From Deroplatys truncata (lineage: Eukaryota; Arthropoda; Insecta; Mantodea; Mantidae), in contig CM060990.1 of NCBI GenBank assembly GCA_030765065.1, forward strand, positions 279,647,341-279,711,340: DNA of 64,000 nt. The letters are read 5' to 3'. Below are positions 1-64,000 of this stretch, in pieces. The translations under genes and the position numbers were made by a program. Numbering within the stretch: the stretch's first letter is position 1; every line of letters begins with the position of its first letter. The notes beneath the pieces were generated by a model. The model made no database searches and was not told the DNA's origin. It saw only the letters and a list, made by a program, of their open reading frames with translations.

Positions 1-532
1 TTTGTCATTGTAGATGTCGAATAATTTGCGAAGGCAGTAATTGATTTTCCTTATATTTTGAACAAAAAGTATTTTTATTGCTTTTTAAGGTTCTATTATA
101 ATGCAGGACATAGAGACGATTCCAACGACACCGAAAACGCCATAACGCTTTGTTTCTGCAGTTACTGCCTTTTTCCTTAGCACGGTGCTAGTAGCACTAG
201 TCTGCATTTTTAAACTTTTTGTCAGATGATTTCTTAAAAGTAGGCGTTCTTGAATCAGGTTCTTATGCTGATTCCAGAAATAACTTCCGTTTTTCTATCA
301 GGTCAGATTTTTACACAAACTAAGAAGTAATGTTTTGAGAATTTTACTAATGAGCGTAGAAAAGTATTCAAATACCATTTCACAAAAGGTAAGTTTTTAT
401 TCAAGCAACGTTTTAAGAATGCGCTCAAGAACCTCCCATAGCTTATTTCATGGCTACATTTTAACAAAACAAGAAGCCAAAGTGTTTCATTTAATTTTTT
501 CCGACTCTCTCTCTATTCTTTGACTTCCTTGC
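1..532. other. No recognisable feature
   Basis: AT-rich sequence. The only reading frames are short and show no motif that I recognise; I see nothing supportable here. Confidence 0.4.
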
Positions 533-1720
533 AGATCCTTGAAGATAACTGTTCCTCCTCAACATACAACAGTAGTCGGCCATCATAGTTTCATTCCATC
601 TCCCCTGGTACCTCCTCTACATTTCCTTAATATCTTGGTGAAAACGTTTATCCTGCTCTTCACTATTATGTCCCAGATTTTCTGGAAAGTAGTCGATATG
701 TGAATACAAAAAATGCACCTTTACACTCATGTTACAACCCATCTTCTTGAAATTTTCCAACATTGTTTTGACAATGGCCTTGTAATTAGGATCTTTGTTA
801 TTGTCTAAGAACTTTTCAGTAACTGTTCGGAAGGCGATCCATGTTTCTATTTCTCTCTCATTCATTGTCTTTTCAAAATCTTCATCCTTCATCAATTTGT
901 TTATTTGAGGACCAACAATATTTCCATTTGCACAGAAAACAAGGCATTTTTGTGAACCCAGCTTGTTGTCCTAATAGTATTCCAATAACTTTGAAATCAC
1001 CGCAGATACGCCAATTGTGTTCCTCGTATTGGATACTTTTTAAAAGTATCTTCATGTTTTCAACTGTCTCTTTCATTTGAACTGAATGTGCGACAGGAAT
1101 ACACATTCCTATTATGCAATAACACGCCTTTCAGGCTGATCTTTGATGAATCTATCAAAAGTCTCCACTGAGTAGCATCATGTTCAATGTCATAAAAGTG
1201 CATTAACTCTATGTTATTGCAGTAAACCAAGGACTCGATCTGTGAGAAAAAAGGAACTATCTCTTGTTCTTTGTGTCTGTACCATGAGTAATGTGTTCCT
1301 GGTTCCAGAAGATTCTCATTTTTAAGACGGGAGCCTAGTAACTCTGCAGATTCCTTAGGCAAATTCAAATCACGTACTAGATCATTTAGTTCACTCTTAG
1401 AGAACAGTTGTGGAGTCACATCGTATTCAAGCTGGTAGACATCATCAGAATCGTCTTCGGTAATTGCATGAGGTTCACTTTCAACACCATCTTTTTGCAA
1501 TTTCTTTAAACAGCTGTAGGAAGAGGAGCAGACAGATCTTCTCGGTGTGGAACTGGCCTGATGGCTGAAGGAATACTTGGATACGCAATGTGTTTCTTAT
1601 TTTTCGAATTGCACCCCTGAACATTAACCAAACAGAAATAACAGTCTTTAAGATGGTCTTTAGGCTTCCTCCACACCATGGGAATTGCAAATAGCATGCA
1701 ATTTCTTTCCTTTTGTCCAC
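533..1720 (-). pseudogene. Decayed TE-like ORF of a repeated arthropod family
   Basis: A broken protein reads leftwards in several frames: about 1720-1481, 1500-1060, 1106-882 and 895-533. The last segment is crossed by an in-frame TAG at 617-619, after which the frame stays open (RRYQGRWNETMMADY). Recognisable blocks are SELNDLVRDLNLP, SWYRHKEQEIVPFF, VHFLYSHIDYFPENLG and RFHQDIKEM, plus a possible Cys pair (DCYFC) near the start. I recall this as a widely repeated arthropod and cnidarian protein family of transposon character, but I cannot name its enzyme class and see no catalytic signature. Multiple frameshifts and the TAG mark it as dead. Confidence 0.55.
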
Positions 1721-2689
1721 AATCTTAACCTCTCAACACAATATCGGCAGACTGTCTTTGGAGCCCAGGCCTTGTCTTGGTCACCAAGTTTCATTTTAAA
1801 ACAAGTATGGTACATTTTTTCCCACAAATTCTGCTATATGTATCAGTTCTTTCCTGAAGCACTGTATAATTTCCACAAATGTAGCAGAAAACATTTGGAT
1901 TGTTCACACACTTGCGTGTAGACATAATGTATTTATAACTTCAATCACGATATAGCACTCTTAATGCAAGCCTCTGATATTAACAACAATGCCTAAATTA
2001 CAAATAACAACCAGCATATACAGGTGTAACAACCCGAGACTTACAAGTCTGTATTGAGAAATTTCCCTCCAAGAAGTGATAAATCATCATCTACTGACTC
2101 AACTCTATATTTTTTTAAGTGAAATTGTGAAAAAACTATACGTAACAGAAGAAAACTAAAAGCAGTTCTGAAATCAGCATAAAAAAGTGAGTCCGAATCA
2201 CTTAATAGTTTTCAGTCATCTGGTATCATGCCGACGAGTGTAATCTATACAGAGGTATAGGTGGATATATGAGTCAGTGCACGTCAAATCGAACGATTTT
2301 TAACTGTCCGTCGTGTATTTGATTGTTTTTAAACTTCTCTACAGGCTTTCTTATTACAAAAATGTGTGTGTGCATTTTAAAATACTGTTTAACAGTAGTA
2401 TTATAACTGTTACTAAGTAACGAATTTTCATAAATAGCACCCTCCTCGACATGTTTAAATACGGATAGTTAAAGTCATATTTATTTTAGAAGCTTTGAAA
2501 ATACCTCACTTGAATGCCCAAGAGAATAAGCCTCCTTTCTTTACTATACAAATCATTTTAAACCAAACATACCTAGTTTAAAAAACTGTTTTAAATTTAG
2601 ATTTTAAATTTCAAGAATGGTGTAAGTTATAAACGGAGGTGGACACCTCTCGCAATGCTACTTCCATAGATCTATCGTGGCTACCTCCT
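1721..2689. other. No recognisable feature
   Basis: AT-rich intergenic sequence. I see no long frame, repeat or tRNA-like fold that I can support. Confidence 0.4.
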
Positions 2690-3125
2690 CTTAGGATGAA
2701 GGATTGAAGCGAAGGAACCACAGGACACTACAGGCACAGAGGGGCGCGGAAGTCCTTAACAGGTCTAGGATTGAAGACCCCTTCCATGTTGGAGCTGCCT
2801 AGAGAGGTTGATGAACGAACCATCGACCATGCAGCTCTCCAGTGTCCTCGGGGAGTAATCCTTCCTTTGAGCAAGCATTAGCGTCATCTTTCGGCACCGT
2901 CGTATGTCAAGAAACCTCGAAGCACGACTGAAAGATGAGAGGAAACGGAATGAAAGGGAAATGATGGAAAGGAAATCGTGGTAGATAAGAAACCACTCCA
3001 GCAGTCTCCTAGCGATCAGGGAAAAATGCGAGAAACCCAAGGTCAATGTGGGCGGTCGACGGGAATGGAACCCGGGACCTCCGAATGCGAGTTTCACACG
3101 TTACCGGAGTCATCTGGCTCGTACA
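2690..3125 (-). repeat. Probable tRNA-derived SINE
   Basis: On the minus strand the right end has the layout of a tRNA-like head. An A-box-like TGACTCCGGTAACG (about 3112-3099) is followed by a B-box-like GGTCCCGGGTTCCATTCCC (3079-3061). A GC-richer body with no open frame of interest follows to about 2690. Box order and spacing fit an internal Pol III promoter of a SINE. I cannot name the family or fix the 3' end. Confidence 0.45.
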
Positions 3126-4560
3126 TTTAAGTATACTATCAACTATTTAAAAACAGAAAGATCACTTTTCTGGCTCCAAAATTTTTAATTACACCATGTC
3201 AAATATTACGATGGTATTATTTCTGGTTACTTGTAATTAAATTATTTACCTAGCCATGTATGCGGTGAACTTGACCTGGGGCTGGTGCCGCTGGTGGATA
3301 TCCGGAGAGCCATGCTGTCAAGTCGAGCTCGCATCCTTTGTACATAGTTGACAATGAATGGGAGGAACAATGCACAAAGCTTTCAATTTCGTTTGAAGGC
3401 ACGCTACTCTCTTGAAACAAGCTATAGTTCTAAATCACACCTAGCACAGTTCGTTTAAACGGGAAACTGTTTCTCCTTTACTTTGAAATGAATCCAGTTT
3501 CACTACAGCTCCAGACATTCATAACGGTGTGAAATAATGAACTTTCAACGTGCCTGTTATTGGTTTTCGGTTTTCATATCTTACCTTCAAAATACCTCTC
3601 TCTTGCTTGTGCTGACTAACAGTAATGGTGTTTGTAATATGTTTTGCGCCAAAGTAAATAATTTACGAGATATTGTGATGCGATATTTATCCGGCTGGAT
3701 ACTGGCTTTCGTTGCTAGATGTTTAGTAGTACCTCCAGTTGCATCACAAGGCCCCCTGTCATGTGAATGGCAAAGAAATGCCATTCGGCGTTAAACTCTA
3801 AAATCTTCGTCATGAAAACACGTGTTAAAAAAATTGTTTCTTTCTTGTGCTGAGGACTAGCGCAAACCGAAAAGTATTTGTTTTACTTCTTACCTCTTCT
3901 TTAGGCTGTTTGAATAGTCGTTGGAGTAGATGGACAACATTTGTATAATGTTTAGGCTTTCTGTTGTTGCAATACTTTTTTTTGTTTTAGGCTATTGTTT
4001 TCTTTAAAGTAAATTACAAATGGTTGGATTGTTGCCTGGTTGTTATTATAATGTACCGCTTAAACGAAATCTTGTATGACAAAGGCAGATGTTTCCGAAA
4101 AATCAAAAAATACAATGCATTCAATAGGTTTCAAATTTTCTTTCCATTCAGACAAAAACGCTGACTGTTATTGAGTTATAAAGGTATAAGAAAAGGTCTG
4201 ACAATTTTGCTGACAATTTTTCCAGAAATTCTGCAACTGGTGATTATGTTATTTCTAAATTTGTGCAAACTACGGTAACCCGCTGCTTGTAAGTCACCTG
4301 AAGTATAGTTTTTTCCTCTAAAATGTCCTTAATATTATTGGCCAAACTTTCAGTCCCTGGGCAGTTAACACATTTACTTAAATAGCAATCTATTTGTTGA
4401 TAGGGGCTACAAATTATTTGTATTAATGATTTATTGATCGATCGGAGTATTATGTGCGTATTGCAGACCGTTGTTAATCTACAATCACCAAAATAACACT
4501 GAAATGAGTTAAACCCGATTGGATTTCTTATTACCACTAATTAGTTCGCATTATAACACT
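3126..4560. other. No recognisable feature
   Basis: Short overlapping frames on both strands at 3537-3794 mirror each other and look like chance. Nothing else stands out. Confidence 0.35.
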
Positions 4561-4569
4561 TCTTGTTTT

Positions 4570-7500
4570 AAGAGTTAGTCTAACGGTAGACGACACCTGA
4601 TGCGAACTGGAAAGCTGGAGTTTTTGCCAAGAGAGTAGTTAACACTCCAGGAACGTTCGTTAGGTTGCTGTAGAGTTGTTCTGCTTGTGAGGAAATTGAT
4701 GTTGGGTGGTATTGATTCCAGTTTCTCTATGTAGTTGGCTATTTCTAACAAACTACGGAGCGTTGGTTGAGATACGTAGAATCTTGTTTTGGATTGCTTG
4801 GATTGGTTTGATTTTAGAAGCATTGGATCCTCCCCAAACCGGACAGGCACACAGTGGTCTTAATAGAGTGATATAGAGTAGTACGGAGTTTTTCTTTAAT
4901 TTGAATTAGTATCCTTTGTTGAGAAGTTGACATAGCCTTACCAGTCTCGTTTGAGCTAGTGAAGTTTGTTATTTATGTGTATTTTCCGTGTGCGTTGACA
5001 GTCCAGGCGTGCACCGAGATACTTCACTGTTTCTCTTTCAGATTTCGAGGTTATAGGTTTTGCTGAAAGTGTTATTAATGGGGGATGGTCCGGTCTGCAT
5101 ACTGTCAAGATCACTGCTTCACATTTTTTATGTTTGAGCAAAATGCGCCACTTGTCATGCTATGGTATGATTACGTTTATGGTCATTTGAAGATGATTTC
5201 TGGCGGTATGAATACTACAATGGGTAGCATAAATAACAGTGCCATCGGTATACTTAGAAATCTGAACTGTAAGCGTTGTTTACATGTCATAGGTGAACAA
5301 ATTAAAAACGGACCCAGGATAGAGCTGTGGGGAACGCCTGCGTTACAGGTCTGTAGAAGCGTGACTGCTGCCTATGCGAACTGAAAAGTGCGGTGTGACA
5401 GAAAAGGGGGAATTATCTTGTAGAGGTAGTCTGGTGTGGCAATTGCAAGTAATTTGTATAGAACATCCTGATACCTAACTCTGTCGAATGGTTGAGTGAT
5501 GCCAAGGAATGCGACAGTGGTGTGTTCTTTCTTTTCAAAACTTTGTGACACTTGCTCTGTATGCTCAGAATTGGTTGATTGCTTGAATGTTTTTCACGAA
5601 AACCAAATTGAAATCGAGGTAACACTAAGGCTTGGTCTAGAAACCTTCCTAGACGTTTCAATATACTTTTCTCAAACACTTTGGACAGAGGTTGTAGCAT
5701 ACTTATGGGGCGATGATTTGTAGGATTTGACGGGGAATTTCTAGGCTTGTGCATAACAATAATTATTGCATTTTTTCAAGTTCTGGAGAAATAGCCCATT
5801 CGCATAAAACTATTGAATAGCTAATCTAGAGTGACAAGTTCTTTGCTGGTAAAATTTTTTGACGCAAAATTTGGAATAAGGTCATGTCCAGGTGATTTCC
5901 TTATGGCATTTGTTGAATTATGAAAAACATTTCTTTAAGTGAATTGAAGTCGGTGGTTAGCGGAACTTTAGCGTAAGAACCAGAAAAATGTTCAATTTAA
6001 TGGTTAAATTCTTCATTGGTCACTGAATTTGGGCTAAACGTAGTTTGTATTGTACTTGAGAATGGCTCGCTTTTCTCACAGTCGGAGATGTAGTGTTTCC
6101 ATCTTGTTCTAAGGGCGGAATAATCGTTGGTTGTTTTAGTACTCCTTTGGTTTCTTTATATAAGGACGAGTTTCCGGTGCGATATTGGAAACATGCCATT
6201 GGTAAGTCGAATGCCGATTACCATGCATTCGTTTCTTTACTTCTCTTGTAAGTTGGTTCAAGCGATTAAGTTGCCAGATTTTCCTGTGCTTTTACCAAAG
6301 CCGAGGGGCTTTGGGTTTTTCTTTTAGGAGATTTCTGATGCTTGAGGGCAAAATTTCGTCATAGGGTTTTTCTGTATTGTTGCGGTTTTGCTGGAGCTGT
6401 GGCTCCGTCTATAGCGGAAGTTGTGGTATTTGTGAAGTCAGGAATTGCTGCATTTTTGTCACTGGAAGTTTTAGAATGAGTGAAGATCTCAAGTCGTCTC
6501 CTAATATGTGCTGGAAAATTTCCCAGCTTATGAAACCTTTGTTGAGTCTCCTAGTGGGTTCCGGTCGTAGAATCGGATTGTCATAGAATTAGATCAAGAC
6601 TGGACAGTGATCAAAGTCCATTTCAGGTGGAACAGCCATGGTGGAAGAGTCTGGTATATTTTTGTAGAGTGCGATGTTTGGTACACCTGCTGTTACATTT
6701 TGTTTCTATGGAAGGTAGATTTCTACGGGACTTCGATGTTAATTGCGTTGTGTTCAGCTGCGGCTAATAGACATCTTCCATTTGGCGTTGTCACGTGGCA
6801 TCCCCATGTTTGATGCTTGCTATTTAAATCTCCCGCAAGGTATTACGTCAGAGAACAAAGTATTAAAGTCCTGGTCATCTAGGTTTAGTGCTGGTGGTTT
6901 GTATGCTGCCGTTATTGTAGTTTTAGAGGAATTACACGTGAGTATTTGAACTACAAAGTCTCCAAGGCTAATTAATTAAGATAATAAGAGTCAGTGTGAT
7001 GTATATATTTACGAATGTTGATGGCCACTCCACCTGAGGTGACTGGAGCGTTACGATCGGATCTATGCACTGCATAGCCAATATAGAAGACTGTTCTTGG
7101 TGTACTAAATGAGTCTCAATGATGCAGGCTTCTGTAACATTGTATCTGGAGATGAATTCCAGTAACATATTTAGCTTGGCTTTGATTCCGTTAGTGTTCT
7201 AATGTAGTTTTGTTGGGAGAACCTTTTTATATGATTTTAGGGGCCATTTGCAAACAAGCTTGTAAAACGTTGTACTAAAAAGGGTTTTATTGGTGGCAGG
7301 AATTGTGTTAGAGAATTAACGACTAGTTTCAGTACATTTTTAATACCAGCGGAGGAAGAAGAGGTAGGAGAAGAATTCTGTGTTGATAGCAGCTGAGCTC
7401 AATGAGTATGAATTTTGCCTTTACGAGGAGCGGGACGTGGCCCTCGCAATATTTCAGGGGTGTAAGAGGGGGATCTTGGTGTCAGCATAGAAAAATTTTC

Positions 7501-8010
7501 GTATTTAGGTTTGGAGGTGTTTGTGTTATTACAGGCTAAGCCGCCTTTGCTTCAGATTTCATTTTCGATTCCGGATAATAATGACAACCTTTGAAGTTTG
7601 CCGGATGAACTTCTCCGCAATTCGCGCAGGTAGACTCTGTGTCTTTGTCTTTTGTGCATGCAGAAAAATGGATTGAGGGACATTTCACACATCGAGATGT
7701 GAGTGGACAAAAGTTTTTACTATGCCCGTAGTATTGGCACTGAGTGCATTGTGGGACTTATGGGTTTCTTTCAAAACTCGACTTTAATTATAGCATGGTG
7801 AATGTATTTGATTTTGAAGAAGCCTGTTCGTGTTTTCTAATTCCTCGGGACACAGTGATATAGATTCTCGATCTTCATTTAAAAAGTGTTTTCCTACTGG
7901 TAAGTTCAGAGAGGTTAGTTCTGAAGCAAAGTTGTCGTCTGTAAGAGAGTAGGGGGCGTTTCTTAAAATAACTGCAAAAACAATCCTTATAGTTGCAGAG
8001 AACAATGCCT
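4570..8010 (-). pseudogene. Jockey/CR1-like non-LTR retrotransposon, decayed
   Basis: The element reads right to left. The gag-like part is at about 8010-7584 and ends in three CCHC-type knuckles (7751-7584: CTQCQYYGHSKNFC, CVKCPSIHFSAC, CANCGEVHPANFKGC). An apurinic-type endonuclease start lies at about 7240-6968 (NGIKAKLNMLLEF, then EACIIETHL). Reverse transcriptase fragments are at 5754-5413 (NHRPISMLQPLSKVFEKSIL, then FQFGFREKHSS) and 5141-4956 (SERETVKYLGARLD). A C-terminal tail is at 4850-4575. Domain order gag-EN-RT matches Jockey/CR1-type elements. Every domain is interrupted by frameshifts, so it cannot move. The clade assignment is by motif only. Confidence 0.75.
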
Positions 8011-8019
8011 GAATCTGCA

Positions 8020-9190
8020 GTAAGACAGGAAATACTCATTCCATCAAGCATCAGTTTCACATTGTCATGATGAGCGCAAACTCAAACAGAATGTACACCT
8101 GAAGGTCTATACTGCCTAGGTCTCAGTTGAAGTTTTGAGAAAGATATTTTGATATCAGAATGTTTATCTTTAAAACTACGGAAGGTTTCTTTCAGATTGC
8201 ACAAAACCCACCTCTTCTGTTTTTTATTTTGCTGTCCTCCTTCCTTAACGGCAACATAATTCTTTTTCCCACCATAACCCTGGTTATTGCCAACAATCTA
8301 AAACTAATACTTTTTCTACCACGAAATATTCTAACGGTTTCCCAGATTTGGTTTCAGGAGTCGGAAAAATGCATCACTGTAAAGCTAATGTTTTTGTTTT
8401 CTTTATAATATAATTCGAAACATTATTGCCAAAATTTTCCTTAGTTTGGGTGTAAGACTAGCTTTCGGAAATGATCTAAATGTAAATTGTTATGTTCCAA
8501 CAATTGTACTACGTAATCTACCAGTTTCTGAACTATTGCTGAAACTGTTTTTCTTCTGGTATCGATTAACCTTAAGTTTTTCTGTTAGTTTTTTTTTGTA
8601 TTTTCTGGAATGCACATCTTTTAGACAACTTTCTTTTATTTAGGGTGGTTAGCCTAAGATTAACACTAAACTAATAACAAGATTTTAAATACCTACACTT
8701 TCCTCATTCGCGTCCCTACTCTGATCTGAAGGCGAGTTATCGTTTTCTGAGCTACATTTATTTATTTGACGTACCGGAATATCATAGGTATTGGTCCAGC
8801 AACACTAGATTCACAAACGTCACTCCTGTTTTCACTAGTAGGATCTGGAATTTGAAAAATGTTTATACGACATGAGGCACAAACTCTTAATTGTGGGGAC
8901 AGTTCTATATTCTCCATGTTCAGATTTAGAAGTATTTTACGAGTCACTGGTAGGAAATTTTTTTCCTCTTGAACATGTGTTTGCTAATTTTGAAGCGGTT
9001 AAAGCAACGGTCATACGGTTTTGTAGCAGTACGGTACTGCTCATATTAAATGTTAAACAAAAATAAAGAACTACATTTAACAGATTAAACTCACAAATGG
9101 CACAGTGGTCTTTCTTCCCACAAACTAAATATTCTGGACTTGTTCTCTGTGGAAGAAAATGTCTAATCGGGTTTTTCATCATAAGGGTTT
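8020..9190 (-). pseudogene. Decayed repeat-family ORF, unassigned
   Basis: Reading leftwards, pieces of one protein can be followed: LRVCASCRINIFQIPD near 8880, GKKNYVAVKEGG near 8260, VLCNLKETFRSFKDKHSDIK near 8190, and NVKLMLDGM near 8050. The order and style resemble a multi-copy arthropod TE-like protein that I recall only vaguely; no catalytic residues can be pointed out. Several stops and frameshifts break it. It may equally be a patchwork of unrelated fragments. Confidence 0.3.
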
Positions 9191-9263
9191 GTTTCTATTT
9201 TAAACTCCCCCTCCATTCTCCTCTTACACTAAAGGCGGAAGCCGCTGCGCTGTCTTATCATGA

Positions 9264-9669
9264 GGAGGTTTCCTGCTGAGAAAACATTTTGAACGAATGG
9301 CTTCCTGAAACTTTGCATACGTGTACACCAATAAACGAGAATACGTGTGCATTTAAAGGTATTTTAAGGTGATCAATATGTAACACAAAATCGAATTATA
9401 AAAGTTCAAATTTCTGTGATAATTAACTAAACGTTTGAATGAAATTCAATCTAGTATATGTTTAAAGGAGGTTTCCTGCTCAGAAAACATGTTGAACGAA
9501 TGGCTTCCTGAAACTTTGCATACATGTACAACAATAAACGAGAATACGTGTGCATTTCAAGGTATTTTAAAGTGATCAATATGTAACACAAAATCGAATT
9601 ATAAAGGTGCAAATTTCTGTGATAATTAACTAAACTTTTGAATCAAATTCAATCTAGTATATGTTTAAA
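9264..9669. repeat. Tandem direct duplication, 203-bp unit
   Basis: Copy 1 (9264-9466) and copy 2 (9467-9669) both begin GGAGGTTTCCTGCT and end TAGTATATGTTTAAA. They differ by a small number of substitutions. There is no open frame common to both. Confidence 0.85.
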
Positions 9670-9938
9670 GAGATTCCTATATGTATAAAATGAATCCTAT
9701 ATGGAATCTGTATGAGAATTTTAACGGAAGATATAAACGATTACGTTTGGGGTCGCACCCACTCTTTGAAAGATGTTTACTTTGACTGAATAAAAAAAAT
9801 ATGGGGAAATATTGAAGTTAGGTACCAACAAAAAAATTGCGTGCCTTCTATATCAAAGCTTCAAACACATACAAAAATTTCGAAGACACTTAATGACTTG
9901 GTTTTTCGTGAGTGTTGGACATGACATTAAATGCTCCA

Positions 9939-9972
<34 letters not shown>

Positions 9973-9980
9973 CATATATA
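9939..9980. repeat. TA-rich microsatellite
   Basis: Alternating TA dinucleotides with a few C interruptions, directly abutting the left end of a TIR element. Confidence 0.9.
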
Positions 9981-10471
9981 TAGGGTTATTCAAAAAGAAG
10001 AAAGAGGTTTTAAATATTCATTTTAATGAATGACAATAGATAGCGACACATAGACATGTTGAATACGGGAAGGTTAAAAGTTTTAAGCACCACCTATTAG
10101 TTCCATTCAGTGCCTACTGCGGCCCTGTATTTATTTACGAGAAAATAGCGACGCCCAGGAAAATTCGTTTTGGGTGCAGCATTACGAAAAGAGTGAATCC
10201 ATTGCAGCGCGCATTTCGTTGTAAGTTCAACAACGAGCCGCCTCGTCATAAAAAAATTAGAGTTTATACAATAGATTCGTAGAAGATGGTTGCGTATGCA
10301 AACAGAAAAGCAATGGTCGTCCTCGCATAACAAATGGTGCTCATTTTAATCACATAAAATACAATTTTGAACTCTTCTCTATTCAGTGACGTATAGTATG
10401 TGTCGCCATCTATTGTCGTTCATTACAAATAAATATTTGAAGTCTGTTCCTTCTTTTTGAATAACCCTGTA
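9981..10471. mobile_element. Non-autonomous TIR transposon, TA-flanked
   Basis: The two ends are inverted copies of each other for roughly 70 bp. The left end starts AGGGTTATTCAAAAAGAAG and the right end, reversed, gives CAGGGTTATTCAAAAAGAAG; both continue to a shared segment around GACAATAGATRGCGACACATA. TA-rich flanks fit a TA target. The short minus-strand frame inside (10333-10097) has no clear transposase motif, so the element is probably a deletion derivative of a Tc1/mariner-type transposon. Confidence 0.65.
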
Positions 10472-11595
10472 TATATAATTAATATATAAATATATATAAT
10501 TTTTCATTCATTTTAGTATTTAATTGTCATCTTTCATCGTGCGATTCAAAGTCTGAATTCAGAATATGACGTGCAACAGTCACAGGAATTCGTTTACATT
10601 TACCATCTCGTAATGAGATTATAGTGTATGGAAGTAATAATTCTTTAATGCCAATCAGAATAAATTACTGAGTAGCTGTGGCTTCAATTTAGATAAACAA
10701 GTTAATACACTTTACCATGAGATGAGGTACTAGCCACCTGTTAATTATTTTTCAAAAGTGATACATACCGCTTAGAACTTCTAAGAGATACGAATAGTTT
10801 CTATTCTTCATGTTTCAAAATATACTGTTACTTAAGATCTGGAAAAAAATTATACATTCAGTTGCGAATATTTCGAATATGGCTAGTTGAATAAAAATTA
10901 GGTTTACTTATCTCTTATGGTTTTCTGGATATACGAAACATACCGAGATTGAAAGCCACTTAACACTATAGAATGGAAACTTGGGACACACAGTATAAAC
11001 TTCAATTACATCACAAGCCGTTGTCATGAGGTGTTCTCCCTATCTAAGCCTTTCTTGTTTGAAGGTGGAAAATAATTTAAAATAGATTTTTAATATGACA
11101 AGCTTTGTAATCGACCTATATTTTTATAACTTCGGACATTCGGTATCCCTTGTTTGCCTCGTAAGAAAAACTCTCAGTTATAGTTGATGTCACTTTAGTT
11201 AAAGGACACCTCATCCCCTGGTTTATCCTTCAGTATCAGACTTTTGTGTATTGCCGTCATGAATAGTCATATGTTATGCTTTTCGATGAATATGACTTGA
11301 GGTTCCAAAAACCCACATACGTACATACATAACATGAAACTCATTTTATTTATTCAGTGCAAAAGCTAATTAAGCATTAAAACGGTAGTAATATCAAGAA
11401 TAATAAAAATGAAGGTATAATTTAAATTGGTGAGGTTGTTAAGCAGTGAATACTTTGAACATTTCAAAAATAAAGGCCTTAATTTCAGGTATGAATTCCC
11501 CATATGTAGACCACACAATTAGTTAATTACAGCATTAGGACCGAAAATGCTTGGGTTTCGAGTTATGGCCTCCTAAACTGCGATATTCATATGAG
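10472..11595. other. No recognisable feature
   Basis: AT-rich sequence after the TIR element, with no supportable frame or repeat. Confidence 0.35.
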
Positions 11596-12360
11596 TTTTA
11601 TTTTCTTCCGGCAGGTAGTCGCTGTTACAGAAGATGCTGAAAATGCCCACCTCCTGCTTCAATACATATCTCATATCGATGTCTCTTGGCCCTGTGAACA
11701 CGCTCGAAAAGTCCAGGAGCAAGGAGTATTTGCTCACATCCTGTCACAATTCGATTCCGAAGGATTTCCGTGTCAGGCAACGGAGGCGAATACACCAATG
11801 ATTTTAAATGGCCCAATAACTATAAATCGATAGGGTTCAAATCAGGAGGGGATGGAGGCCACGCCAGTGCCCATCTCTACGTATCCATCGATCTGGAAAC
11901 CTTCGGACAAATTCCCGGCGAGCCCTATGACTGAAGTCTGCAGGAGCACCATGATACATGAAGTGAGATTGTTGTCGAACGATCAGTGGAGTGTCTTAAA
12001 AAACTTAAGGAATTATGTTTTTGAGAACGTTTGTGTACAGCGGCTCCGTAAGTCAGTGTGAAAGTACATGGTGCCCAACTAACAGATCACCAACAATATC
12101 GGCCCACATTTTAAGGTAGAACCGCTGTTGGTGATTAGATGGTTATTATTGTATGTGTGTTTTTATGTGCCCATAAATGCTGATTGTGCACATTTGTAAT
12201 ACCATCTTGTGTGAGCTGTGCTTCATCTGTAAATAATACTAAACCAGGAAAGTTCGGATTTGTACCACACTGCTGCAAGAACCACCGGCAGAACTCAACT
12301 CGTGTAGGGTAATCTGCTTGTGACGGACCTGTACCGTTGCAAATGATAAGTATACAACTG
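11596..12360 (-). pseudogene. Mariner-family transposase, 3' part, decayed
   Basis: Reading leftwards: a first-Asp block LFTDEAQLTQDGITNVHNQ (about 12245-12190), then YHGAPADFSHRARREF, where the usual DGAPxH block has lost its Asp (His instead), then FPDRWI, and a C-terminal IEAGGGHFQHLL ending at 11625. Frameshifts separate the blocks. The end beyond the stop (TACAGAAGATGCTGAAAAT on the plus strand) is shared with the element at 39.6-40.1 kb, so it is probably the terminal inverted repeat of the same mariner family. The helix-turn-helix N-terminus is not present here. Confidence 0.7.
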
Positions 12361-12419
12361 TTATTCTCGCAACAGTTTCCAGACTGTTAGAAAACATCAA
12401 TGTGGTAGCAGTGGGTTTT

Positions 12420-13380
12420 TAAACTCATTATGGAAGTGAAGAAAACAACCGAAAAATAATATAAACTTAATAGAAGAAGAAATAAGACAAGATGGAAACA
12501 TAGCTTCTGGATGTTATAGGCGTTAGAGAGGAAGAGGGAAGAAAAAATAAAGAGCAAGAGAATGAATACATTGTGAAATTTGGTGAAGAACACCAAACAA
12601 AATTATACACAACCAGTGATATAGCTAATGGACAAGAAATTATAAATGAAGGCTTATGGACAGCGACCGTACCGAACATTCAGCAAATATATGATGATTT
12701 CGATATTAAATTGCAGATCAGACATTAGTTACCTTGAGACATCTTATTCGCAAGTTACATCTCAATGGTGAAATGATTATATTTCCTGTGACTGATGCTG
12801 TTTATAGATTAGAATTATAAACCGGAATAGTACTACAGAACCAGAAAAATTCTTAAAACTAATAGAAACAGTTTCCAATAGAGTAAATGACGTCAATAAC
12901 TTAGATGAAATTTACAAACAATTTGTTTTACGTTATGGTAGAATAGTCTTTGATATAAACCAATTTGGCCAAATTGTTACACACTAATTCGTTATGATGG
13001 TGCATGTTGATCGAAAGGTACTACCTCAGCAGTAAAAACTCAGACATTTAGTTAGAAAACTTCAAACGTTCTTTTTAATAACAAACAACAAACTCAAAAA
13101 CCAAACGAACAAACTGTCATTATAAGTTACAACAAACAGGAAAATAGAATTGGCACATTTATTAAACATTTGGGCAGCAATATTGAGCACGAAAGGAGAC
13201 AAATGTTTAAACAAAAATCCTATACGGTCACGAAACAATACTAACAATCCGCATTTAATTCGCGAAAATAAAATGTTTAAAGAGTTGATAAAACAAGAAT
13301 TTGGACTGGTAACAAGCATTATGCATATGCGCAGTCAGTAATTAAGGCAAAATGGGCGATTACGAAAATTATAGTAATTA
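12420..13380 (+). pseudogene. R1-clade retrotransposon, probable 5' (gag-like) part
   Basis: This lies directly upstream of the endonuclease and in the same orientation. Charged, broken frames read through it (for instance TSDIANGQEIINEGLW near 12625) but I see no zinc knuckle. Assignment rests on position and orientation only. Confidence 0.35.
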
Positions 13381-14092
13381 AATTAAAATCGCACAAATTA
13401 ACGCGCAAAGGGGTAGATTAGATATGTCAAAAATAAAAAGGTTTTCCGAAAAGTTAAATCTGGATATTTTATGCATTCAAGAACCTTACTTCATAGCAGA
13501 AAAAGTAGTATGTGCACTTGTAAAATTTAGAGTGGTTAATGAAAGGAAAAACCCAATGGCAACATAATAATAATTCACACACATTTATAAATAGTTAGCA
13601 TAATACAATTTACTGACTCACATACTATTTGTATGGAGGTAACACATAAACACGGAAAATTCACTTTAGCGAACCACTATTTTCAATTCGGTCACCCAAT
13701 TGGACCGTATTTGAATAAAACCAAAGAAATAAATAGAATATTTTCTAATGTTGAAATTATTTGCACCTGTGGTGCAAACGCTAAATAAAGTTGGTGATTT
13801 AATAATATTAAAGACGAGAGACGAGAAAAGGTAGAAGCAGCGATGGAGAATTGAATTCAACTATTAAAAACAATCCAAAAACGTTTGAGAGTCGAGCAGG
13901 GGCTACATCTAATATTGGCTTAGCCCGTTATAATTCAAAATCGGAAAAGAAACTTATAAACTGGAAATTTGGTCAGGATATGACCTTCACTTATCATTGA
14001 TTAATTTATTTTGATTACTGTCCTTAAAATTGTCAAAAAGAAGAAATAAAGGAGGTGAAAAGCTTTATAATTATGCACAAGTAAATTGGCTG
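13381..14092 (+). pseudogene. R1-clade non-LTR retrotransposon, endonuclease domain
   Basis: This is the start of ORF2 of an R1-type element. KIAQINAQRGRLDMSKIK and LDILCIQEPYF are the usual opening of the apurinic-type endonuclease. Later LINWKFGQDMTF stands where R1 elements have a Trp-Asp-Asp-Met block before the catalytic Ser-Asp-His, here followed by a stop. The domain is interrupted by stops and frameshifts. ORF2 is cut at WLDM by the Polinton and resumes beyond it at 32942, where the Met-Lys-Gln-Lys continuation is found. Confidence 0.75.
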
Positions 14093-14098
14093 GACATG
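14093..14098 (+). repeat. Target-site duplication GACATG, left copy
   Basis: GACATG stands immediately before the left terminal repeat and again immediately after the right one (32942-32947). Six base pairs is the duplication length known for Polintons. Joining the flanks through one copy restores collinear R1 reading. Confidence 0.85.
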
Positions 14099-14877
14099 AG
14101 TAGGGGGAGAATAAGAGAGCTGGGTCACTTAATATGCATGCAATGTCTATTCATATGCAAAAGAGCTCCCCTCCCCCACTTCCCCCCTCCCCCCGCAGGG
14201 CCTTGGTAGTTTTAATTGCAGCTATGGGCCATAAATCTTGTTGAGTACAATGGAAGCTTGACAGTTAAGCAATTAAGGTTATACTTCACCTGTCAAAACG
14301 AACAAAGGGGTCATAAATTTTACGCTTCTGTAACAAAGGCGAGATGTTTTTCCTACCCATTCCACATCCGGCCACTTCTGCACCTGTGGGAGCCCACCCA
14401 AGAGGCTATCCATCACTGTCAAAATGAACAATATGGATGCAGGACAAAGGAAGAGATTCTATTGTGTGCCTTTCTATTGTCCGGGGCAAGGCTACTTTAG
14501 AAAGACCATCTGGCATACTCATTCCACTAGCTTTTAACAAAAGAACAATGCTTGCCCTTCAGCTGTCAAAATGAACAAAGGCCATGAGGAATTAGGGTCG
14601 TGACAAAAGCGAACCTGGAGCCTGTTAACAGAGAAACAAGTTCTATTGTCCGGGGTAAGCCTTCTTTCAAAATGAACAATGTGGATGCAGGACAAAGGAA
14701 GAGATTCTATTGTGTGCCTTTCTATTGTCCGGGGCAAAACTACTTTAGAAAGACCATCTGGCATTTCTTATTCCACAACCCTATAACAAAGCCGGTACCT
14801 TTCCATTGTTCGAACACCTGGAAGCTTAACAAAAGAATTCGAGGATGGCTTTATGCTCGTCCTGTCCTTGTTAGCGT
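14099..14877 (+). repeat. Polinton left terminal inverted repeat
   Basis: It matches 32941-32163 in reverse with only scattered differences over about 779 bp; I counted five in the first 125 or so. The repeat contains its own sub-repeats: TTCTATTGTGTGCCTTTCTA and the following GTCCGGGGCAA, CTACTTTAGAAAGACCATCT stretch occur twice, and TGTCAAAAYGAACAA recurs three or four times. Frames of 94 and 111 codons exist but follow these sub-repeats and are probably not genes. Confidence 0.95.
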
Positions 14878-15159
14878 GAAAGAGAGAGACACACTTCAAC
14901 AACGTCAGAGTCAGCCATCATGGTGTTTGCCCTGAGGGGCTGTTCTCTCCGATGTTTTACGAGTTTCTACGAATATATCCGAGCATAGTTAACAAGCATT
15001 CTGTTTGGCTCATTTCAAGCAGCGACTCCGAAAAAGCGCCTAATATACATTTCATTACAGGCATTAAACCTCTGCATGGATATCCATAGATCGGTGCTCG
15101 ATTCTTACTGTAATCAAAAGTTTATTGCTAATGAGAAATTGATGATTGATATTATTATA
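14878..15159. other. Unique sequence inside the left Polinton end
   Basis: Unique sequence between the terminal repeat and the tandem array. No frame or motif is supportable. Confidence 0.4.
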
Positions 15160-16250
15160 TCATTACCCTAATTAATGAAAGGGTGTTCAGAGGGTTCTAG
15201 CTCGAATCTTACCAAGTGAAACTCTAATGCTTAATAAATATTAAACTATGCAACGTCAGATTAAAATGCATTTGACAAATATAATTTAATTTTTTATATA
15301 TCATTACTCTAATTAATGAAAGGGTGTTCAGAGGGTTCTAGCTCGAATCTTACCCAGCGAAACGCTAATGCTTAATAAATATTAAACTATGCAAGGTCAG
15401 ATTAAAATGCATTTAACAAATATAATTTAATTATTATATATCATTACCCTAATTAATAAAAGGGTGTGCAGAGGGTCCTAGATCGAATCTTACCCAGCGA
15501 AACTCTAATGCGTAATAACTATTAAACTAGGCACGACCCGATTAAAATGTATTTAACAAATATAATTTAATTTTTATACATCATTACCCTAATTAATGAA
15601 ACGGTGTTCAGAAGGTTCTAGCTCGAATCTGTGAAACTCTAATGTTTTATAAATATTAAAATAGTGCGGTCAGATTAAAAACGTGTTTAACAAATATAAT
15701 TATTTATGTTAAACACCGGTGTATACTTAGGCATCCAAATTGATACATTGCTAAGGTAAAACATTATTATAGCATTACCCTGATTAATGAAAGACCGTTC
15801 AGAGGGCCCCTAGTTCGAATCTTACCCTGCAAACTCTAATGTGTAATAACTAGTAAATTACGGATGCGTGCACTAACAGGTTAAAATATATTAAACATAT
15901 GCGTATACTTGGGTATCCAAGTTGATATTTTCTTAGGGTAAAACATTATTATATCATTACCCTGAATAAAGCCCGTTCAGAGGTTTCTAGTTCGAGTCTT
16001 ACCCTGCAAACTGTATGCCTACTAACTATTAAATTACGGAAGCGTGCACGATAAGATTAAAAAATGTATTTAACAAATATAATTTAATTTATACATCATT
16101 ACGCTGTTTTAATGAAAGGTCTTCTTAGGAACCCAGAGGCCCCTAGTTCGAACCTTCCTAGGGAACTCTAATGCTTAATAAATACTAAATTATTGAAGCG
16201 TGAATGGGCCAGATTAAAATGTATGCATTTAACAAATATAATTATTTATA
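15160..16250 (+). repeat. Subterminal tandem array with a TTCGAATC-type box
   Basis: Seven degenerate units of about 140-190 bp start with CATTACYCTAATTAATGAAA at roughly 15163, 15301, 15440, 15582, 15772, 15953 and 16097. Each unit carries a block of the type AGNTCGAATCTTACC, close to the B box (GGTTCGAANCC) of Pol III genes, followed by an AT-rich tail. I find no matching A box, so a functional tRNA or SINE is not supported. A role in replication or packaging of the Polinton end is only a guess. Confidence 0.8.
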
Positions 16251-16669
16251 CTAAACCCTGGTGTATACTTAGATATTCCGATGCCTAGACACGATTCTTT
16301 AGTTTCTTTCTTCTCTCTCTTTCATCCTTTTTCCTCTTTCAATCTATCTATCTCTTTCTTTCTCCACGACTTGTACACATCCAGGCGCTCACATATACAC
16401 GAGCACATGCGCATACATCAACATGCATACACTGGTGCACGCACGCACACACATGTAACACAGCAATTATCTCTTTCAAACAGAGATATCAAAAACCTTT
16501 ACGTGCATTGCCTCTCTATAATAAAAGTTTTCATTTCCCCTCACTGAATCATTGATTCTCTTGCATAGAAAAACACATTTATCCCCCACTCCCTACAGAT
16601 CGCTTTTCCCACCGATCCTCTCTGCATGTCATTACATGTGATAGAAGAACAGGTTTTTTCTATCCGCCG
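16251..16669. other. Pyrimidine-rich and CA-rich low-complexity stretch
   Basis: TCTTTC and CTCTTTC runs are followed by CACGCACACACA-like runs. The 88-codon frame over it follows the low complexity and is not a credible gene. Confidence 0.6.
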
Positions 16670-16677
16670 TATATAAG
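16670..16677 (+). promoter_or_regulatory. TATA box of the five-exon gene
   Basis: TATATAAG lies 66 bp before the ATG at 16736. This fits a Pol II start near 16700 with a short leader; no other ATG intervenes. Confidence 0.6.
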
Positions 16678-16735
16678 GAACCCCTTCTCGCACCGCTCTG
16701 AATATTATTCGAGGTGTAATCGAGTCGATAATACA

Positions 16736-18273
16736 ATGAACGATTTTTGGAGTGAATGCGGAGAAGAATCATACCATTATACATATTATCATACAGAGTC
16801 TTGTAACGGTATCATGCATTCTATAGTGTGCAACATGCCTTCCTATCATGACCAGATGACTTCTCGAGGCATATGCACAGACAACTGTCCGGTCTACAAA
16901 AGAAGCATGATGTAAGTATCGTTTTTTATTCTTGAATGCAAACTCTAAAAATCGTGCAATTGTTCTCTAAAGAAGAGTGAAAATTAAAATGGTTCAGTCT
17001 ATTGTATTTTCTTTCCTTCCAGAGAAACTGATACAGAAAGTGACGGTGAGATGCTCAGCCTCATTTCAAATCACGGCTCTCTGTGGCATTCAGAGTACTG
17101 CAATGGGTATACTCACTCTGTACTGTGTGCAAAACCTGAGGTACACGACAAGATGGCGTCATACTTTCCATGCAATGAGAGCTGCTGTGTATTCCTCTTC
17201 AGACAGAGAAATTTAAAGTGAGTACCTCTTTAAATATGTATCAATATTGTACATTGCTATCGTCATATACGTAACTTCAGAGAACATTAATGTAAACATT
17301 AATTGTATGCGATACTACCATACATTACACGGTACTATAGTACAAGAGCAGTTTTATACGACTAACACTAGAAATTATAATGACTTTTGCAGAATTCAAA
17401 TGACGACACCTGCGCCTAAAACCGAGATAGATTCAGATAATAAAGAACCGGAAGACATAGTGGAATATCCCATTGCACAGCAGTATGCTAATCACATAGA
17501 TGAGGAACAGGAGTCCAATTCAGAGCAGGCTGAGGACCTAACACAGGCGACCTCCGAGTCTCCTCCTGGAAAGCCTGCAAAACTCGGGAAAACATTGACG
17601 TATTTTCACATATATAAAAATCATTTTTTCATTCCTCTGTGACCTAACAAGAATTAATTCTTTCAGGTTACCTTAACTTCTCCGAAGCACGTTTCTAAGA
17701 TCTTCATTGTGTAATGTTTCAGGCGGTGCAATAAGGGGAAGAAGAAGAGGAACAGCTTTGCAGACCTGCAAAGGAGGTTGACGCTATTGGAGGATAGAAT
17801 AAGCAACATCGAGACGCCCAAGAAACATGACGGTAAGAAGCGGGTGCCGAGACGTCTACATCTCGAAAAGGCACAGCATTAAAATAGGATTCTTCTATGA
17901 TCTTCCAGCGCTTTTAGTGAAAAACACAGCAAAATTTGTATACATGAAAACTCAAGACTGGGGGACAATTCGTGAGAGTCTTCCTACATTCAGTGCATTC
18001 CTCCAAACGAGAAAGTATCCGCGTATGGAATATTGTGAAAATATTGTTTTCTCTTATAATATTGTTGCTTATATGCAAGAGACAGAAATAAAATTTTTGA
18101 ACACAAATTTAAATGATTGTGAAATATTTTTAAATAGAGATGAAATTTGCACGCTAAAAAGACTTGAATCGTTTATAGACTACCATTTAGATAACCTGAC
18201 TGATGCAAATGTAATGCAATATTTTGGAACGGGGAGTTGGAGGAAGAAAGTGATGGAAATGCAGGATAAATAA
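16736..18273 (+). CDS. Five-exon Polinton gene, unknown function
   Basis: I infer exons 16736-16911, 17023-17217, 17393-17599, 17723-17832 and 17909-18273. All introns are GT-AG (111, 175, 123 and 76 bp); donors GTAAGT, GTGAGT and GTAAGA are strong, the third (GTATTT) is weak. Acceptors end in TTCCTTCCAG, CTTTTGCAG, TGTTTCAG and ATCTTCCAG. Phases agree at every junction and give one frame of 350 codons plus stop. Exons 1-2 are Cys-, His- and Tyr-rich, exon 3 is acidic (EDIVEYPIAQQYANHIDEEQ), exon 4 is basic then a possible short coiled coil (LQRRLTLLEDRISNIE). Exon 5 is the best-ordered part (VKNTAKFVYMKTQDWGTIRE, DYHLDNLTDANVMQYF). I do not recognise the family. A TATA box lies upstream and AATAAA at 18278. 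It appears intact, unlike many neighbours. Confidence 0.75.
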
Positions 18274-18277
18274 TAAC

Positions 18278-18319
18278 AATAAAAAGAATGAAAGTATGCT
18301 TTTACATAGTGTTTTTATT
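18278..18319. terminator. Convergent poly(A) signals
   Basis: AATAAA on the plus strand at 18278-18283 serves the five-exon gene. AATAAA on the minus strand (plus-strand TTTATT, 18314-18319) serves the capsid block. The two transcription units meet within about 40 bp. Confidence 0.6.
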
Positions 18320-18371
18320 CATTAATAATCATCACATTCCTAATGAAAAACAAATCCTTACAATGACTAGT

Positions 18372-19585
18372 TTAAAATAAAAGCTGCATCACATGAGTCA
18401 GAGGCTTGTATGTAAATACTTTATCGTGAACTATCAAACAATACAATGTGGTCTGTGCAGGAATATTTGCACTAGCCTGAATTTCTATTCTAATGTTAAA
18501 AGCACCATTTACGACTTCCTCTGGTTGATGTGAGCAATCTATAACAAATATAGGAGCAAATTTAGGAAAATCTTTTCTCTTCAATAAAGGGTAGTTCTCT
18601 TTTTCATAATAAGAGTTTTGAAACTTTGAGTACATATCATACAAAGATGCAAATCTAGAGTTTCCAAAATCCAAATTCATGTCATGATAGGGATAACATT
18701 CGCTATTAAGATAAATTCTCAAATTAGTTATGTTACAATGATCAAAAAGAGAACCGTCTTTACATGCATTACTCTATCTTAAAGTTTGAGCACCCAAAAT
18801 GCCAATCTCGGCTTCTCCATTTTTGATGTGGTGGCGACATTCCAGGTGAATGATTTAGTTTGCGGCACAGCAGGCTGAGTATGCAGATCCATGGTCCTAA
18901 ATGGGAGATACAGCGCCTTGTCCGACTTAACAATCTTGAGAATTTCAACCTTTTCAGCATCAGAAAGTCGTATCACTGGCACTCTCCACTCGATTCGTGC
19001 AAGTTTAACGCTTGCATTCTCTTCACCCTCAGGCGCTATAATACAGTTTTTAGAGTCCTTGGATCGAATCAGCACCAGCTCAAACTTGCTATTGAGTATG
19101 AGTTCCTTGTGGTCGTCAGCAAATCCCAGAAGCATCGAAAGCGGTACTATGGCATTGAAGGCTCCATTTGCTGCATTCACAATGTCCATGTCTTCTCCAG
19201 GATAGCACCATCCCGCATTCAGCAAGCGATCAGACTCCATTGGGTTGAGAGCAGCATAGTTGCGTAAAGTTGAGGCGATCCCGGGGTTCCTGGTTCGATC
19301 AATAGTTGAGCCGTTCATATCCAGTCGAATCTCCTCAAACATAAATGCAATAGCGTTATTGGTAAGCTTTGCAGTAGTAGCTGTTCCATTAGGTTTAGTA
19401 ATATTCCCCTCGATGTATAGATAATTTCGATTAGGTAAAGTATATAAATCCTCAGCTTGACAAGGGATTCTAATTTCATCATTAGCGCCCAGAGCCGATG
19501 TATTATATGGTAAAAACACATGTTCCTCTTCTTTAGTGATCCTGTCATCGAATCTCGGTGCACCGGTAACATTGAAGATGTCCAT
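18372..19585 (-). pseudogene. Major capsid protein (double jelly-roll, hexon-like), frameshifted
   Basis: It reads leftwards from ATG at 19585. The opening MDIFNVTGAPRFDD and the block NDEIRIPCQAEDLYTLPNRN, then YLYIEGNI, match Polinton/adintovirus hexon-like capsid proteins, which build the icosahedral shell. The first frame ends at TAA 18781-18779. The conserved continuation (KDGSLFDHCNITNLRIYLNS, then YPYHDMNLDF) runs in another frame from about 18773 to the stop at 18372 and is also preceded by an in-frame TAG at 18776-18774. Total length about 400 codons is near the size expected for this capsid type. A frameshift plus TAG at one spot should prevent a full-length product. It is the last gene of the minus-strand block, followed by a poly(A) signal. 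Confidence 0.85.
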
Positions 19586-19720
19586 GATTATAGAAGTCTG
19601 AAGCCCAATACCTGGAGGAAGTGTCGATTGCGTGATGTTAACCCTCCGGGTGCCAAGGGTAGAGTATGATGTGTGCGTCGAATCACTGCCTTATTATATC
19701 CTTGACGTCGTTGACTTCTT

Positions 19721-20423
19721 CTAAAATCTATTGGCATTGCAGCGGATGTGAAGCCTTATGCTTATATCTTCGTTTCTAAAGTCAATGATATTACCACTTT
19801 GGTCCACGAAGACTAATTTGCTCTATAGCATTGGTGTTTATGATTGGAAGGTAAATTGGATTTGACGGCTCTGGAGAAATATGATACTCAGGCGGAACAG
19901 AAGGGAAAAACTCGTAGATCGAGAGGCCGCTTTTACCGTCGATGAAAGAGCCTGTTGCAATACTGCACTCGATTCGAATGATGCTCACCTTAAATATATT
20001 CACCAGGTAATCAGATTCGGACAGCTGATTAGCAGGAATAACTTTACCTCTGAAGCCCAATAGCGAGCCTATAGAACGATCACCGGAAAAATCAATAGTG
20101 AAAGGACATTTAATTTCAGCCTTCAGTGTGTTATTATTAGGTCTAATAAAGAAGACATTCTCATCCACACCTAGCTTATCTCTGATGTATTCATTAATAT
20201 CAGAAATCTCGTAAGTTCCATCAGGTATACCAATGATCTTAATTCCATTATTGTGCATGTAATGAAATTCATTATTACTCCTATCAACATTGGGAATTGA
20301 ATAGAAGGTTTCAAAATTCAGTAGAGCAATCTCATAATGATACTTTGGATCTAGCTGAAGAGGAGGATTCAGGTATGTAGTAAGCGCAGACTCGTTGCCG
20401 CTGACAGCAATAGTGTAACTCAT
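19721..20423 (-). pseudogene. Penton-like minor capsid protein (single jelly-roll), late frameshift
   Basis: The most likely start is the ATG at 20423 (MSYTIAVSGNESALTTYL), because its ATGA overlaps the TGA of the protease upstream. An ATG seven codons earlier is in frame. Blocks such as YHYEIALLNFETFYSIPNV and DGTYEISDINEYI are characteristic of the Polinton penton/minor capsid protein, which would sit at the fivefold vertices. After INTNAIEQISL near 19803 the frame runs into a stop at 19793-19791. The expected tail (DFRNEDISIRLHI) continues in another frame to TAG at 19723-19721, so a single small indel removes about 25 C-terminal residues. Confidence 0.8.
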
Positions 20424-20760
20424 TGCGATAGAAATTGCAAGCACAAGTGCCCGCAGATGATTGAGCTGAAACTCTGAAACCTCTTTGTGTTATACAGTAC
20501 CTTAACATCTCTGAGGTACCTTTCTATCTCTTTTGGAGGCTTCGTTTCCAAAGCTGTCGAAATAAAATGACACGTTGCCATCGTTCTTTATAGCAACCCA
20601 ATGAGTGCGTTCATTCTCTGAAGTATCCAGATTAACAACAATTCTCTCTCTGTAACGAGATCTTGAGGGTAGCTGATCGATCATGTATACATCCCTAAAA
20701 TGAGGAATCTTTAAACGTCGGGCGTACAAGTCGAGGTCTATGTTACTTAATGTTTTTTCC
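20420..20760 (-). pseudogene. Adenain-like cysteine protease, frameshifted
   Basis: Virion maturation protease of the adenovirus/Polinton type. Near the start, LSNIDLDLYARRLKIPHF is the usual opening. The catalytic His lies in ERTHWVAI, followed by SFYFDSFG. The frame then ends at 20504-20502 after a shift close to 20535-20550. The other frame carries the expected sequence, including the catalytic-Cys block ICGHLCLQFL (about 20458-20430), and ends in TGA at 20422-20420, overlapping the penton ATG. No ATG starts the N-terminal region; the frame is open into the end of the PLA2 gene, so the start is uncertain (lost, non-AUG, or read from the overlap). About 115 codons, short but within the compact Polinton form. 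Confidence 0.8.
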
Positions 20761-21394
20761 GGGACAAGTATAGCCCTCTGCCGGAGTTTTTTGAATTTCC
20801 TTTCTTGCTCTGCCTGCTCTTCCTTTCGGTGTTCCTCGCCTTATTCTTCTTCTTCACTCGTAGGCCTTTCCCTCTTGCTTCAATTTCTTTGTTATGTCTC
20901 ATCATTTTAGCAAGTTGTTTATCCGCAGCGTTTTTCTTATTTACAGCAGAGGCTATTTGTGCAGCGCCTCCAGCGGCGGCTCCTAGGGCTGCAATAATTG
21001 GTATGAGTGGTAGAAATCCTCCTCGTTTCTTCTTCCTGGATCCCGCACCAACAGCTACCTTACCCTTCATGATGGTTGTTACTAGTCGGGCTGCCAACCT
21101 TTCACCTAATGTAGCATCAGATGATTGCACTCTTTTCCAGGCCTTTTCAGCCAAGATTTTGTCGGCAACGTTCCTCGAAGCAGAGTGCTTATGCTGAGCG
21201 TAGGCAATGTCGTGAAGTTTACACGCTTCGTCTAAAGGATTGATTCCGGGGTCTCCTCTCTTTAGTCTTTTTTCTAGCTTTGTCCCAGGTCCACAGTATC
21301 TGTAACCAGGCAAATGTGCTTCAAATGGCAGCAGGTTAATGAGAGAGTTAATTAAACCGGAACCTCTTGCGACCTTAACCCCCTTAGCACTCAT
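20747..21394 (-). CDS. Minor capsid/membrane-active protein with phospholipase A2 domain
   Basis: A 215-residue intact frame from ATG at 21394. Residues about 30-70 form a parvovirus-type PLA2 core: YCGPGT (34-38, calcium loop) and LDEACKLHDIAY with the His61-Asp62 catalytic dyad. Residues 121-124 are basic (KKKR), followed by a Gly/Ala-rich hydrophobic segment (about 125-152, FLPLIPIIAALGAA) typical of membrane-active capsid peptides. A very basic tail (ARGKGLRVKKKNKARNTERK) may bind DNA or carry nuclear localisation signals. In parvoviruses this domain acts in endosome escape; similar proteins are described in adintoviruses, so a role in particle entry is likely but inferred. First gene of the minus-strand block; it overlaps the protease frame at its 3' end. 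Confidence 0.88.
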   Translation of the reverse strand: MSAKGVKVARGSGLINSLINLLPFEAHLPGYRYCGPGTKLEKRLKRGDPGINPLDEACKLHDIAYAQHKHSASRNVADKILAEKAWKRVQSSDATLGERLAARLVTTIMKGKVAVGAGSRKKKRGGFLPLIPIIAALGAAAGGAAQIASAVNKKNAADKQLAKMMRHNKEIEARGKGLRVKKKNKARNTERKSRQSKKGNSKNSGRGLYLSRKKH

Positions 21395-21502
21395 GGTACA
21401 CTAATCGATTTCATTGGCACATAGTTCTTTTATGCTCTATCATTGCTTACATTCATTAGCATATATGCATTAAGGATGATTTATTTTATTTTAGTTGCTA
21501 CG
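21395..21502. promoter_or_regulatory. Divergent intergenic region between capsid and ATPase blocks
   Basis: 108 bp separate the divergent PLA2 and ATPase starts. An AGCATATATGCAT palindrome-like motif and the tract TTTATTTTATTTTAG just before the ATPase ATG (a good 3' splice-site context) are visible. A bidirectional promoter or a spliced leader is possible. Confidence 0.35.
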
Positions 21503-22219
21503 ATGGAGTTGGTGAAGCAAGATTGCTCGCTGCCTATCCAGGTGCTAGACTTTGAAAGTGACTTTAGACGTGATCGTCACGGGAAGCTGTTTCCAGGCAA
21601 TGTTAGAGCGCTAATTCTAGGTAGCTCCAGTGCTGGAAAAACAAATGTATTACTCAATATGATACTTCACGAGAATGGACTACACTTTGAAAATTTGTAC
21701 ATTTATTCAAAGTCACTATACCAGCCAAAGTATCAATATCTCGTTAAGCTGCTTGAAAACATTGAGGGTATAGTTGTGTATACTCATGAAGACGGTGAAA
21801 GCGTCTTGCACCCATCAGAAATTAAAGAAAATTCAATCTTTATATTTGATGACGTCATCACTGAAAAGCAGGACAAGATTGCATCCTTTTACAGTATGGG
21901 CAGACGTCGAAATGTGGATTCTATATATCTAGCGCAATCCTATGCCAAAGTCCCAAAGTATTTAATTAGAGATAATGCGAAAATGATTATACTCTTCAGG
22001 CAAGATAATTTAAACTTGAAGCATATATATGAAGATTACGTAAACACAGATATGACGTATACTGAATTTAAAGATTTGTGCAAAGATGTTTGGGAGAGCT
22101 CCACAGAAGGAAGACTGTTTATGGTAATAGTTCCCGAATTTCCGATGAACGTCGGTCGATATAGGTGCGGATTCGATGTATACATTAAAGTTGTTAATAA
22201 AGAAATTGCTCATTCATAG
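21503..22219 (+). CDS. A32/FtsK-like genome-packaging ATPase
   Basis: A 238-residue intact frame taken from the ATG at 21503 (MELVKQDC); an ATG 20 codons earlier is in frame but its extra residues are hydrophobic and not typical. Walker A is GSSSAGKT at residues 40-47, Walker B is SIFIFDDV with Asp116-Asp117, and a downstream IYLAQSYAKVPKYLIRDNA matches the sensor region of the Polinton packaging ATPase. Its role is pumping DNA into preformed capsids. It is the first gene of the plus-strand block; the next gene begins 6 bp after its stop. Length is normal for the family and I see no lesion. Confidence 0.9.
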   Translation: MELVKQDCSLPIQVLDFESDFRRDRHGKLFPGNVRALILGSSSAGKTNVLLNMILHENGLHFENLYIYSKSLYQPKYQYLVKLLENIEGIVVYTHEDGESVLHPSEIKENSIFIFDDVITEKQDKIASFYSMGRRRNVDSIYLAQSYAKVPKYLIRDNAKMIILFRQDNLNLKHIYEDYVNTDMTYTEFKDLCKDVWESSTEGRLFMVIVPEFPMNVGRYRCGFDVYIKVVNKEIAHS

Positions 22220-22225
22220 TTCATC

Positions 22226-23050
22226 ATGAGTATTGATAGGTTTGGATCACAGAGGGCTGCTCCAGTGAAAAGATCGCTACATCAATTTATCATAAACAGA
22301 GATGGAAAAGGAAATTACCAATTCAGGAACAAGAGACTGTGCATTGTTCAGGATCGTGAGTAGGACGACGACGCTAGCACTAAACGCTACGTGGATACGC
22401 TTACGTCTCCTACTGAAAATCGAATGCAGGATTTCACAGAAAAAACGACATATCAGCGCATGAGCGAACTTGAAACTACGCTTAGGGATCACATCCAGAA
22501 GTCGCTAGACGTGCAACATGATGCTCTAATGGAATATCTGAATAAAAATACCGTTAAACGCGACCATGGAAACAACATTATCCTGGATGCTATAAGATTG
22601 AAGATAATGCTGCCACCTCAAGAGGACTATGTCGTGCCAAATAAGAAGCATGTATTAGAATATATAAGTGCAAGAACACCACCGCTCGATTCAAACGGTA
22701 ACGTTTCATTCCAAAAAAGAAGGCTAATTGAAGTAGCAGATCCTGTCGATGAAAGTGGTGGAGCAACAAAAACGTTTGTTAAAGTTCACGCGGGAAGGAA
22801 ACAAAATGAAATACGCCAAGATTTAAACAGCAGACTTGGTGCAATAAGTTCCACGGTTACAGAAACAGTGGGAAAACACATGAAAACTAAGGCGAACCGC
22901 CAGAAATCAATAGATGGGGATCTGACAGCTGCAATGGATAATATCAATATCCTTAAAACACAAATGAGAGTAATAAATTCATTAGTAGAGAAAATGAGAG
23001 GGGAACATGTAATTACACTGCAGTCGTTGCCTTTCAGAGGGTACTCATAG
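22226..23050 (+). pseudogene. Probable fibre-like structural protein with premature TAG
   Basis: ATG at 22226 opens MSIDRFGSQRAAPVKRSL. An in-frame TAG at 22361-22363 (codon 46) interrupts it, and the same frame continues to 23050. After the stop comes STKRYVDTLTSPTENRM, similar to the trimerising xTKxYVD motif of many phage and viral tail fibres. Heptad-like stretches follow (SELETTLRDHIQKSL; AAMDNINILKTQMRV). About 274 codons in total. It lies between ATPase and a small protein with tight spacing (7 bp before the next ATG). Function is inferred from the motif only. The single stop looks recent, since the rest of the frame is clean. Confidence 0.55.
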
Positions 23051-23056
23051 AGGTAC

Positions 23057-23314
23057 ATGTTAACAACAGGTATTGAATATTACAAATCAAGCGTAAACGG
23101 TGAGATAGTTTCTTGCTATATGACGTCACCAACAGCTCCTACTGTAAGACCTGATACATTAATTGAAATAAATGACAAGCCTGTTAGAGCTCGTCCTGCA
23201 CCGATTGCAAATGGTGATAGACTAACCTTCACAGCTCCTGCAAATCGTGTAAGGGACGGCCATTTTCTAAATATCGAGCTGAAAATCTCTTATAAACTGA
23301 AGTCTCCTAAATAA
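23057..23314 (+). CDS. Small protein, 85 residues, unknown
   Basis: An intact frame from ATG at 23057, 6 bp after the preceding stop. The sequence is rich in Thr, Pro and Ile/Leu strands (TAPTVRPDTLIEINDKPVRA, then FLNIELKISYKL), suggestive of a small beta-structure. Position next to the fibre-like gene suggests a structural partner, but I recognise no family. Confidence 0.55.
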   Translation: MLTTGIEYYKSSVNGEIVSCYMTSPTAPTVRPDTLIEINDKPVRARPAPIANGDRLTFTAPANRVRDGHFLNIELKISYKLKSPK

Positions 23315-23361
23315 ATAGGGTATATATTAATGCGAAAGTCTAATTTCAGTGTCATTTCAAG

Positions 23362-24117
23362 ATGGACAGCGAGTGCATACGACTTAAAGAATCTGTAGCC
23401 ATGCACACGAAGGCTATAAGAGAAAAGTTATGTTCTCTTAAAGGTCAGCAGTTTGAAACACAGAAAGTGGTGAGTGAAGCTCTGCAACCATTGACAGATC
23501 CGCTTCAGGATATACTTGAAATACAGAAAAAGAATACTACAAGCAAGGAGGAATAACTGAAAAACGTGAAAGATGAGAAACTCTACAGCTACCTTAATAA
23601 AGTTCGAAAGAAGGACAAAAATGAAATAGATTCATCATATGGAGTACGATATGAGGATGGCAGCTACATGCTAGGCAACAAGATTATTGATTTCATCAAC
23701 AATAAAGTTCGAATAGGGACGAAACATATGAAACTACGCCTGGATTGAAGGAACTCATCTTCAAGAGAATACCTGAAATGCATGCATACACTGAAGATGA
23801 CCTTGAAACACACAGTAAAATACTTAAAGCAACACATGTTCATCGAAGAAACTTCAGCAAGCACGGGCAGCTGAGATCGGGTAATTCCTACAAGTATAAA
23901 AGCGTTATACGTCCTCTAGTAACACAAGGGATTAGGACTACAGTAGAAAGAACGTCACCCTAATACGAAGCAAGACTACATCTACTGGACCGACCCTAAT
24001 GATCTGGTGGATCGCCTTAGGCTACTTGTGGCATCCAGAGACGCCGGCAATAACAATCATACTCAAGAAATTGAAGAGATTATTCAAGAACTAAAAGCGG
24101 CAAAGGTTATAGCATGA
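23362..24117 (+). pseudogene. Conserved Polinton protein (PX-like), stops and frameshifts
   Basis: It starts MDSECIRLKESVAMHTKAIR at 23362 with coiled-coil character. An in-frame TAA at 23554-23556 is followed by the same frame to 23748 (SSYGVRYEDGSYMLGNKIID), then shifts into the frame at about 23745-23963 (TEDDLETHSKILKATHVHR). The tail near 23980-24117 (DPNDLVDRLRLLVASRDAGN, then EIIQELKAAKV) matches the conserved C-terminus of a Polinton protein commonly found next to the integrase. Its function is unknown to me. Its TGA overlaps the integrase ATG (ATGA at 24114-24117), which supports both gene ends. At least one stop and two frameshifts disable it. Confidence 0.7.
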
Positions 24118-25037
24118 CAACAGTGAAGCAACATATAGTAAGCGAGCTCCATGCTACCGCCCGGAAAAACTTCATGCGTCGAAAGATTATCAGCAAGGGG
24201 CTCCACGACTTGGTGCAGATCGACTTGGTGGAGATGATACCGCATGCAAAAATTAATAAGAATTTCAAGTACATCATCATTGCAATCAGCTTCTACTCTA
24301 AAGTGGCATATGCGAGACCGCTAATGGACAAGACAGGACTTCAAGTTGCAAAGGCTACGGAAGATATACTGCAAGAAATAATAACCCCGCCCAAGAACAT
24401 ACAGAGTGATAATGGAAAAGAATTTTATAATAAACATTTTAAAAAATTAATGACAAAATATAACATCAATCACTACAGTACCTATACCCATTTGAAGGCA
24501 GCTGCTGTTGAACGGTTAATAAGAACTTTAAAGAATATGATGTATCGCGAATTTCTAGCCGAAGGATCATACAAGTGGCTAGACCTTTTACCTCAGATCA
24601 TTGCAAGATATAACAACACTTACCACTCCACTATTCGAATGAAGCCTATAGAGGTGAAGAACAACGATCTTCTTCTGACTGTATACGACTACACTCAAGA
24701 TCGAAGAGAGAAGAGAGGGGCAAGAAAGTTTAGTGTTGGTGATTATGTGAGGATATCAAAGGACAAGGGACATTTTGAAAAGGGCTTTGAAGCTAATTGG
24801 AGTGTTGAAATATTTCAAGTTGTTCGTGTGAATCACACCAATTCCGTTACATACATGCTAAAAGGTAATGATGGTGATGAGATAAAGGGGACCTTTTATG
24901 GTCATGAACTGCGATCTACACTGTACCCTAATACACTTCTGGTAGAGAAAGTATTACGCAGGCTGGGAAATAGGATTCTTGTAAAGTGGTATGGATTCCC
25001 TAATACTCAATGGATTGACAGAAAGGATTTATTGTAG
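24114..25037 (+). CDS. Polinton integrase (RVE type) with C-terminal chromodomain
   Basis: A 307-residue intact frame. The start MTTVKQHIVSELHATARKNF is the normal N-terminus of Polinton integrases. The catalytic triad is visible as Asp37 (VQIDLVEM), Asp99 (IQSDNGKEF) and Glu133 (AAVERLIRTLK), with 33 residues between the last two. An SH3-like region follows (RKFSVGDYVRISKDK, about 208-222), and residues 277-307 are a chromodomain-like tail (ILVKWYGFPNTQWIDRKDLL). It would cut and join the element ends to target DNA, giving the 6-bp duplication. AATAAA follows at 25053-25058. It is one of the few undamaged genes here and could in principle act in trans. Confidence 0.95.
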   Translation: MTTVKQHIVSELHATARKNFMRRKIISKGLHDLVQIDLVEMIPHAKINKNFKYIIIAISFYSKVAYARPLMDKTGLQVAKATEDILQEIITPPKNIQSDNGKEFYNKHFKKLMTKYNINHYSTYTHLKAAAVERLIRTLKNMMYREFLAEGSYKWLDLLPQIIARYNNTYHSTIRMKPIEVKNNDLLLTVYDYTQDRREKRGARKFSVGDYVRISKDKGHFEKGFEANWSVEIFQVVRVNHTNSVTYMLKGNDGDEIKGTFYGHELRSTLYPNTLLVEKVLRRLGNRILVKWYGFPNTQWIDRKDLL

Positions 25038-25525
25038 CAAAATAATAATGAAAATAAAGAGGCTTTCATTCCACAATAATGCGTGTTTTTATTTCATTGT
25101 ATATGATGTGTCAAATATGAAATTCATTATTTTAAAAACATTTTTGTGATTGCATGGTTTACATACATTTTATACATGATTAAAAATCAATAAGTGGTTT
25201 TAACTAAAAATCATAAACAAAAAAATACATGTGTATACAACAACATTATTATTTGCATTTTTACGGTTAACCCTCATATACACACACGCACACACACATA
25301 ATACATACATGAAAAAACACTCGCTCACTAGACTGCATTTTACATACATTTTATAAAATTCAAAATCAATAAATTAATAAACAGAAAAGACTTAACAATT
25401 AATAAAAGCTAAATATTTACATTATCCATATACATATATAAATACACACATACACAGAAAAGCAAATTTTTTTTAAAAAAAATTTCCACAACTAAAAATT
25501 TACAATAGTAAATACATATATACAT
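25038..25525. other. AT-rich 3' convergence region
   Basis: The plus-strand AATAAA (25053-25058) and a minus-strand AATAAA (plus TTTATT at 25088-25093) are the only signals. The rest is AT-rich with a short CACACA run and no frames. Confidence 0.5.
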
Positions 25526-28500
25526 CTAAGGGTCAGTCATACACAGACAATAGTGACCCCAGGCAATTGTCTGGTTTGAGCCTTCAATGAGTTTTCTCTT
25601 ATCGTCTCTACCACAGAGAGCGACCTTATTCATTCCTATGGTCGAGACTTTATGTTTAAAACTTCGAAATGTGGTTGTTTTTGTTAAAATTGTTTTTCTA
25701 GTATCATTTAGACAGCCGAAATAGTGCTCAAAATTTATGTTCCGCATGCCGGTCTTGTTGATGCCATTTGCTTTCATTGCTGTTTGGTCCTTGTATCTTA
25801 AGCATATAACTTGGACCTTAGCCCAACATATTCTATCATAGGGATTCCTGCAAGCTCATCCTTGAACAGGCCTATAACTTTCCTGTTTTGCGGTGTAATT
25901 CCATAGCTGGTTTGTGCCTCATAATTTGATGTGTCAAAATGCTCTTGATTTTCTCTAATAAATTTGTATATGTCGCTTGAGGTTTCCAGAATAAATGAAT
26001 CTGTATCAAATGTAATTTAAAATTAAATCTTCTAGGCTTGGCTTCAATATATTATAGTAAAAGCCGTACATAATATGCTTTGATATATCAAGGATGGCTT
26101 GCCCTATGTAGATGGGTTTGTTCATGTAAACTTCCTCTCTGGCAGGTTCTATCCCTACAAGATTTTCTGCAAATAAAATGCTCAGAACGTAAGTTGGTCG
26201 CGCTGCCAATTTCTTGCATTGCTTCCAACTTGTAACGATACGGAAGTCATTGTATTTGCGTACATTCTCATTAAATTTGCCATATAAGAGTTGTTCATTT
26301 TCTTCCATAAATTCTGACCGAATTTGGAAGTTTCCGTTGCACGTCTCTCTGTATTTATATTACTGTAGGTTTTCAGCCATTCTGATTGATCATATGCAAC
26401 CACTCTATGGATCTTCTTTAACTTCAGGCCCAAGTCAATGCACTGCTGGAGGTTTCTGTAGTGCAAGGTATACTTCTCTTTGTTCTCTAGTATTGCCAGC
26501 AGTTTCTTGTATGGCCTCCAGGTGGTATCTCACTTTTCGGGCAGAGAGGAAGGTTATTGTGCTCATCATGTAGGTGCTCAGGGTACTCGAGGACGACTTC
26601 CAAAACGTATCCAGTAGGGGAATCAGGAGCAACAGCAAAGAAGTTTATATTTAAAATTCTTCGGGTAAAAGCCATCTGAGGTTCTTGTGCGGCATGGGGC
26701 TCGCCATTGAAGCCCCATATAAATTGTTGATGTCGAGATAGGCCAAATATAAGTTTTTTTGTTTCTGATTGTGTCCAGGAAGGTACTTGTTGTTGGCTTT
26801 GGCATGTCCCTTTGACACAGTACACATTCCGCCCCTGATTCCTCCCTCAAAGAATTTAATCATTTCCTCATCATGGATGAGGTCAAGCGTGACCTGAGTC
26901 ACCTTGAGCATTGCATCAAATTCAAGTCCTGGTAGTGTATAGTACCAGCAGGGATCCAAGTTATATACCTCCAGAAAGAGGTCTCTAAACTTCTCGAATG
27001 CATCGGCCAACAAGAGCGTATCCGTTTTCAAATAGAGGTCGCTGTATTCGCCTAGATTGCTAATGTTGAAGGTATCCCAGACTTTGACAGCATGGTTGTA
27101 TTCTTCTTGTGTTATACCATCAGATTTTTCAATGGAAGGAAGTGCTGTTTCCTCTAGTCTTGAAGGAGATTTAACGTAGCTGTAAGGGAATATTCCCTTA
27201 GATCTCACTAACTGCTGATGTTCAGGATCGGGATACTCAGAGGTTGTGATCTTGAACTCATCACTACTCAGCATGCAGGCAAAACTAGATAGCTTATCGT
27301 CCAAGAACTTAAAGCTATCTAGAAACCTGAAAAAGATAGTCCTGTACTTTTTGCTGAATGATATATATCGCTCAGAGGAGTTTGAGATACACGAAATGGG
27401 GTGATCATCATCTGCCAGGTGTTACATCAGGAAATGGCTGTCATAATTGCTAAGGCAATGAAAAAAGATGGGTATAAAGTTAGGTACCCGTCTATTTAAA
27501 TTCCAAGCATTATGAGCAGCCCCCAGGAATACACCGGTCACATGGCAGTGATCGCGTACCTTCAAGTCGTCTACTTCAAACTCCTTCTTGCATATGTGGC
27601 AATGACGAGCATTATCGAAATCAGCCACGTCCTGAGCAGTCAAGGTCATTTCTTCATTGCGACTATATTGCTCAATAACCATGTCGGCTATTAACCTAAG
27701 CTCAATGAAGAACTCCTTGATTGCATCAGGACCTCTGAATAGCTTAAATCTCGACAATGAATCGCCATGGCGACATGCGAGCTTAAGCGATATAGATATA
27801 GCCTCATGATGCTGGATAGCCCGAGTCCAGCTCTGATTAGCCGACGGTTCACAGGACTGAACTCGGGCTAACACGCTCTCAAAATCGGCGTACACAACAA
27901 AAAGTACAGGACTACCCTTCGAGTATGATGAGAACTCAATCACTTCACCCTGATTATGCATTTTGAGCACCTGGCACTGCATGTACTTTAATTGATGCTT
28001 TTTAAACGCACCTTCATTACTGAGGTGCTTCAGGCAGGGCTCGTATATCCATTGTTTCCCGTTATATTTACTGAGTTGCTTTGAAATCAGTTTTGACATA
28101 TCCTTAATCAGGCAGTAGTGAGATCTTCCATTTTGTTCAATTAGTGGTAGGTTAACATTGAAATCTTTCCTGCTGCTGGTTTGATATATCGGTATAATTG
28201 CGCACTCCCTTTCTACTCCAAATATTGATACTGATACTCCGGTGTTTTGCTGTTCAAAGTCTGGAATCTGGTGTAGGCTAACAGGGAAGTCTATTCCTCT
28301 GTAGCTAAATGCAGAGAATAACTGTTCTGCAGGGTATCTGCTCAGTCTATAACAGTTTCGCTTTGCGGGATACTTTGCAGCGAGCAAACACCATGCAAAA
28401 CAGTATTCATCGTCGTTTTTTATATTTAATACAGCTTTCTTGGTCTTGATAGCAGTGGGTAACTCTATGTATCGCGATGCATTCAAGGGATCATAGAAGC

Positions 28501-29155
28501 TAGTTCCAATAACAAGAACCCTGACAGCGAACAGAGATTTTGAGCTTGCACCAACTTAGAAACTTGAGATGTTTTCTAGAATTTCATCGACCATAGAAGT
28601 GTATAAGGCATCAAGGTAACTTGATTGAGGACCCAGCTTTGTCTTGCTATTGAAAAAGGTGGTTTCTGCATGCTCTTTTTCAGGAGATTGTATTAGGTAG
28701 GTGATCTCGATAGATGCATTTACTTTAAAGCCTGAAGAGATTCTCGCGAGTACAGAAACCATCTCTCCCAATACAAGATGTCTGCATTCCTGCAGAAATT
28801 GACCGGGGTCAGCTATCTCTAAAGTGTTTTCTATGCGGCTATTGAAAATGTGGCCCTTGAACGCCGATTCAATAACCTTGCACTCTAGCTGTGTATGACT
28901 AACCTTTAGTTTTTTAGGTGTTGTTCCTGTATTCAGTGTTGTCACAAACGGAGTCAGCAATGGTGGTTGAGTTGTCATAATGGTTACGACCGATGCCTGA
29001 TAGCCCTGCAACTGGTGATGGAGGTGCCATTGAAGATCATTGATGGGCGAGGGGGTTAATTCCTTGACCGTGCTCCTCTTCAGCCTCGTGAGGTCTTTTG
29101 GTACCCCGGAGCAATGCATACTCAGGCTCCGGGTCCGTGACCACTATTGAAGGTT
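25526..29155 (-). pseudogene. Protein-primed-type DNA polymerase B, main body, degenerate
   Basis: Reading leftwards, one frame from 29119 to 26651 holds the N-terminal domain, exonuclease and start of the palm. It is interrupted only by TAA at 28560-28558 and TAA at 27424-27422. Visible blocks are VLFVVYADFESVLARV (exonuclease Asp/Glu), HCHICKKEFEVDDLKVRDHC with the family's Cys/His motif, FFHCLSNYDSHFLM, and the palm motif LAYLDINNLYG (about 26725). From 26650 onward several frameshifts occur, but the LYGK motif near 26290, FDTDSF near 26005 and a C-terminal HxxxG-like end survive. The DTD motif is the catalytic centre that copies the linear genome. The body would be roughly 1,150 codons. 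Exon 4 starts at 29155 after an acceptor TTGTTATAG; a frameshift lies between there and 29119. Confidence 0.88.
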
Positions 29156-29486
29156 CTATAACAATAACAAAGTGGAATTAATTGGAATGTCAGTTAAAAT
29201 AGAAATGCGAGAATACATGTTTATTTAAATCATTGAAGAAAAAGCGTAAAGTCACGTGTTAATGTTACGATAATTATTTATATAATTGTATATTTTAATA
29301 AATAAAAATGAGTGAAAAAGTTGATTGAGAAAAGTTATGCGTTAACGTTACGATAATTATTATGTAATTGTGTATTTTAATCAATAAAAGTGAGTAAAAA
29401 ATTTTATTGAGAAAAGTTATGCGTTAACGTTACGTTAATTATTTATGTAATGATGTTACTAGAATAAATGAAGTTAAAAAACTCAC

Positions 29487-31816
29487 CGTACAATTCACGA
29501 AGCATCTGCAGGTACACGGTCCAGTAGGCACAATTTACGCAAGTGCACACCTCGCTAGGAATAATCGCCCATGGATCTCCTACAGGCATCGGTGCAACAT
29601 CCTCGAATCCGGGAGGCGGCGGGGTCAGGTAGTCCTGAGAAAATATAGGAGAGGGCAAGCTACCACCATCGTCCATCTCCCCAACCCCGACTGAAGTTGT
29701 TTCAGGAACTAGAACAAAGAAGTAAAAAGCAGAATTAGCTTCACATTGAATATTTTTTTTATTGAAAGGTGCTAGTAAATTGAATGCTTCATTCCATTAT
29801 TGAAATTCTGAATTGTTCTCTGGTTATACATTGATTAATGATAAAGATAATATTTCTAGAAAAAAGTGTAATAATATATCTAAACTCACCGTTCACTTCG
29901 TTAAGCATCTTTATTGCAGCAACTTGGTATTCACAGTTATTGCACGTGCAACACTGGTCTGAAGCGCTGCACATGCCTGCATTTACCCCTGTAACGGGAG
30001 TGACATCCTCAAATCCAGGTGGCGGTGGAATAATATAATCACCCCCGATAAGATTGGTGACTGGGGGCTGTTAGAAATATAAGTGCTATGCAGCTGCACA
30101 TCTGATATCTGATCCCCCGCCAGGGGTGTCGGCATGTTGCACATCGTGTTGTTATTAATGGGCTCTCTATTAAATTGCATAAATTGGGTAAGTCGAGAAC
30201 CCGCTCCTCTGAAGAGTGCAGCTCTGGCGACTCCCAAGGAGTTTGCAGTACTACCTGTGAAAAAAGTTTAAATGTGTAAATTCAATTTTTTATAACTGAT
30301 AAAAGATGAATGAGTAGAGAAAGACGTGTAATATGAAATAAATGAGTAGAGGAAATCGTATGAATGTTAATAGAATGCATTGTGAAGAAGTCGTATGAAG
30401 GTTTAAGGAAAGAGGAATTTGTAGCGGAAATCGTATGAATGTTAATAGAAGAATGCGAGGAGAAATAATGTGAATGTCAATAGAAATGTGTTGAGAAAAT
30501 CATATGAATGTCTACAGAAGATGTAGAGAAAATCATATAAATGTTACAGAAGAATGTGTTGAGAATATCATGTGAATGTTTATGCAAGAAGAACGTGTAG
30601 GGAAAATCATATGAATGTTAATAGAAGAAGGCGAGGAGAAATCATGTGAATGTTTACAGAAGAATGTGTTGAGAAAACCATATGAATGTTTGCAGAAGAA
30701 AACGTGTAGTGAAATCATATGAATGTCACACGAACGTGTTGAAAAGATCAAGTGAATGTTTATTCAAGAAGAACGTGTAGCGAAAATCATCTGAATGTTA
30801 ATAGAAGAATGCGAGGAGAAATCATGTGAATGTCAGTAGAGGAATGTGTTGAGAAAACCATATGAATGTTTGCAGAAGAAGAACGTGTAGTGAAATCATA
30901 TGAATGTCAGACGAATGTGTTGAGAAGATCATGTGAATGTTTATGCAAGAAGAACCTTGTAGCGAAAATCATATGAATTTTAATACACGAATGCGAGGAG
31001 AAATCATATGAATGTTAATAGAGGAATGTGTTGAGAAAACCATATGAATGTTTGCAGAAGAAGAACTTGTAGTGAAATCATATGAATGTTAATAGAAGAA
31101 TGCGAGGAGAAATCATGTGAATGTTAATAGAGGAATGCGAGGAGAAATCATGTGAATGTTAACAGAAGAATGCGAGGAGTAATCATAGAAGAGTGTATGG
31201 GAAAATCATATGAATGTTAATAGAAGAATGTGATGAGAATATCATATGAATGTCTGCAGAAGAACGTGTAGTGAAATCATATGAATGTTAATAGAAGAAT
31301 GCGAGGAGAAATCATGTAAATGTTAGTAGAAGAATGCGAGGAGAAATCATAGAAGAGTGTATGGGAAAAATCATATGAATGTTAATAGAAGAATGTGATG
31401 AGAATATAATATGGATGTTTGCAGAAGAACGTGTAGTGAAATCATGTGAATGTTAATAGAATGCGAGGAGAAATCATGTGAATGTCAATAGAGGAATGTG
31501 TTGCGAAAACCATATGAATGTTTACAGAAGATGTAGAGAAAATCATATGAATGTTAATAGAAGAATGCTAGGAGAAATCATGTGAATGTGTGGCGAAATC
31601 GTATGAATGTTAATAGAGGAAGAATGATTAGAGATTAAATATGAATGTTTATGTCGGTATCTAAAGAACTATTTAACACCTTTGACGAAAGCGCTACATT
31701 TTTTTACAATTCTGATGTTAATTATTAAAGAAATGAAAAATTTAGATAAACAATATGGTATTCTTGCAATGATTTGTGTTTCACTTAGCCATGTAAAAAA
31801 CTCACTCACCTTGCAT
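29487..31816 (-). CDS. Spliced 5' exons of the polymerase B gene, with a duplicated exon
   Basis: Inferred: exon 1 ATGCAAG (31816-31810) followed by GTGAGT; exon 2 30254-29890; exon 3 29708-29487; both followed by GTGAGT and preceded by good acceptors (TTTTTTCACAG, TTTGTTCTAG). Exon 3 is 222 bp, phase 1 on both sides, and joins exon 4 at 29155 in frame. Exons 2 and 3 are homologous at the protein level: each has PPPPGFEDV, then a Cys cluster (CCTCNNC in exon 2, CTCVNC in exon 3), and then a Met-Leu-x-Glu ending before Gly at the donor. Exon 2 needs a 1-nt shift near 30050 (G-run) or an unrecognised intron to join its halves. That these exons belong to polymerase B is inferred from phase and from the lack of an ATG before exon 4. 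Confidence 0.55.
30290..31650 (-). repeat. Minisatellite array inside the polymerase first intron
   Basis: More than 25 degenerate units of about 35-50 bp, of the type AAATCATRTGAATGTTAATAG then AAGAATGCGAGGAG, run for about 1.35 kb. They lie wholly between the predicted exon 1 donor (31809) and exon 2 acceptor (30255). The units are strongly purine-biased on the plus strand and pyrimidine-biased on the transcribed side. Confidence 0.9.
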
Positions 31817-31935
31817 TATGCAGATGAAGATGGATGCAGTCTAGAAGACAATAGCGCTGAATTGGTTTAAGCTGAATCACTTGCCTGTATCGCTAACTTA
31901 AAATGTCGCAGTGGCTTCCTTATCCAACAGCGCTT

Positions 31936-31944
31936 GTTTATATA
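31936..31944 (-). promoter_or_regulatory. TATA box for the leftward polymerase transcript
   Basis: TATATAAAC on the minus strand lies about 120 bp before the first AUG (31816). No other ATG occurs between, which supports the very short coding exon 1. A CACGTG palindrome lies further upstream near 32007. Confidence 0.5.
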
Positions 31945-31950
31945 AGGACC

Positions 31951-32162
31951 TAGAGACCCTCAGGCAATTTCAAGCGTTGGTATGGCGGGGGAGATGTTAC
32001 ACGTCACGTGATTATTGCATCCAATGACATCATCTCTTGCAGCGCATGCGCAGAGAGAAGTAGCCCTCGGGCAATTCCGGTGACGCCTGGAAGTCGGGGT
32101 GGAATGGGGTGGTGTTATATGATGCTTGTCTCGTGGGAACTCAAGGCTCTGTCTTTTCCCAC
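31951..32162. other. Unique GC-richer sequence between the promoter and the right terminal repeat
   Basis: Frames here mirror each other on the two strands. Apart from the CACGTG palindrome I see nothing definite. Confidence 0.4.
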
Positions 32163-32941
32163 AGTCAGACAAAGACAAGTCGAGCATAAAGCAACCCTCG
32201 AATTCTTTTGTTAAGCTACCAGGTGTTCGAACAATGGAAAGGGACCGGCATTGTTATAGGGTTGTGGAATGAGAAATGCCAGATGGTCTTTCTAAAGTAG
32301 TTTTGCCCCGGACAATAGAAAGGCACACAATAGAACCTCTTCCTTTGTCCTGCATCCACATTGTTCATTTTGAAAGAAGGCTTGCCCCGGACAATAGAAC
32401 TTGTTTCTCTGTTAACAGGCTCCAGGTTCGCTTTTGTCACGACCCTAATTCATCATGGCCTTTGTTCATTTTGACAGCTGAAGGGCAAGCATTGTTCTTT
32501 TGTTAAAAGCTAGTGGAATGAGTATGCCAGATGGTCTTTCTAAAGTAGCCTTGCCCCGGACAATAGAAAGGCACACAATAGAATCTCTTCCTTTGTCCTG
32601 CATCCATATTGTTCATTTTGACAGTGATGGATAGCCTCTTGGGTGGGCTCCCACAGGTGCAGAAGTGGCCGGATGTGGAATGGGTAGGAAAAACATCTCG
32701 CCTTTGTTACAGAAGCGTAAAATTTATGACCCCTTTGTTCGTTTTGACAGGTGAAGTATAACCTTAATTGCTTAACTGTCAAGCTTCCATTGTACTCAAC
32801 AAGATTTATGGCCCATAGCTGCAATTAAAACAACCAAGGCCCTGCGGGGGGAGGGGGGAAGTGGGGGAGGGGAGCGCATTTGCATATGAATAGACATTGC
32901 ATGCATATAAAGTGAGCCAGCTCTCTTATTCTCCCCCTAAT
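32163..32941 (-). repeat. Polinton right terminal inverted repeat
   Basis: It is the reverse of the left repeat. The frames over it are near-identical to those on the left (the 94-codon frame is the same in both), showing very low divergence between the two ends. Confidence 0.95.
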
Positions 32942-32947
32942 GACATG
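32942..32947 (+). repeat. Target-site duplication GACATG, right copy
   Basis: Matches 14093-14098 exactly. Confidence 0.85.
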
Positions 32948-33526
32948 AAACAAAAATTCGATAATATTCATTTAGAGTATATTGGATTTTCAGTAGATCA
33001 AGAAACTTCTAAGTTAACAAGAGCAATTTAAACTGCAATATCTAGGACACTACAAAATTGAAATAAAGAAATACTCTGATGAAGTTTGGACCGATGGCTG
33101 GAAAACGAATGAAAAAGGTAGACGAATGTATAAAGAAACAGAAGTTGCGAAAGGGAAGGAAATAAACTTGAATAACAAAGAAGATATTTAAAAACCTCTT
33201 AGAAGAACGTAGAAAAAATTGATGGAAACATTTTGTAGAAAAAGGTTTTGACAAAAATATATTGGGATGCTCTATAAAATAATTATGGAAGAGGTAAGGA
33301 AACCAGAAATTTTTACGTTAACGCGACGGAGATTTAACGACAAATTGGAAAGATTCCGTAAATCCTGTGCTCGACAATGACTATTCAACAGATAAAGAAA
33401 CACACACTTTAAAGGAAATAAAATAAACATTCCATTTTGCAACTGAATAGCAATTTATCTTTTCGACATTACTGAAATTAAGCTTAAGAAGAAGGCATTC
33501 GTCCAAATGGCATTACCAACGAAGTA
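32948..33526 (+). pseudogene. R1-clade ORF2, segment between Polinton and first mariner
   Basis: It continues the R1 reading cut at 14092 (KQKFDNIHLEYIGFSVDQ). It contains the linker between endonuclease and reverse transcriptase, with WTDGWKTNEKGRRMYKETE and later KDSVNPVLDND. Stops and frameshifts abound. It ends at the TA before the mariner. Confidence 0.6.
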
Positions 33527-34819
33527 CGAGGGCAGTCCCAGAGTAACCCGACCTGACGTATATGTAGCGCTTGTTGTTTCAAACAAATGACTATGGTAGA
33601 AAGTAATACAATTATAAAACTTAAGTTTGAAGTTTGACGATGCTACGTTGTTTAGTAATTGTTTGGCAGCCAATAATAGTGAACTCTCTCAGCGAATTTG
33701 TAAACGATAAAACTGGTCATCGTTATATGATGCAATACTTTCATTTGAAAGGTCATAGTTCCACTAATGTTAAAGCTGAGCTAGATTCTACTCTAGGGGA
33801 GTCTGCTCGTTCGCTTACAACAGTAAAATATTAGGTAGCAGAGCTTAAGCGAGGCCGTACGGGCTGCCAAGACGAACATCGCAGTGGTCCACCAAATGAG
33901 GTGAGCACGCCAGAAAATGTGAAGAAAATCCACAAAATGGTATTGGATGACCGTCGACTGAAAGTGCGCGAGCTAGCAGACATCGTAGGCATTTCAAAAA
34001 GTGCTGTACATCGTATACTAACTGAAAATTTACACATAAGAAGGCTGTGCGCATGATGGGTGCCGCGTTTACTCACAATGGAACAAAAGTAGTGTCTTGA
34101 GAATGTTTCAGTCGAGTGTTTGGTGATGTTTCGCTGCATGAAAGTCGAGTTTTTTTTGCGTTTATTCATAACCATGGATGAAACATGGGTCCATCACTTA
34201 ACACCTGAGACGAAGGATACAATCAAAACAGTGAATTGAAAGGGCAGAATCGGCTCCAAAGAAGGCGAAGACAGTTCCATCCGCAGGCAAGCTAATGGCG
34301 TCAGTTTTTTGGGATGCGCTTGGGATAATTTTCATTGATTATCTTCAAAAAGGAAAAGCAATCAATGGCGAGAATTATCCAAGCTTAATGCAAAGTTTGA
34401 ATGATAAAATCAAGCAAAAATGGCTGCATTTAGCGAAAAGAAAGCTTTGTTTCATCAAGACAATGCACCAGTTAACACATCCATTATCGACATGGCCAAA
34501 ATCAATGATTTAAATTTCGAATTGCTTCCTCATGCACCCTATTTGCCAGACTTGGGCCCCTCTGATTATTTTCTGTTTCCAAAGTTGAAGAAATGGCTTG
34601 GCGGTAAAAGATTTGCCAACAATGAAAATGTGGAGTTTGCAGTTGATGGCTATTTTGCAGAACTCGACGGTTCTCATTATAAATAGGGTATCGAAGCTAT
34701 TGAACATCGCTGGGAAAAGTTTATCGAGCTGAAAGGAGACTATGTAGAGAGATAAAGATGCTTTTCTCCAAATTTTTGTGTTTTCTTTGTTAGATCGGGT
34801 ACTTCTGGGACAGCCTTAG
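33527..34819 (+). mobile_element. Mariner transposon with degenerate D,D34D transposase
   Basis: Imperfect terminal repeats: CGAGGGCAGTCCCAGAGTAA on the left and, reversed, CTAAGGCTGTCCCAGAAGTA on the right, each flanked by TA. Transposase pieces (+): helix-turn-helix near 33935-34030 (KVRELADIVGISKSAVHRIL), first catalytic Asp in ITMDETWVHHLTPETKD (about 34170), second in FHQDNAPV (34450), third in YLPDLGPSDYFLFPKLKKWL (34540). All three Asp residues are still coded, but at least three stops or frameshifts break the gene. It inserted into the R1 element. Confidence 0.88.
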
Positions 34820-35139
34820 TATTAGTGCGTTTAGAAGACAAAAATCACACCTTTCTTATTTAAAGTGCTCAATAACTGTATATGGCAAGGTTGCTCTCCA
34901 CTCCGCTGAAAGGAGGCTAATGCCACCATTTTAAAGAAAGGCTTAAAGAACCTAAATCATATAGACCAATATGTTTGTTAGATATATCTTGGGAAGAACA
35001 TCTGAGCAACTGATATATTCAGAGAATATAGAATTATGTTAGGCTTAAATGAACACCAATTTGATTTTAGAAAGGGCTTTTCGACCGAGGACGCCATAAG
35101 ACAACTAATAAGTACACTTAAATCCTCAAAAGCTAAGTA
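34820..35139 (+). pseudogene. R1-clade ORF2, reverse transcriptase fingers segment
   Basis: KEPKSYRPICLLDISWEE (the xxYRPISLL block) and NEHQFDFRKGFSTEDAIRQL are classic N-terminal RT motifs. The segment lies between the two mariners and is decayed. Confidence 0.75.
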
Positions 35140-37012
35140 CAGGGTGAATCACCTAAAACTTGCACCGCAAATATTTCGGAAATAGAAAGTGCTATATTTA
35201 TGTGCAGTTTTTGCAGCATTTATTGGTAGTCAGGGGCTCGTACGTTTAGCCTATAAACAGATTTTAATAATACTGAGAAAGTGTATTTTTTGAGCAAACA
35301 TACAATATTTTCAAATGAAACAACGCCTAGATACATCGACAGAATAAAGGTGGGCTAAATTAGAATGTCAGTGGCAATTCTTGCAAGGTTATAGTGCAAG
35401 TGGTTTACGAGAAATCTTATTTTGAAATTTTTGCGCACCGACACTATGGTAGCACAAACTAAAGAAAAACAAAAGGGAATTACAATACGTATGTGGACTC
35501 CTACAAATAAAGAGAACGTAGCCCTTCAAAAGTTGTGTTCAAAATGACCACCGGCAGCTTCAATACACGCTTCCAGTCTGCTACGGAAAGACTGCTGCAC
35601 ACGTTCTAGCATTTCAGCGAAAATTTCAGAGCAGGCAGCAGTAATACGTCGTTTCATATCATCTGGTGTAGTTGGTACATCCTTGTAAACAGTGTCCTTC
35701 AGCCTTCCCCACAGAAAAAGGTCTAAAGGGGTCAGATCCAGTGAACGGGCCGGCCAAGGTACAGGTCCTCTTTGTCCAATCCAACGATTTGGAAACAATC
35801 CGTTAAGACAAGCTGTAGTACTTCGTGCACTATGGGCTGGACAGCCATTATAATAGTACCAAAGGTTCCTCCTAGTCTGCAAAGGAACGTCTTCTAGCAT
35901 CTGTGGCAGATGGTCTGTTCCGGAGGCTGAGATACTTGTACGAGTTCATTGTTCCTTCTATGAACAAAGGGTATATGATTTGATGGTTCACTATCCCACA
36001 CCATACGTTTAAACTCCATGGACGCCGACGTTCCACCTGACGACGCCAACGGGGATTGTCAACAGACCAATAGTGCATGTTTCGGCGGTTTACCTGGCCA
36101 TGATTAGTAGATGTTGCCTCAACACTAAACAAGATACATGATGAATCTGGAGTATCATGTTTTAATGCCCATGTTAACACGCTTCTCAAAATCGTTTCCA
36201 TGCAGCTCTTGATGGGAAGAGATGTGATAGGGATGGTACCTATGTCGATGGAGAAGGCGCAGTACACTTGTCTGACTTATGCCACTTCTACGTGCGATTG
36301 CGTAGGAGCTAATTTGCGGATCTACTGCAACGGCAGCCAAAACATTAATTTCTGCCTCTTCTCGAGTCATTTGTTTGTTCCTGTTATGTTTTTTAGATGC
36401 TACAGTACCACTTTCACGCAATTGGTTGAAGAGGTTGATAAAAATTGCCGAGATGGTTGACGTCTATTGGGATACGTTTCCGCATACACCGTACAGGAAG
36501 GAACTGCATTCTTCCTACACTCTCCATACACCTTGACCATGTCGGATTTTTCTCCATTAGTAAACTCCATCTTCCGCTCACGACTTACTGCCTGAACTGT
36601 CATAAACTTACTGACCAGAAAGTTGCAATGCAATCAATGAACATAAAACACAATGCAAACAAACATAACAACATCGTACCTAGCAACTAAGCAGGTTGAA
36701 TTAGACCAACAATTGTCAGGATGGAAACTTTTCAAAACACGATTTCTCGTAAACCACTTGCACTGGAATCTGGCAACAAAGACCATTGGCATTCTAATTT
36801 ACCCTACCTATATTCTGTTGATGTAACTAGGCATTGTTCCATTTAAAAATTGTATGCTTGCTCAAAAAATATGCTTTCTCAGTATTATTAAAATCTGTTT
36901 CTAAACTAAATATACGATCCCCCGACTACCACTCATGCTGTGAAAACTGCACATCAATAGCTCTTTCCATTTCCGAAATATTTGCGGTACAAGTTTTAGG
37001 TGATTCGCCCTG
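35140..37012 (-). mobile_element. Mariner-type transposon (rosa-like) with dead transposase
   Basis: Ends are inverted repeats CAGGGTGAATCACCTAAAAC and, reversed, CAGGGCGAATCACCTAAAAC, each flanked by TA. Transposase reads leftwards: MEFTNGEKSDMVKVYGECR near 36570; REEAEINVLAAV then SGISQTSVLRLLHRHRY (36350-36240); ILFSVEATSTNHGQVNRR (36135); YYNGCPAHSARS (35850); WPARSLDLTPLDLFLWGRLK (35755); C-terminus ACIEAAGGHFEHNF at 35526. The first catalytic Asp is replaced by Val (SVEA) and the second by Asn (NGCPAH). With frameshifts between blocks, the enzyme must be inactive. It is inserted into the R1 RT domain. Confidence 0.88.
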
Positions 37013-38161
37013 TATATTATTGGAACCGTGGTGGACATTTCTGGTGCCTTGGATAATATTGTGGTGGCCTAATCTTTTTGAGAAGTTAAGACAAGGGAAT
37101 TATCCTAAATGTCTATATGCCATATTAAAAAAATTACTGTACTGATAGGAGAGTAATTTTAAAGGAATAAAGGATATCGCAAATGAACAAATTAGCAAAG
37201 GATATCCTCAGGGTTAGATCCTAGGACCGCTTTTTGGGATATTGTATTGGAGACGTTACTAGACGAAAAGAATTAGACATGGATATAAAAAAAATACTAT
37301 TGCCTATGCTTATGATGCATTATTTATAGTAGAAGGAGCCAATAGACGGGATATGGGAAGACGTTCAGATAAATTAACAAACCAATTACATACTTCGTGT
37401 AACACATCAAAATTACAAGTAGCCCCCGTAAATTCATGCTACATGATCGTAAAGGGAAAATTGAAAAGCGTCCCAACAATTAAATTCAATAATCAGAACT
37501 TTAGAAGACAGAAAAGTGTAAAATATTTGGGAATATTTGTACACGAAAAACTGAATTTCGGAAAAAATATTGAGTGCATTCGAATTAAATCCCAAACTAT
37601 AACAATGAAATTAATCAGAATCATTCACTCAAATTTCAAAATCTCGTTAAGCACTATTACTACATATCATAATCATATTTGTGCAGCTAGCATGACGTAC
37701 AAATTAAAATCTTACTAAGAAGAACACAAGGAAAAATTGTACTAAAATTTACAGGGGCATTTAACACTGCACATACATTGGCATTGTTACTTTCCACAGG
37801 AATCTGCCCAGTAGATTTAGTAATGAAATCTTAAGGTGCAATTTTTGGTTGATGAAAGCAGAATTAAATATGTCAAGCATATAACTGGGAAAAGATGTAA
37901 AACCATTACTGAAATTAAACATAACTTTTAATCAAGTTGGCAGTAAGAACAGGAAAGTACTGATACAGGAAGGAGAACTCTTTATTTATTTAACATTTTG
38001 AAATGGTTAACATTAAAACATTGCCATCCAACAAAGTGATTAATACATTTAACCGGACACGGCTCCTATAAAACCAACTGGAAGAAAATTAATAAAACAT
38101 GACGATATATGTCATTATTGCAATCAGCAAGGAACCCCGGAGCGTGTATTGTTTGAATGTA

Positions 38162-38205
<44 letters not shown>

Positions 38206-38500
38206 GACAATATAAGAACGTTCAGCTTTAAGTGGATACCAGATAGCCTATGTTTTAAGAAATAAAAATTTATACATACAGCTTGACATAGTAGCTAAAG
38301 GGTTAGGAAAATATTTTGGGGACAAGATATTGAACAGGATGAAACTGCAACGTTGGTACTTGCAATTAATGAAGAAATAAGAAAATCGGAGATAATTCAA
38401 TTTCTACGTGCAGCAGACACACTTATACAAACATCTGATATCGATAAGCATAGTTTAGAAAAAGGAGTACAAAGTGATGAAGGAGTAGAAAATAATTCAA
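37013..38500 (+). pseudogene. R1-clade ORF2, RT palm to C-terminal knuckle
   Basis: It resumes with GTVVDISGALDNI (RT motif A region), then a YPQG...ILGPLF block (about 37200, motif B) and KSVKYLGIFVHEKLNFGKNI (37510-37570), with LSTITTYHNHI after it; all are R1-clade hallmarks. The C-terminal zinc-knuckle-like CHYCNQQGTPERVLFEC (38110-38160) runs directly into an ATT microsatellite. The YADD motif region near 37310 reads AYDAL-like and is frameshifted. Domain order confirms that this is the 3' half of the element begun at 13381. Confidence 0.78.
38163..38204. repeat. ATT microsatellite
   Basis: About 14 perfect ATT repeats expanded inside the R1 C-terminal region. Confidence 0.95.
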
Positions 38501-39580
38501 ATTAATTGAAGGAAATAGGGAAAATGCGGATACAAATGGAGGAAATTATTGAAATTGAAGGAGAATGGAGGAAGAAAAGGAAGAAGAGAAGGATGGAGGA
38601 GGAGATGGAGTCAATAGCAGAGAGGAAGATAATGGGCGAGGACAATGATCAAGGGGAGGAGCTGATAGCAGATAGGAGTTGGAGCCTGGAGCGGGAAGTG
38701 GCGAATGCAGGAGTTAGGGAGCAACAGATGTAGAATTATAGTTTTGAGCGAGATGAAGAGGATGGCGGCGAGTGAAAGTGGGGTGAAAATGGTGGTAATT
38801 GCAGATAAAGTGGATATAGATGAAGTGGAATATTTTATTTTAAAGACAAGTGCAGTAATAATTTCATAGAAGAGTGATAAATACACTGATTACTGTGTTA
38901 TGTGAAAAAATATATAAGGAATTTATGTGAGTGTTAAGTGAAGTGAACGATAAAAAGGTACAAGGGAAGATAAGTTTAATTCAGAAGTTTAATAAAATTA
39001 CTAAGTACTGCAATTTACTTGAAGCGTATTAAGAAGAGGGAATGGTTAAAATATACATTTTCTAGGAAAGTGTATTAAAATAATATAGAAAGGATGAATA
39101 AAAAAGGATATAGATGTTAGAATTCTGAATTACATGAATTTATAATGAATATTATAAAACATAAATAAAAGAAATATCGCAGTTAGAATTTTGAATTTCG
39201 ATATGAAAATTTGAAAACTTATTTGTATTATAAAATTATCTATCAGTAGAAAACGAAAATATATGTATATAGTACTGGAAACCAGTACCTCACCCCCTGG
39301 ATTCCCGTAGCAAGAATGTAGTTTAGATAAGTACGGAATATTTTGTTACATTTATGTTATTTATTTTACTAATTATTTATTAGAAATTAGGCATAAGTGG
39401 CTAACAGTTACTTTATGTTGCGGACTTCCAGTAATAGTAGTTGAAATTCCAGTTATAGTTACTGCATTTTGTGTTTTTACTCTATTATTATTTTATTCAT
39501 TTAATATAATTTCTTCTTACTTACCAGGTTACAAGTAAAACTCTGTACAACAATAATGTATTAAATAAATTAAATTTGAA
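38501..39580. other. Purine-rich tail and AT-rich sequence
   Basis: A 75-codon Glu/Lys/Arg-rich frame (38506-38733) follows purine-rich low complexity and may be the tail of the R1 element. The rest is AT-rich with nothing recognisable. Confidence 0.4.
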
Positions 39581-39589
39581 ATTCACGTC

Positions 39590-40085
39590 CTGGTGTAGGA
39601 AAGAAGGTACCAGGAAGGTGTACTGTAGATTTCATTTTGTTTTTCAGTCTCCAGACAGACGTTTGAAGAATATTCACTTGCATCGCTAACCTCCGTGTTC
39701 CGATAGAAGAAGTCGTTTGCACAGTATCCAAAACTTCCTCCTCTGCATCTGGGGTTGTAGTTCTTGTTTTCCCCTTTCCAAAGCACGAGGTAGAAAGCAT
39801 TCCATGATCGCACAGACTGCGATGGAGACGTTCAAATGTCTTCCGATCTGAACATCTTCGTTGTGGATACCTCTTCTGTACAAATAACGAGGTAGCGCTG
39901 CATTGTCGACCTCACCGTATATGAAGCGCACATCTGCCAGCTCCTGATTTGCGTACATGTTGTACATAACGAAAAATACGTCACTCGATGTACCCTTCAC
40001 CTCGGAATTAACTGGCAGCATGTCCTCGGTTATATCTTCTGTAACGGCAACGACTTGTGGGAAGAAAATATTCCAGTAAATATCA
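39590..40085 (-). pseudogene. Mariner-family transposase, 5' part, decayed
   Basis: MYANQELADVRFIYGEVDNA (39965-39905) is the N-terminal helix of the same mariner family as the remnant at 11.6 kb. After it come degenerate helix-turn-helix sequences to about 39590. Upstream, TTTTCTTCCCACAAGTCGTT and TTACAGAAGAT match the end of the 11.6-kb remnant and mark the terminal repeat. The catalytic part is missing. Confidence 0.6.
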
Positions 40086-40734
40086 CAGTTTTGAAGGCTA
40101 TAACTCGGAACCAAGCATTCCCTACCCACGCTGTAATGCACTTATATATTTTATTGTCTACATATGGGAAATCCATAGCTGAAGTTATGCTGTGTGATTT
40201 TGAAACATTCTGTATGAACGTTTACACCACTCAAAGTGCGAATTCTCATCCCTGCGTTACATGTTTTACAACTGCACAATATGGACAATTGATTGTCTTG
40301 TGATTATCTCATGCTTAGAATATGTTAATTAAAATTGATAAGAACCAGAATTGAAACAACAAGAACAACGAATGCATTTGCAAGTAAAGTCGTAGTTGAA
40401 GTGGAAAGTTTCCTTGAAAACCTTCGCCTTATTCGCCAAATGTCCTATATTTATACAAACCTTCGCCTTTGAACACTAGCTTCACAATATACAGGAGCAC
40501 ACATTTCTAACTATTTGTTGCTAAGGAGAGCTCGCCGATGAATTTTTGACTTCAAATTGTGGATCAAACACAGATACCTCATTCATTTCTCCTCAATTGC
40601 GGCAAGGATAAGTAATTTATTGAAGGGGAAATGAAAAACATGAAATACAGAAAACGAAACAGGCACGAATTCTTTAAGGTGTGTAAAGAACTGAGATTGT
40701 AAATAACGAAATATAACTGGTATTCTTCATTTAA

Positions 40735-41290
40735 CAGTAGTGCCTTATCTTTAGCAACGGAGGGGACTCGGCACCCATCCGCAGAGGATATTGTACCTAC
40801 GGACCACGAGGGTGTCCGCGGGAGTGGGATGAGATGAGAGGAGGCACCTGGCGGCCGGAACCAAGAGCGATGGCACAGCAACGGCAGGGTCCGTAGGTTT
40901 TCTGATTGAGATCACTCCGGCAGTCGGACAGGGAAACCGGGGACCCCGCCCCATACACAGGTGGTCAACGCCCCTCAAGGGAGTTCGGATACACCGGCAA
41001 CCTGCCAAAGGCCGAGGGACGGAGGAAGATCCACAGAGCATCCCTTTTCCCTGTCACGCCGCACCGAAACACCATCGCCGACACTTCCAACCCTGAAATA
41101 GACCTAATGGGGTGAAGGATAAATAAAATGATGAATGAAACGAAATGGAGGGCCAGGAAATTCGGGGCTGAAAGAAATTACTATAACATTGGTCTGACGA
41201 CCCAGGACACCCCCGAAAAGAACCCATGGGCCTGAGTAGGCAGTCATCAGGGATCGAACCAGGGATTTCCAGAATGCGGGCCAGAGACTA
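40735..41290. repeat. GC-rich repeat with a tRNA-like (SINE-like) tail
   Basis: The composition changes abruptly from AT-rich to GC-rich at about 40735. The right part (about 41240-41290) read on the minus strand contains CCCTGGTTCGATCCCTGA, a B-box-like block. No credible frame. It could be a SINE or the untranslated end of a LINE. Confidence 0.4.
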
Positions 41291-41689
41291 ACATTAGTAA
41301 CATTACCAATATTCATATGACGCGGTAACCAATTTTCCATGTACTTACCCTTCAGCACTCACATGGTTGACAGATGTCAACAAGCATATTTCTTTTCATT
41401 GTTGTACTTCTCAGAAAGGGATTGTAGCTGTGCGGCTTCAAGTACCTTCTGAAGGATGCAGAAACAACACTTCTCAGTTTTAGATCTGTAGTTCTTGAAG
41501 TCTGTGCAGCTCAAGTTTTATTCTTCTGTGTACTTTTGGGGAACAACTGTCAACCACCAATCTTTTAGCTTACAGATACTGCAATGTTTAGCAAGTGTTT
41601 CATTTTAGCTTTATTTATTTTGTCTGTTATAAGTACACCATTAATCTCATCTAAAAACATACTTCGGTACTCAACCAGAAGGAGCCTAT

Positions 41690-42070
41690 AAGCTTAGTAA
41701 TTTGCCCAAAGATATGATGACTCTCATTGATCCATTTCAAGGGAACATTAGTTATATTACAGATACAATTGGTTTAACAACATTCCTCTTACTGAAAGTC
41801 GGAAATAAAATGATTTGACTTATGCTTATACGATTTAAAAAATAGAAAGGGAATTCCAAAGGTAGTCATAACACCGCCCCAGGACCCACAAATTCTTCTT
41901 TGTTTTACTTTCATAAGAACAAAACTGTTATTTCGTACTACCACAAAAGAAATAGTCATTCTGTTAGTTTCCACAATTCCACAACCCAGAATTTATAACA
42001 TTTCACGATATGACAAACAGGAGTTGAATTGGTAGACCAACTGTTTCAAAATATTATATTTCAAGACGCC
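41690..42070 (+). pseudogene. piggyBac-like transposase remnant
   Basis: RYNWFNNIPLTES (about 41765-41805) corresponds to the DNWFTSxPL block of piggyBac transposases. Further on, KRKGIPKVVITPP, then VILLVST and PRIYNISRYDK, correspond to the region before the last catalytic Asp. Stops and frameshifts separate them. No inverted repeats were found. Confidence 0.5.
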
Positions 42071-42684
42071 CAAACGCTGGCTTGTTTTAGCCTTTTAAAA
42101 TTTACTAAATATAGGTGCAGTCAATGCCTTCTGCATTTACAAAGGCAGCCAAGAGAATGTCTAGGAGGTAGGGACGATTTCATTTATAAAGTTTATTAGA
42201 AGCTGAGAAAGCTACAGATTTAACGTGGATAAAAGATTCCACAAACTTCTACAAAGACCGGAAGACATGTTCGAGAGTTACTTGAAGTTCAAGTACCCGC
42301 TGTACCAGCCTGTGAACAAAGGAATGAATTCCGGTGCCCTTGTTACCTGGAAGATTCAAGGATAAAATAACGTGGAGGTGGTGTATAAAGCGTTCCGAAT
42401 GGGCTTGTGCTAGCCATTTGAGGGGCGTGAGTGCAAATTGCTTGTAAATAATCATATACTGTGTCACAAAAAGTGTAAAAGGAAATAAGTTGTGAACAAA
42501 GGACATTCGAGGGTAATTCTAACGAGGATGATACCTGAAAGGTTTGTACGAATAATTTTAAACGTGGAAGATACTTGAATTTCATCAATTAATATTTTCA
42601 CATTATTAAGAATATAAGTTTCACTTCTCGCACATTTCTTTTTTGTGTATAACTACTATATGGTTCATTATAATACATGTAACA

Positions 42685-42690
42685 TCCTTA
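42685..42690 (+). repeat. Putative target-site duplication TCCTTA, left copy
   Basis: TCCTTA precedes the start of left-arm homology and occurs again at 60684-60689 just after the right arm. Six bp is the Polinton-type length; chance agreement is not excluded because the extreme ends are poorly conserved. Confidence 0.55.
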
Positions 42691-42702
42691 GTGGAATATT
42701 AT

Positions 42703-43440
42703 ATTGATTGCTGGCGCAGAAATGCGTTTATATGGAGGAGATAGGGAAAACGAGGGTAAATGATAGGCTGGGAGAGCGTTCAAGGAATAAAATGCGTTTA
42801 TATGGGAGAGATGCGGAAAACGTGGAGAGATCCTAGCTGGAGCAGCGACTGAAGTAGGGGTAGGAAATACGAGACGAGGTGCTAGGCTAGACAAAGGTTG
42901 AAGGGTAGAATATGGGTTGTATATGGGAGGTATATAGGAAGCCGAGGAGAGGTGCAAGGATAGCGGGGGTAGGAAACTAGAAAATGCATATATGGCTGAG
43001 ATATGAGATACGAGGAGAGATGCTAGCTGGAACAGCGGAGCTGAAGGAGGGAAATGCGCTTTTAATGAGATAAGCAGGGATTACGGTGAGAGATGGTAGG
43101 CTAGACGGAGGTTGAGCGGTAGAGTTGCGTTTATATGAGAGGTATGGGAAAACGAGGTGAGATACTAGGCTAGACAGAGACGAAGGGTACTCTATGTATT
43201 TTATACGCGAGAGATGGGGAAAACGTGGAGAGATGCTAGGCTGGACGGGGTTAAAGGATGGAACATGTGGTTTATATGAGAGAAATAGCAAACCGAGGAG
43301 AGCTATTAAGCAGGAGGGGATGAATGGTAGAGTATGCGTTTATATGAGAGAGACGGGAAAAACGGAGAGAGATTCTATGCTAAGAGACAGTTGAAGGAAG
43401 GGGAGATTCGCTTATATTTGAGAGGTAGGGAAAATGATGA
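42703..43440 (+). repeat. Minisatellite at the left arm end
   Basis: About a dozen units of 55-70 bp of the type TGCGTTTATATGGGAGAGAT, then GGGAAAACGAGGAGAGATGC and TAGGCTAGAC. The frames over it are artefacts of the repeat. Confidence 0.85.
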
Positions 43441-43539
43441 TAGTTTCTAGGGATGCTAGTGTTGCTGCTTGTACAATGACCAGTCATCTCCAGGTAAGCA
43501 CCATCCAGGATTCAGCAATCAAACATATTCAACGGGTTG

Positions 43540-44215
43540 TGTACAGCATAGTTGTGTTTGATTTCACAGGTAATTCAGGTAGTATCGTTGGTATTTAGGT
43601 TAATTCAGCTAGTATCACAGGAGAGCGGATTCCATGGGCTAGGTGTAGTGTAGTTCAATATGATTTCACAGCTAGTTCACGTAGTACGGTAGGTATTTAG
43701 GCTAATTCAGCCAGTATCACAGGAGGATAGATTCCATGGTTTTGGTGTGTATAGCTCCGTATGATTTCACAGGTAATTCAGGTAGTATCGTAGGTATTTA
43801 GGCTAATTCAGATAGTATCATGGGCATACAGATTCCATGGTTCGGATGTGTATAGTTCGTATGATTTCACAGCTAGTTCAGGTAGTATCGTTGAAATTTA
43901 GGGTACTCAGGATAGTATTACAGATGCTCGTGATAGTTTCAATCAGCGATTTGTATCACAGATATTTAAGATAATGTCAGGTGATTTAGGTAGTATCAAA
44001 GGTATTTGCGCCATTTTAACAGAAAATTCAGCTAGTAACGTCGATGTTTAGGATAATCCGTGTAGTATCGCAGGTGCTCGTGGTAATTTCGAGCAGCGAT
44101 TCGTAAAAGAGCAATTTAAGGTAATTTTGCATGATACGGATAGTATCACAGGTATTTAAGTCATTTTAGCAGGTAATTCGGATAGTATTCAGGTATTCAT
44201 GGTAATATACAGAGT
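43540..44215 (+). repeat. Second tandem array of the left arm
   Basis: Repeats built from TAATTCAGGTAGTATCGTAG and GGTATTTAGG motifs in composite units of about 100-130 bp. Matching inverted copies lie at 59100-59680. Confidence 0.8.
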
Positions 44216-44559
44216 AGTTTAATTCTTTATAAACATTTCTTATCCAATGTTGCAACACCTTTATATATATTTTTCTGTTGTTAACCTTTATATGTTAAAC
44301 AATTAGTGTGTGTGATGGAGAGGGTTAAACAGAGTATAGGGATACAGTGAGAATATATAGAAGTAGTATAATGTAACCCATCCGGATGGTTGAGGAAATA
44401 TTATAAGGTTTTATTTCGGTTTGTTATTTTATATGGTTACAGCTTTTATCCAAGTGTAACAGCTTTATCAGCTAATCACTGCTTCATTAGATAATGATTC
44501 TAACGGTAGACGTCTTTCCCCTTTATCTACGCCTTTAATTTTTTGCCATCGCACCTTGA

Positions 44560-47500
44560 ATATCTAATGCATACATCTTAAGTCGTAGTCCGACAAAGCG
44601 TTGGATGATTCTTCCATTAGCCTCATCTTTAAATCCTTTCAGCACCATTTGTTCTGAGTGGAGTGGCATATATGGTTAACAAGCTATCAGCTGTATCCAG
44701 ATGCTCATTAAAACGTAGCTTGTCCTGGTACACACTTGTCACCCGATGAATGAATGAATCAGTGTCAATTTACACAAGCTTCAGGTGTTCAGCTCCATAA
44801 TATGGCAAAAACAGGTCATAATGATAGTGATACATCAATGTCTTAGAGATGTCCAACACACTCATTCCAATCTATATAGGCTTCTTGAATACAATCTGTC
44901 GAGAGGCCATATGCACAGCAGCTGGATTAGCAGCATATATTGTCCTATCGATAAACGTACGCTTGGCGATCAACTTTTCTAAAGTTTCCTCGTTTGTAAC
45001 CAACCATATATCCATACGATTACGCAGACTCTCGATAGTTTTTCCAAACAAGCCATTGTAAAAGAGTTTGTAGAGGTCCTTCACCAAATCATTTGCAGCA
45101 CTTTATCATAGCCTGTTGTTAAATTACACATAAGGTGTTAACCATGGAGACTGTCGGCATTGTAGCACAGTATGGATTTTACTCAAACGTAGCCCATGAT
45201 TAGCTTGCTTCCAAACCATGTAATGTGCCACATACTTACATCGAGCTTCAAGATGGGTATCAGTTTCTTTGTAGATGACTCCTTGGAATTCGTACATTTA
45301 GGCAGGAAAGGTAGATCGTTGTATTGACCGCGAAGCTCTCGGAATACTCGATATAAACTTCCAATATCATCCACGTGGATCATCTTCTTGTTATGTTTCT
45401 AAGTTAATTTCATTAAAAGAAAGCCACTCAAATGCACCATAAGGAAGGCGTGGCATATTGCCCAACCATATTGGTTATTTGCATCCTTATAGGTGATAAA
45501 TTGGGTTTCTCTCGACGAATCATACTTATCCATGTAGATATTGTTTGCTTCCATATAACGTTGGGAAACTTGGCATAAACCTTCTCTTATACAAGATTTT
45601 ATCATGAGTAGTTGATCATTATCCAGTAGCAATTCAAGCTGAATTCCAGTATACCGCAACATTGCGTTCCAAGTAAGCCCTGGAGATGTGAAATAATGTG
45701 CGGGATCGACTTTATCAGCTTTCAGGGTCTGATCTCTAAATGTATCAAGTACATCAGCTAGAAGAACATCTGAGGTGAAGTAAGGTCACTGTACTCACCC
45801 AGGTTTCTGACATTAAATACTTCCCATACATTTCTAGCATGATTGTAGTCAGCATCACCAATGTCTTCTTCATTTAACATATTGAAGAAGGAATCCTTAG
45901 AAAGCACGCAGTTTTCGTTCAAAACATCCCATGACGTGACGTAATCATTAGGAAATACTCCTTTACGAGTCAAAAATTCAACCTGTCTTCTCCGAAGTAC
46001 TTCAGCGTTTCAGGATATGATGTTAGAAATTTCACCAGCTAATCCAAGCTTCTATTCAGGAACCGAAGGCTATCCATATACCGAAGCTTTATATCTCCTA
46101 CATACTTGGAAAATGATATATAGCTTTCTTGTTCATGCTAGGAATTACCTCCACACGTTCACTCGTACATCCCAGTTCCTTAACAATGAGATGTGAGCCA
46201 TTCTCACTGAGGTTGTGCATGAAGACGGGGATATATTTAGGTGTTTTGAAGGACAAATTACATTCATTATGTAGAATTACACGATGTTCTTCACTGATGT
46301 GATCCTGGTCGCGAACGTTGTAGTTATTTTCAGAAAGGTTTTACCATACAATTAGCATACTGTAGAGTAGTCGAAATACTTCTGCTGTGGATCTGTAGGT
46401 TTCAGTGGCATGGCAGATTTGTATTCATTATCAATTTTCTTTTCAAGGAAGTCAGATATTCCATAAACTTCTGAGCAGCATCACAACCACGATATACGTA
46501 AGGCTGCTTAGAAATATCAGTTTCGACGTGTTCAACGATTTCACGTAAACACAGCTCATTGGTATGTGCTCTTGATAAGGTGTTGTATAGGAAGTTTCGT
46601 GATTGAGTACACACGTATGACACGTAGTGAGAATACTCTCAAAGTTTCACACATGACATAAGGTACTTTCAAAATCCTCTCAACACTTTTAAACTGTACG
46701 ATTGATTATCCTTGGCATGCATATCTAACCTTGCAGCATCATGTTTATTACAGATGGCTGCATTTTCCTCTAGTTTTTCCAGTCCACTTCGTCCACGCTG
46801 ATCATCAAAATGTGTAACGCAGCAATTACGGGTGTAAAAAGTTCTATATGTTTAGTTTTCTGAAGTCGAACGAGGTTCTCAAAATTTTTGATATATACGT
46901 AGTGATGTTTTCCACTACTGTCACTCAATAGTAACAGGTCGCGGTCCTTAGGTAGTTCAGTCTCAGCAACCTTTATAGGATACACTTCATGCTTCTCGTT
47001 CAGCCTGAATACGTTGATAGACATGCTGTTAAGCTTCTTAAACTTAGATATTTGAGAAAGTGGTGTAGGGTAAGAAACACAGCTGACGTCGTGCATATCT
47101 TGAAGTTGCTCGTATTTGCTGACGCGCTGTGCATTCTGCTCAACATATTTGGCTGTTACAGAATACATGAAGCATTTCTCGTCGGTATAATTCTGGATGT
47201 TTATGCAGGCATTTCTTGTTTCAACAGATGGCGGTGGTGGCATATCAGCTACTTCCTCGTAACGGATTGTACTTGTTGATATAATGTCAAAATCGTTGCA
47301 CAGCAAGCAGGGCCCAATTCCTATTCTTAAGCTACCGATTCCTCCATTTCAGTAATCAATTTCTTGAATTTCGTTTCCAACATAGAGTCCAGATCCGTTT
47401 CTAGAAAAACAGGTTGATTACGTGTTTTGTCACAGGTATCTCCGATACTGTTAACAAATCGACACTCAGCCAGCAGATTCATTTTCACACTGTTGTGAGT

Positions 47501-47950
47501 ATCAAGCTCTTTATGTACAGCCAAGATTATTCCTTGTTTTGCCTCACACAGATACATTTTCAGAGCCTTAGACGATTCGTATAATATAAATAACAATTTC
47601 AAGCGTTCATCGAATGAAGTTTCATAATATTTCATATCAAAACCCCCATTATACACCATAAGTTATGGTTAGTAGGTTCTAATCTGCTTTTCTTCTCAGG
47701 TGTGTGTATTTTAAAAAATCCTCATGATGTTGACCCTTAAAACTGTTATGAAGGTCAGGCTACAATGTTTACGTGTGAAGAGTCGCTTACAGGTATTCTC
47801 GTGTCTTCTCTTATCATATCCTCGTGGAAATTTCTTTCCGCATTTACCGCAAGCGTATACAGTAACGCTCGGAATAATATTCTTATATGCAGAGTTATTG
47901 ACCTTTACTCATGATGTAACAACGTATTAATCCTTGTTCAAGGAGATGTA
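44560..47950 (-). pseudogene. Polymerase B, left-arm copy, with N-terminal zinc fingers
   Basis: Reading leftwards: zinc-finger part near 47860-47720 (CGKCGKKFPRGYDKRRHENTC and a following KHC pair); MNLLAECRFVNSIGDTCDKT (47490); PPPPSVETRNACINIQNYTD and EKCFMYSVTAKYVEQNAQRV (47240-47120), the usual opening of Polinton-type polymerases; GVFPNDYVTSWDVL (45965); palm motif ITYKDANNQYG (about 45480); LFYNGLFGKTIE (45060); IDTDSFIH (about 44765). Many stops and frameshifts exist, but the three palm motifs are preserved. It is of a different lineage from the polymerase of the 14-33 kb element, judging by little local similarity. No clear start codon precedes the fingers. Confidence 0.8.
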
Positions 47951-48129
47951 CACCTGTTCACCTTGATAACCCTTTGAAAAGCTGTTTATTTTCGGAGAGA
48001 AGACGATGTTGACACCTCTTGACCAATTAGCAGAATGAAATCCAGTGTCTGAAGTCACCCTATTTATAGAGGGAGCATGGACCTTTTAGATCAATTATAT
48101 TCTGAATCTTAATAATAATATGGTGATTA

Positions 48130-48425
48130 AGTATTTAAACTCTTATATTTTAATACGTGTTTATACAGGTATTCGGGCGTGTCCGGAGATCTTCGTTCAT
48201 GCTCACGTGTTTAGAGAGGTGTTCAGTGGTGTTTATGTGTGATTGTGCCTATTCGTAGGTCTTCGTATATCTTCGTGTGTTTGGAGGTAGTGTTAGAAGT
48301 ATTGGGCGGATATATCTATGTGTTCGGATGTGTTCGTAGGTTTTCATGTGTGTTCACATGTTTAGAGAGGTGTTCGGAGGTGTTTATGTCTGTTTATGTA
48401 CGATTGTATGTGGAGGAGGCACGAA
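48130..48425 (+). repeat. Tandem array between polymerase and small ORF, left arm
   Basis: Repeated TTCGTGTGTTTGGAGGTGTT- and GTTTATGTGTGATTG-like units. The 124-codon frame over it follows the repeat. The inverted counterpart lies at 51640-52060. Confidence 0.7.
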
Positions 48426-48926
48426 CCTCTGGGATAACATTACATTTCAGATGCGATGCTGTAACGCTTTTATCACTTTCCGGTTCGACGTTGACACCCA
48501 TATTTTATGTATTTAGATATTTTAAAAAGATAATTTATATATTAAACATCATTGTTACTTATTCTCTGTGTTCTCGTTTTATATACTTTCAAAACAATCG
48601 TGCGGTGATTTGAGCAATTAAAGCTGATGAGGTGACTAAAACTCTGATATTTCACTAACATATCAATGTCTTTTAATCATATAACGTGATCGCTGATCAA
48701 ACATTTAATTCAACTCTAAATCATGACATAAAAACGGGTTTGTTGTATACCACTCATTTTAATGCTTTGCGCGTTTTAACCTCAGCCATATGGCATCACT
48801 TGCGGAGACAGGTTGTCTAGCTCTATCAGACACACATAAACTCGCCTAATTACTACCCGTATATGTTCGCTTTGCACGTATTAACTTCTGCCATATGAGG
48901 TCACACCGAGAGACAGGATATCTATA

Positions 48927-49178
48927 ATGTCACACTTAGAGAATAGAATTTATGGTTCTATCACGCACGTTGAAACTCATCTCGTAACTACCTCTCACAC
49001 CAAACATAGACAATTATTCTCACACGCTCATTTCGACAATGTTTCCATTCAGCGTCTACGATCACTACCACCACCATCACCCATTGCACCAAAGTTAACA
49101 CCATCTCTTTTAGCACAATGCTTTAGATGTGGACGCTTTAGAGCTAACGTAGAAGCGTTTCTCTTCTTATTTAATTAA
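48927..49178 (+). CDS. Small conserved ORF, left-arm copy
   Basis: An 83-residue frame starting MSHLENRIYGSITHVETHLV and ending VEAFLFLFN. It is conserved in the right arm (51147-50854), with the length difference in the Pro-rich middle being whole codons, and with the same stop. A third partial copy with the same C-terminal frame lies at 50427-50566. Shared motifs are RIYGSxTHVETHLVTT, VSIQRL, a Pro/Ser-rich stretch, IAPKLTPSLL and FLxLFN. I recognise no family. Coding status is inferred from this frame conservation. Confidence 0.5.
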   Translation: MSHLENRIYGSITHVETHLVTTSHTKHRQLFSHAHFDNVSIQRLRSLPPPSPIAPKLTPSLLAQCFRCGRFRANVEAFLFLFN

Positions 49179-49335
49179 ATTCATGTATATACTGTATTAA
49201 TTCATGTTATCATTCCTTTTTCAATTCCTCCTTTCCATCTACCATTCATTCTGCAAAGAATCAGTATACAATATGACATTTCTATATGCCTAATACTCAG
49301 TTATCACAGAAAGCCATTACATTTGACTGCAATTA

Positions 49336-50163
49336 TAACCCTTCAATGCGGCGCGTCATTGAGTAGTTGTTACAAGTTGACCTGGAGCGTATTGTTCGAA
49401 TCCAGTGGTATGGATACAACTTTATCTTCGAATAACCTCTAATCTAAATTAGATAAAGACAATGAATAAACTTTATTACGTTTATATCATTAGCCAGTTC
49501 CTTCCGAATGCATATTTGGTTACCTGTCGTCCTGGCTTCGATCCTTAATTTGTAAAACTCAACTATCTCAGAACCTAGGAGAGCTAAAGGAGCAAACTAA
49601 AGCATGATTGATAGCTCCTATGATGTACAATTAATACCGTATAAAATTGTCAGTCAGTTATCCTTGGTTCGAATCCCGACCCTTCAATGACTTTCTTAAT
49701 TTATAAATTAAATTCGTACTTATAAATGTTGATAGTTTATGAACTAATTTAGATTAATAGAGACAATAAAATGTAAACAGCTGTGTGAGACGGGTCTTCG
49801 AGCCTTGAATTGTTAGAATTTCCGCGCGTAACTATGGTCTGTCTTCATTGCGGCATGTAGCCTCCTGCGGCCAGTAGGATATATCGCTTACATTGATGTC
49901 GTAAACTGCAAATAGCTATGTTTAACATGCTAAATTAATATTATAAATAATTTGTTCCTAGTGTTCCGGGTTCGAATACTGATTCAATAAAATTTACTTA
50001 TAAATTTAATAGCTTAAAACTAATTTATATAAAGATGCCAGAGTTTCAAGTCTAGAAATATCGTTATCATGACAAACAACTGCTTTACAGTACTCAGATA
50101 GAATCCCGAAGGAGGGATATGTATCCTAAAAACTATGTATCTTAGCTGGTTCAAATAAACCTT
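49336..50163 (+). repeat. Central spacer with repeated TTCGAATC boxes
   Basis: The non-inverted centre of the palindrome. Three units of about 270-300 bp carry GTTCGAATCC-like boxes near 49400, 49667 and 49970 and a following AATTTAGATTAAxAxAGACAAT-like stretch. The boxes resemble Pol III B boxes and those of the array at 15.2-16.2 kb. Confidence 0.5.
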
Positions 50164-51001
50164 AAATGGCAGATGCTGATGCAAGGAACTAAATTACCGA
50201 AGTAAATTGATTAAATGCATTCTCTGGTTCGGTTCTACCAGCTTAACACTGAGAAAATTACTTTTCTCATGATTGTAGTTAAATGTAATGGTTTTCTCTA
50301 ATAACTGAGTATTAAGCGTATTGGTATGTCACATTGTATACTGATTCTTTGGAGAATGAAGGGTAGGTTGGAAGGAAGAATTGAAAAAGGAATGAAAACA
50401 TGATATAATATAGTATATGCATGAATTTAATTAAATAATGGGAGAAAACCTTCTATCTTACCTTTAAAGTGCCTACTTGTAAAGTATTGTGGTAATAAAG
50501 ATGGTGTTAACTTTGGTGCAATGGGTGGTGCTGGTGGACACTGAATGGAAGCATCTGTCGGAATGAGCGTGTAAGAAAGTTTAAATGGCAGATGCTGATG
50601 CATGAAACTAAATTAACGAAATAAATTTATTTAAACCATTACCTTTCGATTCTAGGAGCTTAAAATCTGCGTAACACTGGAAAACCTACTTTGCTTATGA
50701 TTGTAGTCAAATGTAATGATGTTCTGTGATAACTGAGTATTAAGCGTATAGGAATGTCATATTGTATGCTGATTCTTTGGAGAATGAAGGATAGATGGGA
50801 AGGAAAATTGGAAAAGGAATGAAAACATGAATTAATACACAATATACATAAATTTAATTAAATAAGGGGAGAAAAGCTTCTACGTTACCTTTAAAGCGTC
50901 TACTTCTAAAATGTTGTGGTAATAGAGATGGTGTTAACTTTGGTGCAATAGTAGATGGTGATGGTGGTGGTGATTGTAGACGCTGAATGGAAACATTGTC
51001 G
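50164..51001 (-). repeat. 419-bp tandem duplication in the right arm
   Basis: AAATGGCAGATGCTGATGCA starts at 50164 and again at 50583, and the following about 400 bp are similar. The duplication copies the 3' half of the small ORF and is absent from the left arm. Confidence 0.85.
50427..50566 (-). pseudogene. Small conserved ORF, third partial copy
   Basis: It keeps the C-terminal frame (IAPKLTPSLLPQYFTSRHFK, then GFLPLFN and stop) but has an extra base upstream and lacks the N-terminal half. It arose through the local tandem duplication. Its AAAGGTAAGA sequence would also serve as a strong splice donor. Confidence 0.45.
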
Positions 51002-51147
51002 AAATCCTCATGTGGGAATACTTGTCTCTGTTTGGTGTGACAGGTAGTTACGAGATGAGTTTCAACGTGTGTGTTAGAACCATAAATCCTGTTCTCTAAG
51101 TGCGACGTCATAGATATCCTGTCTCTGGGTGTGACGTCATATGGCAA
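50854..51147 (-). CDS. Small conserved ORF, right-arm copy
   Basis: A 97-codon frame; the shared part begins at the internal MTSHLENRIYGSNTHVETHL. It aligns with the left-arm copy throughout, with one 3-base indel visible in the Pro-rich middle and an identical ending. Function unknown. It points towards the palindrome centre, opposite to the polymerase gene of the same arm. Confidence 0.5.
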   Translation of the reverse strand: MPYDVTPRDRISMTSHLENRIYGSNTHVETHLVTTCHTKQRQVFPHEDFDNVSIQRLQSPPPSPSTIAPKLTPSLLPQHFRSRRFKGNVEAFLPLFN

Positions 51148-51639
51148 AGGTTAATACGTGCAGAGCGAACATATACGGGTAGTAATGAGGAGAGCTTTTG
51201 CGTGTCTGACAGAGTTAGACAACCTGTCTCCGGAAGTGATATCATATGGCGGAGGTTAATACGCGCAAAGCATTAAAAGAGTGGTATACAACAAACCCGT
51301 TTTATGTCACGGTTTAGAGCTGAATTAAATGTTTGATCAGCGATTACCTTATATCAATAAATGACATTGATACGTTTGTGAAATACCAGAGCTTTAGCCA
51401 CCCCATCAGCATTTAATTGCTCAAATTATCGCACGATTGTTTTAAAAGTATATAAAACCAGAAAGCAGATAATTAGGAACAATGATGTTTAATATAAAAA
51501 TTATATTTTTAAAATCTCTAAATACATAATATATGGCTGTCAACGTCCAACCGGAAAGTGATACAAGCATTTCAGTATCGGATCTGAAATGTAATGTTAT
51601 CCGAGAGATTCGTGCCTGCTCCATAAATAGGGGTTCCTT

Positions 51640-52060
51640 CACACACACAAACAATCGCACATAAACAGAAATAAACATCTCCGAAAAGCTCTCTAAACAC
51701 GCGAAAATGCACGAAGAACTACGAACATCTCCTAACACATAGATACACACGTACAACGCTTCTAACATTTCCTCCAAGCACAGGTGCCTACATAAAGACG
51801 TATGAACACCTCGAATACATACATACACACGAACATTTCCTCCAAGCACACGAACCTGCAAAAAGACCTACGAGCACCTCCGAAAACATAGCTACATCCG
51901 CACAAAAGTTCTAACACTTTCTCCAAACACACGAAGCTATACGAAGACTTGCGAATACGCACAATCACACATAAACACCACCCAACACCTCTCTAAACAC
52001 GTGAGCATACACGAAGACCTACCGACACGTCCGAACATCCGTGTGAACACGTATTAAAAT
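51640..52060 (-). repeat. Tandem array of the right arm
   Basis: CACGAA- and ACACACGTAC-type units (inverted with respect to 48130-48425), expanded here. Long minus-strand frames over it are repeat artefacts. Confidence 0.7.
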
Positions 52061-52283
52061 ATAAGAGTTTAGACGCTTAATCACCGTTTTATGATTAAAA
52101 TTCAGTATATAATTGATCTAAAAGGTCCGTGCCCCCTATATAAATAAGGTGACTTTGGACACCGGATTTCATTCTTCTAATTGGTCTTGAGTTGCCAACA
52201 TCTTGTTCTCCAAGAAAATAATCAGCTTTCCAAAGAGGTATCAACGTGAAGAGGTCTACATTTCCCTGAACAAGGATTATTAC

Positions 52284-52291
52284 GTTATTAC
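52284..52291 (+). repeat. hAT target-site duplication, left copy
   Basis: GTTATTAC stands before the element and TTTATTAC after it (55374-55381), one mismatch in 8. The uninterrupted left arm shows the empty site at about 47911-47930. Confidence 0.8.
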
Positions 52292-55200
52292 CACGGTTAG
52301 GATTTTTAGGTGCAAATTTTAGATGCAAAAAGGAAGAAAAAGGTGCTCAAATAAGGTGAAAAAAGGGACGATAAGGCGCTGGCTTATTTAAGGGGATGCA
52401 CAACTGAAATTACTATTTTCTAAACTATTCATTCAATTGGATGAAATTTTAACCACATCTCAAGCTTCTTTAGATATAATTGTTTTCTGAATTTCAATCG
52501 AAAATCTTAATTAGTTTTCAAGTTATTAATTTTCAAAATATAAAATAATGGTTATATGCAAAATGCAACAAATAATGCATTTTTCAAAAACAAAATCTTA
52601 TGTTGCTTCTACGTCAACGAACTAGAAATCTGTCATAGACTTTTCTTCTACCATACTTAGATTAAGAGAAAAAAGTTTTCCAGTTGTGTATTTGCATTTT
52701 TCCGCTTTTTTGTATATAATACTATCTTAAAAAATTAGTAGTGCAAAAGTTATTCATCACACAGAAGAATTATTTGACAGTTTTATTTATTTGGGTTTTT
52801 GAAATAACCATAAAATACGTCAATATGAATGGATGAAACTACATCGTATGGAATATTTTGAATATGCAGAAATTCTGAAAATGAGAAATGCCTTAAAATG
52901 AGGTTTTAGAAAGATAAACAGCTACCAACCAAATGCGCAAGGGTATTTAAAAAGTCTCGTAGTGATCCTGAAGCGTTCGTTAGGTCAAAAATAAAAGTGG
53001 ATTCTGAAACTACAAGCAATGGAGAATTTTTGGGAACATAAGCTTTTTTTTTATTTTTTGAGATTTTGGGTGAATTTCAGTTGTGCATTCCCTTAACTAA
53101 TTCAACGATTTTTCTTTCCTCTATTATAATTTATTGAACTACAAACAAGTACATGAAATTATCACCCATCAAAGGAAGGAAAAGACATGAAGCTGTTGTG
53201 CTTCAAGATATTAAGCATCTCCACATTTTTAAAAATAAGTCTGTTTTTATTAGGAGATATAATGTCTTTGTAGATGCTAAAGCTTCTTTCAATATCCACA
53301 GAAACCAGTGGGGCAAAACCTTGTATTCACTTGGAATGACAACTTTACAGATGTGGCGCATTCTCAATGTCTGGATTCTTCTGAAGACTAGATTCAAGTT
53401 TGTCTTTGGCAAACCCATCTAACTGTTCCCTCACGGAAGTAAAATATCCCATTATTTTTCCTTTTCGAGACCTTGTTCTTCCAATCGTTTAATACCTGCA
53501 GGCAGCTACTTGTAAAAATGGACACAATATAGTTCTGTCTGCAAATTATGTATTTTCTCCGGGAACAGAAGTTGCTGTGCCTTGGAAATTGCAGCTGCGT
53601 CGGATGGATCCAAAGTAAGCACAAGCTCTTTAATCTTGTCAACATTCTCACACAACATACCAGCACACTCAATCCAAGATCCCCAGCGAGTAATGACTGG
53701 GAAATTAGGAGGGGCAGGCCAGTGACTTCACTGTAGTAAACAAAATGGCTAGGAGCTTTCAGCAGAACCTTCTTTAGGGCAGAGATGAATTAATTTGCGA
53801 TGTCGTATTCGTTTCTTATGGATTCACAAATCCTGTGAAGGGCATGAGCCAAGCATGTCACATGCTGCAAGTTAAGAAATAAATGTTTCAATTGGCTAAC
53901 AGCTGAAACCATGTATGGAGCCTAGTCCTTAACCACAAGAAGAGGTTTTTTAAACTCGATACAAGTAGGCAGGAGTTTTGGGCAGAAGTCCATAACGGAT
54001 TGCATTACTCTACTGGCATTGGCTTTCTGCAGCTCGTACGTTTTTAACAACATGGGCTTAACTTGCTAAGGGAAAAAACTAAAATGTTCAAAACATTTCG
54101 TTCCATTGAGTCTATGGTTTCATCTACAATGATTCTCATATCGCAATCAGACACTTCCTCCTTGATTCTTTGTATGGTTTCTTGGTAAACAGGCTCCACG
54201 TAGCTTTTTCTTAAAGTACTCTCATCGGGCATTGACATCTTTGTGTATTTTTCAAGAAATCCCCTGAAGGCTGGATGGTTCACCTTATTGAATGGAATTC
54301 CTTCTTGTGTAAGAGCTGCACACAAATCAATGTTTAATACCTTCAAATTTTGGCTTTTTGAAGAACTCTATTGAAACGCATTTCGTAATAGGGGTTGCCG
54401 TGATTTGTTTGCTTGAAGAGTCTTGTTTATTTGATGCTTAGAGCTGGAAATGTGTGGTTTTATGCGATGTCGCTGGTGTTTTTCAACTAACAAATTTCCT
54501 GAATCACAAATAGTGCATCGTATAACAGTTCCATCAGTGTCTATGAAATCTTGTTTGAATTCCTCAGCCAGAACAATAAATTGAGCACTGGACACCTTTG
54601 ACATTGTAAAATCTAGTATTAGTACACTCGTTTGGAGAGCTACCATTAGTTCACTTGTTAACACAATGCGACTGTCACACAACTCACTCTTGTGCCCATT
54701 AGCTGTCCACATTCTTTTATAACACCGCGACAATTACCAGAATGTCCTAATTCATGCCGGAACTTCAGTCTCAGCGATTAGTAGTAGTTTCGAGCAGAAC
54801 TCAGTGTTAATAATTCTCGAAACTGCACGGGTGAGGTTACTGCCGTCTCTGCGTGCCCAGCCTTCGCCTCCACGCAAACAGATGACGTCTCTCACAGTAA
54901 CAAACTCACATTCACCAACGGCAGGCTACTCATTCTGGTGGGATATCACTAATTGTCAGTTGTATTATTGTGAGTTACTTTATAGCGGTAAAGCGAGGGA
55001 AAGAGGTTTTCGTCGAACATAGAATTATTTTCCATCGTTGTGGGTGTGCTTTCAATTCCCGCGCGGCGTTTACTGAAAGAGATAGGCTAACTATTCGCAC
55101 GTACACATCAAGCTGAGACGTTAATTGAAAGTTAAAGAATAAATCGGAATGAAACTTAAAAGAAAAAAGGGGGAAAATGCGATTATGGGCATGGTGTGGG

Positions 55201-55373
55201 GAAAATGGGATAAAGGTGCCAAAAAGGGGTAAAGGTTCCAAAAAAGTGAACAAGGTGCGAGAAAAAGGTGCCACTTATCGCACCTAGAAACAAAATTTCA
55301 CACTGTGATATCTTTCCGCACAGCTTTAAATTACCCCAAGAAAAAAGGTGCACACCTAAAAGTCCTAACCCTG
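52292..55373 (-). mobile_element. hAT transposon inserted in the right arm
   Basis: Terminal repeats CACGGTTAGGATTTTTAGGT on the left and, reversed, CAGGGTTAGGACTTTTAGGT on the right. Length 3,082 bp with 8-bp duplications. It contains a degenerate minus-strand transposase at 54733-53400. Removing it and one duplication restores collinearity with the left arm. Confidence 0.88.
53400..54733 (-). pseudogene. hAT-family transposase (CGGBP1/BED-like), degenerate
   Basis: Reading leftwards: a BED-type zinc finger (54580-54450: VIRCTICDSGNLLV, then HQRHRIKPHISSSKH); ALTQEGIPFNKVNHPAFRGF and FLEKYTKMSMPDESTLRKSY (54330-54210); IIVDETIDSMERNVLNILV with the first catalytic Asp (54130); and later PVITRWGSWIECAGMLCENV (about 53695) with LLFPEKIHNLQTELYCVHF. 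This order matches arthropod hAT-like proteins related to CGGBP1. Frameshifts separate the parts, and the C-terminal dimerisation domain is not recognisable. Confidence 0.75.
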
Positions 55374-55381
55374 TTTATTAC
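55374..55381 (+). repeat. hAT target-site duplication, right copy
   Basis: TTTATTAC, one mismatch to 52284-52291. Confidence 0.8.
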
Positions 55382-58300
55382 ATAAAGAGTAAGCTTGAAT
55401 AACTCTGCATAGAAGAATATAATTCCGAGCGTTACTGGATACGCTTGCGGTAAATGCGCAAAGAAATTTCTACGAGGTTATGATAAGAGAAGACACGGAT
55501 GGACTATAAGGGAGTCTTCAAATGTAAACATTGTAGCGTGATCTTCAATGACAGTTATATGTGTCAACGTCATGAAGATTTGTGTGAAATACACATACCT
55601 GAGAAGAAAAGCAGATTGGTACCTACTAAACAAAACCTATTACATACAATGGAGGACTGTAAATGTGAAATAATATGAACTTCATTCTATGAATGCTTGA
55701 AACTGTATTTTATACGATGCGAATCGTCTAAGCATCTGAAAATGTATCTGCAGGAGGCAAAACAACGGATAATCCAGACTGCATAAAGAGCTTGGTAATC
55801 ACAAGATTGTGAAAATTAATCTTCTGGCTAAGTGTGGATTTGTTAACGGTATCGGAGAAACCTGTGACAAAACATTTAAAACACGGAATCAACCTGTTTT
55901 TCTAGAAACGGATCTGGACCCTATATCGGAAACGAAATTCAAGAAATTGGTTACTGAAACGGAGGAATAGCACCTTAATGGTAGCAACTGAGCCCTGCTT
56001 GCTGTGAAAGGAGTTAGACTTCGTATCAACAAGTACAATCCGTTACGAGAAAGTAGCTACATGCCACCGCCGCCACCTGTTGAAGCAAGAAAAGCCTGCA
56101 TAAACGTCCAGAACTATACCGATGAGAAATGTTTCATGTATATTCTGTATTAGCCAAATATGTTGATAAGGATGCACAGCGAGTCAGTAAATACAAGCAA
56201 CTTCAAGATAAGTACGACTTCAGCTGTGTTGCTTAAGCTAATTCTCTTTCTCAAATATATAAGTTTGAGAAGCACAACAGGGCGTCTATCAACGTTTTCG
56301 GGGTGAATGAGAAGCATGGCGTGTATCCTATAAATGTTGCTGAGACTGAATTACCTAAACACCGCGACCTGTTGCTATTGAGTGACAGTAGTGGAAAACA
56401 TCACTACGTAAATATCAAGAATTTTGAGAAATTAGTTCTACATCAGAAAACTAAACATAAAGAACGTGGTTACACCTGAAAGCGCTGCTTTACACATTTT
56501 GATGACCACTGTGGACGAAGTGGGCTACAAGAACATACAGCCATGTGTAACGAACATGATGTTGCAAGGGTAGTTATGTCTGCAAGGAGAAATCAATTGT
56601 ACAGTTTAAAAATGTTGAGGGGATGTTGAAAGTACCTAATGTAATGTATGAAACTTTGAGAGTATTTTCACTGCGTGTCATACGTGTATACCCAATCATG
56701 AAACTTCCTGTACAACACCTTATCAAGAGCACACACCAATGGTCTTATGTGTTTACGTGAAACCGTTGAACACGTCGAAACTGGTCTTCCTAAGGAGTAT
56801 ATGTATATCGTGGTTATGATGCTGCTCAGAAGTTTATGGAATATCTGACATTCCTTGCGAAGAAGATTGATAATATATACAAATCTGCCATGACACTGAA
56901 ACTTACAGAACCACAGCAGAAGTATTTCGACTCCTACGGTATGCTAATTGTATGGTAAAGCCTTTCTGAAAAGAACTACAACGTACGCGACCACGATCAC
57001 ATCAGTGAAGAACTTCATGGAATTCTACACAATGAATGTAATTTGTCCTTCAAAACACCTAAATATATCCCCACCTTCATGCACAACCTCAGTGGGTATG
57101 ACTCACATTTCATTTTTAAGAAACTGGGATGTACGAGTGAACGTGTGGAGGTAATTCCTAGCATGAAGAAGAAAGCTATATATAATTTTCCAAGGATGTA
57201 GAAGATATAAAGCTTCGGTATGTGGATAGCCTTCTGTTCCTGATTACCAACTTGGAGAAGCCGGTGAAAAATCTAACATCATATCTTGAAACGCTGAAGT
57301 ACTTGGGAGAAAACAAGTTGAAGTTGGCGACTCGTGAAGGAGTATTTCCCTATGATTACGTCACGTCCTGGGATGTTTTGAACGAAACCCGCGTGCTTCC
57401 TAAGGATTCCTTCTACAATAGGTTAAATGAAGAAGAAATTAGTGATGCTGACTACAATCATGCTAGAAATGTTTAATGTGAGAAGCCTGGGTGAGTACAG
57501 AGACCTGTACTTACCCACAGATGTTCTTCTTCTAGCTGATGTCTTTGAGACATTTAGACATCAGACCCTGAAAAGTGGTGAAGTCGATACCGCACATTAT
57601 TTCACCTCTCCAGGACTTACCTGGAAAACAAATTGATGCCACATCTTGGACCTCGAAAGAAGTATGTGGTACATCACATGGTTTTGAAGGTAGCTCTTAA
57701 TCATGGTTACGTTTGAGTAAAATACATCGTGTGCTATAATGCCGACAGTCTCAGTGGTTAAAGCCTTATGTGGAATTTAACAACAGGCTACGATAACGGG
57801 CTGCAAATTATTTCGAGAGGGATCTCTACAAACCCTTTTACAATGGCATGTTTAAAAAAAACTATAGAGAATATGCGTAATCGTATGGATATATGTTTAG
57901 TTACAAACGAGGAGACGCTAGAAAAGTTGATCGATAAGTCTAGGTTTATCAATAGGACAATATATGCTACTAATCCAGCTGCAGTGTATATGACCTCTCG
58001 ACGGATTGTATTCAATAAGCCTATATACATTGGAATGAATGTGCTGGACATCTCTAAGACATTAATGTATCACTACATTATGACGTGTTGTTCCATATTA
58101 TGGAGCTAAAAAGCTGAAGCTTATGTATATAGACACTGATTCATTCATTCATCAGGTGACAACTGAAGATGTGTACCAGGGCAAGCTACGTTTTATTGAG
58201 CATCAGGATACAACCGATTACCCTATTAACCATATATGCCACTGCACTCAGAACAAAAAGTGTTGGTAAGACCTAAAGATGTAACTAATGGCAAAATCAT

Positions 58301-58480
58301 CCAACACTTTGTCTGACTACAACCTAAGATGTATGCATTAGATATTCAAGGATCGAAGATAAAAAAATTAAATGCATAAAACGTAGTGCTATTAAGCAGT
58401 ACATTACATTTGACTACTATCTGGACTGTCTTAAAGCCCGAGAAATAATAAAAACACATATGAATCTGATCCTGTGACGA
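55382..58480 (+). pseudogene. Polymerase B, right-arm copy, palm segment deleted
   Basis: It reads rightwards with fingers near 55440-55600 (CGKCAKKFLRGYDKRRH and FKCKHCSVIFNDSYMCQRHE), ARKACINVQNYTDEKCFMY (56090), HHYVNIKNFEKL (56400), GVFPYDYVTSWDVLNETRVL (57340), YFTSPGLTWKTN (57600), NRMDICLVTNEETLEKLIDK (57870) and IDTDSFIHQV (58120). Between PGLTW (57620) and the segment at 57655, about 400 bp present in the left arm are missing, including the palm motif with Asp-Ala-Asn-Asn. Its lesions otherwise differ from those of the left arm, so the two copies decayed separately. Confidence 0.8.
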
Positions 58481-59099
58481 GAGCATAATGATAGCACCGG
58501 GCAAGTGAATAAACTCACATTGGCTCATTTTGATGATAAAAGGATGATTGCCGAAGATGGAATAACTACATATGCATATGCACATTATTGTATTACAAAC
58601 ATTTCTTAAAAGAATGTAACATGGATCTCAAGATGAATATTTTCTCAGCGAGTCTACAATCTTAAAAAAATGGAACTTTACCTATGTGCCGTGTATATAC
58701 CTAACAGGCACCTGGTGAAGACAGACGAAGAAGAAGATATAAGGGGAGGCGTTAACCCTGCCATTAGGAGCAAATACTAGTGGTAGTCTCAAGCCCAGAT
58801 AAGGGGAAGAGATGTCTACCCTTACAATCCTTATCTAATGAAGCAATCATTAACTGATACAGCTGCTACACTTGGATAAAGACTGTAACCATAAAAAACA
58901 ATAAAGCCAACTAAAACATTATAATATCTGCACAACCATGCTAATGGGTTAGTTTATAATGCTTCTAGATACCCTCTCTGTAACCTTATACGCTGTTTAA
59001 CCCTCTCTGTCCCGCACACTAACTGTTTAACATATAAACGTTAATAAGATTTAGAAAGTATATAAAAGTGCTGTAACATTGGATAAAATGTTTATAAAG

Positions 59100-60660
59100 A
59101 GTTGAATTACTCTATATATTACCATAAATACCTGTGATACTATCTGAATTACCTGTTAAAATGACCTAAATACCTGTGATACTATCCGATCATGCAAAAT
59201 TGCCTTATATAACTCCTTTATGAATCGTTGCTCGAAATTACCACGAACACCTGCGATACTACACGGATTACCCTAAATATCGACGATACCTGCTGAATTA
59301 CCTGTTAAAATGGCTCAAATACCTTTGATACTACCTAAATCACCTGAAATTACCTTAAGTAGCTGTGATACAAATCGCTGATTGAAATTATCACGAGCAT
59401 CTGTGATACTAGCCTGATTAACTTAAATACCAACGATACTACCTGAACTAGTTGCGAAATCATACGGAACTATACACTTCCGAACCATGGAATCTTTCTG
59501 CCCATGATACTATCTGAATTACCCTAAATACCTTCGACACTACCTGAACTAGTTGTGAAATTATAGGAAACTATACCACACCCCGCCCATGGAATCCTCC
59601 CTCCTGTGATACTAGCTGAATTAAACTAAATACCAACGATACTACCTGAGTTATCTGTGAAATCATACACAATTATGCTGCACCCAGCCCGTGGAATATG
59701 CTCGTCTGCTGAGTGCTGAATGGTGCTAACCTGGAGAAGACTGGTCATTGTACAAACAGTAACACTAGCGTCCTTAGAACCTATCATCGTTTTCCCTACC
59801 TCTCAAATATAAGCGAATCTCCCCTTCCTTCAACTCTCTCCGTTTTCCCCGTCTCTCCCATAAAAAGGGATGCTCTATCATTCATCCTCTCCTAGCCTAA
59901 TAACCCTCGTCGGTTTGCTAACTATCTCATATAAAACACATGTTTCACCCTTTAACCTCGTTTAGCCTATCATCTCTCCAAGTTTTCTCTATCTCTCCCG
60001 TATAAAAGACATAGAGTATCCTTCGTCTTTGTCCAGCCAAGTATCTCACCTCGTTTTCCCATACCTCTCATATAAACGCAACGCTCCCCCTCAACCTCCT
60101 TCTAGCCTAGCATCTCTCCCCGTAATCTCTACCTATCTCATTAAAAGCGCATTTCCCCTCCTTCAGCTCCCCTGTTCCAGCTTGCATCCCTCCTTGTATC
60201 CCCTATCTCAGCCGCATGTATGCCTTTTCTAGTCTCCTATCCCCAGTAGCCCAGCACCTCTCCTCAGTTTCCTATATCTCCCATATAAAACCTGTATTCT
60301 ACCTTTCAAGCCCTGTGTAGCCTAGCACCTTTCCTTTCGTAATTCCTACCTCTCTTATATAAAGCCCATTCCCCATCTTAAGCCCCTGTCTAGCCTAGCA
60401 TCTCTCCCAGTTTTCCATATGTTTCCCATATATGCGCATACTCTACTCCTTAACTTCTGTCTAGCCTAGCACCTCGCCTCGTATTCCTTACCTCTATTAT
60501 ATAAAGAGCATTCCCCTCCTTCAGTCGCTGCTTTACCTAGGATCTCTGCTCGTTTTCCCTATCTCTCCCATATAAACGCATTTTCCTCCTTGAACGCTCT
60601 CGCAACCTATCATCCACCCTCATTTTTTCTATCTGTCCCATATAAACGCATTTATGTGCC
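59100..60660 (-). repeat. Tandem arrays at the right arm end
   Basis: 59100-59680 mirrors the TAATTCAGGTAGTATC array, and 59790-60660 mirrors the TGCGTTTATATGG minisatellite of the left arm. Copy number and spacing differ between the arms. Confidence 0.85.
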
Positions 60661-60683
60661 AGCACCGCTATAATTGTCTACCG

Positions 60684-60689
60684 TCCTTA
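60684..60689 (+). repeat. Putative target-site duplication TCCTTA, right copy
   Basis: Exact match to 42685-42690, directly after the end of right-arm homology. Confidence 0.55.
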
Positions 60690-63440
60690 TTAACAAGATG
60701 TCCAAAAGTGTTGTTTAAATAAGGAATAAAAAATGTGTGACACACGTTCCCACTGCAGTAAATAGGTTACAGTAATTTGCGCGAGTACTGAAGGGTTATT
60801 AAGGTTTAGCAAGGTAACAAGGTTTCATTGTTACATGAAACGGTTCAATGTGTGTTGTGGAGATTCACGACCCAGCCTGAAGTTGGCTGAAGGTGGGATA
60901 CAGGTTTTACGAATATATCCCCTCTTTCAACATGGTAAATAAGTTATCATTTGCTAAAGGTTGCTCTAATTTCCGAATGGCTTAGCTGTTACAAATCACT
61001 TAAAACTTATACACACGCAGAAGCTACAAACTTTTTTCACAACAAAGGGGACGGTGAAAATTAGTGTTTCTCTGTGAATTGGGAAAGAAATATTTTCCCA
61101 TGGTTCTTGTGCAATTTCAGTCGTGTAAGCCATTTTTAACTCTAAATCCCTGTAAAAATCAAACAAAGTTTTCAATGATTTTAGCACAAAGAAATGGTGA
61201 TAATAAAGGCAACAATTGCAGACTAGATACTTCTGGTGCATTGGGAAAAATGCCTTGCCATGGTCCTTGTGCAAGCTGAGACACGTAGAACATTTGTCAC
61301 CATATTATTTATATCAGGTTGAAGCACTCCTATCAAAAGTTTTGATCAAACAAAACCTCCAGGTGGTAACATGATAATTTATTCTCTATAGCCTATTTGT
61401 TTCGAACAGAATTGGAAGATTCTTAAGATAACAACAGATATTTTAGAATTTCCAATTTGAACAGCGTAGACCCTAATTTATGTCTGTCTTTCAATTATCT
61501 TGAAACACAGAAGTAATTACAGGTGTTTTCCGAAGGCACTCCTCTATGCTTTGCAATTTTACTTGCAAGAAATGGTTATGTGCTTTGAAAAATACCCTAA
61601 AACTGTTATATAATAAGTTAAATACAGCGTGGTTTTTGTCTTAAGCTGTGGTCATCGTCATTCTGACGTGCAAGTTTCGAATAAATGTATTTCTCCCCAT
61701 GTTGAAGCCTTCATCTCATGTAGAAATTCTGTCGTGCACAGGTATATAACAGGTTCCTTATGAGCGTTGCATTATATATTTCCTCTTTAAGATCAAATAT
61801 TATATTTATGGACAACGGATAGTTTTCAGAGGTTAACCTGTGTGCCAGTAGTACAATATTTTAACAGAAACATTTCCCCTTAAAACTACACTATGTAAAT
61901 GGTTTGAATACCAAATCCCACCGCGTTTGTGAGCATCGACCGCATCGTCTTTTGTAACACGGCCATTGTGATCCAAATTCAAAGGAACGTTGGTTAACAG
62001 GCTTCAACCTGTATCTAACCCACATCCTCGGCTGTGATCGTCGGAAAAGGGGATATGAGGCATGCATTTGGGTGTTGAGTCTCTGGTTAGTTGGAGTAAA
62101 ACATGCTTGGGAAAGGAACATCGGGCACATCTGTTGCAGCTTCTTACCTGACATATCTAGTCGAACAAATAATTCTGCAGGCGATAGAATTGTTGCAAAT
62201 TGAGTGGTAAAGGACTGTGAAAATTGCGGTTCTTTTTGTCTAAATAGACTTTTATATCTTTAATGTTTAGAATAAGTGAAAGTCTAAACTATAAATTTCG
62301 TGGCACAATTAGACCACTAGTATTCTTGTTGGCATATTTAAATGGCTGTTCTTTGATCAGGACTATAAAAAGGGGCATGCCGTCTAACAAGGTCTCTTCT
62401 TTGCTGTTTTTGTGGGGGTTTCCATTTCATTGGTTACTAAGCCATTGTGATTGAAGTGAAGGAACGGGTGTGTTTCTCTTTACTGTAACTATATTTCAGA
62501 ATTAAATAAATGACTACTGAAAGCGCACTTTCACAAGTACTCTGATTAAAAGATATTCAAGGAACATTTTGATGTTGAGATCCTGGTGCGTATTGGTGTT
62601 TTGTTAACAAAGGTTTGCGGGAAATTTATTCATTTGCTTCTTCAGTAGTTATCGGTTTCCTTTCAGTTAGATATTTTTTCATTTAGCATTCATTTTCATT
62701 TTACATTAGACGTAGTATTTTTGGATTTAGTAAGTTACGTTTTTCGGATAAATTTCATTTTAGCAGAGTTTGTGTTACATACTGTAATTTTATTAGTGTT
62801 GTATGGTAGACATACCGTTTCTCATAGCAAGGACTAAAAAGGTAGTATCAAACAAAGCAGGTGCACCAAAACGTCATTAGGAAAAGAAATATATAGTATG
62901 TATAAGTATGTGCAAGATGGACAAAGAAGAAGGAAATTCCTGCTCCTTCTGAACTGTCAGTTCCTCTAATGGAACAAAACGAAATAATTGAGCAGGCTAG
63001 TTCATCCAGTTTACAAAACAAAATGTAAAAGTTATTATCACAGGTGGTTGTAATTATGGTGAGGATGAGGATATCCTCTTTGTTCATTAATTGTAATGAC
63101 TATTTGGACTAATAAGCAAGTTTACATGCAAATTGCGTGGGTATAAAACACTGAATTTTAGTGTTAGTGTCTTCTCGGGCTCTACTTGCATACTTTCTTT
63201 GAAATGGAAAAACTAAAATAGTTTTAGTACTTAAGTGATGATGTCTAATTAAAATAAAAGAGAACACGGCTCATGGAGATCCTTTTGACATAAACAGAAA
63301 AATATTTCAGCAATTTAGTACAACAGATAAGTGCAGAAATGGTATTGAACAGTTTTCAGTTATGAATATGTTGACCTAGTCTTCATCCATTAAGGAGCCA
63401 TTCAAAGTCCCAGTACATTAGCAGTAAGTTGCTCGCTGAA
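60690..63440. other. No recognisable gene; small local duplication at 61060-61275
   Basis: Two segments (about 61070-61115 and 61220-61275) share a TTGGGAAA...CCATGGTYCTTGTGCAA pattern. The rest is AT-rich with short overlapping frames that I cannot assign, including an 87-codon Arg/Cys-containing frame on the minus strand at 62154-61891. Confidence 0.4.
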
Positions 63441-63456
63441 TGAAGTTAGAAAATAA

Positions 63457-63720
63457 GTGAGAATGACACATCAAGAAGGTTTACCTAATAGCCATATCAA
63501 TGACTGGATTATAGAGTTTGGTGGGAGTTACGATGGGTTATGGCGCAAAAGCAGCCATACATCTCTCTACGTGGTAAGGGGTGCTTACTGGTTATGGGAT
63601 AGTTCAATGCGTACGAACAAAATGTTTTCAAGCCTATTTGCAACCAGAAAAAATATTGGCAAGGAAAAGGCCAGTTCCATTTCTTGAAGGCTGGCCAGCA
63701 ATGAGAAAGCCAAAAGACTA
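63457..63720 (+). pseudogene. Fragment of a repeated TE-like protein
   Basis: FGGSYDGLWRKSSHTSLYVV (63515-63575) resembles the SYDGTWxKRGHTSLYG block of a repeated arthropod TE-associated protein that I recall without a certain name. Nothing convincing extends from it, and the frame ends at 63687. Confidence 0.35.
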
Positions 63721-64000
63721 TATATAAAGCTTCTTCAGGTGACTGGAAAGTGACTGCAGCAGAAAACCTGTGGAGAAGATTAGAGGCACATAGCTTCGAT
63801 ACATGGTCATGTTCTTCGGTGATGACGGCAAGACATTTTTGTATCTTGAGCTGAAGAAAGAATACAATGTTAATCGCCTGGGAAAGAGGCTGAAAACAAG
63901 GTTGCTGCAAGTAGCAAAAACACATCAATTAGAGGGCAAAGACCTGAAGGTCCCCCAATCACCAAATTCCAACGATACTTTGGCAGTGCCCTATAAAACA
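63721..64000. other. No recognisable feature
   Basis: Frames on both strands mirror each other across 63509-63928. No motif is supportable. Confidence 0.35.

What the first reader, a model, noticed from the sequence alone, without database searches (positions are those of the whole stretch)
42691..60683. An 18-kb palindromic element built from two outward-facing polymerase B genes
The arms share minisatellite, second array, polymerase, third array and small ORF in mirrored order around a 0.9-kb spacer, and TCCTTA flanks the outside. No integrase, ATPase, protease or capsid genes are seen. Ordinary Polintons have much shorter terminal repeats and a single polymerase. This could be an undescribed class of self-replicating element with arm-length inverted repeats, or a head-to-head dimer formed by hairpin or template-switch replication of a linear polymerase-primed element.
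Basis: partly seen in the sequence, partly recalled or inferred. Interest (0 to 1): 0.9.

Follow-up and report, generated by a model that had tools for sequence, protein, structure and literature searches.

The report
Palindromic Polinton derivative, polymerase gene doubled
The window holds an old copy of a mobile DNA element whose two halves are mirror images, each with its own DNA polymerase gene; many younger mirror-image copies sit elsewhere in the same genome, so the palindrome is an inherited form of a Polinton relative and not an assembly error.

Summary
42691-60683 is an inverted duplication: arms about 85% identical, 0.93-kb spacer, TCCTTA on both flanks, a hAT-like insertion in the right arm only. 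Each arm carries a decayed, outward-facing PolB. The arms differ about equally at all codon positions and in noncoding DNA, so they were near-identical when inserted.

The genome (4.29 Gb) holds many relatives. Five palindromes were read in halves: arms 98.3-99.5% identical. In 14 of 17 copies the two arms are each other's closest match. Ends read AGTAG..., with 6-bp duplications like those of the complete Polinton at 14099-32941. One centre recurs at 40 of 40 scored places, and 10 of 10 tested had PolB on both sides. Between copies PolB shows third-position bias, so it was under selection. Single-PolB relatives (8-9 kb; terminal repeats 37 bp, 925 bp, about 2 kb) with exact 6-bp duplications also exist.

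Best reading: a PolB-only Polinton derivative, mobilised in trans by full Polintons, whose ends are copied onto each other during replication; the extreme is a heritable palindrome. Trans-mobilisation and the copying mechanism are inferred. My paper searches showed no palindromic Polinton.

The parts
42685..42690 (.). left target-site duplication TCCTTA
   Evidence: exact 6-mer on both flanks; relatives carry exact 6-bp duplications
42691..49338 (-). left arm (PolB on minus strand, reading outward)
   Evidence: inverted match to right arm
42709..43388 (.). outer minisatellite of left arm (about 70-bp unit), the terminal repeat zone
43462..43557 (-). short major-capsid-gene fragment, left arm
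   Evidence: blastn 77.6% to 19168-19265 in the capsid gene of the Polinton; no match in 7 young half-loci tested
43535..44187 (.). second array (about 101-bp unit), left arm
   Evidence: TRF and direct repeats
44532..48000 (-). decayed PolB gene, left arm
   Evidence: blastn to the 1268-codon PolB frame of a relative, 79.4%; tblastn to the Polinton PolB
47916..49338 (.). inner array zone, left arm
   Evidence: inverted match to 50695-52291
49339..50268 (.). central spacer; 49332-49534 is collinear with the PolB-start-side end of a single-PolB relative (75% over 205 bp)
50154..51005 (.). tandem duplication private to the right arm (50154-50564 and 50573-51005)
   Evidence: 79.6% direct match
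50269..60683 (+). right arm (PolB on plus strand, reading outward), including the insert
52292..55374 (-). hAT-like transposon inserted in right arm only
   Evidence: absent from left arm; flanks GTTATTAC/TTTATTAC; weak DUF659 match E 0.0016, below Pfam cut-off
55375..58378 (+). decayed PolB gene, right arm (lacks 396 bp kept in left arm)
59118..59697 (.). second array, right arm
   Evidence: TRF
59666..59751 (+). short major-capsid-gene fragment, right arm
   Evidence: 79.5% to 19179-19266
60040..60664 (.). outer minisatellite of right arm
60684..60689 (.). right target-site duplication TCCTTA
14099..32941 (+). Polinton/adintovirus-type provirus in the same window: candidate type of helper, not part of the palindrome
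   Evidence: terminal repeats 98% complementary over 771 bp, duplication GACATG, capsid, PLA2-like, ATPase, integrase and PolB domains

Best explanation
This is an old, inactive copy of a PolB-only Polinton derivative. In most resolved copies (20 of 22 places) the element is a palindrome, whole or partial; four whole ones whose two ends were located measure about 14-19 kb. Two mirrored arms each end outside in a Polinton-type terminus (AGTAG...) and carry one outward-facing PolB, around a short unique spacer. Shown: many copies, a shared centre, 6-bp duplications, arms more alike within a copy than between copies in 14 of 17 cases, selection on PolB between copies, and single-PolB relatives with short or intermediate terminal repeats. 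Inferred: PolB replicates the linear element from protein-primed ends; displaced strands fold back because their ends are complementary, and one end is copied onto the other for a variable length. When copying runs past PolB, a palindrome results, and in a palindrome every cycle can renew one arm from the other. Integration uses an integrase supplied in trans by full Polintons such as the one at 14099-32941.
For: Copies: a PolB probe gives 3352 first-look candidates, 40 scored, 84-100% identical. Palindromes: five copies read in halves, main arm matches 6.3-9.4 kb at 98.3-99.5%; C3 left half against four other left halves, main pieces 82-93%. Centre: 40 of 40 scored places of 3028 candidates match at 86-100%, 39 of 40 over at least 800 of 821 bp; 10 of 10 centres taken from the 39 others have PolB in opposite orientation on both sides. 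Spacer of 455-540 bp, 87-93% alike in three copies. Arm pairs are sisters in 7 of 7 copies; within-copy identity exceeds that to any other arm in 14 of 17 copies. Selection: C3 arms differ 6/6/7 at codon positions 1/2/3 and window arms 98/86/106 (p 0.95, 0.35), but C3 against C1a 61/55/218 (p 5e-34). Exact duplications: GCGGAC, GATGGA, TACATC, CAGAGT, ATTCTT, AACCCC. Ends resemble that of the Polinton: 16-21 of 32 identities, reached by at most 84 of 20000 shuffles. Terminal repeats of 37 bp, 925 bp, about 2 kb and 6-9 kb. Integrase donors: 125 scored copies of 11743 candidates.
Against: Not every relative is a palindrome: a partner arm at 10-11.5 kb was found for 2 of 20 places, two places are single-PolB elements, and of the 40 places, 18 remain unresolved. 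In 3 of 17 copies an arm is closer to another copy than to its partner, and in several others the margin is under 0.5%. The centres of the window copy and of C1b do not match the common centre, so more than one palindrome lineage, or repeated formation, is likely. A terminus-like motif at the centre, expected from fold-back at an end, scored above threshold in 1 of 5 centres only. Selection on PolB could partly have acted in an unseen full-length relative. Trans-mobilisation rests on similar ends only: without the first five bases the weakest case has 11 of 27 identities, reached by 1278 of 20000 shuffles. No full Polinton carrying this PolB was met, but none could be searched for well.
Confidence: 0.75

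Rival explanations
1. Each palindrome is a separate dead-end by-product (like a defective interfering genome) of single-PolB elements, made afresh by fold-back and then integrated.
For: Single-PolB elements exist with exact duplications; window and C1b centres differ from the common centre; terminal repeats range from 37 bp to several kb.
Against: One centre with the same junctions recurs at 40 of 40 scored places at 86-100% identity, and 10 of 10 tested have both arms: it was inherited, not remade each time.
Confidence: 0.12
2. Palindromes are heritable, but arms are kept alike after insertion by arm-to-arm gene conversion in the chromosome, as proposed for palindromes of mammalian Y chromosomes (recalled).
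For: High arm identity within copies; inverted arms a few kb apart could convert.
Against: The window copy has diverged by about 13% fairly evenly along the arm (8.8-16.3% per 500 bp) with no converted patch seen; the 16 other copies lie between 97.8 and 100% in PolB, as age alone could give.
Confidence: 0.15
3. Two ordinary Polintons inserted next to each other in opposite orientation.
For: Two PolB genes in opposite orientation.
Against: One duplication flanks the whole, codon positions diverge neutrally between arms, and the same arrangement with the same centre recurs genome-wide.
Confidence: 0.01
4. Assembly fold-back artefact.
For: Large inverted repeats are a known assembly hazard.
Against: 13% arm divergence, one-arm hAT insertion and private indels here, and many similar loci elsewhere.
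Confidence: 0.01

Closest known systems
Polintons / Mavericks (polintoviruses)
   Same: Family-B polymerase of the DNA_pol_B_2 type, AGTAG-type termini like the full element in this window, 6-bp duplications, terminal inverted repeats
   Different: No integrase, ATPase or complete capsid gene found; terminal repeats extend over the whole arm; two PolB copies facing outward
Full Polinton at 14099-32941 in this window (adintovirus-type gene set)
   Same: Similar 32-bp terminus and 6-bp duplication; homologous PolB (29-44% amino-acid identity in pieces)
   Different: 18.8 kb with about 0.8-kb terminal repeats, one PolB, virus-like gene set
Palindromic defective or recombinant adenovirus genomes (e.g. 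SYREC of type 12; recalled, search gave no paper)
   Same: Mirrored genome with identical ends from a protein-primed linear virus
   Different: Those are by-products of infection in culture; here the palindrome is inherited in many germline copies and keeps a selected polymerase
Foldback elements (recalled)
   Same: Very long inverted repeats with internal tandem arrays
   Different: PolB in the arms; ends and duplication here are Polinton-like
Teratorn (PMC6431247, passages and one section seen)
   Different: Herpesvirus-piggyBac fusion, 41-182 kb, unrelated enzymes

Membership tests
Polinton/Maverick | family-B DNA polymerase of the protein-primed type | tested here: met
   PF03175 E 6e-10 in a piece of a young copy; motifs DANNQYG and YMDTDS in five of five arms looked at; protein priming itself not testable
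Polinton/Maverick | retroviral-type integrase | tested here: not met
   no match at E 1e-3 to the integrase of the Polinton in 16 loci; all frames of 200 codons or more in ten half-loci lie in PolB
Polinton/Maverick | capsid, ATPase, protease genes | tested here: not met
   a capsid-gene fragment of about 96 bp per arm in the window copy; no match to capsid or ATPase in 16 other loci. The protease frame of the reference Polinton is itself unconfirmed (no Pfam match)
Polinton/Maverick | 6-bp target-site duplication | tested here: met
   exact in 6 of 8 relatives whose two ends were sought, 5 of 6 bases in one, right end not found in one; window TCCTTA, off by one base on the left
Polinton/Maverick | terminal inverted repeats of roughly 0.1-1 kb (recalled) | tested here: not met
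   arm-length, 6.3-9.4 kb matches in five palindromes; single-PolB relatives have 37 bp, 925 bp and about 2 kb
Adintovirus (recalled definition) | capsid plus integrase plus PolB | tested here: not met
   met by the element at 14099-32941, not by the palindrome
Foldback element | long inverted repeats made of tandem arrays, other transposase or none (recalled) | tested here: not met
   arms are partly arrays but carry PolB and Polinton-type ends
Self-sufficient transposon | encodes its own integration enzyme | tested here: not met
   a very divergent or very small enzyme is not excluded

The most novel reading that the evidence does not exclude
A heritable palindromic replicon: a PolB-only satellite of Polintons that keeps itself a near-perfect palindrome because each replication cycle copies one arm from the other through a folded-back end, so terminal repeats can grow from 37 bp to the whole arm and both polymerase copies stay alike and functional.
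Probability: 0.45. Interest if true: 0.85.

Novelty: new variant of a known kind. Interest (0 to 1): 0.75.

Why it matters
Long palindromes are usually read as unstable accidents (recalled). Here a virus-derived element appears to have made the palindrome its heritable form, doubled its only gene, and spread. It gives a natural record, copy by copy, of how terminal repeats of protein-primed replicons may expand and be homogenised, a question otherwise approached through laboratory virus mutants. It also suggests a satellite relationship in which an element brings its own polymerase and borrows integration from full Polintons in the same genome.

Tried and rejected
Relatives outside the genome: no confirmed match in viral contigs with a PolB piece of the palindrome, of the Polinton or a degenerate motif; none in phage records; no protein relative for a 128-aa piece (20 candidates, none at E 0.001). 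Pfam gives no significant match to the decayed window pieces of PolB. A first terminal-similarity test used wrong start points for two copies and was redone. I first expected the partner arm near 10.7 kb everywhere; 2 of 20 showed that forms differ, which led to the short palindromes and single-PolB copies. The capsid fragment looked at first like proof of descent from a full Polinton in line; since 7 young half-loci lack it and it is closer at DNA level than PolB is, capture by recombination is as likely. A stop in many capsid frames may lie before the start codon; not pursued. Literature: searches were search listings (one search returned none); passages were seen in PMC6431247 (section 10 whole), PMC7805220, PMC9863843, PMC12721341. 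No palindromic Polinton was seen in these, but subscription papers and Repbase are not held.
Full report
What is there. The window segment 42691-60683 is an inverted duplication. Matches run from 42709/60664 inward to 49338/50269, at 75-85% in blastn pieces, around a 930-bp spacer. The order in each arm, from outside in, is: outer minisatellite, second array, PolB (C-terminal side first), inner array. TCCTTA stands on both flanks. The right arm alone has a hAT-like insertion at 52292-55374 with a near-exact 8-bp flank whose single-copy form is in the left arm, and each arm has private indels. An assembly fold-back would not make these.

The arms were near-identical at insertion. In the PolB region they differ at 98 of 754, 86 of 753 and 106 of 753 first, second and third codon positions (p 0.35), and the inner noncoding part differs as much (13.0% against 12.8%). 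Of 31 gaps between the arms there, 25 are not multiples of three. This is decay after selection ended, not two genes evolving under use.

A full Polinton lies beside it. At 14099-32941 the window has an element with terminal repeats 98% complementary over 771 bp, the duplication GACATG, and matches to double-jelly-roll capsid (PF21738), phospholipase-like (PF08398), A32-type ATPase (PF04665, just above cut-off), integrase (PF00665) and PolB (PF03175). Its capsid frame is split in this copy. PolB pieces of the palindrome match this PolB in both arms. Each arm also holds a fragment of about 96 bp of capsid gene at 77.6 and 79.5% DNA identity.

The family in the genome. Searching the window's own genome (4,289,915,091 bases, 818 contigs) with a 539-base PolB piece gave 3352 first-look candidates, of which 40 were scored, at 84-100%. 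Twelve of the 40 are the two arms of six palindromes, the window's included. The five others were read in halves: main arm-to-arm matches 7943 bp at 98.7%, 8256 at 98.4%, 7458 at 99.4%, 9350 at 99.5%, 6314 at 98.3%; C3's left half matches the other four left halves at 82-93% in its main pieces, though PolB alone can be up to 99% alike between copies. Eight more of the 40 places are paired wholly or in part: three by fetched pieces of a partner PolB at a distance or a full mirrored stretch, two by partner pieces nearer by, one with a partial second arm (C5:151168656), two by a matching centre next to them. Two are single-PolB elements, and 18 remain unresolved. For eight of those I read three short stretches inward and found no partner PolB; one of the eight (C16:187850970) has an inverted piece of inner arm and one (C777:125278) an element end close by.

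Ends. Copies begin with AGTAG followed by related sequence. Exact 6-bp duplications were found for three palindromes (GCGGAC, GATGGA, TACATC) and three shorter relatives (CAGAGT, ATTCTT, AACCCC). One palindrome has 5 of 6 bases equal (AACATT/AACGTT); for one the right end was not found. The 32-bp termini of C3, C8, C1b, C1a and C14 share 21, 21, 18, 19 and 16 positions with that of the Polinton (1, 0, 17, 3 and 84 of 20000 shuffles reach this). Without the first five bases the shuffle counts are 16, 16, 339, 132 and 1278. Of 99 window 32-mers starting AGTAG, three reach 16 or more, one being the Polinton itself.

The centre is inherited. A probe of arm end, spacer and arm end (821 bp) gave 40 scored places out of 3028 candidates, 86-100% identical, 39 of 40 over at least 800 bp (one is the probe's own place). 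For ten of the other 39 I fetched 0.8 kb on each side about 4.5-5.3 kb away: 10 of 10 had PolB on both sides in opposite orientation. In three copies the spacer is 455-540 bp and 87-93% alike. So one palindrome, once formed, has multiplied as a palindrome. The centres of the window copy and of C1b do not match it.

Arms evolve in concert. In a tree of a 1.5-kb PolB piece the two arms are sisters in 7 of 7 paired copies. Over 17 copies, within-copy identity exceeds the best match to any other arm in 14, in several by less than 0.5%; the three exceptions have arms 97.8-98.6% alike, as expected for somewhat older insertions in a young radiation.

PolB was under selection. Against the C3 left arm, eight other copies differ more at third positions: 61/55/218, 35/18/57, 38/28/76, 86/50/238, 38/23/92, 18/16/49, 95/52/270, 93/67/256 (six of the eight tested, p 3e-5 to 2e-35). 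C1a, C14 and C8 share the common centre (C1a in rearranged form), so selection acted at least partly within the palindromic lineage. Open frames of 1263-1268 codons were seen in 4 of 15 arms listed.

Single-PolB relatives. C16:571929841-571938200 (8,360 bp) has terminal repeats of 925 bp at 99.6%; C16:553431094-553440226 (9,133 bp) only 37 bp at 92%. C5:151165620-151173648 (8,029 bp) has one PolB region of nearly full length and terminal repeats of about 2 kb (1409 bp at 97.5% and 483 bp at 95.9%, with an unmatched stretch between). The PolB-start-side end of the 37-bp form is collinear, at about 75-79% in short pieces, with sequence at or near the centre of the window copy and of the palindromes with the common centre; the 925-bp form is not. 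In one young centre (C8, L024) a terminus-like motif faces inward at 995 (22 of 32 positions), and I read a mirrored one near 1641; in the four other centres the scan found none at that place. If real, this is what a strand end folding back on an inner copy of itself and being extended would leave. The step is inferred.

How it most likely works. Recalled knowledge of protein-primed replicons (adenovirus, Polintons): synthesis starts at each end and displaces a strand, whose complementary ends anneal. If an annealed end is extended along the other end, terminal repeats grow and become identical. The observed lengths, 37 bp, 925 bp, about 2 kb and 6-9 kb, with 92-99.6% identity between the ends, fit. 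A palindrome is the extreme. Since no integrase was found in it, integration probably uses that of full Polintons, of which 125 integrase copies (91-94% identical besides the window's own) were scored out of 11743 candidates and 130 capsid copies out of 11598.

Limits. Counts of candidates are not copy numbers. Reads were not available. The probe favours copies like the window's, that palindromes like C3. No full Polinton with this PolB type was met or well searched for.

Novelty. By gene and ends this is Polinton-derived, but it fails the membership tests for integrase, capsid and terminal-repeat length. In ten searches of the library I saw no palindromic Polinton (listed in Tried and rejected); subscription papers and repeat databases were not searched.

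Noticed in passing
14099-32941: Polinton/adintovirus-type provirus with 98% terminal repeats and GACATG duplication; 125 integrase copies were scored in the genome, most of them without stops.
   Followed up: partly
18372-19690: Capsid frame of this Polinton copy is split into two frames; many of the 130 scored genomic copies read as one longer frame.
   Followed up: no
30352-31589: Dense minisatellite with nested periods of 35, 71, 164 and 180 bp between PolB and the right terminal repeat of the Polinton.
   Followed up: no
35138-37014: Inverted repeats around frames at 35526-36276 that look to me like a Tc1/mariner-type transposase (recalled; no Pfam match for the one frame scanned).
   Followed up: no
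52292-55374: hAT-like insertion with ends CA(C/G)GGTTAGGA and an imperfect 8-bp duplication, DUF659 match below cut-off.
   Followed up: partly
43462-43557 and 59666-59751: Capsid-gene fragment in both arms, nearer to the Polinton at DNA level than PolB is; possible capture by recombination between the two element types.
   Followed up: partly
L024:995-1641: A terminus-like motif faces inward at the edge of the central spacer of one young palindrome, with a mirrored reading on the other side, so the centre resembles a 647-bp mini-element.
   Followed up: partly
11457-11635 and 40034-40210: Short inverted matches between the far flanks of the Polinton, apparently pieces of another repeat.
   Followed up: no
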